Both the position numbers and the translations under genes were made by a program. A stretch of DNA of 64,000 nucleotides from a marine actinobacterium PHSC20C1 (GTDB lineage: Bacteria; Actinomycetota; Actinomycetes; Actinomycetales; Microbacteriaceae): the NCBI GenBank assembly GCA_000153145.1, contig CH672415.1, positions 2,244,164 through 2,308,163 on the forward strand, given 5' to 3'. Position 1 is the stretch's first letter. Each line of letters starts with the position of its first letter. Below are positions 1 to 64,000 of the stretch, in pieces. The notes under the pieces were generated by a model. The model did not search any database, was not told the DNA's origin, and saw nothing but the letters and a program-made list of their open reading frames with translations.

Positions 1-2
1 GC

Positions 3-1142
3 GGTTCTTACATCGACGACAGCTGGATTGCGGTTCTGGCACTCGCAGTGCTTGGCGTGAGCTATCTACTCTCACGGCGTTTGCTTGTGACCGTATTTAT
101 CGCAGCAATAGTCGTTGGAATGACGGCAGTTTCCATCGTGCCTCGTCCTGCGCTCGCGCACTCGGGCGATAACGAAGTTTTGGCGGAGCTCGACACCGTT
201 CGCGACCGTGGAATGCTCACCAACTATCGCGACCTTGAGGTGGCGATCGTCGATCTGGATGCGACCCACCAGGTGCAATTTGGGGGACTCGGTGCGGACG
301 AGAGCACGCGCTTCGAAGTCGGATCTCTGACGAAGGCAATGACAGGACTCGTGATCTCTGATGCCGTCGAACGAGGAGAAATTCGGATGGATGTGCCAAT
401 CTCCACGTACCTGCCCGAACTCGCCGGAGCTCGTGCGGGCACGGTCACCCTGCAGGAACTCGTCACCCACACAGCGGGATACGCACCGTTTGGTCCGACT
501 GCTCTGAGCCGCGGATTCTGGGCCGCGCCAGTTGGGCGCAACTTTTTCTCCACCGAGCTGACAGAGCTGATTTCAGAGGTACGCGACGGCACGTTGGACA
601 CCAGAGGCAACTACCTTTACTCCTCCTTGGGGGCATCCGCGGCAGGCATGGCCGTCGCCTCAGCGATTGGAGTGAGCTACCCCGATCTCATGCGAACTCG
701 ACTTTTCGAGCCACTCGGAATGATGAGCACTGCCGTCGAGAATGACGCGAACGCTGTTGAGGGAGGGTGGTCGAAATCTGGACTTCCGGTCGAACCCTGG
801 GTTCTCGGTGCCGACGCCCCGAGCGGCGGCGTAGTCTCGACCGCCAGTGACTTAGCCAAACTCGCGGCAGCACTGCTCGAAGGTACGGCGCCCGGAATGG
901 CAGCACTCGATCCGACCACGCCCGCTGGCCAGTCCGACACCAGTATCGGCGTCTTCTGGCACAGCTCAACCTCGGCGACAGGCCAAGTCACCACCTGGCA
1001 CACCGGTCAAACCGGAGGCTACTCCACCTACTTCGGCATCGACCGGGATGCCCGTACCGCCGCAATACTTCTCTCCGACGTCTCCAACCCGGCGATCTCC
1101 GACATTGGAATACACTTACTCGCAGAACGGAACTCGAAATGA
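3..1142 (+). CDS. Serine hydrolase, beta-lactamase (class C/PBP) fold, 5' end cut off
   Basis: The frame is open to the left edge, so the true start probably lies outside the window; the first internal candidate is GTG at 48. Counting from 48, the class C motifs are SLTK (93-96, nucleophile Ser93), YSS (190-192, in place of YxN) and HTG (317-319, in place of KTG). Two hydrophobic stretches before the catalytic domain, separated by an Arg-Arg turn, suggest N-terminal membrane anchoring with the hydrolase outside the cell. Family members are D-aminopeptidases, esterases or beta-lactamases, and the substrate cannot be read here. The stop overlaps the next gene's start by 4 bases (ATGA), which suggests translational coupling with the following hydrolase. 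Confidence 0.85.
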   Translation, partial: GSYIDDSWIAVLALAVLGVSYLLSRRLLVTVFIAAIVVGMTAVSIVPRPALAHSGDNEVLAELDTVRDRGMLTNYRDLEVAIVDLDATHQVQFGGLGADESTRFEVGSLTKAMTGLVISDAVERGEIRMDVPISTYLPELAGARAGTVTLQELVTHTAGYAPFGPTALSRGFWAAPVGRNFFSTELTELISEVRDGTLDTRGNYLYSSLGASAAGMAVASAIGVSYPDLMRTRLFEPLGMMSTAVENDANAVEGGWSKSGLPVEPWVLGADAPSGGVVSTASDLAKLAAALLEGTAPGMAALDPTTPAGQSDTSIGVFWHSSTSATGQVTTWHTGQTGGYSTYFGIDRDARTAAILLSDVSNPAISDIGIHLLAERNSK

Positions 1143-2113
1143 CATCCATCACGAACCCGCGCGGTCGCTCCTGGAAACGCGTCCTCAGAATAGGCGGCAT
1201 TGCCGTCGTGGCGATTGCTGCACTCATCGGAATCTCCGCCGCAACACACGCGTCGACTACGGCATCCGAGAAGTCGACGATAACTCCCTACGGTCAGAAA
1301 ATCACCATCAGCTCAGGCGACATCAACGTCTACCGAAGCGGTGGATCGGGCCAGACAATGGTGCTTCTGAGTGGTTTCGGCACTGCTGCTCCCGCGGTTG
1401 ACTTTGCCCCGCTCATCCGAGAACTTGATGATTTCGACGTGATCGTCATCGAAGGATTCGGTTACGGCTACAGCGACACCGACGTCACCGACCGGACGAT
1501 CGAAAACATTACCGGCGAACTCCACGAGGTTCTAGCCCAGCTGCAAGTGGCCGGGCAGGTAATTCTCGTCGGTCACTCCGCCGGCGGTCTTTACGCTCAC
1601 TACTACTCGAACGCGTACCCGGACGAGGTGGCGGCCGTCATCGGCATAGACCCGATGGTCGCGAAGGCGGGTTCTCTTGAGGTCGGAATGCCGTCTACTG
1701 CCGAAGGTATCCAGAACATGCTCGGGCTCTTCCGCCTGGCGACAACGATTGTGCCGGACCTCATCCAACCGCCCGGCACCGCGTACACGCCCGACGAACG
1801 CCAACGCACTGCCGCTATGACGAACTGGAACTACGGAAACCCGTCGATTTCCGACGAGTGGAGCCAGATCGGCGCCAATTCGACGAAAGCAGCAGCCACG
1901 CCCTTTGCCGCCGACCTGCCGGTTCTCGAAGTCCTCTCGAGCGAGAGCGTTGCAACCATTCCCGAGTGGCTTTCCAACCACGAGGCAGAGCTTACCGGCG
2001 TCACCACGCATCAACTCGAAGTGCTCGACGGTTCTCACTATCTCCACTGGACCCAAGCGCCAGCACTCGGGCGACTCATGACGACATTCGTTGCCACGCA
2101 CGTCACTGACTAG
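1139..2113 (+). CDS. Alpha/beta hydrolase, membrane-anchored or secreted
   Basis: A 324-residue alpha/beta hydrolase. The nucleophile elbow is GHSAGG with Ser147, and a C-terminal His lies in DGSHYLHW near residue 300. An N-terminal basic stretch followed by a hydrophobic segment (about 16-38) indicates a signal anchor or signal peptide, so the enzyme likely acts outside the membrane together with the upstream serine hydrolase, whose stop codon it overlaps. The substrate is unknown. The region around the stop codon is unusual: the last codons and the stop are tandemly repeated (see the repeat at 2100-2141). Confidence 0.85.
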   Translation: MTSITNPRGRSWKRVLRIGGIAVVAIAALIGISAATHASTTASEKSTITPYGQKITISSGDINVYRSGGSGQTMVLLSGFGTAAPAVDFAPLIRELDDFDVIVIEGFGYGYSDTDVTDRTIENITGELHEVLAQLQVAGQVILVGHSAGGLYAHYYSNAYPDEVAAVIGIDPMVAKAGSLEVGMPSTAEGIQNMLGLFRLATTIVPDLIQPPGTAYTPDERQRTAAMTNWNYGNPSISDEWSQIGANSTKAAATPFAADLPVLEVLSSESVATIPEWLSNHEAELTGVTTHQLEVLDGSHYLHWTQAPALGRLMTTFVATHVTD

Positions 2114-2141
2114 ACGTCACTGACTAGACGTCACTGACTAA
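2100..2141 (+). repeat. Three tandem 14-bp units across a stop codon
   Basis: The unit ACGTCACTGACTAG is repeated three times in a row, and the third copy ends in TA followed by AAAG. The first copy encodes the last codons and the stop of the hydrolase. Each further copy brings another TAG or TAA. It sits between convergent genes (the hydrolase and a TetR gene). Confidence 0.9.
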
Positions 2142-2152
2142 AAGGAAGAAAC

Positions 2153-2776
2153 TCAACCTGAGGGGCCGAAGATGCTGTCGAGTTCGTTGAAGCTCTGATC
2201 GATAACCTCGGCGGGGGTACGCGGATCGTTGGTCTGTGCCCACCAGGCGAGCGCTGAGAATCCAGCGGCAACAAGGGCAGTCGATATCAGTCGCGCGCGC
2301 AGCGTTCCTTCGGCGGTTCCTTCTATGCGGGCGACCTGCCGTTCGAGCACTTCGTTTGCTTCAGCAAGTTGGGCGTAACCCCAGCCACGAACATCCTCAG
2401 ATGACGCGATCAATACCATCCGCAGTCTGGTGATCTCGACAGTCGAATCGAGCATATGTAACGCTTCGACCCAGGCGCGATGCAAGATCGCCACTGCATT
2501 GTTTCCACTCGCAGCGTTGACTCGCTGTTCTAGCTCTCGCGTGAACTCGGTCATGCCTCCCCAGACGATCGAGGCTTTTGTGGGGAAAACCCGAAAAAGC
2601 GTTCGTCGGCTGATTCCGGCCGCTACGGCTACATCCTCCATCGTGACGTTATCGAGACCGCGCTCCACGAAGAGGTGAAGCGCGATCATCCCAATTTCTG
2701 CGGGGTCTGCGCGCGGCGGTCGACCGCGGCGCGGAGGCTCATTGTCGACGGCGATCATCCAGTCAGGATAACTCAC
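2153..2776 (-). CDS. TetR/AcrR family transcriptional regulator
   Basis: A 207-residue TetR repressor with a GTG start. The N-terminal HTH (about residues 28-65) contains the typical GISRRTLFRVFPTKASI recognition region, preceded by a basic RRGRPPR arm. The C-terminal ligand domain is not assignable. It is divergent from the SDR gene, and the 78-base gap between them is the likely operator region, so regulation of that dehydrogenase is the simplest expectation. A later in-frame ATG at 2758 is a possible alternative start; the basic arm is retained either way. Confidence 0.85.
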   Translation of the reverse strand: MSYPDWMIAVDNEPPRRGRPPRADPAEIGMIALHLFVERGLDNVTMEDVAVAAGISRRTLFRVFPTKASIVWGGMTEFTRELEQRVNAASGNNAVAILHRAWVEALHMLDSTVEITRLRMVLIASSEDVRGWGYAQLAEANEVLERQVARIEGTAEGTLRARLISTALVAAGFSALAWWAQTNDPRTPAEVIDQSFNELDSIFGPSG

Positions 2777-2799
2777 AGGTGCATTTATGGCACTGAGTG

Positions 2800-2805
2800 T
2801 AATAT
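2800..2805 (+). promoter_or_regulatory. Candidate -10 in the TetR/SDR intergenic region
   Basis: TAATAT lies 50 bases before the SDR start, inside the 78-base divergent gap. No convincing -35 or inverted repeat could be seen, so the TetR operator itself is unassigned. Confidence 0.35.
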
Positions 2806-2854
2806 TGTTTCATTCCGTAAACGCGGAGGTCTCACGCACAAAGGAGTGTTAAAC

Positions 2855-3616
2855 ATGAGCAATTCAGTTGATGCAGGACGTTTTAACGGACGCACGATAA
2901 TCGTGACCGGCGCCGGAAGCGGAATAGGCAAGGCAACGGCAGTGCGGCTACTGAGCGAAGGCGCTCGCGTGATCGCCAGCGATATCTCCCAACCACGCCT
3001 CGATGAATTGGCGAGCGAGTCCGCAACGGACAGCCTTGTAATCGTCCCTGGCGACGTCAGCGCGCAGGCAGACGTCGACAAAATTGTCGCAGCAGCCGGA
3101 GGTCGAGTTGATGGCCTTGTCAACAACGCAGGAATCATGGATGCGTTCCTCCCCACCGCCGAAATCACCGACGAAATGTGGGATCGAGTCATGGGAGTCA
3201 ACCTCACCGCACAGATGCGACTGATTCGCGCGGTACTGCCCACAATGATCGATGCCGAATTTGGGCGCATCGTGAATCTCGCGAGCGAGGCGGGGATCAA
3301 ATCGGGAGCATCAGGAACAACGTATTCCGTCAGCAAACACGGAGTTATTGGGCTCACAAAGAGCACCGCGTTCTTCTACGGGCCGAAGGGTGTCCGCTGC
3401 AACGCGGTAGCGCCGGGCGCGGTAATGACGAATATCGAAGCGCCATTTCAGTCGGCTTGGGCGGGAGAGCGACTCGGTCCCATCATGCAGACGACTATTC
3501 CCACTCCCGCCAAAGCGGAAGAACTCGCGGCATCCATCTGCTGGCTGCTCAGCGAAGATTCCGCGAACGTCAACGGCACCGTGTTGATGTCTGACGGTGG
3601 GTGGTCGACCGTCTAG
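2855..3616 (+). CDS. Short-chain dehydrogenase/reductase (SDR)
   Basis: A 253-residue classical SDR. The NAD(P) motif TGAGSGIG is at 18-25, NNAG near 89-92, catalytic Ser at about 143 (LAS) and YSVSK with Tyr156/Lys160. Asp42 after the second strand favours NAD(H). The start was set at 2855 because AAGGAG (2841-2846) lies just upstream; the longer open frame before it runs over the divergent TetR gene. The C-terminal motif NVNGTVLMSDGGW is typical of the FabG-like branch. The substrate is unknown. Confidence 0.9.
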   Translation: MSNSVDAGRFNGRTIIVTGAGSGIGKATAVRLLSEGARVIASDISQPRLDELASESATDSLVIVPGDVSAQADVDKIVAAAGGRVDGLVNNAGIMDAFLPTAEITDEMWDRVMGVNLTAQMRLIRAVLPTMIDAEFGRIVNLASEAGIKSGASGTTYSVSKHGVIGLTKSTAFFYGPKGVRCNAVAPGAVMTNIEAPFQSAWAGERLGPIMQTTIPTPAKAEELAASICWLLSEDSANVNGTVLMSDGGWSTV

Positions 3617-3742
3617 TTCACGGCGGGTGGAGGTCGTGAAAGATTTTCAAAAAACCTCCACACGCTCGCCAAACGGGTCTACATTCATGTCAGGGTTCAT
3701 GGCGCACCTGCGCGTCGAAGTGGCTCGGAATGGCGGTGGGCT

Positions 3743-4573
3743 GTGAATGCCGAAGATCGTGGAATGTTCGCCCAACGGGCAGTCGCTGAAAATTATCGCC
3801 GCTACCTGCAGCCTTACCTCTTTGACCCGTGGGCTCAGCGGCTTGTGAACTCGGTCGGCCTTCAGCGTGGACAAGCTGTGCTTGATGTCGCCGCTGGCAC
3901 TGGCGCTGTTGCTCGCGCTGCGGCAGCCATTGTCGGTGGAAGCGGCTCAATAGTCGCCAGTGATATCAGCCGCTCCATGCTTTCATCGATCACGTCAACA
4001 GCGGCGGCCGCTAACGACGATAAGGCTTCGATCACGACCCTTGAATGCTCTGCGACGGCCATCGACCTGCCCGATGCCTCCATGGATGTCGTCTTCTGTC
4101 ACCAAGGCTTCCCTTTTATGCCCGACAGGGTTGCGGTCGCTCGCGAGATGTTCCGGGTGCTTCGCCCTGGCGGGACTGTCGCCGTTGGGGTGTGGGCACT
4201 GGGCGAGCACCTGTACCCCTTCGACGACTATGCGGCATTCGTCAGAAAGCATGTGCCCGATTCAGCGTTTGCGCGGTCGATGGGCAGCGGTTCCTTGTCG
4301 ATGACGAGCGAGGATGTCGCCGCGGCATTGATCGGCGGCGGATTCGCAGATGCAACCGCCTCAGTGGAACACCTCACAGTGCAGTGGCCAACAGCATCCG
4401 AAGAAGCACGGGGAATTACCGGCACCCCGTTCGGTCCAGAAATCGGATCGATGGCCCCGGCCGCCCAAGAAGCGTTTCTTGTCCAACTCGCTGCCTCGCT
4501 GGCGGATGAGAACGGCGCGACAGTACCGCACCCGTCCGTTTCTGTATTTGGCCGAGGTTCGGTGCCCCGTTAG
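3743..4573 (+). CDS. Class I SAM-dependent methyltransferase
   Basis: A 276-residue methyltransferase of the UbiE/Methyltransf_11 type. Motif I is VLDVAAGTG (46-54), followed by an acidic strand end (VASDIS), a motif II-like DVVFCHQGF region and the post-motif RVLRPGG near 139. The GTG at 3743 was chosen because homologous folds begin just before the NYRRYLQP helix and the frame contains no better start. The ribosome binding site is poor. It ends one base before the convergent ApbE gene, leaving no room for a separate terminator. The methyl acceptor is unknown. Confidence 0.85.
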   Translation: MNAEDRGMFAQRAVAENYRRYLQPYLFDPWAQRLVNSVGLQRGQAVLDVAAGTGAVARAAAAIVGGSGSIVASDISRSMLSSITSTAAAANDDKASITTLECSATAIDLPDASMDVVFCHQGFPFMPDRVAVAREMFRVLRPGGTVAVGVWALGEHLYPFDDYAAFVRKHVPDSAFARSMGSGSLSMTSEDVAAALIGGGFADATASVEHLTVQWPTASEEARGITGTPFGPEIGSMAPAAQEAFLVQLAASLADENGATVPHPSVSVFGRGSVPR

Positions 4574-5347
4574 CTATGTGATTTGAGCCCTCACCAGCGA
4601 ACTCTGCAGCCCGGGTGTTGCATGCAGCGCGCCCAATCGATCAACCGTAATGACGTCCACATCCCAGCGGTCGGAAACCCCATCGAGCGCATCCTGCCCG
4701 CCAGCCACAATCGCGGTGGCCAGCACGTCAGCAGTCACGATGTCATTCGCGACAACGCTCACCTGCACGAATTGGGCAGGCTCAGTGCTGCCGCCCCGCC
4801 AAATGTGATCACCGCGTTGAGCGCTTCCCGAGGTTGCGATTGCCCGCCGCGGATGACGCAATTCAAGAGAACACAGCAGCGCCGTCGGGTTGTGCGGGTC
4901 GGCGATGCCTGCGCGAAGGGGCTCCGAACTACTGGTCGCCACGTTGGTGGCTCCGCTGGTGGGGGAGACGAGGATGTCGCCACCAACGTTGATGCTCCAC
5001 TGCGGGCATCCGGCTGCCGTCAGCTGTGCACCGGCTTGCTCGATCGCTTCGGCCTTGACGATGCCATTCAGGTCAATCGCGCCGTCAGGGCGGTGCGGGC
5101 TGAAGTTCCCGCCGGTCGCAGTGCGCCACTCAAGCGCGCGCGAGTAGCTGGAAAGAAGCGAGTCGCTTGCCTCCGATAGCGATAGCCGACCATCCGCGAT
5201 CATGCTCAGTTCGGAGCCGGGCAAGTAGAGACTGAACCGGCGCTCAACCTCGCGAAAGATGCGCTCAACAGCATTGAGCTCTGATGCCCACTCGCTCGGC
5301 AGCTCAATTGACGCAACAGTTCCCATCGTCTGAGCAACGTGACGCAT
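4574..5347 (-). CDS. apbE: FAD:protein FMN transferase (ApbE family)
   Basis: A 257-residue ApbE-like flavin transferase. These enzymes use FAD to attach FMN covalently to a Thr in FMN-binding domains. Visible family features are DLNGIVKAEAI (the DxGGIxKG region), INVGGDILV, and a C-terminal VTADVLATA (usually TADALSTA). It is shorter than the usual 300-350 residues, as often in actinobacteria, and has no obvious signal peptide. The start shares one base with the stop of the FMN-binding gene (TGATG). That gene is its obvious substrate. Confidence 0.9.
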   Translation of the reverse strand: MRHVAQTMGTVASIELPSEWASELNAVERIFREVERRFSLYLPGSELSMIADGRLSLSEASDSLLSSYSRALEWRTATGGNFSPHRPDGAIDLNGIVKAEAIEQAGAQLTAAGCPQWSINVGGDILVSPTSGATNVATSSSEPLRAGIADPHNPTALLCSLELRHPRRAIATSGSAQRGDHIWRGGSTEPAQFVQVSVVANDIVTADVLATAIVAGGQDALDGVSDRWDVDVITVDRLGALHATPGLQSSLVRAQIT

Positions 5348-5802
5348 CAGGCACCCGCCTGATCGAGCGCAGACTGCAAGGAACCTAGATAGGCCCGCGT
5401 TGTGTAGGTCGCACCGCTCACATTCGAGACCTGTGCGGACTGTGAAGCAAGCACCTCACTGCGCAAAATGGGTGCCGCGCGGTTGCTGATCTGAACGGAA
5501 CGTCCGTCGGCATCCGTCAGCTGGAGGGCAGTGACTTCGCTAATGCTGCCCGACGTGATCGTCACCGCGACCTGTACGTTTCCGAAACGTGTGCTGATGC
5601 TCGAGCCCGTGTAAGTGCCGTCCGTGGGGCCCGAAATCGCACGAGAGTCTGCCGTCGTGCCGACAGACTCGCTAGTTGTCGAACCGACCGGTAGCGTCAG
5701 AGAAGTACCGTCGCCTGTCGTGACGCTCACGCCCGCCTGGTAGCCGATGATCAGCACGCTGGCGGAGGCCAGAATGCTGCCCAATATTGCTCGTGTTCTC
5801 AC
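5347..5802 (-). CDS. FMN-binding domain protein, target of ApbE
   Basis: A 151-residue exported protein with an N-terminal hydrophobic segment (about 5-27), a Ser/Thr-rich linker, and an FMN_bind domain. The flavinylation motif SGATYT is at 129-134, and Thr134 is the residue expected to carry FMN. Such domains pass electrons on the outer face of the membrane in RnfG-, NqrC- and flavin-reductase-type systems. It lies between the ferric-reductase-like gene (overlap of 4 bases) and apbE, so the three products very likely form one electron-transfer unit. Confidence 0.9.
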   Translation of the reverse strand: MRTRAILGSILASASVLIIGYQAGVSVTTGDGTSLTLPVGSTTSESVGTTADSRAISGPTDGTYTGSSISTRFGNVQVAVTITSGSISEVTALQLTDADGRSVQISNRAAPILRSEVLASQSAQVSNVSGATYTTRAYLGSLQSALDQAGA

Positions 5803-7220
5803 CAGTCAAACCTTTCTGAATGAATTTGATGGGGGCGGATGCCCGCGGTCCGAACGTCTGCTTCCACGAGATCGAGCCACGGTGTTGGCCCGCACAAGAA
5901 AACGTCGGAGTCCGCGAGGTCGGGGAAAGCAGTAGCGAGGGTGACGCCGCGGTCGACATCGGCTGCCGACATCCAACTCGCGGTTGATGCTGGGCGATGG
6001 CCAATCATTTCGTAGCAGGCGGCCCCCTTTGCTGCCGCGATAGCCCGAATCTCATCCCAGTGATACGTCTCCTCTGGGGTGCTTGCCCGCAACAGAATCG
6101 TTGCGTCGCCGGGAGCGAAACTCGCGTGCTCCAGCAGTGCCCGCACCGGGGTCACCCCGATGCCCGCTGCGATGATTGCGAGCTTGGGTGAAGTGCGCGC
6201 AGCAGCCGAAAATAGTCCGTACGGCCCTTCGATGCTGACTCGCGTGCCCACCGGTAGTGTGCCAAGTTGCGCGCTGCCTTCACCGAGGGCGCGCACAGTG
6301 ATGCGTGCCGAGCGGTCGGTCGGCATTGCGGAAAGCGAGAGCGGGTGGGAGTGCCACCACGTGCGACCCGTCCAGAATCGCCAAATGAAGAACTGACCGC
6401 CGGATGTCCCGAGCTGGCGTAACGCGCGCCCGCTGAACTGAATCGTGGTCACCCCTGGAGCAATCGCAGTCACCGCCGAAACGCGAAGACCATGACGAAG
6501 GGAGGAAACGATCGGCTCGATCATCCGGAATGTCACTATGGCGCCGAGAGCAATCACATAGAGTGCGATCCAGTAGATGCGTTGCGCGGTTCCGTCGGAG
6601 AGCACGCCGCCGACGCTGAGCTGGTGGGGGAGAGCGAACGCCACCGCAACATAGCTGAGCAGGTGGATCAAGTGCCACCCCTCGTAGCTGAAGCGACGCC
6701 GAACCGCGACAAGAGACGAAATCACAACGGCGATCAGCAGTCCAAGCCCGATGAAGGCGAGAGGCATATCTGGAAGGGCGAGCATGGGACCGATTTCGGC
6801 GATCGGATTGATGCCAGTGGCCATTCCGTAGCCGACGAGGAGAAGTGCGCCATGCCCGAGCAGCAGATACAGTGCTGGCTTGCCGAGCGAGCGGTGAACC
6901 GCGATTGCACGGTCGTGGCCGATGGCCGCATCGATCAGCGGAATGCGTGCGGCCAGTACGAGCATCACGAGGATGAAGTCAGTACCGATGAGTCCTGCAA
7001 TGATGCCGATGCTCGTGATGGTCTCGGTGAGCGAGGTGAATTGGCTTGCCCCGCCAGACGCTAGAAAGAGCGCGGCGGCGGCAGCACCAGAAGCCCACAG
7101 TGCCATCACAAGCAGATCTGAGCGACGGGCACGACGCGCAAACGTGCGCCGATAGTCAGCGACAGCAGCGACGTCGAGCGGCTGCGCGGTGAGACGTCGA
7201 GTGCTTGTGTGGGTGGTCAT
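5799..7220 (-). CDS. Ferric-reductase-like transmembrane flavoprotein
   Basis: A 473-residue fusion. The N-terminal half (about 35-245) has six or so membrane segments of the ferric reductase-like domain, with His residues in GHGALLL, GWHLIHLLSY and LPHQLS that could bind heme. The C-terminal half is a ferredoxin-NADP reductase module: the FAD motif HSHPLSLSAMP replaces RxYS, NAD(P)-binding GIGVTPVRALL follows, and CGPTPWLD lies near the C-terminus. The inferred role is moving electrons from cytoplasmic NAD(P)H through heme to the external FMN protein encoded next. It follows the histidine kinase gene by 65 bases on the same strand. Confidence 0.85.
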   Translation of the reverse strand: MTTHTSTRRLTAQPLDVAAVADYRRTFARRARRSDLLVMALWASGAAAAALFLASGGASQFTSLTETITSIGIIAGLIGTDFILVMLVLAARIPLIDAAIGHDRAIAVHRSLGKPALYLLLGHGALLLVGYGMATGINPIAEIGPMLALPDMPLAFIGLGLLIAVVISSLVAVRRRFSYEGWHLIHLLSYVAVAFALPHQLSVGGVLSDGTAQRIYWIALYVIALGAIVTFRMIEPIVSSLRHGLRVSAVTAIAPGVTTIQFSGRALRQLGTSGGQFFIWRFWTGRTWWHSHPLSLSAMPTDRSARITVRALGEGSAQLGTLPVGTRVSIEGPYGLFSAAARTSPKLAIIAAGIGVTPVRALLEHASFAPGDATILLRASTPEETYHWDEIRAIAAAKGAACYEMIGHRPASTASWMSAADVDRGVTLATAFPDLADSDVFLCGPTPWLDLVEADVRTAGIRPHQIHSERFDW

Positions 7221-7285
7221 TTCCCCACTGTGCTGGTGAAATCTATGGGGACGCCAAGAAATTGACCGCTATTGGATGAGCGAAC

Positions 7286-8635
7286 TCACATCTTTGGCAA
7301 AGTTACGGTAACCCTCAGCCCGCTTTCGATGTTCTCGACCGAAGCCGAACCGTGTGCGGCCGTCGCGATGGCGTGAACTAGGGCGAGCCCGAGCCCACTG
7401 CCACCGGTCGACGCTGTGCGGGAGTTGTCGGGGCGCGAGAAGCGGTCGAAGGCGATCGGAATGAAGTCGTCGGGCATCCCCGGTCCGGTGTCGCGGACAT
7501 CCAATTGCAGTTGCGTCGAGTCTTGATGAAGGGTGGCAACGACTTCGCCACCGGCAGGGATCGCAGCGAGCGCATTCGACAACAGGTTGTCGATAAGTCT
7601 CCCGAACGCTTGAGCCGCAACACCGTACGTGACGCTCTCATCGCCGACGGTGACGTCGAGTTCGACCTGCGCAGACTTGACCATTCCGAGCAGGCGGGCG
7701 CGGTCGATACTGCCCATAAACTCATCGATGAGATCGCCAGCGGTCGTTTCTGCCTCGCTCGATTCCGTCTCAAGTCGACTGAGCTCCAGCAGGTTTGACG
7801 CCAACGATGTGAGTCGATTGACGGATGCTTCAGCCGACGTCAGCTGGCTGGCTAGAGCCTCGGCGTTCCCAAAGTCGGCGTGCGCGAGCTCGAGCTGAGT
7901 TTTGAGCGCCGCTAGTGGAGTGCGCAACTCGTGTGCCGCATCCGACACCATCTGTTTTTCTCGCTCGGTTGCTGCTCGTGTTTGCGCGAGAAACTCGTTG
8001 AGGGTTTCGGCGAGGGCGGCGAGTTCATCGCGAGCGGGCCCGACGGGGAGGGTTGCTTCGGAGTCGGCACTGAACGCTTCTGCTTTGCGACGCATCGCGT
8101 TCACTGGCCTGAGGGCGACGGTTGCAAGAACCCAGGATGCGATCGCGAAGCCAGCGAGAAGCACGATGCCCGCGATGAGCAACACACTGCCGAGCCCGCG
8201 CAGTGCGAGCTCACTGGCTGCTGTGCTGCGCGCTGACCACACCGTCCAGGCGCCCGCCGGGGTTGAGACGACGTCGCCAGCGACCACGAACGATCGCTGG
8301 TCATCATCGCGTAGAACAAAAGTTTCGGTCGCCGGCTCTCGTCGATCGACAGCCTTCTGCACATCGTGGGGCAGCGTATCGACTTGCACTTCTCCCGACG
8401 GGTCACGAACAAAGATAAGGACGCCGGTTCCGGGATCATCGACTTTCTCGGTGGGGTTGGCAGAAATGTCAGCGACAAAGGGGACCAGATCGCTCGTTGC
8501 GAGCGAACGATCGGCATCAATCAGGATCTGCTCGACTGCCCCGCGCACGACAAGGAGGGCGAGCACGAGAAGCACGGTGACGGCGGCAACACTGCCCAGT
8601 GTGATGCGCGCGCGAATCGAAAGCGTAGAGAACAT
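7286..8635 (-). CDS. Two-component sensor histidine kinase
   Basis: A 449-residue membrane kinase. TM1 is about 12-32, an extracellular sensor domain about 33-145, TM2 about 147-175, then HAMP, and HisKA with the phosphoacceptor His235 in AAHELRTPL. The ATPase domain has an N box (DNLLSNALAA), a G1 box (DTGPGMPDD) and a G2 box (GGSGLGLALV). Its start overlaps the stop of the response regulator by one base, so the two are co-translated partners. The signal is unknown. Proximity to the flavin electron-transfer genes suggests they may be targets. Confidence 0.92.
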   Translation of the reverse strand: MFSTLSIRARITLGSVAAVTVLLVLALLVVRGAVEQILIDADRSLATSDLVPFVADISANPTEKVDDPGTGVLIFVRDPSGEVQVDTLPHDVQKAVDRREPATETFVLRDDDQRSFVVAGDVVSTPAGAWTVWSARSTAASELALRGLGSVLLIAGIVLLAGFAIASWVLATVALRPVNAMRRKAEAFSADSEATLPVGPARDELAALAETLNEFLAQTRAATEREKQMVSDAAHELRTPLAALKTQLELAHADFGNAEALASQLTSAEASVNRLTSLASNLLELSRLETESSEAETTAGDLIDEFMGSIDRARLLGMVKSAQVELDVTVGDESVTYGVAAQAFGRLIDNLLSNALAAIPAGGEVVATLHQDSTQLQLDVRDTGPGMPDDFIPIAFDRFSRPDNSRTASTGGSGLGLALVHAIATAAHGSASVENIESGLRVTVTLPKM

Positions 8636-9312
8636 CAGCCCACCGCAGAGAGTGCGTAGCCAACGCCGCGCACCGTACTGATCGTGACTCCCGACTGGGT
8701 CGGTTCCAGTTTTCGACGCAAATAGCTCACGTACTGGTCAACGACGTTCGCATCGATGTGGGCGGTCGTGCCCCACACTTCACTCAGAATTGTGGATCGG
8801 GTGAGCGCTTCGCCGGGGTGAGTGGCGAGCATCCAAAGCAGGGCGAACTCTTTTGAGCTCATCGGCAGTGGGTTTCCGGCAGACGTCGCGCGCACTGTTG
8901 CCGCGTCCAGAGCGAGCTCGCCGATCTTTAGCGTTGCTTTGCCGGCCGCTGTGTCCCGACGCACAAGAGCTCGGATGCGGGCCGCGAACTCAGCAAACGC
9001 GAACGGTTTGGTGAGGTAGTCGTCGGCCCCGGAATCGAGGCCAAGCACACGATCTTCGACCGCATCCCGTGCGGTGAGAAGGAGTACCGGAAGCGAGTTG
9101 CCCTGCTTGCGCAGATGGCGACAGATCTCGAAGCCGGTCATTTCGGGCAGCATGACATCGATCGCGGCAGCCGAGAAGTTTTCGTGCGCGGTGGCGATTA
9201 GCGCATCTACTCCGTTTGTCACCAGCGTTACCGCGTAGCCGTCATCTTCTAGGCCGTGCTGAACGAGTGCGCCCATGGCGGCATCGTCCTCGACGACAAG
9301 AATCTTGAGCAT
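8635..9312 (-). CDS. OmpR-family response regulator
   Basis: A 225-residue regulator. In the receiver domain (1-115), Asp9/Asp10 form the acid pocket, Asp52 in IDVMLPEMTG is the phosphorylation site, and Lys lies in the LTKPF motif. It is followed by a winged-helix DNA-binding domain with the SKEFALLWML and VDQYVSYLRRKLE signatures. I start at ATG 9312 (MLKILVVEDD), not at the longer frame, because the receiver fold begins there and TAGTCT lies 7 bases upstream, fitting a leaderless transcript. It partners with the kinase encoded immediately downstream. Confidence 0.93.
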   Translation of the reverse strand: MLKILVVEDDAAMGALVQHGLEDDGYAVTLVTNGVDALIATAHENFSAAAIDVMLPEMTGFEICRHLRKQGNSLPVLLLTARDAVEDRVLGLDSGADDYLTKPFAFAEFAARIRALVRRDTAAGKATLKIGELALDAATVRATSAGNPLPMSSKEFALLWMLATHPGEALTRSTILSEVWGTTAHIDANVVDQYVSYLRRKLEPTQSGVTISTVRGVGYALSAVG

Positions 9313-9319
9313 GAGGGTC

Positions 9320-9325
9320 AGACTA
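9320..9325 (-). promoter_or_regulatory. Leaderless -10 for the response regulator
   Basis: On the minus strand TAGTCT ends 7 bases before the ATG at 9312, so transcription would begin at or next to the start codon. No Shine-Dalgarno sequence is present. Confidence 0.5.
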
Positions 9326-9394
9326 CGCCCGCGATGGTGATCGAGTGCCTTGAGCTGTACCATTGCAATTGCACTGACCGAAAGCGGGCGACTA

Positions 9395-10411
9395 ATGCCA
9401 GAACAGTACTCAACTGTCGACTACCACACGGGCGGCGAGCCGTTCCGTATCGTCGCATCGTTGCCGGTCGCGATCGAAGGTAGTGGGGTTGCCGAGAAGC
9501 GCGTGTTTGCGATGCACTCTGCCGAGATTGAGCGCATTCGGCAGGTGCTCTGCTTCGAGCCACGCGGTCATGCAGACATGTACGGCGGCTTCATAGTTGA
9601 ACCCGATGACGAGGGCGCTCATTTTGGTGTGCTCTTCTGGCACAAGGACGGGTTTTCGACCGCCTGTGGTCACGGCACCATCGCGCTCGGGGTCTGGGCA
9701 ATCGAGAGCGGTCGAGTTGTTGCCGACCCGAGCGGATCCACCGACGTAATCATCGACGTCCCCTCCGGCCGTGTGACCGCGCGAGTTCACACGACAGGTG
9801 ATCTGGTCACTTCGGTGGACTTCATCAATGTCGCCAGCTACGTGCTCGCCGAACGCGTTCCCGTCTCGACATCGTTTGGTGACGTTGAAGTGGATGTCAC
9901 CTTCGGTGGCGCGATCTACGCCCAGTTGGATGCGTCAACGGTTGGCCTCACTGTCACGCCAGACGATGCCGCCGCGGTGATTGCGATTGGGCGGGAGATC
10001 AAGTGGGCACTCAACGATTCAGTTCATGCCGTGCATCCGACCGACGATCGATTGAGCGGAATCTACGGGACCATCGTCTTCCAATCCCTCGAGCCCACGG
10101 CTGACGGTTCAGTGCGCCAACGAAACGCGACGATCTTTGCCGACGGAGAGTTGGATCGATCGCCGTGCGGATCTGGCACGTGCGCGCGAATCGCAACCCT
10201 CACCGCGAACGGCACGCTCCCCAACGGCGGCACCCTTGTGCACGACTCGATTGTTGGCTCCCAGTTCACCGCCATTGTGCTTGACCGCACCGAAGTTTCC
10301 GGCCACGCAGCCGTAATGCCGCAGGTCACCGGGATGGCGTTCAAGACAGGCGAGCACCTCTTTAGCGTTGACCCGCGCGACACGCTCACGCCAGGGTTCG
10401 TGCTTCGATGA
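9395..10411 (+). CDS. Proline racemase / hydroxyproline epimerase family protein
   Basis: A 338-residue member of the proline racemase fold. Both catalytic cysteines are present: Cys91 in the ACGHGT motif and Cys258 in DRSPCGSGT. This favours a two-base racemase or 4-hydroxyproline 2-epimerase over the classical trans-3-hydroxyproline dehydratase, which carries Thr at the second position. The ATG at 9395 begins the conserved DYHTGGEPFR start region. It overlaps the next gene by 4 bases. The cluster (an OCD family enzyme, a GntR regulator, aminopeptidase P) fits use of proline or hydroxyproline from peptides. The exact substrate is open. Confidence 0.88.
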   Translation: MPEQYSTVDYHTGGEPFRIVASLPVAIEGSGVAEKRVFAMHSAEIERIRQVLCFEPRGHADMYGGFIVEPDDEGAHFGVLFWHKDGFSTACGHGTIALGVWAIESGRVVADPSGSTDVIIDVPSGRVTARVHTTGDLVTSVDFINVASYVLAERVPVSTSFGDVEVDVTFGGAIYAQLDASTVGLTVTPDDAAAVIAIGREIKWALNDSVHAVHPTDDRLSGIYGTIVFQSLEPTADGSVRQRNATIFADGELDRSPCGSGTCARIATLTANGTLPNGGTLVHDSIVGSQFTAIVLDRTEVSGHAAVMPQVTGMAFKTGEHLFSVDPRDTLTPGFVLR

Positions 10412-11355
10412 CCGTGACAACGCCCCAATATTTTGACGAAGTGGCTGTGCGTGCCGCCATCAGCCCGGCTCAAGCAGTCGAAGCAGTTCAGGATGCGCTT
10501 CGTGCCGGGTTTGACCCTGGCATGGATCATTCCCGACTGTTCGAGCAGCTCACTCGCGGAGAGTTTCTGCTGATGCCCTCCGAAGTCGGGCCGAATGTTG
10601 GCATCAAAGTCATCACTGTTAGTCCGGGCAACCCTGATCAGGGACTGCCACGCATTCAGGGCCTGTATATCCTCTTTGATGCTGAAACCTTGACGCCGCG
10701 ACTGCTGCTCGACGGTGCCGCACTCACGAGCATCCGCACCCCCGCAGTTTCGCTTGCTGCCACCGCCACCGCCCTGATGCGCACAGCGGAGCCGCTTCAT
10801 GTGGTGATCTTTGGTGCGGGTCCGCAAGCGATCGAGCATTTTGCGACGCTGCGTGCGGTTCTCGGTGAGCGGCGCCCGGTCGCCTCCGTGACGGTGGTCG
10901 TTCGCACGCTGCGCCCCGTCGACATTGTGGATGCTCATGTTGTCGAGGCAGGAACCGCGGATGTTGCTGATGCGGTTGCATCGGCAGGGCTCATCATCTG
11001 CGCGACGACCGCTCGCACTCCAGTGTTCGACTCCGCCAACGTGCGTTCCGATGTTGTCGTCATCGCGGTTGGTTCACATGAGCCGGATGCTCGGGAGCTC
11101 GATAGCGCGCTGCTGGCGCGAGCTCACGTGATCGTCGAGGACGTCCCAACTGCGCTGCGGGAGGCTGGCGACGTGATCATGGCGATCGCCGATGGCGCAC
11201 TGGTCGCGGATGACCTGATTCCGATGTGTGACGTCATTCTCGGTACGGCGCTGCTTCGCCCTGAGCGGCCGGTCGTGTTCAAGAGTTCTGGCATGAGTTG
11301 GGAAGACCTAGCCATCGCCGCCGCGATTGCTCGCACCACGGAGGTGACCGAGTGA
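10408..11355 (+). CDS. Ornithine cyclodeaminase / mu-crystallin family enzyme
   Basis: A 315-residue OCD family protein with the Rossmann motif FGAGPQA (135-141) and the N-terminal region LLDGAALTSIRTPAVS, conserved in this family for cofactor and substrate binding. Next to a proline-racemase family enzyme, the likely job is a delta-1-pyrroline-2-carboxylate (or hydroxylated analogue) reductase; ornithine cyclodeaminase and other imine reductases are alternatives. It starts inside the stop of the racemase gene (ATGA) and its own stop overlaps the GTG of the GntR gene, so all three are coupled. Confidence 0.85.
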   Translation: MTVTTPQYFDEVAVRAAISPAQAVEAVQDALRAGFDPGMDHSRLFEQLTRGEFLLMPSEVGPNVGIKVITVSPGNPDQGLPRIQGLYILFDAETLTPRLLLDGAALTSIRTPAVSLAATATALMRTAEPLHVVIFGAGPQAIEHFATLRAVLGERRPVASVTVVVRTLRPVDIVDAHVVEAGTADVADAVASAGLIICATTARTPVFDSANVRSDVVVIAVGSHEPDARELDSALLARAHVIVEDVPTALREAGDVIMAIADGALVADDLIPMCDVILGTALLRPERPVVFKSSGMSWEDLAIAAAIARTTEVTE

Positions 11356-12074
11356 CTGTCGGTGGAGTTCCCGGGCGACCGCAACGCCAAAGCATTCGCG
11401 AGTATGTCGCTGCGACCCTCCGCGCCGCGCTCATTGCTGGGGATCTCGTGCCTGGTCGGGTGTACTCGGCTCCAACTTTGGCAACTCAACTCGGCGTCTC
11501 GGCAACTCCGGTTCGCGAAGCGATGCTTGACCTCGTTCGCGATGGCATGGTCGATGTCGCGCCCAATACTGGATTCCGCATCACTGCGCTGACCGCGGCA
11601 GAACTCGACCATATCGCTGAGATTCGGCTCCTGCTCGAAGTGCCCATCATGGGTGAAATCGCCGCCGCGGTATGTAGTGAGCGAGATGCTCAGATTGAGG
11701 ATCTTCGCCCTCTCGTCGATTCCATGATTGACGCAGCTCAGCGACAAGACCTCACCGCCTACCTCAGTATCGACACAACTTTCCACACTCGATTTCTCGC
11801 GCTGCACGGAAACGACGTGTTGGTCACTACCGTTCAACGGCTTCGTGATCGCAGCCGACTCGATGGTTTGAAATCGGTAGCGCAGGCCGGAAATCTTGTC
11901 GAGTCCACTCGCGAGCACTACGCGATGATTGATGCCGCCCTCAGCCACGACCGTCCACGGATGGAACAGCTCATGCGAGAACACCTCGCCCACGTGCGCA
12001 CCGACTGGGCGGCTCCCGCGGGAACTGCTCACCTTGCTCCCCTCACACTTCCCACAATGAAAGGCACCCCCTGA
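11352..12074 (+). CDS. GntR-family regulator (FCD type)
   Basis: A 240-residue regulator. The N-terminal winged helix (about 10-75) contains YSAPTLATQLGVSATPVREAM, and the C-terminal helical FCD ligand domain has the His and Asp residues typical of metal-assisted carboxylate binding (DTTFHTRFL, TREHYAMIDA). I start at GTG 11352, which overlaps the OCD stop (GTGA); the longer frame reads through the OCD gene. Likely it regulates its own operon in response to the amino-acid substrate. A short palindrome at 9364-9373 is a possible site. Confidence 0.88.
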   Translation: MTVGGVPGRPQRQSIREYVAATLRAALIAGDLVPGRVYSAPTLATQLGVSATPVREAMLDLVRDGMVDVAPNTGFRITALTAAELDHIAEIRLLLEVPIMGEIAAAVCSERDAQIEDLRPLVDSMIDAAQRQDLTAYLSIDTTFHTRFLALHGNDVLVTTVQRLRDRSRLDGLKSVAQAGNLVESTREHYAMIDAALSHDRPRMEQLMREHLAHVRTDWAAPAGTAHLAPLTLPTMKGTP

Positions 12075-12118
12075 ACTCGAACGCACAATCCCACCAGCAC
12101 CCCGCTCCCGCAACTTCG

Positions 12119-13531
12119 ATGCCCCGCCCGGTCAAGGGCGATCCGCGACTTCCCCAACTTCGGGAGGCCACTGGATTCATCGAATTCATGGAAACGGGAT
12201 GGTCGACACCTGACCGCACGCCTGACACAGTTCCCGGCATCGCGAAGGCAACGGCGGCGCACCGTGCCCGGCTGAGTCCCGCATTCGTGGGTCGAACAAT
12301 TGTTTTGGCTGGGGGAAAGGCTCCCGTTCGAGTCAATGACAATTACTACGGGTTCCGTCCGGACAGCAACTTTTTCTGGCTGAGCGGATGCTCGGCAGAG
12401 GAAGCGGTTTTGGTGATGAGTCCCGCTGGCGCCGTCCATGACGCAACCCTGTTCATCCCTGCACCGGCCTATCCTGGAGAAGCAGATTTCTTCGCGGATG
12501 CCGCCCATGGCGAGCTCTGGGTCGGTTCAGCACCGGGAATGCCCGAGTGGACGGCGGCGCTCGAGATTGAGACCCGCCCCCTCGCTGAGCTAGAGGGAGC
12601 GTTGGCGCGCGCAACAAACATTGCCCTCGGTGGTTCCCTTCTCGGGGCGAATCCGCTGCTCCATGCGATCCCTGTGTCGCAGGATCTGGGCCGCGTGCTC
12701 GGCGAGCTTCGAATGATTAAAGACGAGTGGGAGATTGCCGAGCTGCGCGGTGCCGTCAACAGCACCATTGACGGATTCAAGGCTGTCGCCCGCGAGATTC
12801 CCGAGGCCATCAGGTTTGGTGGCGAGCGTTGGCTTCAGGGCACATTTGACCGCCACGCGCGCACAGTGGGAAACGGTACCGGCTACACAACCATCGTCGG
12901 CAGTGGGGCAAATGCTCCTGTGCTGCACTGGGTGCGCTGCGACGGACCCGTGCGTGAAAACGATGGGCTCCTGCTCGACATGGGAGTGGAAGCTCGCTCG
13001 CTGTACACGGCAGACATCACCCGCACCTTGCCAACATCTGGAACCTTTTCGGCGGCCCAGCGTCAAGCACACGATCTCGTTGAGAAGGCGCACCGCGCCG
13101 GCCTTGCCGCTGTTGGCCCTGGCAAGTTGTTCAGCGGATTTCACAGTGCAGCGTTAGAAGTCATCGCGACAGGATTGCACGACTGGGGGATGCTCCCGGT
13201 TTCGGTCGATGAAGCGCTCAGCCCTCAGGGGCAGCACCACCGTCGCTACATCGTGTGCGGCATCGGGCACCACCTTGGTCTTGACGTTCACGACTGCGCG
13301 CAATCAAGTTATGAGGCGTACCAGGGCGCTCCGATGGCGCCCGGAATGGTGATGGCGGTAGAGCCGGGGCTGTACTTCCATTCGTGGGACAACACGGTTC
13401 CGCCCGAGTTGCGTGGTCTCGGTGTTCGGCTCGAGGACAACGTTCTCGTGACCGAAACCGGCACCGAGGTGCTGTCTGATGCGCTACCTATTACGGCAGA
13501 CGGCATAGAAGAATGGATGCGCGCCGTATAA
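12119..13531 (+). CDS. pepP: Xaa-Pro aminopeptidase (aminopeptidase P, M24B)
   Basis: A 470-residue M24 peptidase. The C-terminal pita-bread domain has the two-metal ligands: Asp in LLLDMGVE (near 283), Asp in TADITRT (near 294), His in GIGHHLGLD (near 384), Glu in VEPGLY (near 414) and Glu in RLEDNVL (near 438). The N-terminal domain resembles creatinase/prolidase. It removes N-terminal residues preceding proline. The position after the proline racemase cluster fits supply of proline-containing peptides. The annotated ATG may be late: the frame is open to about 12071, and an upstream non-ATG start cannot be excluded. Confidence 0.9.
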   Translation: MPRPVKGDPRLPQLREATGFIEFMETGWSTPDRTPDTVPGIAKATAAHRARLSPAFVGRTIVLAGGKAPVRVNDNYYGFRPDSNFFWLSGCSAEEAVLVMSPAGAVHDATLFIPAPAYPGEADFFADAAHGELWVGSAPGMPEWTAALEIETRPLAELEGALARATNIALGGSLLGANPLLHAIPVSQDLGRVLGELRMIKDEWEIAELRGAVNSTIDGFKAVAREIPEAIRFGGERWLQGTFDRHARTVGNGTGYTTIVGSGANAPVLHWVRCDGPVRENDGLLLDMGVEARSLYTADITRTLPTSGTFSAAQRQAHDLVEKAHRAGLAAVGPGKLFSGFHSAALEVIATGLHDWGMLPVSVDEALSPQGQHHRRYIVCGIGHHLGLDVHDCAQSSYEAYQGAPMAPGMVMAVEPGLYFHSWDNTVPPELRGLGVRLEDNVLVTETGTEVLSDALPITADGIEEWMRAV

Positions 13532-13576
13532 CCAAGGACAATGGATGCATATCGCTCACTTTTGAAAGGTGTATCT

Positions 13577-15031
13577 ATGGAAATCTTCGCCACCGGCGGA
13601 ATCGTCCTCCTGATCGGAATCGCGGTGGTGGTACTTGTTGTACTCCTGCTCGTGCTGCTTCTGATAGCGCGGGCTTGGTTTAAGGTCGCTCGTGCTGACG
13701 AAGCTCTCGTCGTCTCCGGCCGCACGCAAAAGGATGGCAGCGGCAACGATTCCGCAGTCACCGTCATCGTCAATGGCAAGGCACTGGTCAACCCGATCAC
13801 TCAGCGCCACGAGACGATCTCGTTGCGTTCGCGTCAGGTATCCATGACGGCTGAGGCTCAGTCGGCAGACAATGTGACCCTTCAGGTTGAAGCTGTCGCT
13901 ATCGTCAAGATCGGTTCAGACCCGGCCCTCGTCCGTCGCGCGGCAGAGCGCTTCGCTTCGCAGGATGCGGCGATTGAGCAGTTCACCACCGAGCAGCTCG
14001 AAGGTGCCCTTCGCGGTGTCGTCGCGACACTCTCTGTTGTTGAACTCATGCGGGAGCGCAAGAAGTTCTCCGACCAGATCGCTACGGATGTTTCAACCGA
14101 ACTCTCGGAGCAGGGCCTCATTCTCGACTCCTTCCAGATCAAGGGAATCGGCGACAAGGTTGGCTACATCCAGTCGCTCGGAACCCCGCAGATCGAATCG
14201 AAGCGTCGCGAAGCAGAACTGGCTACCGCCGACGCGAATCGTGAAATCTCCAAGCGCAACATCACCGTTGCCGAGGCAAACCTGATTGAGCAGACGGCGC
14301 TCGACAAGAACACGGCAGACTCGAAGGCCGAGGTCGGCAAGGCTAACGCAGAAGCCGAGCAGGCCGAAGCGCTCGCTCGTGCTACCGCAGAGCAGGGCGT
14401 GCTCCAGCAGCGTGCCGAGAACCGTCAGGCAGAGCTCGACGCAGACGTAAAGCGTGTTGCAGACGCCAACCTCTACAAGGCTCAGAAGGATGCCGACTCC
14501 GACGCCTACCGTCTCGTCAAGGGTGCAGAAGCTCAGGCACAGATCGCCGCGGTTGAAGCTGAAGCAGTGCGCGTGCGTGCTGCTGCTGATGCGGATGCCG
14601 TTCGACTCTCGGGTGAAGCGCGAGCAGCAAGCATCGAAGCAGAAGCCGCAGCGCTCGCCAAGCACCAAGATGCGCTCCTGGCGCAGCGTGCACTCGAGTC
14701 GCTTCCGCTTGTTATGGAGCAGTGGGCCAAGGGCTACGGACAGATTGGCTCCGTCACCGTCATCGGTGGCAACGGATCCAGTGCAGCTGACACCATCGGA
14801 AACGAGAGTGCCATTGCGCTGCGCAGCTCATTCGAGTCGATCAAGGCAGCAACCGGCCTCGACCTCGCGTCGATCATCCAGGGCCGCGCTGTCGGTCAGG
14901 CCGTCGGCGAAGGCGCTCGCGGTGCATCCACGGATTCTTCGCTCGAGGCCAGTCTTGCTCACGCAGCGACGAGCGTCGTTGACGCGCCTCAGGCCGCTAC
15001 CTCAACCGAGGCAAGCGACAGCGCCGAATAG
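13577..15031 (+). CDS. Flotillin-like SPFH/band 7 protein
   Basis: A 484-residue flotillin family scaffold. One N-terminal membrane segment (about 4-30) is followed by an SPFH domain (about 32-200), then a long Ala/Glu/Lys-rich coiled coil (about 205-370) and a Gly-containing tail. Flotillins oligomerise in membrane microdomains. The start at 13577 is supported by AAAGGTG just upstream; the open frame begins 36 bases earlier. No NfeD-type partner is adjacent. A GC-rich hairpin follows the stop. Confidence 0.9.
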   Translation: MEIFATGGIVLLIGIAVVVLVVLLLVLLLIARAWFKVARADEALVVSGRTQKDGSGNDSAVTVIVNGKALVNPITQRHETISLRSRQVSMTAEAQSADNVTLQVEAVAIVKIGSDPALVRRAAERFASQDAAIEQFTTEQLEGALRGVVATLSVVELMRERKKFSDQIATDVSTELSEQGLILDSFQIKGIGDKVGYIQSLGTPQIESKRREAELATADANREISKRNITVAEANLIEQTALDKNTADSKAEVGKANAEAEQAEALARATAEQGVLQQRAENRQAELDADVKRVADANLYKAQKDADSDAYRLVKGAEAQAQIAAVEAEAVRVRAAADADAVRLSGEARAASIEAEAAALAKHQDALLAQRALESLPLVMEQWAKGYGQIGSVTVIGGNGSSAADTIGNESAIALRSSFESIKAATGLDLASIIQGRAVGQAVGEGARGASTDSSLEASLAHAATSVVDAPQAATSTEASDSAE

Positions 15032-15055
15032 CAGTAGCTACGCGAAGTAACACGT

Positions 15056-15089
15056 CATGGTCGGGTGTCTTTTGGGATGCCCGGCCATG
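15056..15089. terminator. Hairpin between convergent flotillin and metS
   Basis: CATGGTCGGGTGTC pairs with GATGCCCGGCCATG over 14 positions, with G-T pairs but no mismatch, around a 6-base loop. It has no strong T-run. It lies between two convergent stops and could end transcription in both directions. Confidence 0.6.
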
Positions 15090-15096
15090 ATGCGCG

Positions 15097-15240
15097 TTAG
15101 TCGTCGTCGCTGACGAGCTCCGAACCCTCGGGGTAGTTCTTTACCTGAGGTTGCCGGGCGAGAAAGATGATGCTCGCGATGAGTCCGCCCCACACGAGCA
15201 CAGCGGCGATAACGAAGAATGTGATGGCGATGCCGGTCAT
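15097..15240 (-). CDS. metS: Methionine/alanine importer small subunit MetS
   Basis: A 47-residue protein, beginning MTGIAITFFVIAAVLVWGG and ending in an acidic ELVSDDD tail. One membrane helix covers about residues 4-27. The size, the single helix and the position directly after an NSS family transporter match MetS, the small subunit that MetP of Corynebacterium needs for methionine uptake. Its ATG overlaps the metP stop by 4 bases. Confidence 0.88.
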   Translation of the reverse strand: MTGIAITFFVIAAVLVWGGLIASIIFLARQPQVKNYPEGSELVSDDD

Positions 15241-16820
15241 TTCTTGAGCTCCTTCAGTGCCTCGGTGCTAGGCCACGGGGTGAATTCGTCGGGGTCATGC
15301 TTCCAGCGCAGCGCCGTCATGGTGATGGCGCCGATCACGATTACGGCAATGGTGCCCCAGCCGGCAACCGCGAGGTACCAGAGCGGGTAACCCTCGTACC
15401 CTTCGGTAACGAGCACGATGATCCGTTGGATGAGCATGTAAAGCAGCACGACCGGCGCGAGCACGCCGACGAGCAGCTGCCAGACGCGGCCCACCCTGAA
15501 GGTCGAGACCGCACTGAGGTGTGCTGCTAACTCGGGCCCCTTGCGGAACACCCAGATCACCAGAATTGTGGCGGCAATTGCCGCACCAACGATTCCGACA
15601 TTGTTGGCCCACTGGTCAACGGTGTCGAGAGTGATGAGTCCCGTGGTGGTAGAGAACAGTAGAACCGAGACGATAGCTAGAGCTGACCCGACGCGTAGCG
15701 CGGCCTGGCGGGCGGTAATCCCGAACTTGTCTTGGAATGCGGATGACACAACCTGCAGCACTGACAGCAGCGACGTGAATCCCGCCATCACCAGGGAGCC
15801 GAAGAACAGCGCACCGAAGATCGGACCACCGGGCATCTGCGACACGATGGCTGGGAACGTGATGAACGAGAGTCCGACACCGGTGAGGCCTTCGAGCTCA
15901 TCAATGGCAACACCCTGCTGGAACGCGAAGTAGCCGAGAGTGGCGAAGACTCCGATGCCGGCGATGATCTCGAACGACGAGTTAGCGAAGGCGACGACGA
16001 GCGCTGGCGCGGTGACATTCGCCTTGCGGCTGCGGTACGAGGAGTACGTAATCATGATGCCGAATGCGATCGACAGCGAGAAGAAGATCTGGCTGTAGGC
16101 CGCGATCCACACGTTGGGATCGCCGAGCGCCGTGAAGTCCGGGGTGAAGAACGCGTTCAGGCCGGACATGGCGCCATCCAAGAACAGGGCGCGAACGACC
16201 AAGATCAGGAAGGCAACGACAAGAAGCGGCAAGAAGATGATGTTGGCGCGCTGCACACCCTTGGCGATACCCGAACCGAGAACGGCAAGTACCGCAACCC
16301 AGACGAGAACAAGCGGGATGAGCACGGCGGGAACAAACTGCGAGCTGAAGCCAGGGTCCGAGGTCTGCAGGAACTCGGTAATGAAGAACCCACCGGGGTC
16401 GTCGCCCCAACGCAAGTCAAAGCTGAACGTGAAGTAGCTGGCAGCCCACGCGACTACGGCCGCGTAGTAGACGGCGATGATGATGCAAATCCACACTTGG
16501 AACCAGCCAAGCGACTCAAGCCACTTGCCGGCCTTGCCGCCGAGACGACGGAATGCTGTCGGGGATGAACCGCGAAAGCGGTGTCCGATTGCATAGTCAA
16601 GGAACAGGATCGGGATGCCGGCAGTGACGAGAGCGATCAGGTACGGAATCAGGAATGCCCCGCCACCGTTCTCGTACGCAACACCGGGGAAACGCCAAAT
16701 GTTGCCCAGGCCGACTGCGGAACCGATCGCCGAGAGGATGAACCCAAGTTGGCCCGTCCATTGCTCGCGCGGGCGTGATGCGACCGATCCGTGTTCTCCT
16801 GATTTTCGCTGCACTGACAC
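15237..16820 (-). CDS. metP: Sodium-dependent NSS transporter MetP (methionine/alanine)
   Basis: A 527-residue neurotransmitter:sodium symporter family protein with about 12 membrane helices. TM1 carries the sodium-site signature SAVGLGNIWRFP followed by an unwound glycine-rich ENGGGAF. Paired with metS it should import methionine and possibly alanine with sodium. I place the start at GTG 16820, which has AAGGAG spaced 6 bases upstream on the minus strand, not at the longer frame that reaches 16907. Confidence 0.9.
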   Translation of the reverse strand: MSVQRKSGEHGSVASRPREQWTGQLGFILSAIGSAVGLGNIWRFPGVAYENGGGAFLIPYLIALVTAGIPILFLDYAIGHRFRGSSPTAFRRLGGKAGKWLESLGWFQVWICIIIAVYYAAVVAWAASYFTFSFDLRWGDDPGGFFITEFLQTSDPGFSSQFVPAVLIPLVLVWVAVLAVLGSGIAKGVQRANIIFLPLLVVAFLILVVRALFLDGAMSGLNAFFTPDFTALGDPNVWIAAYSQIFFSLSIAFGIMITYSSYRSRKANVTAPALVVAFANSSFEIIAGIGVFATLGYFAFQQGVAIDELEGLTGVGLSFITFPAIVSQMPGGPIFGALFFGSLVMAGFTSLLSVLQVVSSAFQDKFGITARQAALRVGSALAIVSVLLFSTTTGLITLDTVDQWANNVGIVGAAIAATILVIWVFRKGPELAAHLSAVSTFRVGRVWQLLVGVLAPVVLLYMLIQRIIVLVTEGYEGYPLWYLAVAGWGTIAVIVIGAITMTALRWKHDPDEFTPWPSTEALKELKK

Positions 16821-17020
16821 AGTTGCTCCTTTGCAGTAAGCCACCCGAATGGCCGTACGTGGGGTCATCCCGAATGTGCGACCCCAGCCCCAATGGGGTG
16901 TTCTCACGTTAACACTCGGGTAGGCGCGATTGCGACATGTGACTTCGAGTTGCGAGGGCGATGGTGGCGAGTTCTCAGGAAAGAATCGAGACTCTTACGA
17001 CCGACGCAGAATCCGTGAAA

Positions 17021-17040
17021 ACTACGGCTAGACGTAGTTT
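17021..17040. promoter_or_regulatory. MntR operator upstream of mntA
   Basis: The palindrome AACTACGGCTAGACGTAGTT has arms AACTACG and CGTAGTT. The identical 20 bases occur at 26953-26972 before the DtxR/MntR family gene. It ends 20 bases before the mntA -10 and covers the -35 zone, a placement suited to repression. Confidence 0.88.
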
Positions 17041-17060
17041 CAATTGCGCCGCACCCAACA

Positions 17061-17066
17061 TACAAT
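17061..17066 (+). promoter_or_regulatory. Leaderless -10 of the mntABC operon
   Basis: TACAAT lies 6 bases before the mntA ATG, so the mRNA would start at the ATG. The MntR palindrome overlaps the expected -35. Confidence 0.6.
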
Positions 17067-17072
17067 CGGAAG

Positions 17073-18035
17073 ATGGGCAGTTTCAGGGGCGAAGGCACGC
17101 GAACGGGCATCCGCCACACGATAATTGCTGCCCTTTCCTTCACAGTGCTCACGGCTGTCGCTGCGTGCAGTGGAGCATCGGATGCCGCTATCACTGCAGA
17201 CCCGAGCGACACGCGTCCCGTCGTGCTCACGACCTTTACTGTGCTCGCCGACATTGCCGAAAACGTCGCAGGCGAACACCTTCGGGTGGAATCCATCACC
17301 AAGGTGGGTGCCGAGATTCACGGCTACCAGCCGACTCCCGGCGACGTAGCGAAAGCCGCTGATGCCGACCTCATCCTCGATAACGGGCTCAACCTCGAGG
17401 CCTGGTTCGCGCAGTTTGTCGATGGTCTCGATGTGCCGCACGTCGTGGTTTCCGAGGGTGTCGAGACGATCAGCATTGCCGAGGATGCCTATGAAGGTTT
17501 CCCCAATCCGCACGCCTGGATGAGCCCCCAGAACGCACTCATCTATGTCGACAACATGGTCGACGCTTTCGCCGAACTTGATCCTGCGCACGCCGCCGAT
17601 TACGAGGCAAACGCTGAAAGCTACAAGACCGAACTGCAGAAGGTGAGCGACGAACTCACGACCGAACTTGCCGAATTGCCAGCTGAGCAGCGGGCGCTCA
17701 TCACGTGCGAGGGAGCGTTCTCGTACCTCGCACGCGATGCTGGCCTCAGCGAGCACTACCTGTGGGCCGTCAACGCGGAACAGCAGACAACACCGCGCCA
17801 GATCGCAGCGGTGATCGAGTTCGTTCGCGACAACGACGTGCCCGCAGTGTTCTGCGAATCGACCGTCTCTGACCGTTCGATGCAGCAAGTAGTTGAGGCA
17901 AGCGACACTACCTTCGGTGGCACCCTCTACGTTGATTCGCTGTCGAAAGCCGATGGTCCGGTTCCGACATATCTTGAGCTGCTGAGGTACGACGCGCAGC
18001 TCATCATCTCTGGGCTTACGGGAGCCGCGTCGTGA
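17073..18035 (+). CDS. mntA: Manganese ABC transporter substrate-binding lipoprotein
   Basis: A 320-residue cluster A-I (ZnuA/PsaA type) binding protein. The lipobox ends at Cys32 (TAVAAC). Predicted metal ligands are His83 (EIHGYQ), His147 (NPHAW), Glu213 (CEGAF) and Asp288 (VDSLSK). The His-His-Glu-Asp set is that of Mn-binding PsaA/MntC, whereas zinc proteins have a third His. No His-rich loop is present, which also argues against zinc. The operator shared with the MntR gene supports manganese. It starts an operon in which each gene overlaps the next by 4 bases. Confidence 0.92.
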   Translation: MGSFRGEGTRTGIRHTIIAALSFTVLTAVAACSGASDAAITADPSDTRPVVLTTFTVLADIAENVAGEHLRVESITKVGAEIHGYQPTPGDVAKAADADLILDNGLNLEAWFAQFVDGLDVPHVVVSEGVETISIAEDAYEGFPNPHAWMSPQNALIYVDNMVDAFAELDPAHAADYEANAESYKTELQKVSDELTTELAELPAEQRALITCEGAFSYLARDAGLSEHYLWAVNAEQQTTPRQIAAVIEFVRDNDVPAVFCESTVSDRSMQQVVEASDTTFGGTLYVDSLSKADGPVPTYLELLRYDAQLIISGLTGAAS

Positions 18036-18820
18036 GCGGGGTGCGCGACAGTTTGTCTCAGCGCGGTGGGGGAGCGGCAGCATCCGTCCCGGCTATTAGC
18101 GTGCAGAACGTCAGCGTGAACTATGGCGAAGTGCGTGCGCTCGAGAATGTGAGCTTCACCCTGGCCGAGGGTCGGGTGTGTGGGCTGATCGGTATGAATG
18201 GGTCCGGCAAGTCAACACTTTTCAAGGCGATTACCGGAATGCTGCGCCCCGACCACGGAACCGTCACGATCAATAGTGGTACGCCTGCGCTCGCCCGCAA
18301 GGCCGGAGTAGTTGGGTACGTGCCGCAGAGCGAGGAAGTGGATTGGGCGTTCCCGATCTCGGTTCGCGACGTCGTGATGATGGGCCGCTACGGGCACATG
18401 GGTTTCTCGCGCCGACCCAAAGCTGCCGATCGCGCAGCTGTCGATGAGGCTCTTGAGCGGGTCGAGCTAACTGCTCTCGCCGACCGACAGATTGGCCAGC
18501 TCTCTGGTGGCCAAAAGAAGCGGGCGTTCGTTGCGCGCGGTATTGCTCAGGGGGCGACAATTTTGCTGCTCGACGAACCCTTCGCTGGGGTCGACAAGCG
18601 CTCAGAAGCCACCATTACGACACTGCTGCGTGAGCTCGCTGCCGAGGGCGCGACGGTGCTGGTTTCCACTCACGACCTCAATGCGCTTCCGAGGCTTGCC
18701 GATGAGGCGATCTTGCTGATGCGTACGGTACTACTGCAGTCGACGCCAGCCGAAGTGTTGAAACCGGTGAACCTCGCCCGAGCATTCGGGCTGGATGTCT
18801 CGGCGGGAGGCTTCGAGTGA
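18032..18820 (+). CDS. mntB: Manganese ABC transporter ATP-binding protein
   Basis: A 262-residue ABC ATPase. Walker A is GMNGSGKST (54-62), the Q-loop lies in GYVPQSEEVDW, the signature is LSGGQKKRAF, and Walker B is ILLLDEPFAG followed by the H-loop in STHDLN. The sequence around SEEVDW is typical of metal-chelate importers. GTG start inside the mntA stop. It energises the MntC permease encoded next. Confidence 0.92.
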   Translation: MSGVRDSLSQRGGGAAASVPAISVQNVSVNYGEVRALENVSFTLAEGRVCGLIGMNGSGKSTLFKAITGMLRPDHGTVTINSGTPALARKAGVVGYVPQSEEVDWAFPISVRDVVMMGRYGHMGFSRRPKAADRAAVDEALERVELTALADRQIGQLSGGQKKRAFVARGIAQGATILLLDEPFAGVDKRSEATITTLLRELAAEGATVLVSTHDLNALPRLADEAILLMRTVLLQSTPAEVLKPVNLARAFGLDVSAGGFE

Positions 18821-19689
18821 ATCCCCTCGACTTTCTCCTCGAACCTCTGGGTTATGACTTTATGCTGCGCGCACTCGCCACAAGTGTGATGGCTGCCATC
18901 GTGTGCGCGGTTCTCTCGTGCTGGCTTGTACTAATCGGGTGGTCGCTTATGGGTGACGCCGTCTCGCACGCCGTGTTGCCTGGGGTGGTTCTCGCCTACG
19001 TGGTTGGCGCTCCATTCGCCCTCGGTGCGATCATCTTTGGTTTCCTTGCGGTTGGCCTCATTGGGGTTATCCGAAATACGAGCCGCATCAAGGAGGATGC
19101 TGCGATCGGCATCGTTTTCACGACACTGTTTGCTCTCGGGCTTGTGCTCATTTCGGTGACGCCGTCACAGACCGATCTCAACCACATCATCTTCGGCAAC
19201 CTGCTTGGCGTTTCGTGGGCAGACCTCATGCAGGTAATCATCTTGGGCGCGATCACGCTCGGGGTGCTGCTCGTGAAGCGCCGCGACTTCACGCTCTATG
19301 CTTTCGACGCCACTCATGCTCACGCCATCGGCCTCAACCCCAAAGTTCTCGGAGCTGCCCTCCTCGGGTTACTTGCGCTCACCGCCGTTGTCGCGTTGCA
19401 GGCTGTCGGCGTCGTGCTTGTTGTTGCGCTGCTCATCATCCCCGGTGCGACCGCCTACCTCCTCACGGACCGATTCTCACGGATGCTCGTGATTGCCCCG
19501 GTGATGTCGGCGCTCGCGGCAGTCACTGGGTTGTACCTCAGTTACTACCTCGATACCGCATCCGGCGGCATGATCGTGCTTGTCGAGGGGTGCGTCTTCG
19601 CGCTGGTCTACCTGTTTAGCCCGTCGCAGGGTGTGATCGGAAAACGACTCGGTGCGCAGAAGCGCCGACGGATGCTCGCAGCACAGTAG
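18817..19689 (+). CDS. mntC: Manganese ABC transporter permease
   Basis: A 290-residue ABC-3 family permease with about eight to nine hydrophobic helices. The family motif SHAVLPGVVLAY is near residue 50, and the central LNHIIFGNLLG and late cytoplasmic FDATHAHAIGLN regions match ZnuB/MntB/TroC proteins. GTG start overlapping the ATPase stop. An IdeR/DtxR-type box begins 22 bases after its stop and belongs to the next gene. Confidence 0.92.
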   Translation: MNPLDFLLEPLGYDFMLRALATSVMAAIVCAVLSCWLVLIGWSLMGDAVSHAVLPGVVLAYVVGAPFALGAIIFGFLAVGLIGVIRNTSRIKEDAAIGIVFTTLFALGLVLISVTPSQTDLNHIIFGNLLGVSWADLMQVIILGAITLGVLLVKRRDFTLYAFDATHAHAIGLNPKVLGAALLGLLALTAVVALQAVGVVLVVALLIIPGATAYLLTDRFSRMLVIAPVMSALAAVTGLYLSYYLDTASGGMIVLVEGCVFALVYLFSPSQGVIGKRLGAQKRRRMLAAQ

Positions 19690-19710
19690 CGCTCCGAACC
19701 CCATTCAATA

Positions 19711-19728
19711 TAGGTTAGGCTTACCTAA
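19711..19728. promoter_or_regulatory. DtxR/IdeR iron box before the adenylation-acyltransferase gene
   Basis: TAGGTTAGGCTTACCTAA differs from the known 19-bp DtxR consensus (TTAGGTTAGGCTAACCTAA) by one missing end base and one internal change. It lies 80 bases upstream of the 883-residue gene and downstream of mntC, pointing to iron repression of that gene. Confidence 0.85.
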
Positions 19729-19808
19729 ACAACTTGGGGAACGTCGGGTGATCGAGATAGTGCTCAGCAGTCGCGCCCCCACTTCCGCCTGCTGACTCGA
19801 AAACGAAG

Positions 19809-22460
19809 ATGACCGTCCACACTCAATTAGCCGCACTGACCCTAGCTCGTGGAGAACGGCACCACGTGGCACTTGTCACGGACGAAGGCGAGCTGACGTA
19901 CTCAGACATCGGGGAGCGCGTAGAGGCTCGGCGAGATGAGCTGGGTGTCACGCGCAGGCTGGTCATGATCGAAGCCGCCACAACGGTTGAGCCTCTCATT
20001 ACCTATCTCGCATCGCTGGAAGCCGGGCACCCGGTGTTGCTGGTTGAACCTAGGAACCAAGCAAACAACCAGCTGTCACGCGCCCGTATCGAGTCATTGG
20101 TGAACCGATTTGACCCCGACGTGATCGCTGCGGCCGAGGGCGAAAGCTGGGCGCTCAACGAAATGCGGGTCGGAACGCGGCATGAGTTCCATCCCGACCT
20201 CGCCATGCTTGCCAGCACATCAGGATCAACAGGCTCCCCCAAGGTGGTGCGCCTCTCCCGAGACAACCTTCTGTCGAATGCCTCTGCTATTTCTCAGTAC
20301 CTCGAGCTCAGTGTCAGTGACCGTGCCATGATGACACTCCCGTTGCACTATTGCTACGGGCTGTCGGTGCTCAACAGCCACCTTGTTGCGGGGGCATCTG
20401 TGCGCCTAAGTTCACGCTCTGTGCTTGATGCAGAAATGTGGAACGAGTTTGACAAGGCACAGGCAACCTCGTTTGCGGGTGTTCCTTACACCTTCGAGTT
20501 GCTGGAGAAAACTGACTTTGCTGCACGGGATCTACCGTCATTGCGACACGTCACTCAGGCGGGCGGAAGGCTCGATCCTGATCGTGCTCGACGATTCATC
20601 CAGCTGGGCCAGAGACGCGGCTTCGACTTCATCACCATGTACGGACAAACCGAAGCAACCGCACGCATGGCCTACGTGCCGCGCGATCTCGCCGAAACGG
20701 CGATCGGTACCATCGGCATCCCTATTCCCGGCGGTCAGTTTCGAATCGACGTGGCTGAACATTCAGATGTCGGTGAGCTGGTTTACAGCGGCCCGAACGT
20801 CATGATGGGCTACGGAGAGCAGCCAGCAGATCTCGCGCTCGGCAGCACCACCCACGAGCTTTTTACGGGAGATCTCGCCCGACAGCGCGACGACGGGCTC
20901 TACGAAATTGTGGGCCGCAGTAATCGTCTGACTAAAATTTTTGGACTAAGAATTGACCTCGACCACGTCGAGCAATTGTTCGAGTCGCTCGATATTGGCG
21001 TGAACGCGATCAGCTCTAACGACAAGCTCATCCTCTTTGTCACGGACGAGAGTGTGGTCCAGACTGTCGCTGAACACGCGACCTCACGGTGGGGCTTGCC
21101 AGCTCACGTGGTTGAGGTGCATGTCATTGCGGAGGTTCCTCGGACTTCTAGCGGTAAGCCCGACACGGTTGCTCTACTTCGCTTGGCCGATGACTGCGCT
21201 GCTGCCACGGAGGCTCCCACCGTCGATGTTGTATCGGCAGAGTCGCTCAGAGTCCGCATTGCACACCTATTGGGCGCGCCTCACGCGGTTATCAGCGACT
21301 CTTTTGCCTCACTGGGGGGAGACTCGCTTAGTTATGTTGAGGTGTCGATTCACCTCGAAGAATTATTGGGAACGCTCCCTCGCACCTGGCCGACGATGTC
21401 GATGACTGAGCTTGCTGCACAGGCGGTGCATCAGCAACCATCGCAGTCAGACGACCAAATCTCAGTCTCTCGCAGCGATAGCGGAGATTCAACGCCACGC
21501 CAGGCTGCCCGAGATTCCGCAACGGGCACGACTCGGCAAAGGCTGCCACGTATCGAAGTGCCCATTGTGCTTCGGGCTGTCGCGATTGTTCTCATCGTCG
21601 CAACTCATAGTGACTTCTTCTTTGTGCAGGGCGGCTCTCATTTGCTGCTCGTGATCGCCGGCTACAACCTCGCGCGTTTTCAACTCGCAAACCGGTCCGA
21701 TCGGCGGCGTACCCGGGCGATACTGGCCGGTGTTGCTTCAATTGCGATCCCCGCCATCACCTGGATTGGAATTGTCACGTTGCTAGGTACGGCCTACGCA
21801 GCGACGACGGTTTTCTTGGTCAATAACTTCGTCGGTAGTGCGGAGTGGACCTCGCAATGGCGCTACTGGTTCCTTGAAGCACTGCTGTGGTCAATGCTGG
21901 CTGTCGTAGCCTTGCTCGCCATCCCTGCTGTGCGGCGGTGGGAACGTCGTTGGCCCTTCGCGTTCGCCCTCGGAATGCTCGCAGTGACGCTCGTTGTGCG
22001 CACCGTAGCCCTGGGAGGAGTTCAGGCGGAGGGAACAGAGAAGTACGCGGTAGCGGCCGTTGCGTGGACTATTGCCCTTGGCTGGGTGATCGCGCGCAGT
22101 GTCACGAGAACTCAGCGCCTCATTGTTTCGGCTCTCGCCATCGTGTGCGTTGTCGGTTTCTTTGGGCAGCCGCCACGCGAAGCAATTGTCCTCGGTGGGG
22201 TGCTGTTATTGATCTGGGTTAGTTCACTTCCGGTGCCGAGGTGGCTGGTCGGCGTGGTGTCCACTCTCGCGGGCGCGTCCTTCATCACCTATCTCATTCA
22301 TTGGCAGATCTATCCGGACATTGAAATCTACTCCCCGCTATTGGCGACGCTAACCTCGTTGGTCGTCGGCGTAGTGGTGTGGAAGGGCTATGCCTACTCC
22401 ACGAGCCGCGGACGCGCACTCATCAAGAGATGGACAGCAGCTAGTTCTCGAGGTCGGTGA
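19809..22460 (+). CDS. Adenylation domain, carrier and membrane acyltransferase fusion
   Basis: An 883-residue multidomain protein. Residues 1-465 are an AMP-forming adenylation domain: STSGSTGSPK (136-145), MYGQTEAT (277-284), TGDLARQRDDGLYEIVGR (A7/A8) and the catalytic Lys450 in RTSSGK. Residues 475-540 are a carrier domain with the phosphopantetheine Ser506 in LGGDSL. Residues about 580-880 are an acyltransferase-3 (OafA-like) membrane domain with about ten helices and the family His (His600, VATHSDFF). The architecture suggests activation of an acyl or aminoacyl group, loading on the carrier, and transfer across or at the membrane in one polypeptide. An iron box precedes it. The last 20 bases overlap the convergent fbpC gene. 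The acceptor is unknown. Confidence 0.85.
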   Translation: MTVHTQLAALTLARGERHHVALVTDEGELTYSDIGERVEARRDELGVTRRLVMIEAATTVEPLITYLASLEAGHPVLLVEPRNQANNQLSRARIESLVNRFDPDVIAAAEGESWALNEMRVGTRHEFHPDLAMLASTSGSTGSPKVVRLSRDNLLSNASAISQYLELSVSDRAMMTLPLHYCYGLSVLNSHLVAGASVRLSSRSVLDAEMWNEFDKAQATSFAGVPYTFELLEKTDFAARDLPSLRHVTQAGGRLDPDRARRFIQLGQRRGFDFITMYGQTEATARMAYVPRDLAETAIGTIGIPIPGGQFRIDVAEHSDVGELVYSGPNVMMGYGEQPADLALGSTTHELFTGDLARQRDDGLYEIVGRSNRLTKIFGLRIDLDHVEQLFESLDIGVNAISSNDKLILFVTDESVVQTVAEHATSRWGLPAHVVEVHVIAEVPRTSSGKPDTVALLRLADDCAAATEAPTVDVVSAESLRVRIAHLLGAPHAVISDSFASLGGDSLSYVEVSIHLEELLGTLPRTWPTMSMTELAAQAVHQQPSQSDDQISVSRSDSGDSTPRQAARDSATGTTRQRLPRIEVPIVLRAVAIVLIVATHSDFFFVQGGSHLLLVIAGYNLARFQLANRSDRRRTRAILAGVASIAIPAITWIGIVTLLGTAYAATTVFLVNNFVGSAEWTSQWRYWFLEALLWSMLAVVALLAIPAVRRWERRWPFAFALGMLAVTLVVRTVALGGVQAEGTEKYAVAAVAWTIALGWVIARSVTRTQRLIVSALAIVCVVGFFGQPPREAIVLGGVLLLIWVSSLPVPRWLVGVVSTLAGASFITYLIHWQIYPDIEIYSPLLATLTSLVVGVVVWKGYAYSTSRGRALIKRWTAASSRGR

Positions 22461-23514
22461 GGTAGCGCCCTGCCGCACTCGCCGGGTACAACACTGCTCC
22501 TCCATCGAGCGTCAGCCCCGCTACCGCACCCACCTGCAGTGACTGTGTGTGGTGGGAGGGAAGGGTGAGCGAGATGGCTGTGGGGTGTTGTCCCTGCGTG
22601 CGCAGTGCCACCACGGCGACTGGACCAATGTGTCGTACGCCAACCACCGACGCTCTGCACTGTGAGTCATCCGCGGTAAGTGAGACTTGGGCCGGACGCA
22701 CCATGGCCACGACCGATTCGGCGCCGCCGCTGCGGTCGTGCCGAACACTAATTCGGCCAAGCGCGGAGTCGACTCCATGCTCAACCTGCACGGCGGGCAA
22801 GAGCACAACCGATCCCATCAGGGCCGCAATATCGACAGAAGCAGGGTTGCCGAATACGGATTCAGGAGAGCCTGACTGAGGGAGCGATCCGCTAATCATC
22901 ACGGCAACACCATCACCGAACGAGAGCGCTTCTTCTTGATCATGGGTGACAAGCACTGTTGTGGTTCCGCTGCGCTCAAGTGCTGTGATCACCGCGGCCC
23001 GTGTGCGTTCGCGTAGCCCGGTGTCGAGTGCGCTGAATGGCTCATCGAGCAGCACGACTTCGGGTCGTGGCGCAAGGGCGCGTGCCAGCGCGACACGTTG
23101 CTGCTGGCCGCCCGAGAGTTGGTGGGGATAACGCGTGGCAAGAGTCGCGTCTAAGGAAGTCAGTTCCATCACTTCACGAATGCGCTGCGCGCGGCCGGCA
23201 CGGGGATGCCCGAAACCAATATTTGCAGCAACAGTGAGGTGGGGGAAGAGCGCGCCATCTTGAGCGACATACCCAATTCCGCGTCGGTGAGCTGGCACGT
23301 CGTGTCCGGGGGCGGAGAGGACTCGGCTGCCCAAAGAAATTTCACCGCGATCAGGTGTGATGAAACCGGCAATAAGGCGAAGGAGAGTAGTTTTCCCGCA
23401 GCCCGATGAGCCAACAATCGCGGTGCGAGAACCTTGAGCGACATCAAGATTGATGTCGTTCAAGACAGGCGTTGTGCCGAATGATTTGCTGACACCGCTG
23501 ATGCGTAAGTTCAC
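22441..23514 (-). CDS. fbpC: Fe(III) ABC transporter ATP-binding protein (FbpC-like)
   Basis: A 357-residue ABC ATPase with Walker A GSSGCGKTT (35-43), signature [15 protein letters not shown], Walker B VVLLDEPFSALD and a C-terminal TOBE-like regulatory domain (about 240-350). The length and the tail fit FbpC/PotA type importers. It overlaps the permease gene by 4 bases. The operon order binding protein, permease, ATPase on the minus strand and the iron box upstream support iron transport. Confidence 0.88.
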   Translation of the reverse strand: MNLRISGVSKSFGTTPVLNDINLDVAQGSRTAIVGSSGCGKTTLLRLIAGFITPDRGEISLGSRVLSAPGHDVPAHRRGIGYVAQDGALFPHLTVAANIGFGHPRAGRAQRIREVMELTSLDATLATRYPHQLSGGQQQRVALARALAPRPEVVLLDEPFSALDTGLRERTRAAVITALERSGTTTVLVTHDQEEALSFGDGVAVMISGSLPQSGSPESVFGNPASVDIAALMGSVVLLPAVQVEHGVDSALGRISVRHDRSGGAESVVAMVRPAQVSLTADDSQCRASVVGVRHIGPVAVVALRTQGQHPTAISLTLPSHHTQSLQVGAVAGLTLDGGAVLYPASAAGRYLTDLEN

Positions 23515-25037
23515 CGTGTTTTACCTCTCGTCTGTGCAAAAAGGAGGGCCACAGCGGGAATTGAGAGTAGCACTAGGGAGATGGCGTAGGGTGCCGCGCC
23601 GGGGTAGTCAACCGACGATGCGGCCGACCAGAATTGGGTCGCGAGTGTTCGCGTGCCGGTTGGGGCGAGCAGGAGTGTGGCGGTCAGCTCATTTGCGGCC
23701 CCGAGAGCCACGAGAGCGCCGGCTGCTGCGATCGCAGGAAAGAGCAGCGGAATCGTCACACGCATCCGCGCGAGAAGAGGTGGCTTTCCTAACGCTTGAG
23801 CAGCTTCCTCCAGCGATTCGGGTACTTGCGCGAGTCCGGCTCGCAGAGTCACCAGTGCTCGGGGAAGGAAGATGATGATGTACGCCGCTGTCACGGTCGC
23901 AGTGGTCTGATAGAGCCCAGGCGCGACGTTGAGCGTCACCGTTACCAATGCAAGCGCCACGATAATCGCAGGCAGGCTACTGGCGATTGAGTAGCCGCCT
24001 TCGAGAACTCGGCTCAATCGTGATGGATGTCGCGTTGCTAGCCACGCAACAGGAAGAGCGACCACGATGGCCCCGAGTGCTCCGCTGAGCGACAGTAGTG
24101 ATGTGTCAACGAGCGCGCGCCAGAGGTCATTGAGCAGTTCAGGATTCGTGGCGAACGACCACCGAATGACATTTGTCATGGGAACAACCGTTGCCAGTGT
24201 CCCGATCACTGCGAGAGCAAAAATTGCAAGAGGGGCCAGCTTTCCGAGTTTGACCAATTCGGCGGGTCGCGGACTGGCTGATCCGACGTAGGCGTATCGA
24301 GCACGCCCACGAGCTGTGGCTTCGATTCCCAGCACAATTACGCTCAGCAGCGCGAGCACAATACCGAGTGAGGCCGCCGAGGGGCCAGCAAATGTTGTTT
24401 GGTAGGCGACCACAATTGCGGTGGTGAAGGTATCGAATCGGATGAATGCGAACGCTCCATACTCGGCCAGGAGGTGGAGGGCGACGATAAGGCCCCCACC
24501 GAGAATGGCCAGTCGAAGCTGGGGGATGACGACCCTGAGAAGAATTGCTCCTTCTCTGAGCCCGAGGGAGCGCGCACTCTCTTCCAAGCTCGGATTGAGT
24601 CCTCGCAAAGTGGCCAGGGCGGGAAGGTAGACGAGCGGATAGTAAGCAAGTGTCGCCACGAGGAGCCCGCCACCGAGACCTTGGATGGAGGGGAAAACGC
24701 TTGCCCATCCGTAGCTGCTGACAAATGCGGGGATGGCCAGTGGCGCGACAGAAACTATGGAGAAGAAGCGTCGCCCAGGGAGGTCGGTGCGTTCAACAAG
24801 CCAGGCACTTCCGACTCCGAGCACGATGGTGATGGGTACTCCGAGCAGGAGAATCAGAACAGTGTTGCTTAAGAGCTCACCCACGCGGTCGCGCAAGAGC
24901 AGCGCAGCGAGTTCGGAAACACCGATCCGCGCTGTCGCCTCGATGACGTAGCCAACAGGAACCAGCATCCCCACGACGAGGACCACCACAATAATGAGTA
25001 GCGCTCGCGAGGGCGATGTTGTCATCGTGGAGCTCAA
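23511..25037 (-). CDS. fbpB: Fe(III) ABC transporter permease (FbpB-like)
   Basis: A 508-residue double permease: two copies of the six-helix BPD_transp_1 domain in one chain, each with an EAA loop (LEESARSLGLREG near 155 and LEEAAQALGKPP near 417). This duplicated form is standard for FbpB/SfuB iron permeases. It stands between the binding protein (38 bases upstream) and the ATPase gene. Confidence 0.9.
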   Translation of the reverse strand: MSSTMTTSPSRALLIIVVVLVVGMLVPVGYVIEATARIGVSELAALLLRDRVGELLSNTVLILLLGVPITIVLGVGSAWLVERTDLPGRRFFSIVSVAPLAIPAFVSSYGWASVFPSIQGLGGGLLVATLAYYPLVYLPALATLRGLNPSLEESARSLGLREGAILLRVVIPQLRLAILGGGLIVALHLLAEYGAFAFIRFDTFTTAIVVAYQTTFAGPSAASLGIVLALLSVIVLGIEATARGRARYAYVGSASPRPAELVKLGKLAPLAIFALAVIGTLATVVPMTNVIRWSFATNPELLNDLWRALVDTSLLSLSGALGAIVVALPVAWLATRHPSRLSRVLEGGYSIASSLPAIIVALALVTVTLNVAPGLYQTTATVTAAYIIIFLPRALVTLRAGLAQVPESLEEAAQALGKPPLLARMRVTIPLLFPAIAAAGALVALGAANELTATLLLAPTGTRTLATQFWSAASSVDYPGAAPYAISLVLLSIPAVALLFAQTRGKTR

Positions 25038-25075
25038 CCGCTCCGTGCGTGGCGCCCGCGCTACTCCCCTGCGCG

Positions 25076-26116
25076 TCAGAGGAGCCCTACTTGCATGATT
25101 AGGTCGATAACCTCTGGGCCGTTGAGCTTGGAGGGGTCGATGACTGGCGCGTTTAGTGAATCGAGGGTCGGTAGCGGATCTTTTGCCGGAACGTCGCCGC
25201 CAACGGGGTATTCGAAGCTGTACCCTTCGCCAAGGATCGTCTGTCCAGAAACTCCGGCGAGGAAGGCAAGAAATTGTTGAGCCTTGACAGAGTTCTTGCT
25301 TGACTTGAGAACGCCACCGCCGGAGATGCTAACGAAGGCCCCGGGGTCTTGATCGCCGAAGTAATGAAGTTTAGTGTTACCGCTATTTTCGCCTCCGGAG
25401 TCTGAGTCACGGAACCAGTAGTAGTGGTAGATGATGCCGCCGGCTACCTCGCCAGCATTGACTGCTTTCATCGTGACGATGTTGTTCCGGTAGACCGTTG
25501 CATTGTCTTTCATGCCGGTGAGCCACTCGGCAGTCGCCTCGGGGCCCTGTGTTTCGAGAATCGCAGAGATGATCGCTTGAAAATCTGCCCCAGAGGGTGC
25601 ACCACCCCACTTGCCTTTCCAGCTGGGGCTTTGCAGGTCGAGAATCGATGACGGGAGCTCGGACTCGTCGAGAAGTTCGGGGTTGTAGACGAAGACTGCG
25701 GAGCGCGCAGCGATGCCTGTCCACATCCCGCTGGCTGGTCGATACTTTTCTGGAACAAGATCGAGCGTTGCTGGATCAACTGGTGCGAAGAGTCCGGCGT
25801 TTTCTACCAAAGACATGGCGGGGGAGTTCTCGGTAAGGAACACATCGGCGCGCGAAGCATCACCCTCTGCAACGAGTTGATTGCTGAGTTCGCTGTCGCC
25901 GCCATTGCGCAGCACGACCTCAATTCCGGTCTGGGCTGTGAATTCCTCGACCCACTCCTCAGCGAGTTTTTCGTGCTGAGCGTTGTAGACCACGAGGGCT
26001 TCTGCGCTGGCTCCTTCGACCGCACCGTCATCGTCGGAGTTAGTGACTCCGGTGCAACTGCTCAGCAGGAGAAGTGCTGCGGCGAGCGTGGCAGTCATGG
26101 TCAGGGATTTTCTCAA
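25076..26116 (-). CDS. fbpA: Fe(III) ABC transporter substrate-binding lipoprotein (FbpA-like)
   Basis: A 346-residue class with the FbpA/FutA fold. The signal peptide ends in LLSSC with lipidated Cys21. The adjacent tyrosines in IIYHYYWF correspond to the paired Tyr that bind ferric iron in this family, and VVYNAQHEK matches the conserved first strand. The TTG at 26116 is chosen because the lipoprotein signal begins there and GAGGA lies upstream; ATG six codons later is an alternative. A DtxR-type box is 27-45 bases upstream. Confidence 0.9.
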   Translation of the reverse strand: MRKSLTMTATLAAALLLLSSCTGVTNSDDDGAVEGASAEALVVYNAQHEKLAEEWVEEFTAQTGIEVVLRNGGDSELSNQLVAEGDASRADVFLTENSPAMSLVENAGLFAPVDPATLDLVPEKYRPASGMWTGIAARSAVFVYNPELLDESELPSSILDLQSPSWKGKWGGAPSGADFQAIISAILETQGPEATAEWLTGMKDNATVYRNNIVTMKAVNAGEVAGGIIYHYYWFRDSDSGGENSGNTKLHYFGDQDPGAFVSISGGGVLKSSKNSVKAQQFLAFLAGVSGQTILGEGYSFEYPVGGDVPAKDPLPTLDSLNAPVIDPSKLNGPEVIDLIMQVGLL

Positions 26117-26142
26117 AGCGGTGGTTCCTCATCCGTGCAGTT

Positions 26143-26161
26143 TTAGATGAGGCTATCCTAA
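26143..26161. promoter_or_regulatory. DtxR/IdeR iron box before fbpABC
   Basis: TTAGATGAGGCTATCCTAA matches 15 of 19 positions of the DtxR consensus and keeps its central AGGCTA and outer TTAG/CCTAA. It lies 27 bases upstream of the fbpA start, so the iron importer should be repressed when iron is plentiful. Confidence 0.82.
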
Positions 26162-26225
26162 CTTGGACTGAATAGCTCATGGTCCATCACGAACTCACGC
26201 TGGCCTCTCAGCTACTCCCAGAACG

Positions 26226-26927
26226 CTAACTCTTCGCAGTGTTCCCCACCAGGGTGCCGCCAGAGACGTAGAGCGCATCGGTTGCGCTCCGGCCCAGGCT
26301 GATCACCTCGGCCGAGCCACTGACGCGCACGTTGAGGGCATCCGAATATGGCGCTCCGGCGCTCACCGTGAGGGTTGCCGAGAACACGATCCCTCGCTCC
26401 TCGAAAAACTTGAGCAGTTCGGGGTCTTCGTCAGAGATGCGCTCAACAACCACGATGCTGTCGGGGGTGACACGGCTCAGCTGAACGGCATCCGGAATCG
26501 TCACAGTGCCATCGGCGCTAGGGATGGGGTCGCCGTGCGGGTCGCGCGTGGGGTGTTCCAAGAATTCGTCGATTCGCTCGACCATGAAGTCAGAGACGGC
26601 ATGCTCAAGGTTCTCCGCCTCGTCGTGAACCTGGTCCCAGCCGTAGCCGAGCACGCTCACGAGAAATGATTCGATCAGGCGGTGACGGCGCACCATTGCC
26701 ACAGCGTGTGCGCGGCCGATGTTGGTGAGGGCGATGGAACCGTACTTCGCGTGGTTGAGGAAGCCTTGATCAGTGAGGCGGCGCACAGCATCCGAGACGC
26801 TGGAGAGTGTGAAGCCTGTCTTCTCGGCGATGACGGTAGCGGTGACGGGAGCATCCGACCATTCTGAAAGGCCCCAGACCGCCTTGAGGTAATTCTGGGT
26901 GCTGACCGAGAGCTCCGTGACCGACAT
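26226..26927 (-). CDS. mntR: Metal-dependent regulator MntR (DtxR family)
   Basis: A 233-residue DtxR family repressor: N-terminal winged helix (about 10-70, with TATVIAEKTGFTLSSVSDAV), metal-binding/dimerisation domain (about 75-140, HDEAENLEHAVSDFMVERID) and a C-terminal FeoA/SH3-like domain (about 155-230). A 20-bp palindrome identical to the one before mntA lies 26-45 bases upstream, so manganese is the likely co-repressor and the gene is probably autoregulated. The nearby iron boxes have a different sequence and should answer to another regulator, encoded outside the window. Confidence 0.88.
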   Translation of the reverse strand: MSVTELSVSTQNYLKAVWGLSEWSDAPVTATVIAEKTGFTLSSVSDAVRRLTDQGFLNHAKYGSIALTNIGRAHAVAMVRRHRLIESFLVSVLGYGWDQVHDEAENLEHAVSDFMVERIDEFLEHPTRDPHGDPIPSADGTVTIPDAVQLSRVTPDSIVVVERISDEDPELLKFFEERGIVFSATLTVSAGAPYSDALNVRVSGSAEVISLGRSATDALYVSGGTLVGNTAKS

Positions 26928-26933
26928 GCATCA

Positions 26934-26939
26934 AGTGTA
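26934..26939 (-). promoter_or_regulatory. Leaderless -10 of mntR
   Basis: On the minus strand TACACT ends 6 bases before the mntR ATG. The palindrome at 26953-26972 covers the expected -35, the same arrangement as at mntA. Confidence 0.6.
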
Positions 26940-26952
26940 AAGCCGAAGATTC

Positions 26953-26972
26953 AACTACGGCTAGACGTAGTT
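26953..26972. promoter_or_regulatory. MntR operator upstream of mntR
   Basis: AACTACGGCTAGACGTAGTT, identical over all 20 bases to the site at 17021-17040 before mntA. Confidence 0.88.
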
Positions 26973-26994
26973 GGGGTGTGACGGGTTAACGCGC

Positions 26995-27028
26995 AGCGCC
27001 CCCACCCTCGCGAGAAGGTGGGGGCGCT
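26995..27028. terminator. Strong GC-rich hairpin after the secreted protein gene
   Basis: AGCGCCCCCACC and GGTGGGGGCGCT form a perfect 12-bp stem around a 10-base loop, 12 bases beyond the stop of the gene at 27041. No T-run follows, as is common in actinobacteria. Confidence 0.8.
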
Positions 27029-27040
27029 AGAAGCTGGGTG

Positions 27041-27559
27041 TTAGTTGAACAGTCCACCAAGGTCAAGGTCACCGGTGATGTCACCGATGATGTCGTCGAC
27101 GTCGACCGCGTCGGTTGCGTCTGTCGCAACGTCGGTTGCGTTGTCAACGACGTCGGTTACCTGTGTGGCACTATCGACGGCGTCTGACACGTTGGTTCCG
27201 TTGGCGACGTCACTGACGTTGCCCACTGCGGTGTCGTTTCCTGACGCCACTGGCGCGTTTACCTCGTTGCCTGACGCGATGGCGTTTCCACCGAGGAGAT
27301 CACCGGTGAGGATGCCACCACCGAGAAGATCAAATTCGCTTACCTCGGGTGCAACGACCACAGGGATTTCGTTGTTCCCGAGAGACGCGTCGGAGGATGC
27401 TTCTACCGAAGCGTTGCTGAGGGATGAGTCGGAGGACGCCTTCATCGAGGTGTCGCTGTCCACTGTTGCGGCCATGGCGGGAGCAGCTGCTCCAACGGCG
27501 ATAAGTGCTACTGCTGTCGCGGTTGTGCCGATGGCGGTCTTCTTCGTGAATGCGTTCAT
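27041..27559 (-). CDS. Secreted low-complexity protein with Gly-Asn/Val-Asp repeats
   Basis: A 172-residue protein that I do not recognise as a named family. A Sec signal peptide (about 1-33, ending APAMAA) is followed by Ser/Asp repeats (KASSDSSLSNASVEASSDAS), then GN-spaced segments (GGNAIASGNEVNAPVASGN) and a Val/Asp/Ala/Thr repeat, ending in a short hydrophobic DLGGLFN tail. It has no cysteine. The GN-xxAPV spacing loosely recalls chaplins, but the disulfide cysteines are absent. The start at 27559 is fixed by AAGGAG and the signal peptide. A small hairpin lies in the leader (27584-27599) and a strong terminator follows, so it may be highly expressed. Confidence 0.75.
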   Translation of the reverse strand: MNAFTKKTAIGTTATAVALIAVGAAAPAMAATVDSDTSMKASSDSSLSNASVEASSDASLGNNEIPVVVAPEVSEFDLLGGGILTGDLLGGNAIASGNEVNAPVASGNDTAVGNVSDVANGTNVSDAVDSATQVTDVVDNATDVATDATDAVDVDDIIGDITGDLDLGGLFN

Positions 27560-27793
27560 TACTGAACTCCTTCTAACGTTGGTGGCCCCTGTCCGGGCCG
27601 TTTGGGTCGAGGCTTTCCCGATCCGCAATGAGTATTTCGGAGCGAGTCTGAGAGCCTTTTGAGTCGGGGCCAGATTGGGGGTCGAATCGCACTTATTTCG
27701 CACAGCGGGCAGTCAGGTCAGCCTCCGGTTGCCCATGTTCTCGGGGGCGATTTTCTCGGCTGAGGATCCGCTGGGCAGGCCCTGACCGAACGC

Positions 27794-29224
27794 CTAATTG
27801 GATGCCGCGGCAGCCTTCACGGCGGTGTATGCCTCGAGTGCTTCGCGTCGGGTTTCGGCAAGATCCACGATCGGTTCGGGATAGTTTTTGGTGCCGAGTT
27901 CCGGAATCCAGCGGGCGACGTATTCGCCAGCGGGGTCGAACTTCTTTTGTTGCAGTATCGGATTGAAGACTCGGAAGTAAGGGGCGGCATCCGCACCGGA
28001 TCCGGCTACCCACTGCCAATTGGCAGGGTTGCTGGCCTCGTCGGCGTCAACGAGCGTGTCCCAAAACCACTGCTCTCCGGCTCGCCAATCGATGAGAAGG
28101 TTCTTGATGAGGAAGCTCGCGACGACCATGCGCACGCGGTTGTGCATGGTGCCGGTATGCCAGAGTTCGCGCATCCCGGCGTCGACTAGGGGGATGCCAG
28201 TGCGGCCGCGACGCCACGCTTCGACCTCGCTGACGCCTGCCGGTTCGTCGACGCCGCCGATTTGGTCGACCGTGTAACCCCAGGGGAACGCGTTGTAGGC
28301 GGGCCGGTAGCTGTCGGTTGCGAGGCGCGGGTTGTCGAAGAGCAGGGCGGTGGAGAATTCGCGCCAGCCGATTTCGCTCAAGAATTTCGCGACGTTGTTG
28401 CGGGCGGGGTTAGGCACGTCTGTCGAGCCTGTGCCACGGAGGCGCTGCCAAATTTGGGTAGGGCTAATCTCCCCGAACCGCAGGTGTGGGCTGAGCCCAC
28501 TTGTGGCGTCGACGGCGGGCTCGTCGCGGCGGTGATAGTCGGCGAGGCGTTCGGTCACGAAACTCTCGAGGCGATTGCGGGCACCTTGTTCGCCGGGGGT
28601 CCACGTCTCGCGCAGCCCCTCGGCCCAGTCGGGGCGCGTCGGCAGCAGGTTCCACTCGGCGATGTCATCGCTCGCGGGGGAGCCGGCAAGCCAACGCAGT
28701 GTGGTTGTGGTTGGCGCGCGCAGTGCATCGCGAACCGGACGTTCCTGTGCTGCGCGCCAGTACGGCGTAAAAACTTTGTACGGTTCGCCCTGCCCGTTGC
28801 GGATGTGCCACGGCTCGTTGAGCAGATTGCCCTGATGGCTTTCGACAGTGAGCCCCTGTTCGCGCAGGCTCGCCTTGAGTCCGGCGTCGATATCGCGGGC
28901 TGCCGTGTAGCGACGATTCCAGTGCACGGAGGTGGCGCCGAGCTCGTCCACGAGCGCCGGCAGCACCTGCGTAGCCGGGCCGTGACTCAGGGTCAGCTGG
29001 CCGCCCAGTTTCTGCAGGGCGGCATCCAGTGCAGTGAGGCTGTGGTGCAGCCACCATTTGCTTGCCGAACCCAGTGGTCGGATGCCGTCGCCGGTTTCGT
29101 CGTGAATGTAGACAACAACAAGTGGTCGGTCTTCGCTCGTGGCGGCCGTTAGCGCAGGGTTGTCGGATAGTCGCAGGTCGTTGCGCAGCCACACGATGGA
29201 GGGCTGGTTCTCGCTTCTGCTCAC
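27794..29224 (-). CDS. phrB: Deoxyribodipyrimidine photolyase
   Basis: A 476-residue photolyase/cryptochrome family protein. The N-terminal antenna domain begins IVWLRNDLRLSDNPAL. The FAD domain contains SGLSPHLRFGEIS, the WREF region, WRRGRTGIPLVDAGMRELWHTGTMHNR and the DTLVDADEASNPANWQW region typical of class I CPD photolyases. It repairs UV pyrimidine dimers using light. GTG start, with TAGAGT 6 bases upstream (leaderless). Confidence 0.93.
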   Translation of the reverse strand: MSRSENQPSIVWLRNDLRLSDNPALTAATSEDRPLVVVYIHDETGDGIRPLGSASKWWLHHSLTALDAALQKLGGQLTLSHGPATQVLPALVDELGATSVHWNRRYTAARDIDAGLKASLREQGLTVESHQGNLLNEPWHIRNGQGEPYKVFTPYWRAAQERPVRDALRAPTTTTLRWLAGSPASDDIAEWNLLPTRPDWAEGLRETWTPGEQGARNRLESFVTERLADYHRRDEPAVDATSGLSPHLRFGEISPTQIWQRLRGTGSTDVPNPARNNVAKFLSEIGWREFSTALLFDNPRLATDSYRPAYNAFPWGYTVDQIGGVDEPAGVSEVEAWRRGRTGIPLVDAGMRELWHTGTMHNRVRMVVASFLIKNLLIDWRAGEQWFWDTLVDADEASNPANWQWVAGSGADAAPYFRVFNPILQQKKFDPAGEYVARWIPELGTKNYPEPIVDLAETRREALEAYTAVKAAAASN

Positions 29225-29230
29225 GGCTCA

Positions 29231-29236
29231 ACTCTA
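29231..29236 (-). promoter_or_regulatory. Leaderless -10 of phrB
   Basis: On the minus strand TAGAGT ends 6 bases before the GTG start at 29224. No Shine-Dalgarno sequence is present. Confidence 0.5.
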
Positions 29237-29289
29237 CTTTCGAACGCTCGCGGATTGGCCGGCAGGCGGGTGATCCACGGTCGACGACT

Positions 29290-29757
29290 TCAGTGAGAGC
29301 TGAGCGGCTGAAAGTGCTCGCATTGCCACTGTTGGGTGTTCTGGGCTTGGCGATTGCGAGTGTCGGCCCAGGGCGGGTACACGCGAAAGCCCCGTTTGCC
29401 GCCGTGCCCGTCGACTGAGACGATGCCGCGATCGACCAGCGCGCTGAGCGGGAAGATGAAGGCGCCGAAGTCGGTGCCTTCGCGGACTATTACGACAAGC
29501 TGCTGGGTGCCATCGTTGCTGCGAAACGGTTGAGTGGTGCCATCAGTGTGTCGACGCCAGACGGCCACGAAAAGTCCGGTTTTTGTCGGGGTGAGTTTCG
29601 CGACCCGGTATCGGGTGTGGGCGGGGGTCGTCGTGAAGGCACCGTATTCGGCGTTGTCGGGTTCGGCGACGAGTTGTGCGTTGTTGGGCAGGAGGTTGCC
29701 GAGTGAGCGAATAGCATGCGCTACGTCGGGATGCAGCGGAGCAGTGGTCACGTTCAT
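29290..29757 (-). CDS. MepB family protein
   Basis: A 155-residue protein resembling MepB, the third gene of the staphylococcal mepRAB efflux locus. Conserved segments include PDNAEYGAFTT, RYRVAKLTPTKTGLFVAVWRR, a VIVREGTDFGAFIFP core, and a C-terminal GKRGFRVYPPW. The biochemical role of MepB proteins is not established. No mepA-like efflux gene is adjacent here, so a resistance role should not be assumed. Confidence 0.78.
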   Translation of the reverse strand: MNVTTAPLHPDVAHAIRSLGNLLPNNAQLVAEPDNAEYGAFTTTPAHTRYRVAKLTPTKTGLFVAVWRRHTDGTTQPFRSNDGTQQLVVIVREGTDFGAFIFPLSALVDRGIVSVDGHGGKRGFRVYPPWADTRNRQAQNTQQWQCEHFQPLSSH

Positions 29758-29804
29758 CCGTTCGGTTCAGGCGTCGTGTCAGTCTCAGACGCCTGAAGCC
29801 CACC

Positions 29805-30464
29805 CTATGTCGCAGGCGTTAAGCCGAGGCCTATCTGCGCTACGAGTGCCGGTTCTGCTCCGGCCTCAAGAAGACGCCTGGCGATGGCGTGCTCGGCGCG
29901 ACGATAGGGCTCTCGGGAGTCGTGGAGAAGCGAGGCGTAGTTGGCCTCCGCGTAGTAGGCGCGAATTTCGAAGGCGAGTTGCTCGGGGTCGTCTAAGCGT
30001 GGCAACTGGTCGGCCAATTTTGCAGCAGTGATTTGGGCGAGAATGTAGTCCTCGTATTGAGCTATTGAATGGCGTAACGCGTCTCGTACGAGCCCGGGCT
30101 TGGAGTCGAAATCGGTAGCGCAGGCAAGAAAGAAGCAGCCCCCTTCGAAGAGCCGTTCTTCGGACTGAGCGGTCCATCGCTCGATGAGTGCGCAGAGGCG
30201 GGGGAGTCCTCGGGGTTGTGCGCGCGCCGGCGTAACGACAAACTCGGTGAATATTGTGCCGGCGTGGTGAACTACGGCGAGCTGTAGTTGTTCCCGTGAG
30301 CCAAAGAGTGTGGCTACTCCACTCTTGCTCGCCCCAGCGACTTCGGCGATTGTTCCCAGGGTCAGCCCGTCGAGCCCCTCGCGAGAGGCAATCTGCACTG
30401 CGTGGTCGAGTACGGCTCGCCGGGTTGCATCGCCACGAACTCTTCGCCCGTCGGGTTGTTTCAT
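29805..30464 (-). CDS. TetR-family regulator of the adjacent hydrolase
   Basis: A 219-residue TetR protein. The HTH is at about 25-65 (TLGTIAEVAGASKSGVATLFGSREQL). The C-terminal part (about 85-200, with FFLACATDFDSKPG and a Glu/Tyr-rich AYYAEANYA stretch) is of the kind found in TetR_C domains of YxaF/FadR-like regulators. It is divergent from an alpha/beta hydrolase, with two 11-bp direct repeats in the gap. TAAAAT is 6 bases before the ATG, so the transcript is probably leaderless. Confidence 0.87.
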   Translation of the reverse strand: MKQPDGRRVRGDATRRAVLDHAVQIASREGLDGLTLGTIAEVAGASKSGVATLFGSREQLQLAVVHHAGTIFTEFVVTPARAQPRGLPRLCALIERWTAQSEERLFEGGCFFLACATDFDSKPGLVRDALRHSIAQYEDYILAQITAAKLADQLPRLDDPEQLAFEIRAYYAEANYASLLHDSREPYRRAEHAIARRLLEAGAEPALVAQIGLGLTPAT

Positions 30465-30470
30465 CTCACG

Positions 30471-30476
30471 ATTTTA
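30471..30476 (-). promoter_or_regulatory. Leaderless -10 of the TetR gene
   Basis: On the minus strand TAAAAT ends 6 bases before the ATG at 30464. The direct repeats at 30483-30517 lie just upstream. Confidence 0.55.
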
Positions 30477-30482
30477 TCGTAT

Positions 30483-30517
30483 GATCGTTCGTAAATATAT
30501 CTGTCCGATCGTTCGTA
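30483..30517. promoter_or_regulatory. Direct-repeat operator between TetR and hydrolase
   Basis: GATCGTTCGTA occurs at 30483-30493 and again at 30507-30517, spaced 24 bases start to start. The second copy touches TATTGT (30516-30521), a plausible -10 for the hydrolase, so binding would block both promoters. Confidence 0.65.
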
Positions 30518-30532
30518 TTGTTTAGGAGTGTC

Positions 30533-31414
30533 ATGTCAACCTTTGCGCGCGTGAGCTTTTCCGTCGTTCGTTTCGTGATTCGTATCTCGTCGATGATGTC
30601 CGCCGAGCTGGGTGCCCGACTTGCGTACCCACTCTTCGCGCGCGTAGGTCCGCGGCTCGCCGTCTCACCCGCACACGCGGCGACGCATGAATCGGCACGA
30701 AAAGTCACCGCCGTTGTTCGCGGCAGGGAAGTAGTGACATATGAGTGGGGCGAGGGTGAACGAACTGTGCTTCTGGTCCACGGCTGGCGTGGCCGGGCAT
30801 CTCAGTTCAGCAGGCTGGTGCGTGAGCTGCGCTACGAAGGGTATCGAGTCGTATCCTTCGACGCTCCGGCGAATGGGGATTCTCCCGGTCGGCGCACATC
30901 GATTCTTGACTATGTCGCCACAATTCGGATGCTCGACGAACGATATGGCGGCTTCGATACGATCCTCGGCCACTCGTTCGGTGCGCTGGCGGCAATTTCG
31001 GCGACCGCTGAAGGTGTCCGCACCGGCCGGCTGATCGCGGTCGCGGGAGTATCGGGACCCGATTACCTCTGCGCACAGTTCATCCGCATCGCGGGCCTCC
31101 CCGCCGAGATTGAGCCCGCCCTGGGTAAGCAGCTTCTTCGCCAGGTTTTCAACGATGATTCGACCCTGATGGCACGATACTCAGCGCTCAACAATCCTTT
31201 GCCGGGGACGCCCTTGCTCCTCATCCATGATGAAGACGATGCCGTAGTCAGCATTCAGCAGTCGCGGCTTGTTGCCGACGCGCACGCACCGGCTTCGCGA
31301 CTCGTGGCAACGAGGGGGCTTGGGCACAACAGAATCTTGAACAGCGACCGGTTGCTCGACGAGGTGCTGGATTTTGTGCGAGTGGGGCCCACGGCCGAAG
31401 TGTTGGCTAAATAG
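30533..31414 (+). CDS. Alpha/beta hydrolase
   Basis: A 293-residue alpha/beta hydrolase with the oxyanion region VHGWRG, nucleophile elbow GHSFGA, Asp in IHDEDDAVV and His in GLGHNRI. The first 50 residues include a hydrophobic, basic stretch of uncertain role. The start at 30533 is set by AGGAG (30524-30528). It is divergent from a TetR gene likely to control it. The substrate is unknown. Confidence 0.87.
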   Translation: MSTFARVSFSVVRFVIRISSMMSAELGARLAYPLFARVGPRLAVSPAHAATHESARKVTAVVRGREVVTYEWGEGERTVLLVHGWRGRASQFSRLVRELRYEGYRVVSFDAPANGDSPGRRTSILDYVATIRMLDERYGGFDTILGHSFGALAAISATAEGVRTGRLIAVAGVSGPDYLCAQFIRIAGLPAEIEPALGKQLLRQVFNDDSTLMARYSALNNPLPGTPLLLIHDEDDAVVSIQQSRLVADAHAPASRLVATRGLGHNRILNSDRLLDEVLDFVRVGPTAEVLAK

Positions 31415-31417
31415 TTC

Positions 31418-31451
31418 GAGGGCCGGTTTCAGAGGCATGAAACCGACCCTC
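31418..31451 (+). terminator. Hairpin terminator after the hydrolase
   Basis: GAGGGCCGGTTTCA pairs with TGAAACCGACCCTC (14 positions, one mismatch) around a 6-base loop, starting 4 bases after the stop. CTCCCTT follows, with no long T-run. Confidence 0.75.
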
Positions 31452-31713
31452 TCCCTTGCACCAAGAGTGTCCTGCAATCACATTCCGCAGTAGCTGCCAC
31501 AGCAAACAACTTCTGCTCTATGAATGTATAACGGAAAGATAACGCTGTCTAGTTACCGTTCCGTTATTTTCGGAAATTCACAGAAAAGGTTGTCTACCCG
31601 CTTGTTCAGGGCGCCTATTTTTCAGTAGCGTCGCGGCGCTCACCACTAGTTCTGGACGAGTTCACCTCGTAATCTGAACCCACAGGACGGGAAAGACGTC
31701 GCCGCGCGAGACT
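31452..31713. other. Gene-free stretch with nested inverted repeats
   Basis: No credible gene is present in the roughly 300 bases between the convergent hydrolase and gdx genes. It holds a 9-bp perfect inverted repeat (ATAACGGAA at 31528-31536, TTCCGTTAT at 31559-31567) and an overlapping one (TTCCG, 31559-31563, with CGGAA, 31571-31575). The local sequence is AT-rich compared with its neighbours. Its function is unknown. Confidence 0.5.
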
Positions 31714-32037
31714 TCAGTGTGACGTGTCGACGAGCTTGAGCCCGACAATGCAGCCGACGAGTCCCATAATGAGCAACACCTTGATCCACGAGACAGGTTC
31801 GCCGCCGAACACCATGGCGTAGGTCACCGTGAGTGCCGCACCGATGCCGACCCAAATGGCGTAAGCGGTGCCGATGGGGATTTCGCGCATTGCAAAGCCA
31901 AGGCCGCCCATGCTCACCAGAATGGCGACCCCAAAGATGACGGTCGGCCACAGTTTCGTGAAGCCCTCAGACTTGCCGAGGGCGGTAGCCCAGACGGCTT
32001 CGAGCACGCCAGAAAGAATCAAAACAAGCCAGTACAC
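31714..32037 (-). CDS. gdx: Guanidinium exporter Gdx (SMR family, SugE-type)
   Basis: A 107-residue small multidrug resistance protein with four membrane helices. The essential membrane Glu13 (SGVLEAVWATAL) is present, as is the Gdx/SugE-type helix 3 region IGTAYAIWVGIGAALTV. The guanidine-III riboswitch just upstream makes guanidinium the expected substrate rather than quaternary amine drugs. GTG start with AAGGAG spaced 6 bases. Confidence 0.9.
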   Translation of the reverse strand: MYWLVLILSGVLEAVWATALGKSEGFTKLWPTVIFGVAILVSMGGLGFAMREIPIGTAYAIWVGIGAALTVTYAMVFGGEPVSWIKVLLIMGLVGCIVGLKLVDTSH

Positions 32038-32049
32038 AACAGTCTCCTT

Positions 32050-32090
32050 GGCCAGTCTTGTCGCGTACCCGGTACTGATCCGTCGTCGGG
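32050..32090 (-). ncRNA. Guanidine-III riboswitch (ykkC-III)
   Basis: On the minus strand the segment reads CCCG ACGACG GATCAGT ACCGGG TACGCG ACAAG ACTGGCC. From memory, the Thermobifida fusca guanidine-III aptamer has the same order: CCGG, ACGAGGU, GCGCCGU, ACCCGG, a short linker, ACAAG, then ACGGCGC. CCCG pairs with CGGG, and GATCAGT pairs with ACTGGCC (one G-T pair, one mismatch), giving the pseudoknot. The 3' strand abuts the Shine-Dalgarno AAGGAG (32044-32049) of gdx. Ligand binding should therefore change ribosome access. Confidence 0.87.
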
Positions 32091-32110
32091 AGCTGTCGTT
32101 GCAGCTACCC
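32088..32110 (-). promoter_or_regulatory. Hairpin competing with the riboswitch
   Basis: On the minus strand GGGTAGCTG and CAGCTCCC pair (one bulged T) around a 6-base loop. The 3' arm contains the CCC needed for the riboswitch pseudoknot, so the two folds exclude each other. Confidence 0.45.
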
Positions 32111-32156
32111 CCTCACCGTATCAAATCCGCCATAAACTGGCAGAGAGTCAACCCGC

Positions 32157-32783
32157 TTAGGCCATCGAGCGAACCGACTCCGGAGCAGCGATGCCTGCCC
32201 GCAGGTCGGGCGCATCAAGAACTGTCACGGGTTGCTTCCCGAAGCGCACTTGGCCTGCCCAGGCGTCACCGGCAATGTCATCGTCGGGGTCCTCGGGCCA
32301 ATAGTCCGACACGCGCACAGACCATTCTTGGATGGGTAGGGAGAGAACAAGAGTCGCCGCGAGTTCCTTCTTGTTGTTCGAACGAACTTCGTTGACGCGT
32401 CCCGGAATTAGTTTCTCGGTCAGTGCCTCGAGCGCGTTGGACTTCTCGTCGCCGGCCAAAACTCGGAAGGAGCCGAAAAGCACGGCACTGGTGTAGATCA
32501 GTGATGACTCAAAGGCAGAACGGGCGACAACAATGCCGCCGACTGAGGTGACGGACACTGCCGCGGGGGCCCCAGAGACCAGGCGCATCCAGCGGGAGCC
32601 GGTCGAACCGTGAACGATCAGCTCATCCCCAGAGCGAGCGATCGCGGTGGGCAATACACCTGGTGTTCCGTCTTCGGAAACGTAGGAGACATGTCCAACG
32701 ATGATGGAATCAAGAAGCGCATCCAGCACTTCTCGACTGTGCGACATCAGTTCAGGCATTCGGGTAGCGTTCGTTCTGCTCAT
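32157..32783 (-). CDS. Pyridoxamine 5'-phosphate oxidase-fold (FMN/F420-type) protein
   Basis: A 208-residue split-barrel protein. It begins with a short helix (SREVLDALLDS), then strands HVSYVSEDGTPGVLPTAIARSGDELIVHGSTGSRWMRL, typical of the family of flavin-binding PNPOx-like proteins described as FMN- or nitroreductase-related. The later segment DEKSNALEALTEKLIPGR matches the C-terminal helix of that group. The exact cofactor and substrate are unknown. The start at 32783 is preferred: the longer frame adds a basic tail, and CACACT lies 6 bases upstream, fitting leaderless transcription. Confidence 0.78.
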   Translation of the reverse strand: MSRTNATRMPELMSHSREVLDALLDSIIVGHVSYVSEDGTPGVLPTAIARSGDELIVHGSTGSRWMRLVSGAPAAVSVTSVGGIVVARSAFESSLIYTSAVLFGSFRVLAGDEKSNALEALTEKLIPGRVNEVRSNNKKELAATLVLSLPIQEWSVRVSDYWPEDPDDDIAGDAWAGQVRFGKQPVTVLDAPDLRAGIAAPESVRSMA

Positions 32784-32985
32784 CCGGTCAGTGTGGCACT
32801 TGCTGCTGGCCGCCACCAGCCCAGTGCGTGCGCTCACGCGAAGTGGTAACACTGCCACCTCGCAACTGGCGGAACAGATCCGTCAATTTGTTGAGGAGCC
32901 TTGACCGATTGAGAAGATGCAGCGCACTCACAATGCCCGTAGTCTTCCCTATTATGCCTGCCCTATTCGACCTCGCCGCCACCCG

Positions 32986-34581
32986 ATGATGACTCCAGAC
33001 TCAACTAGCGTTCACGATCTTTGGCAGGATTCCGACATCGTCGTCAACGTCTCCTGGGGGCCGGAGAATCTGTTGCGCGCGCCAGTCCGGTGGGTGAATA
33101 TGATGGCCGATATCGTGCGTGATGCAAAACCCGCACAGCCCGCAAACATCGACCTCGTTCTCGTCGATTCGGCTGCAAACTTTGACCTGGTATCTGCCGT
33201 CCACAGTTCGGCCGATGCTGGGGCAGTTGCCATAGTCATTCTCTCCGTTGACGCGCCCACCACTGCTGTCTATGACGCGGCCCAGAAGCGCAACATTGCG
33301 CTGGCGTCTGTTGCGGGCGAACTGGGCGGAGTCCAGCTGGCTCGCCGCTGGAACACGCGACTTGTGCAAGCTAGCGATACCCGAGCCGAGGACGCCCTCG
33401 ACCTTAACGAGCAATTGGTACGATCTCTTCTCGCCAACGGCGGCATCAGTGGTGCTCTGCGCCTCGCTTTGCGGGCGTTGCCCGAATTCGAGGCCGTCGC
33501 TTTTACCTATTTCGGCGAAGTCGCTGGACACCGACATCCGTCGGCCCGGCTGATCGAAAACGTAGGAGGACTGTACGTCGCTGCCAAGCGGCTGCTCAGC
33601 GACAGAGACTGGGCTGAGGAAGAGCAACCGGATGGCAGCACGATAGTCGCAGGCACTATATCTGTAGGGCGCGACCCGGAAGCATTCCTCGTATTTCATG
33701 GCCCTCGCGCACTAGCTCCGGATGAATACCAGATCTTTCATCAATGCCAGATTGCGGTACTTCTTGCGCTTGGACGTCAGCAGACCTTTCGGCGCGCACG
33801 GCGCTCCGCGGTCGAACCTCTCCTACGAGGCGCTGAAGACGGGACCATGAGCCTCGCTGACGTGCGTAGCCAACTGCAGAATATCGGCTTCCTCGCGGTC
33901 GAGGGATATCGCGTATTGTGCCTCACGGTGCCTGCTGATCTCAGCGCAGGCGAACTCTGTTCGCTCGCCGAAGATGTACTCGAAACCTCGGGCACGCCTG
34001 TCGTCGGTGCGATAGACGAGTACGTGTACTGCCTGGTCGAAGAAACAGGGAGTGATCAAGCGCAGCGGTTGCTTGACGCTTGCAGCGGACGAAACCGGAC
34101 TGAGATCCAGATCGGCGTGAGCGGGGTCAAAGCCGATGCTGTCAATCTGCGAGTCGCGATGCGGGAGGCGCTTGTCGCCGCAGGTCAGGTTGGTGAGGGA
34201 GCCGGACCTTCCAAGAGTGGCATTCAACGGATCGAGAACCTCGGGATCCATGCCATGCTCGCCCCTCTTCTTAGCTCTGATGCGACGAGGTCGTTTATCG
34301 TTGGGTTGCTTGGCCCCTTACGCGACCGGGATATGAGCGAAGACTCCCGTTTGCTTGAAACGCTGATCATTTACTTCGAGCAGGGGTGCCACCCTGGTGC
34401 GACCGCGGCTCTCCTGAACATTCACCGACACAGTCTGGCCAATCGGCTTGATCGCATTCAAGAACTCGTCGGGAGTGATCCGCGCGATCCAGAACACCTA
34501 TTGACGTTCTCGCTCGCAGTAAAGCTCTGGAAAGAGATGGACGAGTCCAAGGCCCAGCATGATCTCGGCCGAATTACTTAA
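32986..34581 (+). CDS. PucR-family transcriptional regulator
   Basis: A 531-residue regulator. The N-terminal PucR ligand domain covers about 5-125, a central GGDEF-like/CdaR region about 240-400, and a C-terminal PucR helix-turn-helix about 460-525 (LLETLIIYFEQGC then NIHRHSLANRLDRI). PucR/CdaR regulators typically control catabolism of purines, amines or amino acids. The catabolic genes that begin 760 bases downstream on the other strand are plausible targets, though this is inference. The start could also be the ATG at 32989. TATTAT at 32953-32958 may be its -10. Confidence 0.85.
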   Translation: MMTPDSTSVHDLWQDSDIVVNVSWGPENLLRAPVRWVNMMADIVRDAKPAQPANIDLVLVDSAANFDLVSAVHSSADAGAVAIVILSVDAPTTAVYDAAQKRNIALASVAGELGGVQLARRWNTRLVQASDTRAEDALDLNEQLVRSLLANGGISGALRLALRALPEFEAVAFTYFGEVAGHRHPSARLIENVGGLYVAAKRLLSDRDWAEEEQPDGSTIVAGTISVGRDPEAFLVFHGPRALAPDEYQIFHQCQIAVLLALGRQQTFRRARRSAVEPLLRGAEDGTMSLADVRSQLQNIGFLAVEGYRVLCLTVPADLSAGELCSLAEDVLETSGTPVVGAIDEYVYCLVEETGSDQAQRLLDACSGRNRTEIQIGVSGVKADAVNLRVAMREALVAAGQVGEGAGPSKSGIQRIENLGIHAMLAPLLSSDATRSFIVGLLGPLRDRDMSEDSRLLETLIIYFEQGCHPGATAALLNIHRHSLANRLDRIQELVGSDPRDPEHLLTFSLAVKLWKEMDESKAQHDLGRIT

Positions 34582-34618
34582 GCCACACTCGGAACAGCCA
34601 GGGGCGTTGTGGTCGGTG

Positions 34619-35266
34619 CTAGCGTCCGCTTGAATCGACGTATTGTTGCGCGATCATGCAGTGCAAGCGCACGTCGCTGAGCAACGCCAGTGATTGGCTA
34701 TACGCATCGGTATCGGTCGCAAGCTTGGAGCGTATTTCCCCCATCTCTGCAGTATTCTCCACCAGATCGCGCCGAATCGATTCCCAGAACATTGGCGTTG
34801 AACTGTGGGATTCCCGAGCGATGTCGTTGGCACGCATCGAGTAAAAGGCGAACAACGGTGCAGTAAATAGTGGGACGAGGGATGGTCGACGAAGGTGCAA
34901 AATTGCGAGCGCTAGTTCCGCGCCGAGTCCGTGTTCATAGCGGAAATGCGCATAGAGCTCGGTGATCCGGGCGAGCAACTCTGGATACACGAGCGGATCA
35001 GCTTGCTGCAGATTCAACTCATACGGAACGCAGTCCCAGCACGCGCTTTGGGCTGCCGCGAAAGCCTTGGAGATCAGTGCTGAATCTACCTTGACTCCGA
35101 GTGCAACGATTCGACCGAAATCGGCCAAAGCCAGTTCGTCATTCGGAAGGGCGGCAGTCGACGAAAGGCTGCCGTTGAAATCAAAGTAAAGCACCGCGTC
35201 TTGCCGGTAGACATGCAGCAGGAGCCACGCCTCGTCTGTGCTGATTTGGGTACGGCCGACACGCAT
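34619..35266 (-). CDS. Protein of unknown function
   Basis: A 215-residue cytoplasmic protein. It has an N-terminal beta-rich part (ISTDEAWLLLHVYR, VLYFDFNG), a middle helix-rich part, and the pattern ILHLRRPSLVPLFTAPLFAFYSM, which recalls the LHLxRPxLxPxxD motif of actinobacterial DUF6308-type proteins; that match is from memory and weak. GGAGG is spaced 5 bases from the ATG. It ends 38 bases from the convergent PucR stop. No function is proposed. Confidence 0.6.
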   Translation of the reverse strand: MRVGRTQISTDEAWLLLHVYRQDAVLYFDFNGSLSSTAALPNDELALADFGRIVALGVKVDSALISKAFAAAQSACWDCVPYELNLQQADPLVYPELLARITELYAHFRYEHGLGAELALAILHLRRPSLVPLFTAPLFAFYSMRANDIARESHSSTPMFWESIRRDLVENTAEMGEIRSKLATDTDAYSQSLALLSDVRLHCMIAQQYVDSSGR

Positions 35267-35344
35267 AGAACCTCCAAGTATGTGTTTGTAACTCTAGAGG
35301 CTTGGGTGTCTCTCGACTTTTTGCTGCTCACGCATCGTGAATGC

Positions 35345-36661
35345 TCACTGGGATGCGACCGGATTGGGCGCGAGTGACGCACTCACTCTCTTGTGCCCGA
35401 ATCGGTTGGCGTCGAACGGGGTGCTCCAACGAGGCAACTCAAGCTCGCCGATAGCGGCGATTGCCAACTCTGCAGAAGCTGGTCCGAGTGTGAGGCCGAG
35501 CATATTATGTCCCGCAGCGAGGACAACACGACTGCTGGCCTTCGCGCGACCAATGAGCGGTAGTCCATCAGGAGTCATCGGTCGTGGCCCGACCCACTCC
35601 TCGGTCCGTGCATCCCAGTCGATCCCTGTGAGATAAGGCTTGGCGGCTCGAATTATTCGTTCAATGCGGCTCGCATTGAACTGGTCCATTGTGCCATCGA
35701 ACTCTACAGTTCCGCCGATGCGCAAGCGCGTGCCCATTGGGGTCGCGACAGCGTTTGATTCGGGCATATTGATCACATGGGTTGGCATAGTTTCGGGTGT
35801 AACGCTGAAGCTATAACCCTTGCCGGATTGAATCGGAACGCGGATTCCGACGCTCTTGAGCACCTGGGGCGACCACGCCCCAGCCGCGATGATCACGGCA
35901 TCCGTTTCCTGATCGCTGGTGTCGGTATGCACAACGACAGAATCGCTGTAGGGAGTAATGCTGGTGACTTCCGTGTTTTCTTGAAACTGGACACCGGAGG
36001 CCAAAAGGTGAGCGTGCAAATCGTCGATTAACGTCGACGGGTCGACAAACCACTGATCAGGCCAGTGGTAACCCGCCGTGACCTTCTCGGACACAACGGG
36101 AGCAAGCCGACGGATATCGTCGCCGCTGACCATTGCGGTTGGTGCGGCAAGCCCAAATCGTCTGACACCTTGGGAGACCACGAAGTCGCGGTGTGCGCGC
36201 TCAGAATCGGCGTAGCAGCGAAGGTTCCCTGACCGCGAAAGTGTCGTGGCAACGCCGATGTCGGGAAGCTCTTTGAACAATTCGAAGCTCCGCTTGGAAA
36301 GTGACGAAAGGGCTTCGAAGCCGTGCTCGTAGGCGCTGGGGCGGCAGTTGCGCGCAAAGGTGAGGAGCCAGCGGGTCAGAGCAACACTCGGGGGGAGATG
36401 GATGCGTAGCGCTGCGTCCTTTGCCAGTGAATTCACGAGTCCTGTGCGAACCATTCCTGGGGCCGGCATGGGGTTAGCCATCGAAGGGCAAATTTCACCG
36501 GCGTTGCCACGGGACGCTCCGCTTCCGACAATGCTGCGCTCGATGACTCGAACTTGGTATCCGGCGCGTACACCGTATAGCGCGGTAAACAGGCCGATGA
36601 GCCCGCCCCCGACGATGGTGAGGTCGGACACTGCATTGCTCTTTCTGTGGTGCGCGCTCAT
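35345..36661 (-). CDS. FAD-dependent D-amino acid dehydrogenase-like oxidoreductase
   Basis: A 438-residue DAO-family flavoenzyme (DadA branch). The dinucleotide motif VGGGLIGL is at 17-24, followed by the acidic end of strand 2 (VIER). Late motifs are DGLPLIGRAKASSRVVLAAGHNMLGLTLGPASA, typical of DadA-type dehydrogenases. It oxidises D-amino or secondary amines to imino acids. ATG 36661 was selected over the longer frame for the AAGGAAA site and the Rossmann start. Last gene of the minus arm, separated from the binding-protein gene by a strong hairpin. Confidence 0.87.
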   Translation of the reverse strand: MSAHHRKSNAVSDLTIVGGGLIGLFTALYGVRAGYQVRVIERSIVGSGASRGNAGEICPSMANPMPAPGMVRTGLVNSLAKDAALRIHLPPSVALTRWLLTFARNCRPSAYEHGFEALSSLSKRSFELFKELPDIGVATTLSRSGNLRCYADSERAHRDFVVSQGVRRFGLAAPTAMVSGDDIRRLAPVVSEKVTAGYHWPDQWFVDPSTLIDDLHAHLLASGVQFQENTEVTSITPYSDSVVVHTDTSDQETDAVIIAAGAWSPQVLKSVGIRVPIQSGKGYSFSVTPETMPTHVINMPESNAVATPMGTRLRIGGTVEFDGTMDQFNASRIERIIRAAKPYLTGIDWDARTEEWVGPRPMTPDGLPLIGRAKASSRVVLAAGHNMLGLTLGPASAELAIAAIGELELPRWSTPFDANRFGHKRVSASLAPNPVASQ

Positions 36662-36730
36662 GATTGCTTTCCTTCGGTTCCAGCGTTTGTGGAACTGATC
36701 GAGTGGTCTTCGTTGTGGCGTCGTGCGAAT

Positions 36731-36768
36731 CCGGTGTGCCACACGAACTAGTTCGCATAGCACACCGG
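36731..36768 (-). promoter_or_regulatory. Intercistronic hairpin between binding protein and oxidoreductase
   Basis: CCGGTGTGC and GCACACCGG form a perfect 9-bp outer stem, enclosing the palindrome CGAACTAGTTCG (36744-36755). It sits just after the solute-binding protein stop. It may stabilise that mRNA 3' end or end part of the transcription before the oxidoreductase gene. Confidence 0.7.
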
Positions 36769-36774
36769 GAGGTG

Positions 36775-37602
36775 CTAACTAATGTCTTCGTCGAACCATT
36801 CGATGCTGATCTTGGCGTACGTGCCATCTTCGCGAATGCTGACGAGCGCCTCGTCGATTGCCTTGCGAAGCTCAGGGTTGTCCTGATTCACGGGGATTGC
36901 TGCGGTGTCTGGAAGAAGAACGTCACCGACGGACTTGATCTCCAAGTTGGCGCTCTTGGCAAGGAACTTTCCAATGAAGCCTTGAGCGATAACACCGTCC
37001 ACTCGACCAGCAGCTAGATCGCGCAGGGCATCTACGGTTGCCTGATAGGTCGTGATGTCAGCTACTCCATCAAGCGTGCGTGCGTAGGTTTCGAACGTGG
37101 TTCCGAGAGCGACGCCGAGGGTCGAATCAGAAAGGTCGGCAACACTGTTGATCGTCGCATCGTTGCGTACGAAAAGGCTGGCACCAGTTTCATAGTAATT
37201 TTCAGTGAAATCGACGGTTTCTTTACGCTCGTCTGTTGCCGTCATCGATCCGATGATGGCGTCGAATCGATTGCTCGCGAGACCTGCGACCAAAGTCGTG
37301 AACGCTCCAGTGACGGGCTCAGCCTCTAGCCCAAGTTCATTGGCGATCGCTCCGCAGATGTCGACATCAAAACCGACCAGCGTGTTGGACTCGTCAAAAA
37401 AGTTGAATGGGCGGTACTCACCGCTCATCGCGCAAATGAACTTGCCGGGTTCAACTGTCGTGAAGGCGGCTTCAGCGACCGATTTCGTCGGCTCATCTGC
37501 TGCTGAGGTTGAACAAGCGCTGACGCTCAGGAATAGTCCAGCAACGATAGTCGCGGCGGCGATGCGGCGACCAATAGAAGCGTGCGGGTGGCGGATATTC
37601 AT
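36775..37602 (-). CDS. Amino-acid ABC transporter substrate-binding lipoprotein
   Basis: A 275-residue SBP_bac_3 (cluster F) protein. The signal peptide ends SVSAC with lipidated Cys30. The binding domain opens with the family motif FICAMSGEYRPFNFFDE, then GFDVDICGAIANELG, DAIIGSMTATDERKE and a GTTFETY second-lobe motif. It should pair with the permease and ATPase genes at 45055-46492 on the plus strand, since no other such membrane components are in the window. Ligand unknown; the genes around suggest a basic or cyclic amino-acid derivative. Confidence 0.9.
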   Translation of the reverse strand: MNIRHPHASIGRRIAAATIVAGLFLSVSACSTSAADEPTKSVAEAAFTTVEPGKFICAMSGEYRPFNFFDESNTLVGFDVDICGAIANELGLEAEPVTGAFTTLVAGLASNRFDAIIGSMTATDERKETVDFTENYYETGASLFVRNDATINSVADLSDSTLGVALGTTFETYARTLDGVADITTYQATVDALRDLAAGRVDGVIAQGFIGKFLAKSANLEIKSVGDVLLPDTAAIPVNQDNPELRKAIDEALVSIREDGTYAKISIEWFDEDIS

Positions 37603-37667
37603 GTGATTCTCATTTCTATTTCTCGGATGTGCGGCTTATCAATCGGAATTGGTGCTTGTCGTAATAG

Positions 37668-39470
37668 TCAGTGGTCGGTAGATGCTCGGAGTTCGTTGGT
37701 GCGGGCGACGTCGACGGCGCCGTTTTCGTCGAGAGCAACACCGTATTGAGTTCGTGCCGCGGCAGCATCGATATACCCGAGCATCGCGTCGTGGGCGACC
37801 CTGGCTGGCTCGCGTTTCCACGGGTCGTCATAGCCTCCGCCACCTGGGGCATAAAAGGTCACCGTATCGCCATAGTTGAGGTCGAGTGTCGGGCCAGCCT
37901 GATTCGCTAGAACGTGCTCGTTTTCATCGCCCTCATTGATGACCCAGCGGCTACCAAGACCCTGACCTCCGCCGAACAATCCGTTAGGCGCATTCACGGA
38001 TCTTTGAGACGTGTGTGAGAACTTCACGTCGTGGCCGAGTGCCTGCCAAGAAAGGATGACGCCAAGCCCCCCGCGATTTCGCCCGGGTCCTGCGGAGCCA
38101 GGGCGCAGTTCCTTACGCAAGTAACGCACAGGACCTTCGATCTCTAGGCTTTCAACTGAAGGGCTTGCAACGTTTGTAATCCACCCCGGCATCCCGTTTA
38201 GCCCGTCTAGTGTTGAGCGAGCGCCGAGCCCTCCCACGCTTGGTCCGGTACCGTTTCCCCACGACCGGCGGCCAGAAACATCTCCCCCGTTGGGGTGAGT
38301 GTCGTGGTTTATCGCGGACGCGACGCAGTAGATCATGCCGCAGGAGTTGGCGACAACCGCATCGGGAACTGCCGGGGCTAGCGCTTCGAAAACCAGATCG
38401 ACAATTTGGTGAGTTACTGCCATCCGCTGGTAGACCGCTGCAGGAAAACGCGGGTTCACAAGGGAGCCTTCTGGGGCGACTATGTGGACAGGGTTTGCCG
38501 AGCCCTCATTCTTGGGGATATCGGCGGGCAGTAGAGCAAGTAGCCCGAATAGACTCGCCGAGATCGTGGCAGACATTGGGCAGTTGATTGGTCCCGCAAC
38601 CGAATCGTCTGTTCCGGTGAAATCGAAAGTAATCTCGTCATCCGCGACGATCACGGTGAGGGCTAACTTGACTGGGCCGCACATGCTGCCATCTTCGAGA
38701 AGGTTCGTCGCGGCGTAATAGCTGCCGTCGGCGATCTGGCGAATGTACGCGCGCGTGCGACGCTCGGCGTAGTCGATTTGGCTGTCGATCGCTTCATCGA
38801 TGACGGCTAGTCCGTATTTCTCTATAAGGGCAAGAAAGCCGTTCGAGCCGACTTTTGCTCCAGCAACCTGGCCAAGTATGTCCCCACGCTGTTCATACGG
38901 AGCGTTGGTGTTTGCGAGGATCAGCTTGAATAACTGCTCGTCGAGAACGCCTTCGTTGAAGAGCTTTATCGGAGGGATGCGTAGCCCTTCCTCAAATATT
39001 GTTGTGTGCCAACCTTCAGGGTCGTTGCCACCGGAGCCGGCCAGGTGGGCGAAAATTGTTGAGAATCCGACGAGTTGATCGCGGAGAAAAATCGGGTAGT
39101 ACACGATGAAGTCTGAGGTGTGGTGGGCTCCAACGCTGCCGCCCACGTAGGGGTCATTGGTCAGAATGACATCACCGGGTTTCATAGCAGACGCAGGAAT
39201 GTGCTCCTCGAGCATTGCTCGAAGACACGGGCCAAGTGCATTGAGATGAACCGGGATATTAGCGCCCTCTGCAATTAGTCTCCCGGATACGTCAAAGATC
39301 GAGGAAGAGCAATCCTTTCCTTCCTTGAGCAGGAGCGAGTAGCTCGTTCGCTCCATGGTGTCGGTCATCTGTTCCGCGAGAGACTCAAGTGCGCTCCGGA
39401 CAACCTCTACGGTGATGACGTCGAGGTAAACTCGGTCTCCGTTGTGTGGTGGGACGTTGGTGGTCGGCAT
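37668..39470 (-). CDS. hyuB: Hydantoinase B / oxoprolinase beta-type subunit
   Basis: A 600-residue HyuB family protein with the conserved MTDTMERTSYSLLLKEGKDCSSSI start region (Glu and Asp expected for metal binding), the LTNDPYVGGSVGAHHTSD metal-site motif, and the C-terminal GRNRGGLGV. With HyuA it forms an ATP-dependent amidohydrolase or carboxylase. Members include N-methylhydantoinase, 5-oxoprolinase, caprolactamase and acetone carboxylase. The two subunits are in separate genes whose stop and start share one base. Confidence 0.9.
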   Translation of the reverse strand: MPTTNVPPHNGDRVYLDVITVEVVRSALESLAEQMTDTMERTSYSLLLKEGKDCSSSIFDVSGRLIAEGANIPVHLNALGPCLRAMLEEHIPASAMKPGDVILTNDPYVGGSVGAHHTSDFIVYYPIFLRDQLVGFSTIFAHLAGSGGNDPEGWHTTIFEEGLRIPPIKLFNEGVLDEQLFKLILANTNAPYEQRGDILGQVAGAKVGSNGFLALIEKYGLAVIDEAIDSQIDYAERRTRAYIRQIADGSYYAATNLLEDGSMCGPVKLALTVIVADDEITFDFTGTDDSVAGPINCPMSATISASLFGLLALLPADIPKNEGSANPVHIVAPEGSLVNPRFPAAVYQRMAVTHQIVDLVFEALAPAVPDAVVANSCGMIYCVASAINHDTHPNGGDVSGRRSWGNGTGPSVGGLGARSTLDGLNGMPGWITNVASPSVESLEIEGPVRYLRKELRPGSAGPGRNRGGLGVILSWQALGHDVKFSHTSQRSVNAPNGLFGGGQGLGSRWVINEGDENEHVLANQAGPTLDLNYGDTVTFYAPGGGGYDDPWKREPARVAHDAMLGYIDAAAARTQYGVALDENGAVDVARTNELRASTDH

Positions 39471-41578
39471 CAGATGCTCCTTAAGGAACTCGAAAAGTTG
39501 TCGGACGATTTGTGATCGGACGGCAGCGCTGGCTCGAGATCGTAGATAACTAGGCTGCCGTCCGCAGCCGGTTCGAGCAGAAATCTTGGCGGCACGACGA
39601 GTGTGCTTCCCGACTCTTCGATAACGGCGGGGCCCGCAATGGAATCACCCTTCCGGATGTGGTCGCGCGCGAATACCGGGGTCTCCAGCCACGACCCGAA
39701 GAAGGCTTGCCGCGTTGTTGTGGGAATCGGAGAGGAACCATCACTCGCGGAGGCGAGGGGCACAGCTCGGGGGCGAAATGCAGAGCCTATACCTGTGACG
39801 CGAATGTTGACCAGTTCAACGGGGTCGGTCAGGGAAGCATGACCATATCGGGTTCGGTGCAAACGGTGGAACTCGTGACGCAACTGAAGCAGGGTGGCTG
39901 GGGTAACTTCGCCTGACGGGCACGGGACGATAAGTTCGAAAGTTTGGCCAACGTAGCGCAATTCGACTAGGCGACTCAGTTTTCGGGCGCCCTCGGGAAC
40001 ATTGTCTTCCGCGAGTTGTGCAGTGCATCCGGTTTCGAGCGTCTCGAACGCCTGATTCAGCTGCGAAACATCAGTCTCGGCGAGCGAAGTAAGGAACGAA
40101 GCCAGAACGTCATGTCTTTGGTCTGTGAGCAGCAGGCCAAGCGCCGAGCTATTGCCGGGGTTGCGCGGAATCACGAGACGAGGAGTACCGAGTTCGTGGG
40201 CAAGGGGAGCCGCAATGAGGCCTCCCGCTCCACCGAAAGCAATGAGCGCCATGTCCCGCGGATCGTGACCTCGAGCGATCGTGAGGCGTCGGATGGCACG
40301 AAGCGATGCGGCGGCAGCAAGGGCCATGATTCCATTCGCCACCGCAGAATTCGACAGACCCAAGACAGTCGATATCGTCTCAATCGCGCGCTCAGCGGAC
40401 AGCCGGTCAAGTGTGCGTCGTCCGCCGAGGAACGCGCTCTGCCCGAGATATCCAAGGAACAAGGCAGCGTCGGTGACGGTCGGACGAGTTCCGCCCTCGT
40501 TATAGCAGGCAGGTCCGGGGTGTGCGCCGGCGCTTTCTGGCCCGACGCGTAGGGCACCACCGTCGTCAACCCAGGCGATTGATCCACCGCCGGCTCCGAT
40601 TGGGTCGACCTCGATTGTCGGCTGCTGCACGGGGTGTCCCTGCATGGCATCGCTTGGGACCTCGATCGGGGCCCCGTCGAGGAGGAGCGCGACATCAGTG
40701 CTCGTGCCGCCCATGTCGAGAGTGATTGCCGCTGGCATCTCGAGTGTCTTCGCGATGGCAGCTCCAGCGATTACTCCTGCGACCGGTCCCGAGTTGGTGA
40801 CACGAATCGGGCGTTGTCGAGCGGCCTCGAACGACATCGAGCCACCGTTGCCCTGCATTGTTAGGAGCACCGCGTTAATGCCGATACGACGCAACTCCTC
40901 TTCGAGATGCTTGAAGTGCTCAGCGAGCCGTGGTTTTACGAAGGCATCGACGCTCGCAGTGCTAGCGCGTTCGAACTCGCCGATGGTCGGGCTGAGCGTC
41001 GAGGAAACGGAGATGTAGGCACCTGGCAACGACTCCGAGACGAGCGTTGCGATGCGTTGCTCGTGCACGTCATTCTTGTACGAATGCAGCAGACAGATCG
41101 CTACCGACTCGACGCCCCGTTCCGCAAACGACGCGATTGCGCCATGAACATCCGCCTCGTGAAGTTGCTGCACTATGTTTCCGCGGAAGTCGATGCGTTC
41201 GCGAACGCCCAGGCGTAGGTCGCGAGGGATGAGCGGCGCAGGCTGTTCCCACTGAACGTTGTAGATGCTGCCCTTACGGTGCGAGCGCCCCAGTTCGAGC
41301 ACATCGGTAAAGCCAGCGGTGGTGATGAGCCCGCTGATGGTGGCATCACCTTGGATGATGCGGTTGACCATCACAGTCGTACCGTAGACCACGGTAGAAA
41401 CGTCGTCGGGGCTAGCGCTAGCGGTGTCCAGTACCCGAGTAATGCCGTTCAGGACGCCAATAACAGGGTCGCTCGGAGTTGAAGATACCTTGTCGACCCA
41501 GACCTTCCCCGATTCTTCGTCGAGTAGCACTAAGTCGGTATGGGTGCCGCCTGTGTCGATGCCCAATCTGTAGGTCAC
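39470..41578 (-). CDS. hyuA: Hydantoinase A / oxoprolinase alpha-type subunit
   Basis: A 702-residue HyuA family ATPase subunit. N-terminal GIDTGGTHTDLVLLD is the phosphate-binding motif of the actin-like ATPase fold, and TLDMGGTSTDVALL and FGGAGGLIAAPLA are the later ones. It couples ATP to opening of a cyclic amide in the HyuB partner. GTG start at 41578 with GAGGA upstream. It opens the minus arm of the catabolic island and is divergent from kdd. The substrate is not determined by sequence alone. Confidence 0.9.
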   Translation of the reverse strand: MTYRLGIDTGGTHTDLVLLDEESGKVWVDKVSSTPSDPVIGVLNGITRVLDTASASPDDVSTVVYGTTVMVNRIIQGDATISGLITTAGFTDVLELGRSHRKGSIYNVQWEQPAPLIPRDLRLGVRERIDFRGNIVQQLHEADVHGAIASFAERGVESVAICLLHSYKNDVHEQRIATLVSESLPGAYISVSSTLSPTIGEFERASTASVDAFVKPRLAEHFKHLEEELRRIGINAVLLTMQGNGGSMSFEAARQRPIRVTNSGPVAGVIAGAAIAKTLEMPAAITLDMGGTSTDVALLLDGAPIEVPSDAMQGHPVQQPTIEVDPIGAGGGSIAWVDDGGALRVGPESAGAHPGPACYNEGGTRPTVTDAALFLGYLGQSAFLGGRRTLDRLSAERAIETISTVLGLSNSAVANGIMALAAAASLRAIRRLTIARGHDPRDMALIAFGGAGGLIAAPLAHELGTPRLVIPRNPGNSSALGLLLTDQRHDVLASFLTSLAETDVSQLNQAFETLETGCTAQLAEDNVPEGARKLSRLVELRYVGQTFELIVPCPSGEVTPATLLQLRHEFHRLHRTRYGHASLTDPVELVNIRVTGIGSAFRPRAVPLASASDGSSPIPTTTRQAFFGSWLETPVFARDHIRKGDSIAGPAVIEESGSTLVVPPRFLLEPAADGSLVIYDLEPALPSDHKSSDNFSSSLRSI

Positions 41579-41719
41579 TGTGGAAATCCTCTTGCTTGGA
41601 AACGCTTGTCTGAAGCGCCGTGGTGCTCGGAAACTGTGGACACTTTTTGCTTGGGACTTATCTCAACAGCGCATCGCAACCGCGGCAAGCGACGGATACC
41701 CCGACCTTGATCGGCTTGA

Positions 41720-41735
41720 CTGGACAATTGTCCAG
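41720..41735. promoter_or_regulatory. Perfect 16-bp palindrome, probable operator
   Basis: CTGGACAATTGTCCAG is perfectly symmetric with no spacer. It lies about 140 bases before hyuA and 108 bases before the kdd -35. The TetR regulator in the plus arm (44310) or the PucR regulator (32986) is the likely binder. Confidence 0.6.
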
Positions 41736-41842
41736 CGAAGGGCCGTGGCGTTGAATGTGAGCAAACATCACTGGCGCAAAGCGGTGCGAGTCGAAGAATC
41801 GCGCATCACAACCGAAGCGTCTTCTGGACCTGAGATGCGCTG

Positions 41843-41871
41843 TTGACAGTCCCTATCGGCAACACTAGGCT
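41843..41871 (+). promoter_or_regulatory. Promoter of the kdd operon
   Basis: TTGACA (41843-41848), 17-base spacer, TAGGCT (41866-41871). The -35 is a perfect consensus. GTTCAATAGAAC at 41893-41904 is close to the expected transcription start and may be an operator. Confidence 0.6.
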
Positions 41872-42042
41872 CCTGGTAACTCCTTACTGGTCGTTCAATA
41901 GAACATGAATTGACGTGGTGCGTATGCGCGTCTTGGCCGCAAGGGGCAATGGTCTCAACGATGAAACTGTCTCGATGAAAGGACTGCGCGTGCACTCTCT
42001 CGGTATCCAATGTCTGCCCCTCTCAAATTTGGGAGGCTTACG

Positions 42043-43089
42043 ATGACCAACACGCAGAGCTTCACAGAAATGATCGAACGTTTAGGTGCCGATCGAGTGA
42101 TTCGCCCCTCTGGCGCGCTGCCGCAGACTGCGGAGGTTCTTGACGCGTCTGGGCCCGTTCGCCCATACGAGTTCGAGCTTGAAGTCAATAGGCTTTGCCT
42201 TGATGCGACTTCGTTTCGTACTATTCGCGCTGAGTCAAACGGGGACCCAGAAGCAATGGGGAAGCGCGTGCAGGAGATTGTTGCGGCCCGCGGAAAGATG
42301 CATAACCCCGTGACAGATTCCGGCGGAATCGCGTTAGGGACCGTCCGAGCCGTTGGTTCGAAGTTCAAAAACCCGCCTCAGATCGGGGCACAAGTTGCGA
42401 CGCTTGCCTCTCTCACGCTCACTCCACTGGAGCTGGATACGATTGTTCACGTCGATCCGGATTCAGCTCAAATTGAAGTGCGCGGCAGGGCATATGTCTG
42501 CGAACGCGCGCCCTGGGGACTCCAACCTGCAGACATCGAGACTGGTCGAGCGCTCGAGATTTACGACGTCTACGGAGCCGCATCTCACACCGCACGACTC
42601 GCACCGAAAACCGGCGTCATCTACGTACTCGGCTGCGGGCACGCCGGACAGGTCGCTATGGCGGCCGCCCGAGACAATATGGATGATGGCATCATTGTTG
42701 CTGTGGACGTCGATGCGGCGTCGGTCCAACGGGCCAAGGACTCAGGCCTCTGTGACATCGGAGTCGTTGCAGATCTCCAAAGTCCTCTCAGCGCCCTTGC
42801 TGCCGTTCAGAGTGCTGGCGCACCGCCGGCCGACTTCACCGTTCTGGTGGTGAACGCTCCGCGATGTGAGGCCTTTGCAATCCTGGCAACCAAGGAAAAG
42901 GGCACAGTGCTGTTCTTCTCGATGGCAACGAACTTCAGTACTGCTGCCCTGACAGCCGATGGGATGGGACACGACGTAACGATGCTTATCGGGAGCGGCT
43001 ACACACCCGATGTCGGCAGTTATGCGCTTGATCTCTATCGAAATACGCCAGGCCTGCAATCGATTTCGCTCACCGGCGGCAAGGCATGA
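42043..43089 (+). CDS. kdd: L-erythro-3,5-diaminohexanoate dehydrogenase
   Basis: A 348-residue protein that matches Kdd of the lysine fermentation pathway. It has the N-terminal HRVI-like RVIRPSGALPQTAEV, the diagnostic ARGKMHNPVTDSGGIALGTV, ATLASLTLTPLELD, and a Rossmann motif VLGCGHAG (195-202). Kdd oxidatively deaminates 3,5-diaminohexanoate to 3-keto-5-aminohexanoate with NAD(P). I start at ATG 42043 because GGGAGG (42031-42036) precedes it; the frame opens at 42010. Next genes encode a thioesterase and the cleavage enzyme for the product. Stops overlap by 4 bases down the operon. Confidence 0.9.
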   Translation: MTNTQSFTEMIERLGADRVIRPSGALPQTAEVLDASGPVRPYEFELEVNRLCLDATSFRTIRAESNGDPEAMGKRVQEIVAARGKMHNPVTDSGGIALGTVRAVGSKFKNPPQIGAQVATLASLTLTPLELDTIVHVDPDSAQIEVRGRAYVCERAPWGLQPADIETGRALEIYDVYGAASHTARLAPKTGVIYVLGCGHAGQVAMAAARDNMDDGIIVAVDVDAASVQRAKDSGLCDIGVVADLQSPLSALAAVQSAGAPPADFTVLVVNAPRCEAFAILATKEKGTVLFFSMATNFSTAALTADGMGHDVTMLIGSGYTPDVGSYALDLYRNTPGLQSISLTGGKA

Positions 43090-43490
43090 CGAACGGAGGC
43101 GCAAGCCAGGATGTTCAGGTGCGCTGGCCAGACCTCGACGGCCTTGGTCATGTCAACCACAGCACTGTTCTCGCATATCTTGAAGTGGGTCGAGATGCGA
43201 CCTTCAGATCGCGAGGAATTGCCGGTGAGGACTATGTGGTCCGCCACTGCACGATCGATTACCAGGGCGAGCTCAGGCCATCAGGTGCCTATGTCCAATA
43301 CCAGTGCGAAGAACTGAAACTCGGGAATACCAGTATCCGTTCGCTTGAGCGTCTCTTCAACGCCGAGGGTCGCTGCGTTGTTGAGGCAACGTTCACGCTT
43401 GTGATGTGGGACGCTACGGCACGGTCGTCTCGAGAGCTCACTGCAAAAGAACGAAAAAGTCTGGCCGATCTAACTAAGGAGCAGCAATGA
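43086..43490 (+). CDS. Hotdog-fold acyl-CoA thioesterase (YbgC/4HBT type)
   Basis: A 134-residue 4HBT-type protein. The signature VRWPDLDGLGHVNHSTVLAYLE has the catalytic Asp16 and the GHVNH turn. In fermenters, 3-aminobutyryl-CoA from Kce is deaminated by Kal, itself a hotdog-fold ammonia-lyase. The sequence here looks more like a thioesterase, so it may hydrolyse the CoA product of Kce or replace Kal. It is fully coupled to kdd and kce by ATGA overlaps on both sides. Confidence 0.85.
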   Translation: MTNGGASQDVQVRWPDLDGLGHVNHSTVLAYLEVGRDATFRSRGIAGEDYVVRHCTIDYQGELRPSGAYVQYQCEELKLGNTSIRSLERLFNAEGRCVVEATFTLVMWDATARSSRELTAKERKSLADLTKEQQ

Positions 43491-44320
43491 AAAAGTGGAA
43501 TTCAGATCCAGTCGTCATCACTGCGGCGATTACAGGAGCAGATGTCACTCGCGCAGACAATCCCAATGTTCCTTACACCGCCGATGAAATCGCAGAATCA
43601 AGCCTGAGATCAATTGAGGCCGGTGCGTCAATTGCGGCGCTACACGTGCGAGAAGACGACGGCACGCCGAGTGGTCGCCCCGACCTCTTTCAGGACGTAA
43701 TCAAGCAGATTCGAGCTGGCGCACCGCACGCTCTAACCAACGTTTCCACCGGCGGCTCAAACACCATGAGCATTGAGGAGCGCATGGGTGGGTTGGAAGC
43801 CAACCCCGACATGTGTGGAGTCGAAACCGGATCCATGAACTTCGGCAATGAGACATTCATTACCTCACCCGCAGCAGGCCGTGAGGTCATTGCCAGAGCG
43901 CAGAAACAGAAGATCAGCCTCGAGGTGGAAGCCTTTGACGTCGGGCACATCATCAGCGCGCTGAGCCTCATTGAGAAAGGTATTCTGCAGCAACCATTAA
44001 GGGTTAATTTGGTTTTCGGCGTGTCAGGGGGAATGGATGCCTCGCCCGAGGCGCTTGAGGCAATGCTGCGGCCGTTGCCCCCAGAGACGTTCTGGACGGT
44101 AACCTGCGTTGGCCGTCACCATGACCGGATGTTGGCGCTCGGGCTCCTGAAAGGCGCGTCTGGTGTTCGAACTGGTTTGGAAGACGTTGCGTACATCAGC
44201 AGGGGAGTGCACGCGCCGTCGAACGAAGCTCTAGTCGCCAAACTTGTGACTCTGGCGAAGACCCTTGGCCGTGATGTCGCCACTGCAGATCAAGCACGTG
44301 AGCTTCTCGATGTCTACTAA
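43487..44320 (+). CDS. kce: 3-keto-5-aminohexanoate cleavage enzyme (BKACE family)
   Basis: A 277-residue DUF849/BKACE protein. It starts with the VITAAITGADVTRADNPNVP region, and contains an LHVRED motif, the CVGRHHDRMLA segment and SGVRTGLEDVAYI with the metal-binding Glu near 232. These enzymes condense a beta-keto acid with acetyl-CoA to give acetoacetate and a new CoA ester. Notable: the first His of the expected HxH zinc pair is Ala51 here (IAALHVR, where other members have IVHLHVR), while His53 is kept. Activity may thus differ. TetR starts within its last 11 bases. Confidence 0.87.
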   Translation: MKKWNSDPVVITAAITGADVTRADNPNVPYTADEIAESSLRSIEAGASIAALHVREDDGTPSGRPDLFQDVIKQIRAGAPHALTNVSTGGSNTMSIEERMGGLEANPDMCGVETGSMNFGNETFITSPAAGREVIARAQKQKISLEVEAFDVGHIISALSLIEKGILQQPLRVNLVFGVSGGMDASPEALEAMLRPLPPETFWTVTCVGRHHDRMLALGLLKGASGVRTGLEDVAYISRGVHAPSNEALVAKLVTLAKTLGRDVATADQARELLDVY

Positions 44321-45068
44321 AGAAGACGACGTGGCTTCGGGTAGAGCTGAATCGGGGTCTGGAGGACAGCCACAGCCGCGGCGGGGAATCGACACCCGGA
44401 GCGCCATTAGCGCGGCTGCTACGGGTCTATTCTTCAAAGTTGGTTTTCACGCCGCAACGATGAAGGCGATTGGTGAGGCTGCCAACGTTCAGGCAGCTGC
44501 AATTTACTACTGGTATCCGAGCAAGGAAGCGCTGCTAGTGCATTTGCAGGACGATTTCATGAACCAGCTCACTGAATCCGTCGAGTCGGCTGTTGCCCCG
44601 CACGACAGGGCCGCCTACCGGTTGGCCGCAGCCGTGCGCGCTCATGTTGTCTTTCACGCGCTTCACCAGCAAGAGGCATTCGTGACGGACAGCGAAATAC
44701 GCGCTCTCACTCCCGAACCGCGTCAGAAATTGATCAGTAGAAGAGACGCATATCAGCAGTTCTTTTACGACATGATCCTTGATGGTGTGGACGAGGGTGA
44801 CTTTAGTCCCACTGATCCACGCGTGGCCACATTTGCCATCCTGCTGCAGTGCACGGGCGTTTCACTGTGGTTTAAGACTGCTGGGGCCATGACTGCAAGC
44901 GAAGTGGCAGATAGCCACGTTGATCTTGTGCTCGGTTCGCTCCACACGGACTTGGCCCTCATCCCCGCCATTATCGAGGCAGTACGCGGAGACGATGCGA
45001 CTGAAGCAACTCAGCAAGTGAACCGCGACTCCTCCAACTCATCGGGAGCATCCCATGGAATTTCTTGA
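44310..45068 (+). CDS. TetR-family regulator of the catabolic island
   Basis: A 252-residue TetR protein. After a Gly/Glu-rich tail of about 35 residues comes the HTH (about 42-85, with TMKAIGEAANVQAAAIYYWYPSKEALL) and a C-terminal ligand domain (about 110-215). I start at ATG 44310, overlapping the kce stop by 11 bases, because the longer frame only extends inside kce. Its position within the operon suggests it governs the divergent promoter region. The permease gene starts within its last 14 bases. Confidence 0.87.
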   Translation: MSTKEDDVASGRAESGSGGQPQPRRGIDTRSAISAAATGLFFKVGFHAATMKAIGEAANVQAAAIYYWYPSKEALLVHLQDDFMNQLTESVESAVAPHDRAAYRLAAAVRAHVVFHALHQQEAFVTDSEIRALTPEPRQKLISRRDAYQQFFYDMILDGVDEGDFSPTDPRVATFAILLQCTGVSLWFKTAGAMTASEVADSHVDLVLGSLHTDLALIPAIIEAVRGDDATEATQQVNRDSSNSSGASHGIS

Positions 45069-45705
45069 CGCACTGGTCACAAGCTGGCCGACTCTCCTGA
45101 AAGGGTTGCGGGTCACGCTCCTGCTCACTTTCCTCACCTTGTTCTTCTCCGTCATCCTTGCGGCGATTATCGTGGCCCTCAAGATGAGCAAAGTACGCGC
45201 ATTCTCCGCCTTTGCGACGGTGTATCTCGCCGTCGTTCGAGGGGTGCCTCTAATCGCGTTGCTGTTCGTGATCTATTTTGGCATCGTTTCAATCGTGAAA
45301 GTGGACGCTTTCACCGCAGCAACCATTGGCCTAAGCGTGCATAGTTCCGCCTATGTCGCCGAGATATTCCGTTCCGGAATCAATTCAGTACACAGCGGCC
45401 AGGTCGAAGCATCTCGGTCACTTGGTATGTCACGAGCAGCAACCATGATTCGGGTGGTGGCACCGCAGGCGCTCCGAGTGGTAATTCCAGCTCTCGTCAA
45501 TCAGGCAATTATTTCCCTCAAGGACAGCGCAGTAGCGTCGTTCATCACCGTCGATGAATTATTCATGTCCGCCCAACGGCTTTCCGCCGCAACCTTCCAG
45601 CCGCTCACCTACTACGCGATCGTCAGCCTCTACTATCTGGCGGTTGTCGGAGTCATGACCTACCTCTCCGGTCGCGTCGAGCGTTACTTCAAAAAGCGAG
45701 GCTAA
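45055..45705 (+). CDS. Amino-acid ABC transporter permease
   Basis: A 216-residue HisM/GlnP family permease with about five membrane helices. The EAA loop is [28 protein letters not shown], and the late [22 protein letters not shown] region is typical of polar amino-acid permeases. It probably forms a homodimer because only one permease gene is present. It joins the ATPase gene 4 bases downstream and the binding protein encoded divergently at 36775-37602. Confidence 0.92.
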
Positions 45706-45709
45706 GACC

Positions 45710-46492
45710 ATGACCAGTCCTTCCACACCGAAAACTCCGTCGGTACCAACCGGCCAGCCACGAGTGTCCATCAAGGGCGCCTCCAAAAGCTTCGGAGACA
45801 GCGTCGTACTGAACGGCATCGACCTAGACGTCGAAGTGGGCGAGGTTGCGGTACTGATTGGGCCATCCGGGGCGGGCAAAAGCACCCTGCTTAGGTGCAT
45901 CAATGGCCTCGAGCGACTCACCGCTGGAAGCGTCGAGATCGATGGCGTGCGGCTGCAGTATCGGGAAGCAGCCCTCAACCGGATGCGGGAACACGTTGGG
46001 ATGGTGTTCCAGTCGTTTAACCTATTCCCCCACCTCACCGCGATTGAGAACGTCATGATGGCACAAATGTCGGTGTCGAAACGGTCGAGTGCCGATGCAC
46101 GGGAGCGCGCTTCCGCCCTACTTGCCCGTGTGGGGCTAGAGGACAAGACCGAGAGCTACCCAAGCGCACTCTCTGGGGGTCAGCAACAGCGCGTTGCAAT
46201 TGCCCGCGCGCTTGCGATGTCCCCGAAACTCATGCTCTTCGACGAGCCGACTTCGGCGCTTGACCCCGAACTTGTCGGAGAGGTACTGCAGGTGATGCGC
46301 GAACTTGCCGATGACGGAATGACCATGGTCGTCGTTACGCACGAGATGCGATTCGCACGTCAAGTTGCCGATCGGGTGATTCTGCTCGCTGATGGGGGCA
46401 TTGTAGAGGAGGGGGCCCCTGAAAAGGTTCTTGACAATCCTGAATCAGATCGGGCAAAGGCGTTTCTGCGTCAAATCGAATCGGGTGGTTAG
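45710..46492 (+). CDS. Amino-acid ABC transporter ATP-binding protein
   Basis: A 260-residue polar amino-acid ATPase (HisP/GlnQ type). Walker A is GPSGAGKST, the Q-loop lies in [12 protein letters not shown], the signature is [15 protein letters not shown], and Walker B is [12 protein letters not shown] with the H-loop in [15 protein letters not shown]. It ends the plus-arm operon. Two 9-bp copies of CGAGTCTCG follow (46502-46523). Confidence 0.93.
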
Positions 46493-46550
46493 GCCGAGCC
46501 CCGAGTCTCGCAATCGAGTCTCGCCCGAGCACTAATTGACGGCGCGTTTG

Positions 46551-47339
46551 CTAGATGAAGTCGGGGCTTGGGGTGGAAGCAAATCGCACCGAGACATCCG
46601 GATGACGGTCGTAGCGGTAGCCGATTCCGCGAACCGTACGCACGACGTCTTCGTATGCGCCGAGCTTGGAGCGCAGGCGACGGATGTGTACGTCGATTGT
46701 GCGCTCATTGGGCGCTTCGTCGTCCTCGGATGACCACAGCGTGGAGATGAGTTGAGCTCGGGCGATGGTTTGTGATTCACGCAGAATGAGGAACTGCAGT
46801 AATTCGAACTCTTTGTAGGTGAGAGCTGCCGGCTCGTCGTCGATGAGGACGCGCTTGCGCGAGAGGTCAACGATTACACCGCTGGCTGCCTTTTCCTCTG
46901 GTTCTTCTACTTGACGGTGCTTGGCGAGCGCCGACGGATCCTGCAGTGCAAGGCGAACAACATCAACGTCGCGTCCGCCAGCGCCGATCGGTGCAAGGGC
47001 TACAGCGGCGTGGGTTTCTGCGGTCGGAACGAGTTGCTGTGCGAGCTTCTTGAGCTGCTCGACAATTGCGCTCAGGTCGGTACCGGCAGAGGCCGCCTTG
47101 ATCTCATCAATGCCGACGTAGAGCACAAAGCCGCGAGCCTCAGTGCCCTGGGGCACGGCGCGAAGGCGTGGTGCTTCTGTGGTTGGGGTTGTCGGCGCTG
47201 GAACAGCAGGGCGACGGGTTTCGGTGGCGGGCTGTACGGCGAGCGTGAGCTCGCGAGCCGGCGTGTGAGTTGGCGCGTGCACGGGGGCCGCGGGAGCGAA
47301 AGAAGTGCGAGGGGTACGTTCGATGGTTGCGAGAGACAT
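46551..47339 (-). CDS. Winged-helix regulator lacking a receiver domain
   Basis: A 262-residue protein. The first 70 residues are Pro/Thr/Ala-rich and probably unstructured. A middle alpha/beta domain (about 68-150) begins GFVLYVGIDEIKAASAGTD. The C-terminal domain (about 155-255) is an OmpR-type winged helix (LTYKEFELLQFLILRESQTIARAQL and RTIDVHIRRLRSKLG). There is no receiver with a phosphorylatable Asp, and no kinase next to it, so it should sense its signal through the middle domain or depend on expression level. Convergent with the ABC operon; target genes unknown. Confidence 0.8.
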   Translation of the reverse strand: MSLATIERTPRTSFAPAAPVHAPTHTPARELTLAVQPATETRRPAVPAPTTPTTEAPRLRAVPQGTEARGFVLYVGIDEIKAASAGTDLSAIVEQLKKLAQQLVPTAETHAAVALAPIGAGGRDVDVVRLALQDPSALAKHRQVEEPEEKAASGVIVDLSRKRVLIDDEPAALTYKEFELLQFLILRESQTIARAQLISTLWSSEDDEAPNERTIDVHIRRLRSKLGAYEDVVRTVRGIGYRYDRHPDVSVRFASTPSPDFI

Positions 47340-47669
47340 GGGTCCAGAAATCCTTGGATAAGGGTGAAGGGCCTCTGATGGTGAGGGTGTGATCCTTCGG
47401 GAAAAAACAAGTGTGACGAGCTAGATAGACGCCGTTATGAGGACGAAGATCTGGGGGCATCCCATCTGGTGAGAATGCCCGGCGCAGGTTGGCCGACTAG
47501 GCACACATTCGACAACACGAAACATCGCCAGCCACCGCAGTGCTCGTAAGCATCGCGCTAGCGGTCCTGGAAGCCACGAGGGCGGTCAGGTCGCGAGTTT
47601 GTACAGTCATGGTTGTAATGATGTTTCATACAGCGCGCGTCTGTCAAGTTGCGCGCGAAAAATCCGCTA
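47340..47669. other. Long leader region of the winged-helix gene
   Basis: About 330 bases without a credible gene between the winged-helix gene and upp. It contains one good promoter (47618-47647, minus strand), giving a leader of about 270 bases. Within it GGGCAT at 47455-47460 pairs with ATGCCC at 47475-47480. No known riboswitch pattern was recognised. AAGGA lies 11 bases from the ATG. Confidence 0.45.
47618..47647 (-). promoter_or_regulatory. Promoter of the winged-helix gene
   Basis: On the minus strand TTGACA (47642-47647), 18-base spacer, CATCAT (47618-47623). The -35 is perfect; the -10 matches 4 of 6. Confidence 0.45.
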
Positions 47670-48302
47670 CTAGACGAGCCCGTAAAGTCGATCGCCAGCA
47701 TCGCCGAGTCCGGGCACAATGTAGCCGTGTTCGTTGAGTCGCTCGTCGAGGGCGCCGAGCACGATCGTGACATCGCGGCCCTCCATCGCCTTCTCTACAG
47801 CGGCGAGACCTTCGGGGGCACCGAGGATGCACACGGCCGTGACATCCGTTGCCCCACGGTCGAGCAGGTACTGGATCGCTGCGATGAGCGAACCACCGGT
47901 TGCGAGCATCGGGTCGAGCACGAAGCACTGGCGGTTCGACAGATCGTCGGGCAGTCGTTCGGCGTAAGTGTCTGGTTGCAGCGTCTCTTCGTTGCGGACC
48001 ATTCCCAAGAATCCGACTTCGGCGGTCGGAACAAGCTTGACCATGCCTTCGAGCATTCCGAGTCCCGCACGCAGGATCGGAACAACGAGTGGCTTGGGCG
48101 AACTGATTGCCACACCGGTGGTCTTGGTCACTGGGGTCTCAATGTCGACAGCTTCGACGCGCACTGAGCGTGTGGCCTCGTAGGCCAGTAGGGTCACAAG
48201 TTCCTCAGTCAGCGCCCGAAAAGTGGGGGCGGCAGTGTTCTTGTCGCGCAACACGGTGAGCTTGTGCGTGATGAGCGGGTGGTCGGCAACGTGAACTCGC
48301 AT
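47670..48302 (-). CDS. upp: Uracil phosphoribosyltransferase
   Basis: A 210-residue UPRTase that makes UMP from uracil and PRPP. The PRPP-binding motif [14 protein letters not shown] is near 130-145, the N-terminal [16 protein letters not shown] is a Upp hallmark, and the uracil-binding tail [16 protein letters not shown] is present. On the minus strand TAGATT lies exactly 6 bases before the ATG, so the mRNA is probably leaderless. It is divergent from tadA. Confidence 0.95.
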
Positions 48303-48308
48303 AGGCTA

Positions 48309-48314
48309 AATCTA
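48309..48314 (-). promoter_or_regulatory. Leaderless -10 of upp
   Basis: On the minus strand TAGATT, 6-base spacer, ATG (48302). TAGGCT on the plus strand (48302-48307) sits next to it and may serve tadA. Confidence 0.5.
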
Positions 48315-48345
48315 CTTGAGGTCTGGACCTATGGGAGTACCGATT

Positions 48346-48798
48346 GTGACAAAGTTCGATCAGTGGATGACGCGGGCTGTCGCCGAGGCGAAGCTCACGG
48401 CTGATTCTGCTGACGTTCCCGTCGCCGCTCTTGTGTTTGACGAGAACGACAATCTCGTCTCCATTGGGCGCAATGAGCGGGAGCTGACGGGGGACCCAAC
48501 GGCGCACGCCGAGGTTGTGGCAATCCGGGCAGCTGCCGCGGCCACCGGTTCGTGGCGTCTCGACACCATGACTCTTGTGGTCACTCTTGAGCCGTGCACG
48601 ATGTGTGCTGGCGCTATCTTGCAGGCGCGCATCCCTCGCGTGGTGTTCGGGGCGTGGGATGAGAAAGCTGGTGCGGCAGGCAGCGTCAATGATCTGCTGC
48701 GCGACCGCCGACTGCCTCACAAGGTTGAGGTTGTCGCGGGCATCCAAGAGGCCGAGTGCGCTGCACTGCTCACTGAATTCTTTGAGGCCCGCCGCTAA
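48346..48798 (+). CDS. tadA: tRNA adenosine(34) deaminase TadA
   Basis: A 150-residue deaminase that converts A34 to inosine in tRNA-Arg. The zinc motif HAEVVAIRAA (catalytic Glu) and PCTMCAGAI are both present. I chose GTG 48346 with GGGAG (48333-48337) as its site; the ATG at 48331 (five codons earlier) is an alternative. The codons after its stop form a short tandem repeat (CCGCTAAAC twice, then a third imperfect copy). Confidence 0.9.
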   Translation: MTKFDQWMTRAVAEAKLTADSADVPVAALVFDENDNLVSIGRNERELTGDPTAHAEVVAIRAAAAATGSWRLDTMTLVVTLEPCTMCAGAILQARIPRVVFGAWDEKAGAAGSVNDLLRDRRLPHKVEVVAGIQEAECAALLTEFFEARR

Positions 48799-48832
48799 AC
48801 CCGCTAAACCCGTTGAGCCCGCGGCGCACGGT

Positions 48833-49216
48833 CTAGTGCCAGAGCACCGCGACGAGCACGTTGATGATTGCGCCCATGCCGGCGAGGTGCAAGAAGGGTA
48901 ATACGGCTGTCTTCTCGCTGGTGCCAGCGGAGAGGGCCTTGGCTTGGCGTGAGCGCGCCATGAGCACGGCGACGAGAACCACAATGGCGAAGGTGGTTTT
49001 TACGGCGATCTTGGCGTTGTTGACGTCTTCGCCACCTACCTGCAGCATGCCGACGAGGGCAAGGCCGGTCACAAGCTGGGTGATTGCACCGATCACGATT
49101 GTTCCGAGTTCAAAGCCTTCTTTGCGGCGCAACTGGAGGGCAAACGATCCGATGATCAGTGAGAGCCCGAGGATGTGAAAAACGAGCAGCGCGAGAATAA
49201 CTGGTTCAACATTCAT
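48833..49216 (-). CDS. Small four-helix integral membrane protein
   Basis: A 127-residue protein with four predicted membrane helices (about 5-27, 38-60, 68-88 and 103-125). The first helix contains HILGLSLIIGSF, and the last HLAGMGAIINVLVAVLW. It resembles conserved actinobacterial membrane proteins of unknown function. It follows the CDF gene on the same strand by 17 bases, so the two are probably co-transcribed. Confidence 0.75.
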   Translation of the reverse strand: MNVEPVILALLVFHILGLSLIIGSFALQLRRKEGFELGTIVIGAITQLVTGLALVGMLQVGGEDVNNAKIAVKTTFAIVVLVAVLMARSRQAKALSAGTSEKTAVLPFLHLAGMGAIINVLVAVLWH

Positions 49217-49233
49217 GATTTCGATCGCTTTCT

Positions 49234-50196
49234 TTAGTCGTTGCCCACGATGACGATTGCATCGGTGGGAGGGGCTGCTTCTGGGGGGCGACGGTAGACG
49301 TCTGGCTCGATGTAAATAACGCGAGCCATTGGTTCAGCTTCGCGAATCTCACGTTCAACACTGTCGATGCTGGCTGCGACATCCACGAGTTTGGCGTGGG
49401 CACCAAAGTCGATTTTGGCGGCGACCATAAGCTCTTCTGGTCCGAGATAGAGCGTCTTCATGTGGATGAGCGAGCGAACGTCGGGGTGCGCATTTATCGC
49501 GTCGCGAATGATGTTTCGTTGCTTTACTGTCGCGCCCTCGCCGACGAGCAGGCTCTTGGTTTCGATGCCAAGAATGATGGCGACGATGATCAGCAGGATT
49601 CCGATGGCGATCGTGCCGACGGCATCCCACAGCGAGTCTCCGGTGACGATCGTGAGGCCAACTCCGAAGAGGGCGAGCACGAGTCCGAGCAGAGCGGCGA
49701 CATCTTCGAGCAGCACGACGGGAAGTTCGGGGGCCTTCGCGTGGCGGACGAATGCGATCCAGCTCTGCTTGCCACGAACCAGGTTCGACTCGCGCACGGC
49801 GGTACGCAGCGAGAACGACTCAAGCACTATTGCGATTAGCAGCACAGTGATGGGCAGCCACGCCTGCTCGAGCGGGTGAGGATCTTGCAGCTTACTGACG
49901 CCCTCATAGAGCGAGAACATGCCACCAACCGAGAACAGCACGATCGACACGACGAACGCGTAGACGTAGCGTTCACGGCCATAGCCGAACGGATGCTCGG
50001 TATCGGCTTGCTTCTTCGCTTGTTTGCCGCCCAGCAGCAGGAGCCCCTGGTTGCCAGCGTCGGCTACCGAGTGAACGCCTTCGGCGAGCATGGCGCTCGA
50101 GCCAGAGATCGCGAAGGCAATGAATTTCGTGACAGCGATACCGCTGTTTGCCAACAGTGCAGCGATGATTGCTTTATTTCCGCCAGACGCGCTCAT
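49234..50196 (-). CDS. Cation diffusion facilitator (CDF) transporter
   Basis: A 320-residue CDF protein with six membrane helices in the first 210 residues and a cytoplasmic C-terminal domain. Helix 2 carries the metal-site-like AEGVHSVADAGNQ. The C-terminal part has the alpha-beta fold (HPDVRSLIHMKTLYLGPEELMVAAKI). It exports a divalent metal such as zinc, iron or manganese. It is divergent from proC across a symmetric -10; on its side TAGGAT lies 7 bases before the ATG. Confidence 0.9.
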   Translation of the reverse strand: MSASGGNKAIIAALLANSGIAVTKFIAFAISGSSAMLAEGVHSVADAGNQGLLLLGGKQAKKQADTEHPFGYGRERYVYAFVVSIVLFSVGGMFSLYEGVSKLQDPHPLEQAWLPITVLLIAIVLESFSLRTAVRESNLVRGKQSWIAFVRHAKAPELPVVLLEDVAALLGLVLALFGVGLTIVTGDSLWDAVGTIAIGILLIIVAIILGIETKSLLVGEGATVKQRNIIRDAINAHPDVRSLIHMKTLYLGPEELMVAAKIDFGAHAKLVDVAASIDSVEREIREAEPMARVIYIEPDVYRRPPEAAPPTDAIVIVGND

Positions 50197-50203
50197 GTGA
50201 TCA

Positions 50204-50213
50204 ATCCTAGGAT
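50204..50213. promoter_or_regulatory. Symmetric bidirectional -10 shared by the CDF gene and proC
   Basis: ATCCTAGGAT is a perfect 10-bp palindrome containing TAGGAT on each strand. The plus-strand copy (50208-50213) is 6 bases before the proC GTG, and the minus-strand copy (50209-50204) is 7 bases before the CDF ATG. The two mRNAs would be leaderless and diverge from one element. Confidence 0.65.
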
Positions 50214-50219
50214 GTTCAT

Positions 50220-51047
50220 GTGACTACTTCTCTTCCAAGCATTGCAATTGTCGGCGCCGGATCAATGGGGGGTGCAATCCTGCAGGGTCTACTTGACCCT
50301 GCGGTGACCGTAACCGGGGGCATCCGCGTCACCAACCGCAGTGAAGCGAAGGCCGCTGCTGTGCGTTCCGTCGGTGTTGAGTCGTTCGCCTTGGAGAATA
50401 CTCCGGATGGAAATGCTCGCGCTGTGAAGGGTGCAAGGGTTGTCATGCTCGGTGTGAAACCGCATATGATTCCTGACACTCTCGCCGAACTTGCGCCGTT
50501 CCTCGAGCCTGACGCGATTGTTGTCAGCGTCGCGGCCGGTGTGACTACCGCGCGGATGGAAGCCATCGTCGACAACGTTGTATTGCGTGCCATGCCCAAC
50601 ACTCCCGCGATCGTCGGCAAGGCGGTCACCGGAGTAAGCGCCGGTTCGCGCGCCACCGAAGAAGACCTCGCCATCGGTCGTGCCGTGTTCGAGACTGTCG
50701 GCACTGTTCTCGAAATTCCGGAATCTCAGATCGATGCGCTCAGCACCATCTCAGGTTCTGGACCGGCTTATGTTTTCTTGATCCTTGAGGAATTCACTCG
50801 CACCGCCATCGACCTCGGGTTCACCCCTGAGCAGGCACTGACGCTGGTGGCGGGAACGTTTGAGGGTTCGCTGGCATTGCTTGCCGCATCCGATAGTTCG
50901 CCGGAGCAACTGCGTAAGCAGGTTACGAGCCCCAAGGGCACCACGGAGCGTGCCGTGGGTCAGCTTCAGGCGGCCGACCTCAAGTCGATCTTCGACAGGG
51001 CAACAGCTGCCGCGCTGGCTCGCGCGAAGGAACTCGCAGCGGGCTAG
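50220..51047 (+). CDS. proC: Pyrroline-5-carboxylate reductase
   Basis: A 275-residue ProC that reduces pyrroline-5-carboxylate to proline with NAD(P)H. The N-terminal Rossmann motif is VGAGSMGGAI, then VMLGVKPHMI, the RAMPNTPA motif and the C-terminal dimer domain SGSGPAYVFLILE and TSPKGTTERAV. GTG start directly after the symmetric -10 (leaderless). Confidence 0.95.
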   Translation: MTTSLPSIAIVGAGSMGGAILQGLLDPAVTVTGGIRVTNRSEAKAAAVRSVGVESFALENTPDGNARAVKGARVVMLGVKPHMIPDTLAELAPFLEPDAIVVSVAAGVTTARMEAIVDNVVLRAMPNTPAIVGKAVTGVSAGSRATEEDLAIGRAVFETVGTVLEIPESQIDALSTISGSGPAYVFLILEEFTRTAIDLGFTPEQALTLVAGTFEGSLALLAASDSSPEQLRKQVTSPKGTTERAVGQLQAADLKSIFDRATAAALARAKELAAG

Positions 51048-51084
51048 CCATTACCTCGCCGATCGCGCGACTCTGTGCCCCCGC

Positions 51085-52332
51085 TTAGAAGCGGCCGTGG
51101 AGGGCGCGTGATCGGCGCGAAAGCGAGTCGATAATGACGGCGAGTAGCAAAACTGCTCCCGTGACCATGTATCGAACGGAAGAGTCGAGACTCAGCAGGG
51201 TGAGCCCGCTCGAGATCGACTGAATCACAACGATTCCGAGCAGTGCAGACCACGCACTTCCGCGGCCGCCAAAGAGACTTGCGCCGCCGATGACTGCTGC
51301 CGCGATCGCGGTGAGGTTGGTGTCGCCGCCGCCGCTGCTCTGATTGGCTGCGGCAAGCCGCGACGCCGCGAGCACTCCACCCAACGTCGCGAGCATAGCG
51401 CTGACCATGAACACGGAAATGTAAACGCGGTCGACACGGATGCCGGAACGCCTGGCTGCTTCAACGTTGCCGCCGACCGCATAGATCGAGCGACCCCACC
51501 GCGTGCGTTTGAGAGCGAAGTCCATGGCGATCACGAGCAAGACGAAGAGCAAGAACATGAGGCCGATGCCGCGGTCGGTGTTGAGATACCAAGCACCAAA
51601 CATCAGGGCCACGATCATCAGGGCGCCGCGCAGCAGAATTGTGGTGCGTGGTTCCGGCAGCAGCCCGGCGCGAAGTCGTCGGTTGGCAAGCGAAAGGTGC
51701 GACCCGACGTAACCCAGAGTGGCGAGTCCGGCAAGAACGTAGGAGAGCCAAGCGGGCAAGAACATGAGCTGAGCGAACTGAACGACCCAAGAATCAAACG
51801 GGATATTGATCGATCCCAACCTGCCGAGAACCCAGAGTTGCAGGCCGAGCACGCCAAGAAGACCCGCGAGAGTTATTACAAAACTGGGAACGCCAAAACG
51901 AGTGAGCAAGAACCCGTAAAACCAGCCGAAGAGAGCACCAGCAGCGAGGGCGGCGACGATCGCCAGCGGCAATGGCCAGTTCAGTTGAGTGAAGGTGACG
52001 GCGAGGATCGCTGCAGCCAGACCCGAGAGCGAACCAACCGAGAGATCGATCTGGGCCAGCAGAAGTACGAGCACCACGCCGAGAGCAATTGTGCCAAGAG
52101 CGGCACTCTGCATGGCGAGGTTCACGAGGTTGGCGCTCGAGAGGAAGGTTGGATTCAAGATCTGAAAGACGGTCCAAATGATTGCGAGACCCACCACTAC
52201 GGGAATCGCGCCGAGATCGCCTCCGCGTACTCGTGAGCGAAACGCTGTCCACGATTCAGCGATGCTTGCCGACGACGGCGAATCTACGGCCGGAGTGCTG
52301 TTGCTTGGTGGTCGAGGTGTGGAGGTGCTCAT
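51085..52332 (-). CDS. Sugar ABC transporter permease (XylH-like)
   Basis: A 415-residue BPD_transp_2 permease with about ten helices. The length and the LARIDLSVGSLSGLAAA-like LAQIDLSVGSLSGL motif match XylH/RbsC permeases, and the NVEAARRSGIRVDR loop is the family's cytoplasmic loop. Translation is coupled to the ATPase gene by a 4-base overlap. Last gene of the ROK operon. Confidence 0.9.
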   Translation of the reverse strand: MSTSTPRPPSNSTPAVDSPSSASIAESWTAFRSRVRGGDLGAIPVVVGLAIIWTVFQILNPTFLSSANLVNLAMQSAALGTIALGVVLVLLLAQIDLSVGSLSGLAAAILAVTFTQLNWPLPLAIVAALAAGALFGWFYGFLLTRFGVPSFVITLAGLLGVLGLQLWVLGRLGSINIPFDSWVVQFAQLMFLPAWLSYVLAGLATLGYVGSHLSLANRRLRAGLLPEPRTTILLRGALMIVALMFGAWYLNTDRGIGLMFLLFVLLVIAMDFALKRTRWGRSIYAVGGNVEAARRSGIRVDRVYISVFMVSAMLATLGGVLAASRLAAANQSSGGGDTNLTAIAAAVIGGASLFGGRGSAWSALLGIVVIQSISSGLTLLSLDSSVRYMVTGAVLLLAVIIDSLSRRSRALHGRF

Positions 52333-53153
52333 GAACTGAGTCCTTCCTTGGCGCGAGTGAATATTGCTCCCTGCAGGGTCGCCCGGCGAGTCACGGCGTT
52401 ATCGGTTGCACCGGTAATCGCCGCAATGATGTCTTCGTAGGTCACGTCGGCAACCGCGAAGTCGCCATTGTTGCGACCAAGGCGCAAGACAACGACGCGA
52501 TCGGCAACGGCCTGCACATCGGCCATATTGTGACTGACAAGCACGATGCCGTGCCCGCGCTCGCGGAGATGCTCGATGAGGTTCAAGACCTCGGCGGTCT
52601 GCGCAACCCCTAACGCTGCTGTTGGCTCATCAAGAACCACAATCGAGGGGTTGCCGATCAACGATCGCGCAATCGCGACGGTCTGTCGTTGACCGCCAGA
52701 CAGCCCAGCAACGGGAGTGCGCACAGAGGGGATTTTGGCTGAAAGCTGGCGGAGCAGCTCCCACGTGCGCTGCTCCATCTCGACCTCGTCTAGAGCGCGA
52801 AGTCCAAGCTCTCTGCCGAGAAACAGGTTGGCGACAACATCGAGGTTGTCGCAGAGCGCGAGATCTTGGAACACGGTTGCGATTCCTAGATCGCGAGAGT
52901 CCGTTGGGTTCGCGAGTGTAACCTCGTCCCCGTAGTGCGTGATTGTGCCAGAAGTCGCCGGATGCACGCCAGCCAGAATCTTCACGAGTGTCGACTTGCC
53001 CGCGCCGTTGTCTCCAACAATCGCGACGACCTCGCCGGGATAAATGTCGAGTGACACGTCAACGAGGGCCTGAATCGCACCGAAACTCTTGTTCATTCCG
53101 CGCAATGAAAGGATGGGCTCGTCTTCTGAAGTAGTCGGACTGACTGCGGTCAT
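52329..53153 (-). CDS. Sugar ABC transporter ATP-binding protein, single domain
   Basis: A 274-residue ABC ATPase with Walker A VGDNGAGKST, the Q-loop in TVFQDLALCDN, signature LSGGQRQTVAIARSL, Walker B IVVLDEPTAALG and the H-loop in VSHNM. Only one nucleotide-binding domain is present, unlike XylG/RbsA (about 500 residues with two); the shorter form is known from FrcA-type systems. I start at ATG 53153 (MTAVSPTTSEDEP); the longer frame lacks family similarity. Confidence 0.88.
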   Translation of the reverse strand: MTAVSPTTSEDEPILSLRGMNKSFGAIQALVDVSLDIYPGEVVAIVGDNGAGKSTLVKILAGVHPATSGTITHYGDEVTLANPTDSRDLGIATVFQDLALCDNLDVVANLFLGRELGLRALDEVEMEQRTWELLRQLSAKIPSVRTPVAGLSGGQRQTVAIARSLIGNPSIVVLDEPTAALGVAQTAEVLNLIEHLRERGHGIVLVSHNMADVQAVADRVVVLRLGRNNGDFAVADVTYEDIIAAITGATDNAVTRRATLQGAIFTRAKEGLSS

Positions 53154-53199
53154 GAGGCGCTCTCTTCCTTGCTCGAATCGGCGGTGAGTTCGTGTGCCA

Positions 53200-54276
53200 T
53201 TACTGAATTCCTGCCGAGGCACAGGCTTGCGCGTACTCGGTCGTGCAGATCTGCTCCACCGTATAGAGCCCGTCAGCAACAACGGTCTCCATAATGTTGT
53301 CGATGGTCACGATCACCGGTGACAACAGGGTGGTGGGGATCCCGTTAGTTTCTTCGCTCTGCCCGACAAGTGTTTTACCGTTGAGTAGCGCAACCGCGTG
53401 GGTGGCAGCAATTTCTGCTTCACGCTTGAAGTCCTTGTAGATCGTCATGTACTGGTCACCGCTCACGATGCGCTGGATTGCGGTGAGTTCGGCATCCTGT
53501 CCCGTAACAGGCGGCAGCGGCATTACCCCGCCAGCCTTGAGCGCAGCGATGGCGCCACCCGCGGTTGCATCATTTGCGGCGTAGACGCCGACGAGGCTAT
53601 TGCCGAACTGGGTGACTTGGCTCGCCATCCATTCTTGGGCTTTGTCTGGGCTCCAGTCTGGAGTATCAAATTCAGCGACGACGGTGAACGCGCTGCCGTC
53701 GATCACGTTGTGTGCGCCTTTCTTGAAAAGGCGCGAATTGTTATCGGTGGGGGAGCCGTTGATCATCGCAATATTTCCAGAGGAGAGCCCGTCGGCAGCT
53801 AATCGCTCAATGAGTGCTTTGCCTTGAAGCGATCCGACTTTCTCGTTGTCAAATGACACCCAGAATGCAAGCTCGGGGCTTCCGATGAGACGGTCGTAGG
53901 AGATAACTGGAACCTTGCGAGACTGCGCAGCGGCAACAATCGTCACCGCCGCTGACGAGTCAACCGGATCGAGAACGAGAACACTGATGCCTTGAGCAAA
54001 TGCGGATTCCGCCTGCTGCTGCTGCTTGACGGGATCCTGATCCGCGTTGGCATAAATCACCTCACACTTGGGGCACAGTTCAGCGACTTTCGCCTCAAAG
54101 AATGGGCGATCGTAGGCCTCGTAGCGGGCGGTTTTCGACTCCGGCAGGAGCAGTGCGATCGTGTACTCAGCGTCTGCCCCATTCGCGCCAATCAACGTGC
54201 ATCCACCAAGAAGCAACGAAGCAAACATCAGCGAGGCGCCAAGCCTGAGTAGCCTCAGCGGTCTAGCGACACTCAT
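53200..54276 (-). CDS. Sugar-binding lipoprotein (XylF-like)
   Basis: A 358-residue periplasmic-binding-protein fold of the Peripla_BP_4 group. The lipobox is LLGGC with Cys26. Motifs include IALLPESKTARYEAYDRPFFEAK, VLDPVDSSAAVTIV, PVISYDRLIGSPELAFWVSFDNEKVG and the VTGQDAELTAIQRI hinge, which resemble D-xylose-binding XylF. Pentose (xylose) is thus the favoured ligand, but not proven. It overlaps the ROK regulator gene by 4 bases. Confidence 0.88.
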   Translation of the reverse strand: MSVARPLRLLRLGASLMFASLLLGGCTLIGANGADAEYTIALLLPESKTARYEAYDRPFFEAKVAELCPKCEVIYANADQDPVKQQQQAESAFAQGISVLVLDPVDSSAAVTIVAAAQSRKVPVISYDRLIGSPELAFWVSFDNEKVGSLQGKALIERLAADGLSSGNIAMINGSPTDNNSRLFKKGAHNVIDGSAFTVVAEFDTPDWSPDKAQEWMASQVTQFGNSLVGVYAANDATAGGAIAALKAGGVMPLPPVTGQDAELTAIQRIVSGDQYMTIYKDFKREAEIAATHAVALLNGKTLVGQSEETNGIPTTLLSPVIVTIDNIMETVVADGLYTVEQICTTEYAQACASAGIQ

Positions 54277-55469
54277 GATGAAACGGCCGAAGGGGTCGCT
54301 GACTCTGCGCCGATCGTGAGTTGATCAATCGCAAAAGCGATCGTGCCAAGAAGTTCGGTCCGGGCACCCAATTGGCTCTGCACGAGATCGGCTGCACGTT
54401 CAGGACCAACGATGACCGCACGTTCCATGGCGTGCCTCATCGGGCCGAGCAGCAGCTCGCCAGCTTGAGACAGCTCACCGCCAACTGCGATGCGATCAGG
54501 GTCGAAAACGTTGCAGAGATTGCCCGCAGCAATACCCAAGTGGCGTCCGGCATCCGCGATTGCACGGATGCAGGCGGCGTCGCCAGCTATCGCCTTGACT
54601 ACAACATCGTGCAGCTTGAGTCCGCGCCGGCCAGCTCGTACCGATTCGATGATGGCCTGGCCTCCGACCAAAGTTTCGAGGCATCCGCGATTTCCACACC
54701 GACACAGCGCGCCATTCTCGTTGAGCACCATGTGGCCGAATTCGCCAGCGGTACCGTTGTGTCCGCGAAATACCGCGCCGTTCAGGATGAGGCCGGCACC
54801 GATTCCGTCATCAACGCTGATGTACAGCGAGTTTGGTTTGCCCCGCAGGGCCCCAGAGCGGAATTCAGCAAGGGCTCCCATGTTGGCGTTGTTGTCGACG
54901 AATACCGGGCTGTTCAGACGGATGCCGAGAGACTCGGCGACAGCAACGCCGTCCCAGCCACGCATGATGCCGGTTCGCGCAATGATGCCCGTAGCCAGAT
55001 CTATGGGGGCAGGCATCGCCAGACCAACGGCAAGAATTTCCTCGTGAGTTGCATCAACAGAGTCGAGCATGTCGGAGATCAGTTGTGCTGCTCGATTGAG
55101 CTCGTTGTCGGCGCGATGGTCTTTCGCCAGCGGCATGTGGTGTTCGGAGACCACGGTGTGGGCAACATCCGACAGAGCAACGCGCATGTGGCGTTCAGAG
55201 AAGTGCACCGCCGCGACGAGGCCAAGCGCCCTAGCCAACGTAACTTGATGAGCACGACGACCACTTCGCGTGCTCGGGTTAGTCGCGAGCACCCCTGCCG
55301 CAGCAAGTTCCTTGACGATATTGGATACCGTCGCGGGAGAAAGGCCAGTGACCCCTGCTAGTTCGATCTGAGTGAGCCCGCCGTGATGCTTCACTGCGTC
55401 GACTATGCGAGCGCGGTTAGCTTCGCGGAGCGAAGATTGCGACCCTGGGGTCGCCCGTATTTTGCTCAC
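54273..55469 (-). CDS. ROK-family regulator (XylR/NagC type)
   Basis: A 398-residue ROK repressor. The N-terminal winged helix (about 15-75) has QIELAGVTGLSPATVSNIVKEL. The sugar-binding ROK domain shows VDNNANMGALAEF, the GHxxL zinc motif GHMVLNENGALCRCGNRGCLE (Cys residues intact) and GGELSQAG near 360. It leads the sugar ABC operon. The GTG start has TATCTT 6 bases upstream, so its promoter is leaderless and it would repress its own operon. Confidence 0.9.
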   Translation of the reverse strand: MSKIRATPGSQSSLREANRARIVDAVKHHGGLTQIELAGVTGLSPATVSNIVKELAAAGVLATNPSTRSGRRAHQVTLARALGLVAAVHFSERHMRVALSDVAHTVVSEHHMPLAKDHRADNELNRAAQLISDMLDSVDATHEEILAVGLAMPAPIDLATGIIARTGIMRGWDGVAVAESLGIRLNSPVFVDNNANMGALAEFRSGALRGKPNSLYISVDDGIGAGLILNGAVFRGHNGTAGEFGHMVLNENGALCRCGNRGCLETLVGGQAIIESVRAGRRGLKLHDVVVKAIAGDAACIRAIADAGRHLGIAAGNLCNVFDPDRIAVGGELSQAGELLLGPMRHAMERAVIVGPERAADLVQSQLGARTELLGTIAFAIDQLTIGAESATPSAVSS

Positions 55470-55475
55470 GGAATC

Positions 55476-55481
55476 AAGATA
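55476..55481 (-). promoter_or_regulatory. Leaderless -10 of the ROK-sugar operon
   Basis: On the minus strand TATCTT ends 6 bases before the GTG at 55469. Confidence 0.5.
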
Positions 55482-55519
55482 CAGGTACGCCGGGCTAGAG
55501 AATCAGTCCTCGAACGGGG

Positions 55520-56191
55520 CTAACTTGCCAGCGTCGCAAACTTTTCGATGTTTTCTGAGTTGCCACTGACAATCACGAGGTCGTGGTTTGAGATCACTGT
55601 CTCCGGCGTTGCGTAAGTGAATTCCTTGCCAGGGGACTTCACGCCGACCACGGTAATCCCGTACTTGCGGCGTACCTGCGACTCGCTGAGCGGCACTCCG
55701 CGGATCGGCTTCGGGGGGTACATCTTTACGATCGCGAAGTCATCATCGAACTCGATGAAGTCGAGCATCCGGCCCGATACGAGATGGGCAACGCGCTCGC
55801 CGGCTTCAGCTTCGGGATAAATCACGTGGTTAGCGCCGATGCGATTAAGAATCTTGCCGTGGGAGCGGCTGATGGCTTTCGCCCAGATTTGAGGAATTTT
55901 GAGGTCAACGAGGTTTGCGGTGATGAGCACGCTTGCCTCGATTGACGAGCCGACAGCAACGACCGCGATAGAAAAGTCTTCAGCACCGATCTGGCGGAGC
56001 GCATCGATGCTGCGGGCATCCGTCTGCACGGCGTGGGTCACGCGCTCTGACCATTTCTGAACGAGGCCGAGGTCTTCGTCGATCGCGAGAACTTCGCGGT
56101 CGAGGCGCTGCAGTTGACCGGCGGTGGCAGCACCGAAGCGGCCGAGACCGATCACTAGTACCGGCGCATTGTGCGGAATCTTGTCAACCAA
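55520..56191 (-). CDS. trkA: Trk/Ktr potassium uptake regulatory subunit (KtrA/TrkA)
   Basis: A 223-residue TrkA protein: RCK_N Rossmann domain (about 10-130, VIGLGRFGAATAGQL at about 12-26) and a TrkA_C domain (about 140-220, ending PETVISNHDLVIVSG). It gates the TrkH/KtrB channel with NAD(H) or ATP/ADP. I start at TTG 56191, which overlaps the trkH stop by 8 bases and has GAGAGG upstream; the longer frame runs inside trkH. The length matches single-unit KtrA. Confidence 0.9.
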   Translation of the reverse strand: MVDKIPHNAPVLVIGLGRFGAATAGQLQRLDREVLAIDEDLGLVQKWSERVTHAVQTDARSIDALRQIGAEDFSIAVVAVGSSIEASVLITANLVDLKIPQIWAKAISRSHGKILNRIGANHVIYPEAEAGERVAHLVSGRMLDFIEFDDDFAIVKMYPPKPIRGVPLSESQVRRKYGITVVGVKSPGKEFTYATPETVISNHDLVIVSGNSENIEKFATLAS

Positions 56192-57623
56192 CGATGGGCC
56201 TCTCTTCTGCTCTCGTGAACAATTGACGGCGCTGACTGGCCGCAAGGGCTGCCGCCAGAGTAACCGTTCCCACTCGACCAGCCCACATTGTGGCCGCGAG
56301 AATGTACTTTCCGCTATCCGGTAACGACTCGGTGAGTCCAGTTGAGAGCCCACAGGTGGCAAAGGCAGAGATCACATCAAAGAGCACTCGATCGAGTGGT
56401 TCCTTAGTGATCTGCAAGATCGCGACGGTGGAAATGGCAACAATGGTTGCTCCCCACAGCGTGACGCTGACGGCGAGTCGCAAGACGTCGGTGGGGATGC
56501 GGCGTTCGAAGGCGTGCATGTCGTTGTCACCGCGCGCTTCGGCGAGTGCGGCCAGGAACAGCACTGCCAGGGTCGTGACTTTGATGCCTCCAGCAGTCGA
56601 TGCTGAGCCGCCACCGACAAACATAAGCATGTCGAAAACGAGCAGAGTCGACCCGTTAAGTTCATTGATATCGATCGTGGAGAAGCCACCAGAGCGCGTC
56701 ATCGTCGATAAGAACGTCGCGGTCATCGGCCTCGACATCAGGCTTTGTCCACCGATCGTGTTGGTGTTGTTCCACTCGAGCACGACTACAGCGATTGCGC
56801 CGGCAACTATCAGCAACACCGTCGTCGCGAGCGTAAGTCGAGCGTGTACCGAGAGGCGGGCGCCGCTCTTGAGCTTGCGCACGACGGCGAAGATGACGGG
56901 AAAGCCGAGGCTTCCGAGGAAGACGCCGATGCCGATCGCTCCGAGCATCCATGGATCCTGAGCGAACGCTTCCATGCCACTGACCGCTGGCACGAAGCCG
57001 GTGTTGGTGAACGCGGATGCCGCAAAATAAAAGCCCTGCCAAATGGCGGGCCACACGTCATAACCTTCAACCAACAGCCGCGGGATGATCGCGAGTGACA
57101 GCACCAGCTCGATGGCGAGCGCGCTGATGGCGACGGTGGCAAGGAGCCCACCAATTTCGCCCAATCGGATTGCTTGAGACTCGGAGACCGGCCCGACGTG
57201 AATTCGTGAAGGGTTGGAGTCGCTGGCTGCAATGAGTCGTTGGCGAAGTCCGAGTCGGCGCGAGACAACGAGGCCGAGCATACTGGCGAGGGTGAGCACG
57301 CCGATGCCACCAACTTGCAGGCCGACCAAGATTGCCGCGTTGCCAAATGCCGACCAGTGGGTGGCCATGTCGACGGTCGTCAGCCCTGTCACACAAATTG
57401 CCGAGACGGCAGTGAATAGCGCGTCGACCAGGGGAGTGGCTTGACCGTCGCGTGCCGAGATGGGCAACGCGAGCAGCGTTGTCAGCACGATGACCAGTGC
57501 TGAGAAGATTGCGATAGCGAAGCGGGCGGGGGTTGCAGCCGCGAAACGGTCGACGACATCTCGAACTCGGCCGAGAATGCTCCGGTCCCGAGGGTGTGCA
57601 CGCATGGGTGCCCGCGAACTCAT
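56184..57623 (-). CDS. trkH: Potassium transporter TrkH/KtrB family
   Basis: A 479-residue K+ channel-like transporter with four M1-P-M2 repeats. Pore-loop glycines are in ICVTGLTTVD (first), FTNTGFVPAV (second), TRSGGFSTID (third) and FATCGLSTGLT (fourth). It imports potassium under control of the adjacent trkA product. The start at 57623 has GGGGAG spaced 8 bases upstream; the open frame extends to 57668. Confidence 0.92.
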   Translation of the reverse strand: MSSRAPMRAHPRDRSILGRVRDVVDRFAAATPARFAIAIFSALVIVLTTLLALPISARDGQATPLVDALFTAVSAICVTGLTTVDMATHWSAFGNAAILVGLQVGGIGVLTLASMLGLVVSRRLGLRQRLIAASDSNPSRIHVGPVSESQAIRLGEIGGLLATVAISALAIELVLSLAIIPRLLVEGYDVWPAIWQGFYFAASAFTNTGFVPAVSGMEAFAQDPWMLGAIGIGVFLGSLGFPVIFAVVRKLKSGARLSVHARLTLATTVLLIVAGAIAVVVLEWNNTNTIGGQSLMSRPMTATFLSTMTRSGGFSTIDINELNGSTLLVFDMLMFVGGGSASTAGGIKVTTLAVLFLAALAEARGDNDMHAFERRIPTDVLRLAVSVTLWGATIVAISTVAILQITKEPLDRVLFDVISAFATCGLSTGLTESLPDSGKYILAATMWAGRVGTVTLAAALAASQRRQLFTRAEERPIVG

Positions 57624-57675
57624 CGTTTTATCTCCCCACGCACAGGAGGCCATGGTACTCCTCAGCAAGCCGGAC

Positions 57676-57681
57676 TACCCT
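57676..57681 (+). promoter_or_regulatory. Leaderless -10 of the ArsR gene
   Basis: TACCCT, 6-base spacer, ATG 57688. No Shine-Dalgarno sequence is in the right place. Confidence 0.4.
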
Positions 57682-57687
57682 TATGCA

Positions 57688-58170
57688 ATGGCCGACATCT
57701 TTGACGTAGTAGCCGATTCAACGCGGCGTAGCCTTTTGACCGTGCTGCTTGAGCAGTACATCGCCTCTGATTCTCCCAGTGGCGAGCTCAGCGTTAGCGA
57801 GATTGTCGAGAAGCTCGACTTGAGCCAACCGACTGTCTCCAAGCACCTCAAAGTGCTGCGCGATCACGGGTTGGTCTCGGTGCGTGAAGATGGACAGCAT
57901 CGCTACTACCGCCTTGATTCCTCACCTCTTGAGACGATCGAAGACTGGTTAATCCCGTTCTTAAGCGCGGATTTCCAGGATGATTTCGACGACGAAGTTC
58001 GTGCTTCGTCCGGTGCCTTTGCGGCGTGGTCCGGATCGGATGTTGGCGACAACTTCGGTCGTCAGGTCGCAGAACGTACGCATCAGGCTCGTTCAGCAAT
58101 CCAGGAGGTCACCGAGGCGGCTAAGCAGTTGCCACGCAACGTGCGCAGTCGCATTTTTGGCAAGGATTAG
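57688..58170 (+). CDS. ArsR-family helix-turn-helix regulator
   Basis: A 160-residue winged-helix protein. The ArsR domain (about 1-90) has DIFDVVADSTRRSLLTVLLE, LSVSEIVEKLDLSQPTVSKHLKVL (recognition helix) and VREDGQHRYYRLD. The C-terminal helix-rich part (about 95-160) has no cysteine metal site, so it is not an obvious metal sensor. I start at 57688 on the fold and the TACCCT -10; ATG 57652 has AGGAGG only 2 bases away, too close to work well. Confidence 0.85.
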   Translation: MADIFDVVADSTRRSLLTVLLEQYIASDSPSGELSVSEIVEKLDLSQPTVSKHLKVLRDHGLVSVREDGQHRYYRLDSSPLETIEDWLIPFLSADFQDDFDDEVRASSGAFAAWSGSDVGDNFGRQVAERTHQARSAIQEVTEAAKQLPRNVRSRIFGKD

Positions 58171-58198
58171 CGCGCAGGCGCGCCGCAGTTGTCGAATT

Positions 58199-58228
58199 AG
58201 GGGTGGACAGCGAGTCACACCAGCCCCT
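58199..58228 (+). terminator. Hairpin after the ArsR gene
   Basis: AGGGG-TGG pairs with CCA-G-CCCCT (one bulged G) around a 13-base loop, 28 bases after the stop, followed by ATTGTTA. Confidence 0.55.
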
Positions 58229-58316
58229 ATTGTTACCGATTAGCACTTCAGTAACATGCTGGGTGCCTGTGTAGCCATTTTCTAGGGTGCGCTGTCTGCA
58301 ACGAGGGGCGAATCGA

Positions 58317-58511
58317 ATGTCACAGGATCTTTCTGAGATGCGCTTTCTGACCGTTGCAGAAGTGGCGGACATGATGCGGGTCTCCAACATGACGGTGTAC
58401 CGAATGGTTCACTCTGGTGAGCTGCCCGCAGTGCGTTTTGGTCGCTCATTCCGCATCCCAGAGTCGGCAGTTGCTAGTGCGGTTTCGCCCTCAATCTCCG
58501 AAGTTGGGTAG
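58317..58511 (+). CDS. Small helix-turn-helix protein (excisionase/MerR type)
   Basis: A 64-residue DNA-binding protein: RFLTVAEVADMMRVSNMTVYRMV (HTH), then ELPAVRFGRSFRIPESAV (the wing). It is of the BldC/excisionase-like class that regulates development or recombination in actinobacteria, but no integrase or att site is nearby, so a chromosomal regulator is more likely. The start has GAGGGG at 58302-58307, 9 bases ahead. It stands just upstream of the bS22-like gene. Confidence 0.85.
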   Translation: MSQDLSEMRFLTVAEVADMMRVSNMTVYRMVHSGELPAVRFGRSFRIPESAVASAVSPSISEVG

Positions 58512-58649
58512 CGGCCAGGATTCACACCGGGTTCGCACCCTGTTCATCTAGTCTTTGAGAGCCGCCCAGTGCGGTAAACTCTTCCGGTATGTCTTTCCGC
58601 GGTTCTGAATCGGACCGGGTCGGTTCGTTCAGAAATCAGTGAGGTTCCT

Positions 58650-58748
58650 ATGGGTTCAGTCATCAAAAAGCGTCGCAAGCGTATGGCAAAGAAGAAGCAC
58701 CGCAAGCTGCTTCGTAAGACGCGTCACCAGCGTCGCAACAAGAAGTAG
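58650..58748 (+). CDS. Small ribosomal protein, bS22/AURKAIP1-COX24 domain
   Basis: A 32-residue extremely basic peptide: it starts MGSVIKKRRKRMAKKKHR and ends RHQRRNKK. This matches the short actinobacterial ribosomal protein (bS22) of the 30S subunit, which is related to the mitochondrial AURKAIP1/COX24 domain. GAGG (58641-58644) is 5 bases before the ATG. Only 6 bases separate it from the convergent HAD gene. It is too short for most gene finders' default limits. Confidence 0.93.
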   Translation: MGSVIKKRRKRMAKKKHRKLLRKTRHQRRNKK

Positions 58749-58754
58749 ACAGTT

Positions 58755-59519
58755 TTATTGACCGTGCTTGCGCACGGTCTTGGCCTGCCGCTTAACTCGT
58801 CGTCTCGCCTCTTTGAGGCCAGCACGGTTGAGCGGCAGAATTTGCCATCCCATTTTTTGGGCGTAATTCGTTAGTTTCACATCCGCGTTCACCGCAACAC
58901 GGTTTCCGACTGCGCTCAGCAGCGGAATGTCGTTGCTGGAATCCGAGTAGGCCCAGCACTCTGCAAGGTTTGCTCCCAGCCGTCGCGCTAAGTCTCTCGC
59001 GACGGTTGCCTTCTCCGCGCCGTGAAGAACGTGCCCATCGAGTTCTCCTGTCAGAACACCGTCGAGTGCGGTTACCCGCGTTCCTAGCGCCCCCGAGAGA
59101 CCGAGTCGCTTAGCGATCACCTCGGCCACAAACTGTGGGGTTGCCGTAACGAGCCACACTTCGTGGCCCTTGGCCAGATGCTCTTTCGTCAGGTCAACCG
59201 TCTCTGGCCAGAGGTTAGGCACGATGTCGCGCTCATAGATGCGCTCGGCCAACTCAATGAGAGTTCGCTCGGGATGCCCGCCAACGATCGCAAGGGCACG
59301 CTCACGAGCCGTCGTCATGTGCTTGTGGTTTTCACCAACAGCCACAAATCGAAACTGATGCCAGGCGAACAACGCTAGATCGCGCCATCCGACGATTCCA
59401 CAACGCCACGCCTCTTTGCCAAGGTAGTAGGCGCTGGCGCCACGCATCAGAGTGTTATCCACGTCAAAGAACGCCAGAACGGAGTTCTGACTTGGCGTGG
59501 GCGACGTTACCTCTGGCAT
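58755..59519 (-). CDS. HAD superfamily IB phosphatase (SerB-like)
   Basis: A 254-residue HAD-IB hydrolase. Motif I is FFDVDNTLM (nucleophile Asp and general acid Asp), the SVT-like motif is LVTATPQFVAEVIAKRLG, and motif III/IV are KATVARDLA and YSDSSNDIPLL. Similar proteins are phosphoserine- or lipid-related phosphatases; the substrate is not known. The start at 59519 is favoured because TAGAAT is 7 bases upstream (leaderless); ATG 59525 is an alternative two codons earlier. Confidence 0.85.
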   Translation of the reverse strand: MPEVTSPTPSQNSVLAFFDVDNTLMRGASAYYLGKEAWRCGIVGWRDLALFAWHQFRFVAVGENHKHMTTARERALAIVGGHPERTLIELAERIYERDIVPNLWPETVDLTKEHLAKGHEVWLVTATPQFVAEVIAKRLGLSGALGTRVTALDGVLTGELDGHVLHGAEKATVARDLARRLGANLAECWAYSDSSNDIPLLSAVGNRVAVNADVKLTNYAQKMGWQILPLNRAGLKEARRRVKRQAKTVRKHGQ

Positions 59520-59525
59520 CGGCAT

Positions 59526-59532
59526 TATTCTA
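59526..59532. promoter_or_regulatory. Symmetric -10 shared by the HAD and glutaredoxin genes
   Basis: TATTCTA on the plus strand reads TAGAATA on the minus. The plus hexamer TATTCT (59526-59531) is 6 bases before the glutaredoxin GTG. The minus hexamer TAGAAT (59532-59527) is 7 bases before the HAD ATG at 59519. Confidence 0.6.
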
Positions 59533-59537
59533 GGGTC

Positions 59538-59801
59538 GTGCCCACGAAACTCATTACTTTGATCGGAAAACCCGGGTGTCACTTATGTGACGTTGCCTGG
59601 GAAACGATCACCCAAGTCATTGCCGAACTGCCAAGTGATGTCTCCGTTGAGGTGACTGAGCAGTCGATTCTCGATGACGAAGAACTTCACGCGAAGTATT
59701 GGGATGAAATTCCTGTCGTGCTCATCAACGACCGCGTCCACACGATCTGGCGCGTCGAACCCCACCGTCTCAGCGCTGCACTTCAGGAGGAAACAGAATG
59801 A
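59538..59801 (+). CDS. Glutaredoxin-like protein
   Basis: An 87-residue thioredoxin-fold protein. The redox motif GCHLC (14-18) is followed by WDEIPVVLIND, the cis-Pro segment. It belongs to the DUF836-like glutaredoxin group. GTG start, leaderless. Its stop overlaps the next gene by 4 bases (ATGA). Confidence 0.88.
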   Translation: MPTKLITLIGKPGCHLCDVAWETITQVIAELPSDVSVEVTEQSILDDEELHAKYWDEIPVVLINDRVHTIWRVEPHRLSAALQEETE

Positions 59802-60097
59802 TCCAACACGTCGTCATGTGGAAGCTCATTGCCGAAGAACCCGCTGGTCAAGCTGCGGCAGTGAGTGCAATGGCAGCTGCCCTCGAACCCCTCGTTGGCC
59901 AGATTGACGGCCTCGAAAGCCTGACAGTGCGCGCGAACGTGGCCAATGCGGCGGCAAACTGGGACGTCATCCTGGTGTCAACCCATACGACTGTTGAGGC
60001 TCTTTCGGTCTACGCGACTCACCCCTTGCATGTAACGGCGGGCGCCGTCGTCAAAGCGAATACGCGTGAGCGCGCGTCGGTCGACTTCGAGGTCTAG
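59798..60097 (+). CDS. Dabb-family alpha/beta-barrel protein
   Basis: A 99-residue protein beginning IQHVVMWKL and containing VNAAANWDVILVSTHTTVEALSVYATHPLH-like NAAANWDVILVSTHTT, which matches the stress-responsive A/B barrel (Dabb) domain. Such proteins are small dimeric ferredoxin-like folds of varied or unknown function. Coupled to the glutaredoxin gene. Confidence 0.85.
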   Translation: MIQHVVMWKLIAEEPAGQAAAVSAMAAALEPLVGQIDGLESLTVRANVANAAANWDVILVSTHTTVEALSVYATHPLHVTAGAVVKANTRERASVDFEV

Positions 60098-60111
60098 AAG
60101 CGCAGCAGCAG

Positions 60112-60402
60112 TTACTTGCTGACGGTGATCGGGCCCGTCAACTGATTCTTGATCGAATCGCGCTCTGCAGCAAGCGAAGCGATCGTTCCGCTGTCGAGGC
60201 CCGGCTGCAGCATGTCGTCGAACGGATTGCCCATTCCACTCTTGGCGTGAACAATCTCGGCGTAGTTTGTTGCCGCTGCGGCAACCTTCGCTGTTGCTCG
60301 CTGAGCCTTCTTGAGCGAGACCGGCTTGCTACTCACCACTTCTGCATGCTTGTTGAGCGCCTTTTTCAGATCCTTGAGCGCGGCATCAATTTTCTTTGAC
60401 AT
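60112..60402 (-). CDS. Small helical protein of unknown function
   Basis: A 96-residue Lys/Ala-rich protein starting MSKKIDAALKDLKKAL; the first 55 residues are predicted helical, then a Gly/Pro-containing turn (GMGNPFDDM) and a second short helix. No signal peptide, membrane segment or catalytic motif is visible. Not recognised as a known family. Confidence 0.6.
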   Translation of the reverse strand: MSKKIDAALKDLKKALNKHAEVVSSKPVSLKKAQRATAKVAAAATNYAEIVHAKSGMGNPFDDMLQPGLDSGTIASLAAERDSIKNQLTGPITVSK

Positions 60403-60486
60403 GGGGTCATCCTGCCTTAACGCCCTGCGTGCTGGCTACGGGTTGGTGTGTCGGATTTCGGATGTCGCGACTCTCGCCGCACGCGA

Positions 60487-61815
60487 CTACGGAGTGAGTC
60501 GTGTCGGACCGCGAAACAGGTAAGTTGCTTCGCGCAGGTTCGGTAGGCCAAGCATGAGCATCAACACGCGGCCAAGACCCATGCCGAAGCCACCGTGCGG
60601 TGGAACGCCGTAACGGAAGAAGTCGAGGTAGAAGTCGAGTTCTGCAGGGTCCATACCCTTAGCGCGAATCTGCGCCTCCAACACGTCAACGCGGTGCTCG
60701 CGCTGGGCGCCAGTAGAAATCTCGACGCCGTTGTACACGAGGTCATAGCTGTTCGTGAGCTCTGCATCATCCGCGTGACGCATGTGGTAAAACGGGCGGA
60801 TGCTGGCCGCGTAGTCAGTCAAGAACACGAAGTCGTGGCGATAAGTTTCTTTCACGTAGGCGGCGATCTGGCGCTCGCCCTCCGGGTCCATGTCGGCGTC
60901 GGCGCGAGGCACCGTATAACCACGGTCGCTCACGATTTGCTTCGCCTCAGCAAGCGGGATGCGGGGGAATGGAGTGGTCGGAACCGTCAGCTCAATGCCG
61001 AACAGCTTCTCGATCTCTTCGCCGTGCTTCTCTTTCACAGCTTGGAAGCCAACGACCATGAGCTCTTCGTGCATCTTCATGACATCTTCGTGGCTGTCGA
61101 TCCAGCTGATCTCGTTGTCGACCATCGTGAACTCGGTGGCGTGACGCGAAGTGAAGCTCGGGTCTGCACGGAAGCTCGGGGCGATCTCGAAGATCTTGCC
61201 GAAGCCTGCAGCCTGAGCCATCTGCTTGAAGAACTGGGGGCTCTGTGCCAAGTAAGCCTTGGTGTCGAAGTACTCAACCTCGAACAGTTCGGCGTTCGAC
61301 TCACTCGCGCTGGCCATGAGTTTGGGGGTGTGCACCTCGATAAAGTCGTTCTCAACCCAGTAGGTGCGCCACGCGTGCTCAAGAGTGGTCTGGATGCGGA
61401 AGATGAGGCTGTTGCGCGGAACGCGCAGGTCGAGAAAACGCCAATCCATGCGCTTATCAACGCTCGAGTCTTCAGCGATCGGCGTCTCGGCGATGGCCTC
61501 ACCAGCAAGCTCAATTCCGTCGAGCTTGATCTCCACGCCGCCAAGCTTGACGCGCTCGTCGTGCTTCAACTCACCGGTTGCGGTGAGGAACGTGCCCTGA
61601 GCGAGACCCGAAATCGTTTCGGCGAGAGCATCCTCAGCGGGCGTGCCGTCTTCGTTGAACGAGCGGGGGTGAACAAGTTGCACCGCACCCGACTCATCGC
61701 GCAGTACAACAAACTGCACCTTCTTTTGATCTCGAACCGTATCGACCCAACCCGAAACGGAGGTTGCTCCGTCGGTCGCTGCGGCCAAGTTCTTGATCAG
61801 GGTGCGTGTAATCAC
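60487..61815 (-). CDS. aspS: Aspartyl-tRNA synthetase, archaeal/non-discriminating type
   Basis: A 442-residue class II synthetase. The N-terminal OB-fold (about 1-115) begins VSGWVDTVRDQKKVQFVVLRD, motif 2 is around FEIAPSFRADPSFTSRHATEF, and motif 3 is GGFGMGLGRVLML. The C-terminus ends FRGPTRLTP, as in archaeal AspRS. It lacks the inserted GAD domain of bacterial AspRS (about 590 residues). This type often charges both tRNA-Asp and tRNA-Asn, with GatCAB correcting the latter. GTG 61815 has TAAACT 7 bases upstream. Confidence 0.93.
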   Translation of the reverse strand: MITRTLIKNLAAATDGATSVSGWVDTVRDQKKVQFVVLRDESGAVQLVHPRSFNEDGTPAEDALAETISGLAQGTFLTATGELKHDERVKLGGVEIKLDGIELAGEAIAETPIAEDSSVDKRMDWRFLDLRVPRNSLIFRIQTTLEHAWRTYWVENDFIEVHTPKLMASASESNAELFEVEYFDTKAYLAQSPQFFKQMAQAAGFGKIFEIAPSFRADPSFTSRHATEFTMVDNEISWIDSHEDVMKMHEELMVVGFQAVKEKHGEEIEKLFGIELTVPTTPFPRIPLAEAKQIVSDRGYTVPRADADMDPEGERQIAAYVKETYRHDFVFLTDYAASIRPFYHMRHADDAELTNSYDLVYNGVEISTGAQREHRVDVLEAQIRAKGMDPAELDFYLDFFRYGVPPHGGFGMGLGRVLMLMLGLPNLREATYLFRGPTRLTP

Positions 61816-61822
61816 AGCGCCG

Positions 61823-61828
61823 AGTTTA
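61823..61828 (-). promoter_or_regulatory. Leaderless -10 of aspS
   Basis: On the minus strand TAAACT ends 7 bases before the GTG at 61815. Confidence 0.5.
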
Positions 61829-61868
61829 CCGGGGATCGCGGGGGAGAAAGTGCGGAAGGCAGCCAACG

Positions 61869-61874
61869 TAGACT
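61869..61874 (+). promoter_or_regulatory. Leaderless -10 of the histidine phosphatase operon
   Basis: TAGACT ends 7 bases before the GTG at 61882. It faces the aspS -10 at a distance of 40 bases. Confidence 0.5.
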
Positions 61875-61881
61875 GAATAGC

Positions 61882-62517
61882 GTGCCAGCAGACCTCATCC
61901 ATCTCGTCCGCCATGGTGAAGTGCACAATCCTGACCGCATTCTTTATGGCCGACTACCGGGCTATCACCTCAGTGAGCTCGGTCATCGAATGGCCGATCT
62001 CGCGGCCGCAAGCCTTGTCGATCGCCCGCTCACCGCGCTCTATGCGAGCCCTTTGCAGCGCGCCCAGGAGTCTGCTCAGCCGTGGGCCGAGCGCTATTCG
62101 CTGCCAATCGTCACCGAAGAGCGCATCGTAGAGCCGGCCAACTGGTTCGAAGGCAGCCGTTTTCGGTTTCCGCACGTACTCGGCAATCCTCGTGCTTGGC
62201 CACAACTGATCAACCCGCTCAAGCCCAGTTGGGGCGAAGCGTTCCTCAGCGTTGAAGCACGGATGCTCGAAGCCATCGACGAGGCGTGGACTGCCGCTGA
62301 TGGCGGCGAAATCGTCATGGTCAGCCACCAAATGCCCATCGTCATGGTTGCCCGCTCGGTGAAGAAGATGCGCCTCGCGCATGACCCCCGCCGCCGCCGC
62401 TGCACCCTCTCAAGCATTACGACGCTGGCTCGCGAAGGTGACGAGTTCGTCGAGGTTGACTATCAGGAACCTGCGGGAGAATTGCTCGCAGCATCCATCG
62501 ATCTAGGAGCAGTGTGA
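61882..62517 (+). CDS. Histidine phosphatase family protein
   Basis: A 211-residue phosphoglycerate-mutase-fold enzyme. The catalytic motif LVRHGEVHNP is at about 7-16, YASPLQRAQES contains the second Arg, and VSHQMPI the second His. Family members dephosphorylate small metabolites; the substrate here is unknown. I start at GTG 61882 for the RHG position; a longer open frame upstream runs antisense through aspS and is not real. It is coupled by a 4-base overlap to the TlpA-like gene. Confidence 0.9.
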   Translation: MPADLIHLVRHGEVHNPDRILYGRLPGYHLSELGHRMADLAAASLVDRPLTALYASPLQRAQESAQPWAERYSLPIVTEERIVEPANWFEGSRFRFPHVLGNPRAWPQLINPLKPSWGEAFLSVEARMLEAIDEAWTAADGGEIVMVSHQMPIVMVARSVKKMRLAHDPRRRRCTLSSITTLAREGDEFVEVDYQEPAGELLAASIDLGAV

Positions 62518-63104
62518 ACCGCCGCCTTATCGCCGTCATTGTGACGTGCCTCGCCCTCGTAACGGTGTCCTGTGCAACTCCGAGTGAATCTCTCGCCAAG
62601 CAGTACGAGAACGGTTCAGAAGAGGGCTACATTTCCGGTGATGGATCGACCGTTGAGATTCCAGCGGCAGATCGCGACGAGCCTGTCAGCTACGAAGCCA
62701 CTCTCGACACGGGAGAATCAGTCTCGAGCAGCGATTTCACTGGCTCGGTTTACGTTGTGAACTTCTGGTATTCCAGTTGCCCACCGTGCCGGCTGGAAGC
62801 CCCCGACCTTGCCGAGCTCAGCGTCGAGTACACCGAGGTTCCTTTCTTGGGCGTGAACGTATCTGACACCGCCGAAACCTCGCGAACTTTCGCCACCGAA
62901 TTTAGCGTGCCCTACGCTTCCGTCGTTGATGCCAAGACCGCTGGCGTGCAGTTGGCTTTCGCCGGCTCTGTTCCCCCCAATGCGGTACCGACCACGCTGG
63001 TGGTTGACCGCGAAGGCCGAGTGGCCGCGCGCATCAGTGGACTTGTGCGTGATCCAAGTATCCTTGCCGCGATGATCGATTCCGTCATCGCTGAGGACCA
63101 ATAG
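62514..63104 (+). CDS. TlpA/ResA-like thiol-disulfide lipoprotein
   Basis: A 196-residue exported thioredoxin-like protein. The lipobox ends at Cys20 (VTVSC). The redox motif CPPC lies in WYSSCPPCRLEAPDL, and cis-Pro in AVPTTLVVD. ResA proteins keep apocytochrome c cysteines reduced before heme attachment. It is followed at once by ccdA and resB, forming a System II cytochrome c maturation operon. Confidence 0.92.
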   Translation: MNRRLIAVIVTCLALVTVSCATPSESLAKQYENGSEEGYISGDGSTVEIPAADRDEPVSYEATLDTGESVSSSDFTGSVYVVNFWYSSCPPCRLEAPDLAELSVEYTEVPFLGVNVSDTAETSRTFATEFSVPYASVVDAKTAGVQLAFAGSVPPNAVPTTLVVDREGRVAARISGLVRDPSILAAMIDSVIAEDQ

Positions 63105-63847
63105 TGTCCAACCCGGTCGGCGAGTTAATCCTCGGCGGCAACCTTCTACTTGTAATCCCCGTTGCGCTGCTGGCGGGCCTCGTATCCTTTGCGTCCCCCT
63201 GTGTTTTGCCGCTTGTCCCTGGCTATCTCGGATACATTGGCGGCTTCACGAACGGTGAAGACAAAGGCAGCACGAAACGGCTCGTACTGGGTGTCAGCCT
63301 GTTCATTCTCGGCTTCACCGTGGTCTTCGTAGCCTTCACGGTGCTGTTTGGCACTGCGGGGTTCTTGCTGCGCCCGTGGCTTGATCTCATCACCCGCATC
63401 GCCGGAGCGATCGTGATTGTGATGGGCCTCGTCTTTATCGGTCAAGTCACCTTTGCGCAGCGCACGATTCGCCCGCGACTGAAGGTTGCGACTGGACTCG
63501 CGGGTGCGCCTTTTCTCGGCATCGTGTTTGCCCTCGGCTGGACGCCATGCGTCGGACCAACGCTGATCGCGGTCGGCAGCATGGTGCTTGACGGGGGAGA
63601 TCCCGGGCGCGCAGCAATCGTGGGCGTTGCTTACAGCCTCGGGCTCGGAATTCCGTTCCTGCTGGTGGCTCTCGGTCTGAATTGGGCGACTAATTCTGTG
63701 GCGTGGATGCGCCGCCACATCCGCATTATTAATTTGATTGGCGGAGCTTTGCTTGTGCTGATCGGAGTGCTCATGGTCACCGGCGTGTGGCGTGCAATCG
63801 TGACAAGTTTGGGAGCGGTGATTGGTGGCTTCGACACAATCCTCTGA
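63104..63847 (+). CDS. ccdA: CcdA-family membrane electron carrier
   Basis: A 247-residue protein with six membrane helices. The redox cysteines are in ASPCVLPLVPGYLGYIGG (first) and LGWTPCVGPTL (second). CcdA passes reducing power from cytoplasmic thioredoxin to ResA-like proteins outside. GTG start directly after the previous stop, sharing one base. Confidence 0.93.
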   Translation: MSNPVGELILGGNLLLVIPVALLAGLVSFASPCVLPLVPGYLGYIGGFTNGEDKGSTKRLVLGVSLFILGFTVVFVAFTVLFGTAGFLLRPWLDLITRIAGAIVIVMGLVFIGQVTFAQRTIRPRLKVATGLAGAPFLGIVFALGWTPCVGPTLIAVGSMVLDGGDPGRAAIVGVAYSLGLGIPFLLVALGLNWATNSVAWMRRHIRIINLIGGALLVLIGVLMVTGVWRAIVTSLGAVIGGFDTIL

Positions 63848-64000
63848 TTCAGTGACCGGTGGTGACGCCACTCGGCCGAGTGACCATATGGATGCGCCTG
63901 TTGCGCAGCAGGGCAAAATTCAGCAGCCGAAGCTGGGCTTCGTTGGCTACGCGCGATTCTTCTGGCGTCAGCTCACGAGCATGCGCACGGCGCTATTCCT
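63825..64000 (+). CDS. resB: ResB/Ccs1 cytochrome c biogenesis protein, 3' end cut off
   Basis: A GTG at 63825, preceded by GGGAG and overlapping the ccdA end by 23 bases, opens a frame that runs to the right edge. After a hydrophilic Ser/Asp/Gln-rich tail of about 35 residues comes LGFVGYARFFWRQLTSMRTALFL, the characteristic first membrane helix of ResB. Only the first 58 residues are visible. ResB with ResC handles heme delivery and ligation. Confidence 0.85.
   Translation, partial: MASTQSSDSVTGGDATRPSDHMDAPVAQQGKIQQPKLGFVGYARFFWRQLTSMRTALF

Follow-up and report, generated by a model that had tools for sequence, protein, structure and literature searches.

A divergent gene unit with Kdd- and Kce-type enzymes in a marine actinobacterium, a candidate route for beta-amino acid catabolism

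The segment between 35.3 and 46.5 kb of the window (the whole 64-kb stretch of PHSC20C1 DNA that was analysed) may, on a reading that we hold tentatively, function as one divergent unit for the catabolism of a beta-amino acid that is imported and probably cationic. Genes for a Kdd-like dehydrogenase, a thioesterase and a Kce-type BKACE are coupled within it, KamD is absent from the genome, and the Kdd belongs to a small clade, in most of whose members positions otherwise kept in Kdd and Kce are altered. A change of substrate range within a beta-amino acid route is probable.

The gene assignments are listed in Table 1. An earlier note on this DNA had described Kdd, a YbgC-like thioesterase and Kce, combined with a TetR regulator and an amino-acid ABC importer, and all of these genes are present there; the coupling that it described is also borne out, with ATGA overlaps at 43086–43089 and 43487–43490 joining the ends of kdd, the thioesterase gene and kce. 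Its amino-acid importer does belong to the unit, but the unit is larger than envisaged, as the leftward part (35345–41578, minus strand) encodes HyuA, HyuB, the substrate-binding protein and an FAD oxidase. The importer is thus split, with its permease and ATPase in the plus-strand operon and its binding protein in the divergent one; the best models for the latter are lysine/arginine/ornithine and cystine types, both below cut-off. The true start of Kdd is probably the ATG at 42043, which has gggagg upstream, and that of the DadA-like oxidoreductase is probably nearer 36661. The window has a candidate TetR operator, TTACTGGTCGTTCA; in three relatives TAACGRTCGTTCA lies just 5′ of kdd. A TetR relative follows kce in L034, L035 and L096.

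Table 1. Features of the proposed divergent unit (window coordinates)
Feature	Position	Strand	Remarks
FAD-dependent amine/D-amino acid oxidoreductase (DadA-like)	35345..36763	-	
Amino-acid ABC substrate-binding protein (SBP_bac_3)	36775..37602	-	partner absent from plus-strand operon
HyuB, beta subunit	37668..39470	-	CapB model 270 bits, cut-off 1000
HyuA, ATP-dependent lactamase/hydantoinase alpha subunit	39470..41578	-	CapA model 554 bits, cut-off 1000
Perfect 16-base palindrome CTGGACAATTGTCCAG	41720..41735		between the two operons
Candidate TetR operator TTACTGGTCGTTCA	41884..41897	+	
Kdd-like beta-amino acid dehydrogenase, 348 aa	42043..43089	+	NAD-type Rossmann signature (GxGxxG, Asp226), Asp310 (7dl3 numbering)
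Hot-dog thioesterase (YbgC/FadM type)	43086..43490	+	in Kal's place, no Kal-model match
Kce-type BKACE	43487..44320	+	Glu14 replaced by Asp and presumed Zn ligand His46 by Ala; Glu108, Phe145 (2y7d numbering)
TetR regulator	about 44310..45068	+	TetR_N, TetR_C_24
Polar amino-acid ABC permease (His/Glu/Gln/Arg/opine type)	45055..45705	+	
Polar amino-acid ABC ATPase (GlnQ-like)	45710..46492	+	

A profile search of the complete genome identified no KamD, in keeping with the aminomutase-free route of the earlier note; the same model was negative in all 14 control genomes of a first search and found KamD in 29/29 other genomes in a later one. There is therefore no lysine 5,6-aminomutase, and conversion of lysine to 3,5-diaminohexanoate in the known way is not possible. 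The LAM_C domain (PF12544) has no match in the genome and is found in five of 14 controls, although its absence is weak evidence because L003, a KamA-like protein encoded beside kdd in the same class, has no LAM_C match either (its best model is lysine 2,3-aminomutase, at 168 bits and below that model's cut-off). No KamA-like gene is present within the window, and Kal has no tblastn match there; either may be encoded elsewhere in the genome, and a KamA-like enzyme would make beta-lysine inside the cell. Nor does any B12-binding domain score above cut-off, the single weaker match being in proC.

The thioesterase matches PF13279 (34.0 bits, cut-off 25.5) and PF03061 (30.6 bits, cut-off 20.6), and its best NCBIfam model is YbgC/FadM at 28 bits, below cut-off. 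That it takes Kal's place, as previously suggested, is supported by its position, which is that of Kal in the Neobacillus locus L037, and by the lack of a match to the Kal model NF052388 at E 1e-3; the model matches Kal of L037 and L047 above cut-off (187 bits each). The aminomutase-free layout imagined in the earlier note does occur in Neobacillus L037, there with unchanged residues and a true Kal and without KamD. The L034 thioesterase weakly matches (18 bits) the thioesterase portion of a model for carnitine dehydrogenase.

The window Kdd lies within a clade of eight with 100/100 support, present in all 200 bootstrap trees. Seven rows were labelled in the first tree, and L036 grouped among them; a later tree labels eight and also includes L098, a Kdd row from a KamD genome that falls outside the clade. 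KamD is absent from all eight clade genomes and present in 29/29 class genomes tested (from 76 others in the class that carry Kdd) and in 8/9 phylum genomes with a non-clade Kdd. A KamA-like gene adjoins kdd at each of the 29 class loci versus none of the seven clade loci other than the window; these class loci span at most about 4 kb, so that little weight attaches to the absence of kce, HyuA or PxpA from them. The thioesterase gene adjoins kdd-kce in the window, L034, L035, L096 and L097, and was not found in the mycobacterial loci. HyuAB genes adjoin kdd in only two of the eight members; in L097, a polyamine-type importer (best models below cut-off) is followed on a single strand by HyuA, HyuB, kdd, kce and the thioesterase gene. 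L036 has no partner genes within its 13.9 kb. A plasmid search with Kdd returned two records, from Fusobacterium and Acetoanaerobium, at 34%.

Against the Kdd equivalog NF052381 the window protein, scored on the longer frame from 42010, reaches 163.1 bits (E 5.9e-48), below the cut-off of 200, as do its clade relatives L032, L096 and L097 (169, 152 and 196 bits), whereas the ordinary Kdds L027 and L037 exceed it (266 and 238 bits). GxGxxG with Asp226, an NAD-type signature, is present in all eight clade rows, and Asp226 in 0/39 others. Position 310 is Asp in the window and Glu in 39/39 non-clade rows; these counts were made after leaving out six paralogue rows (_b), L044–L046 and L098, all with Glu310, and the alignment is without L042 (a split match) and L089 and L091–L095 (unaligned). 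E310D co-occurs with Kce E14D in the same six of the eight clade lineages; L097 retains both Glu residues, and L036 retains Kdd Glu310. According to one study (PMC9902596), E310G affects the substrate scope of 3,5-DAHDH and Glu310 binds the NADPH amide. E310D may therefore track cofactor rather than substrate, and for the same reason a role of Glu310 in holding the distal amine was discarded as a candidate.

The window Kce is a clear member of the BKACE family (PF05853, 285.5 bits, cut-off 24.8) but is below the cut-off of the Kce equivalog NF052387 (278.2 bits, cut-off 382), a strict threshold that is exceeded in only two of 32 genomes searched. Positions 14, 46 and 108 are kept among the compared KamD-genome enzymes and altered in the window. 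We take Glu14 to touch the substrate amine, and His46, His48 and Glu230 (2y7d numbering) to be the His, His, Glu zinc ligands of BKACEs. Both Glu14 and His46 occur in all 30 ordinary rows compared and are both changed in the window. Four of these rows are 2y7d, L037, L051 and L050, which is the L037 protein again; the other 26 each hold the best BKACE of one of the 29 KamD genomes, which may not be the partner of Kdd. Two KamD genomes (G023 and G150) have no match at E 1e-40. L053, which is the window protein, was left out, and so were L055, 3no5 and 3chv, which lack Glu14 but have His46; as L055 is the best Kce-model match of KamD genome G127, dropping it favours the Glu14 count. His46 is replaced by Ala in the window, L032 and L033, the window protein retaining His48 and Glu230, and the residues exclusive to these three include no additional His, Cys, Asp or Glu that might compensate. 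The Kce of L034 retains His46. A His/His/Glu ligand set is named for BsfD (PMC12871164). Ala at a presumed zinc ligand could mean altered chemistry.

HyuA and HyuB have the domains expected of an ATP-dependent lactamase, and HyuB retains the Asp, His, Asp, His of the CapB metal site: Asp41, His99 and His124 in the 6yra_B alignment, and the fourth, Asp, named D101 in PMC8453981 and at chain position 102 by count in 6yra_B. The two scoring schemes differ. N-methylhydantoinase is the better PDB match for both subunits (HyuA 466 versus 424 bits for caprolactamase, HyuB 280 versus 216), while the best curated family model for both subunits, in the window as in L097, is caprolactamase, although below cut-off in each case (554 and 270 bits in the window, against CapAB equivalog cut-offs of 1000 bits each). 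The CapAB relative OplAB can open the ring of delta-valerolactam but has no more than trace activity on gamma-butyrolactam (PMC11033972); this weakens a pyrrolidone version of the route proposed here.

From these genes we infer a route in which each reaction, the substrate and the order of steps are predictions. A compound imported by the split ABC importer would be deaminated at its 3-amino group by Kdd with NAD+, giving a 3-oxo acid, which the Kce-type BKACE would cleave with acetyl-CoA, yielding acetoacetate together with an acyl-CoA shortened by two carbons; the thioesterase would then free the acid. HyuAB, with ATP, may open either a cyclic amide of the incoming compound or a lactam formed spontaneously from the omega-aminoacyl-CoA. 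The likeliest substrate would be beta-lysine (3,6-diaminohexanoate), as such or as a cyclic or acylated derivative, which would yield 4-aminobutyryl-CoA and GABA, although beta-lysine itself is a possible choice rather than a confident one. GABA could pass to succinate through the cell's own GabT (above cut-off) and the adjoining SSADH-like gene product (563 bits, cut-off 646). The fullest version is rather unlikely as a whole: that a rare clade has made Kdd and Kce a free-standing NAD-dependent route from beta-lysine (with lactam or acyl forms) to GABA, by way of thioesterase and lactamase, and that the window and mycobacterial BKACE, having lost His46, works with a protein ligand set of two residues (His48, Glu230). 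We know of no characterised BKACE with such a ligand set, and a search of open-access papers gave no description of an aminomutase-free kdd-thioesterase-kce unit.

The earlier note had proposed that an imported 3,5-diaminohexanoate-type acid is cleaved to acetoacetate and a 3-aminobutyryl product. Kdd and Kce are indeed the best-matching named families, KamD is absent, and the opening of a delta-lactam by OplAB (PMC11033972) would suit the six-membered lactam of that acid. However, Kdd 310 and Kce 14, 46 and 108 are changed relative to KamD-genome enzymes, and with Kdd Glu310 and Kce Glu14 and His46 all replaced, specificity is not transferable from the enzyme names and that product assignment is not supported. 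GABA also has an onward route in the genome, while we know of neither an onward route for 3-aminobutyrate nor a source of free 3,5-diaminohexanoate, and regard this reading as improbable. Somewhat less so, but still unlikely, is that the clade lives on beta-amino acids in acetylated form or bound in peptides (for example N-epsilon-acetyl-beta-lysine or beta-lysine antibiotics) and degrades these, with a deacetylase, peptidases and lactamases liberating the beta-amino acid itself or its shortened product. A histone-deacetylase-type amidohydrolase is near kdd in five of the seven clade loci other than the window, an S58 peptidase in four, and an S66 peptidase and an oligopeptide-type binding protein in three each, but the window genome lacks such a deacetylase, none of those peptidases is within the window, and its importer is of the amino-acid type.

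A further interpretation separates the operons, with HyuAB and the FAD oxidase degrading a hydantoin-like ring and kdd-thioesterase-kce taking another beta-amino acid, as two pathways with a common promoter region and importer. The PDB preference of both Hyu subunits and the DadA-like oxidase within the HyuAB operon fit this, but the serial single-strand arrangement in L097, the division of the window importer between both operons and the below-cut-off preference for caprolactamase among curated models argue against it, and we give it little credence. Loss of the presumed zinc ligand His46, replaced in three lineages, could alternatively mean that Kce is catalytically dead and the unit a relic, which seems very improbable: the Kce reading frame is intact, conservation between the window and mycobacteria is higher for Kce (78–81%) than for Kdd (71–72%), and the dN/dS of Kce between L032 and L033 is 0.053. 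Phe in place of Tyr145 is no sign of decay either, being present in 26/26 compared KamD-genome rows.

The proposed beta-amino acid unit resembles lysine fermentation (KamA, KamDE, Kdd, Kce, Kal) in its predicted beta-amino acid dehydrogenation followed by acetyl-CoA-dependent cleavage by Kdd and Kce homologues, but differs in lacking KamD from the genome, in the thioesterase replacing Kal, in the changed positions, in its NAD-type Kdd signature and in the coupling to HyuAB and an importer. Aerobic carnitine catabolism, which uses carnitine dehydrogenase, a dehydrocarnitine BKACE and a betainyl-CoA thioesterase, has the same dehydrogenase, BKACE and thioesterase logic, although with another dehydrogenase family and substrate class. 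Pseudomonas B4 reportedly degrades beta-lysine through 4-acetamidobutyryl-CoA, with a transaminase and N-acetylation; its cleavage to acetoacetate, hydrolysis of the thioester and deacetylation that gives GABA have counterparts in the gene kinds present across the clade, whereas the window unit has an NAD-type dehydrogenase and no acetylase was noticed in it. HyuAB shares both subunits and the CapB metal-site residues with CapAB/OplAB and N-methylhydantoinase, but unlike CapAB is below the CapA and CapB cut-offs and nearer N-methylhydantoinase by PDB score.

Annotation by name would label these genes as lysine fermentation, a label that is likely misleading because KamD is missing and kept positions are changed in both enzymes. 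Within the clade, a shift of substrate or cofactor can be put to the test in two enzymes that would act one after the other. The clade also supplies candidate genes for the catabolism of beta-lysine with no 5,6-aminomutase, and a natural BKACE that lacks a presumed metal ligand which, L032 and L033 aside, is present in all other BKACE rows compared.

The genes from kdd to the ATPase gene on the plus strand overlap or are separated by gaps of a few bases, and the gene content described for this strand in the earlier note (Kdd, thioesterase, Kce, TetR and ABC importer genes) is borne out by gene and domain matches. No binding-protein gene was found in this plus-strand kdd operon; one lies in a divergent operon opposite to it, together with genes for HyuA and HyuB (subunits of an ATP-dependent lactamase or hydantoinase) and a DadA-like FAD oxidase. 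Because the importer is split between the two operons, we argue that they form one unit. The position of Kal is taken by the thioesterase, to which the Kal profile has no match, and no Kal was found within the window. A low-complexity, secreted-looking protein was also noted by eye elsewhere in the window.

Features of the two divergent operons and one further window gene
Feature	Position	Strand	Remark
Kdd	42043-43089	+	
Hot-dog thioesterase	43086-43490	+	
BKACE, Kce type	43487-44320	+	
TetR	about 44310-45068	+	
Amino-acid ABC permease	45055-45705	+	
Amino-acid ABC ATPase	45710-46492	+	
ABC binding protein	36775-37602	-	same operon as HyuA, HyuB and the DadA-like FAD oxidase
Low-complexity protein	27041-27703	-	220 aa; Asn/Asp/Val/Ala-rich

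The PHSC20C1 genome is a single contig of 2.77 Mb (99.99% complete), and the genome-wide search for 5,6-aminomutase proposed earlier agrees with the expected absence: a profile search of the complete genome did not find KamD anywhere, and the sole B12-binding match is below the cut-off and lies inside proC. LAM_C was not found in this genome either, nor was a KamA-like gene within the 64 kb window, although this is a weaker test for KamA than the one for KamD, because the KamA-like protein of kdd loci in the class also has no LAM_C match; a gene of this kind may therefore lie elsewhere in the genome.

Kdd is present at E 1e-10 in 76 class Actinomycetes genomes besides PHSC20C1 (394 searched). 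All 29 of these that were tested carry KamD, and a KamA-like gene adjoins kdd in 29/29 loci; thus Kdd itself is common in the class and KamD-less Kdd is not. In none of these 29 loci was kce seen within some 1.5 kb, and the best BKACEs (PF05853 family, which includes Kce) of their genomes, where retrieved, are on other contigs or distant, and below the Kce cut-off. In the sample of 398 Microbacteriaceae genomes Kdd occurs only in PHSC20C1. Eight of nine tested genomes with a non-clade Kdd in the phylum sample have KamD, the exception being one (85% complete) in which none was found and whose Kdd, at 39% identity, was left out of the tree.

Scanning named genomes yielded 16 kdd loci. The closest to the window Kdd come from two mycobacterial MAGs (71-72% identity); the Kdds of two Solirubrobacterales MAGs share 59-62% and that of an Actinomycetes MAG 46%, and the other eleven are more distant (27-37%). 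The phylum sample of 396 genomes added two close Kdds (61% and 50%). The window Kdd and the seven close relatives (the five MAG Kdds and the two added ones) split from 40 other Kdd rows with support of 100/100 and in 200/200 bootstrap trees, in a tree rooted by midpoint with long rows flagged (L036 included), and a separate tree also gives this branch 100/100. KamD was found in none of the eight clade genomes, several of which are MAGs and possibly incomplete.

Members of this clade depart from other Kdds at conserved positions (numbered after 7dl3 for Kdd and 2y7d for Kce). Glu stands at Kdd position 310 in 39/39 non-clade rows; in the clade, six rows have Asp there, and L097 and L036 retain Glu. 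The six lineages with Asp310 also have Asp at Kce position 14, where L097 and 30/30 ordinary rows have Glu. All eight clade Kdds have GxGxxG and Asp226, the latter in 0/39 other rows, and GxGxxG with Asp at this position usually indicates NAD+ rather than NADP+. In 7/7 Kces of the clade position 108 is Glu, a residue that no ordinary row has there. Kce position 46 is Ala only in the window and the two mycobacterial loci, and in the other compared rows His, which from the alignment and numbering is presumably a Zn ligand; for BsfD a His/His/Glu set is named (PMC12871164). The kce gene is not a relic, since dN/dS between the mycobacterial loci is 0.053, reflecting purifying selection. Changes at conserved sites that affect two successive enzymes in one and the same set of lineages argue that substrate or cofactor handling has changed.

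The order kdd-thioesterase-kce-TetR is common to the window, L034, L035 and L096. L097 has HyuA-HyuB-kdd-kce-thioesterase downstream of a polyamine-type importer, with a HemL-like class III aminotransferase next, and is the only clade member besides the window with HyuAB beside kdd. A PxpA-type gene (5-oxoprolinase subunit) overlaps kdd in the two mycobacterial loci and is followed by kce; no thioesterase was found there. Among the seven other clade loci, a histone-deacetylase-type deacetylase is near kdd in five and an S58 peptidase in four, and none of these partners was found at L036. Amide or lactam hydrolysis therefore recurs through different enzyme families. HyuA, PxpA and the deacetylase were not seen in the compared non-clade kdd loci, 29 of which span about 4 kb or less. 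In L034 (1-834), L035 and L096 (9670-10731) a histone-deacetylase-type amidohydrolase lies 5' of kdd; an oligopeptide-type binding protein is encoded 3' of kdd together with an S66 peptidase and, in L034 and L035, an S58 peptidase. This set suggests that the compound used is a beta-amino acid in acylated or peptide-bound form.

A single copy of TAACGRTCGTTCA lies directly upstream of kdd in each of these three loci (L085 denotes the same place); all other loci of the 101 scanned lack it, a count that is not independent since the motif was derived from these three. The window carries TTACTGGTCGTTCA at 41884 as a putative counterpart, which is supporting only, because the relaxed motif with one mismatch has two window matches versus 1.1 expected, equalled by 38 of 100 shuffles. 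A perfect 16-base palindrome between the operons (41720-41735) differs from the shared motif and may be a second regulator site.

Outside the phylum, the arrangement imagined in the earlier note is present in Neobacillus rhizosphaerae (9298-14601; TetR-Kdd-Kal-Kce-binding protein-permease-ATPase), with Kal above the cut-off, Kdd Glu310 and Kce Glu14 both unchanged, and no KamD found in the genome. Six Bacillota loci (L038-L041, L043, L047) have a second Kdd-like paralogue beside Kdd, about 26-27% identical to the window Kdd; in L047, whose genome has KamD, it is a 691 aa frame (7608-9680).

Kdd and then Kce would act in succession. Were beta-lysine the substrate, which is the likeliest single candidate though less probable than not, the route would lead through 4-aminobutyryl-CoA to GABA. 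A thioesterase in place of Kal would then be sensible, since the freed acid would be usable, as GABA is; the PHSC20C1 genome encodes GabT above the cut-off, adjoining an SSADH-like gene. 4-Aminobutyryl-CoA cyclises to 2-pyrrolidone, and HyuAB could serve to open this ring, or the imported compound could itself be a lactam. The 2-pyrrolidone option is weakened by the lactamase relative OplAB, whose activity on gamma-butyrolactam is reported as no more than trace (PMC11033972), and also by the chance that the window HyuAB is, judged by its sequence, a hydantoinase. A changed substrate range of the Kdd/Kce route is probable.
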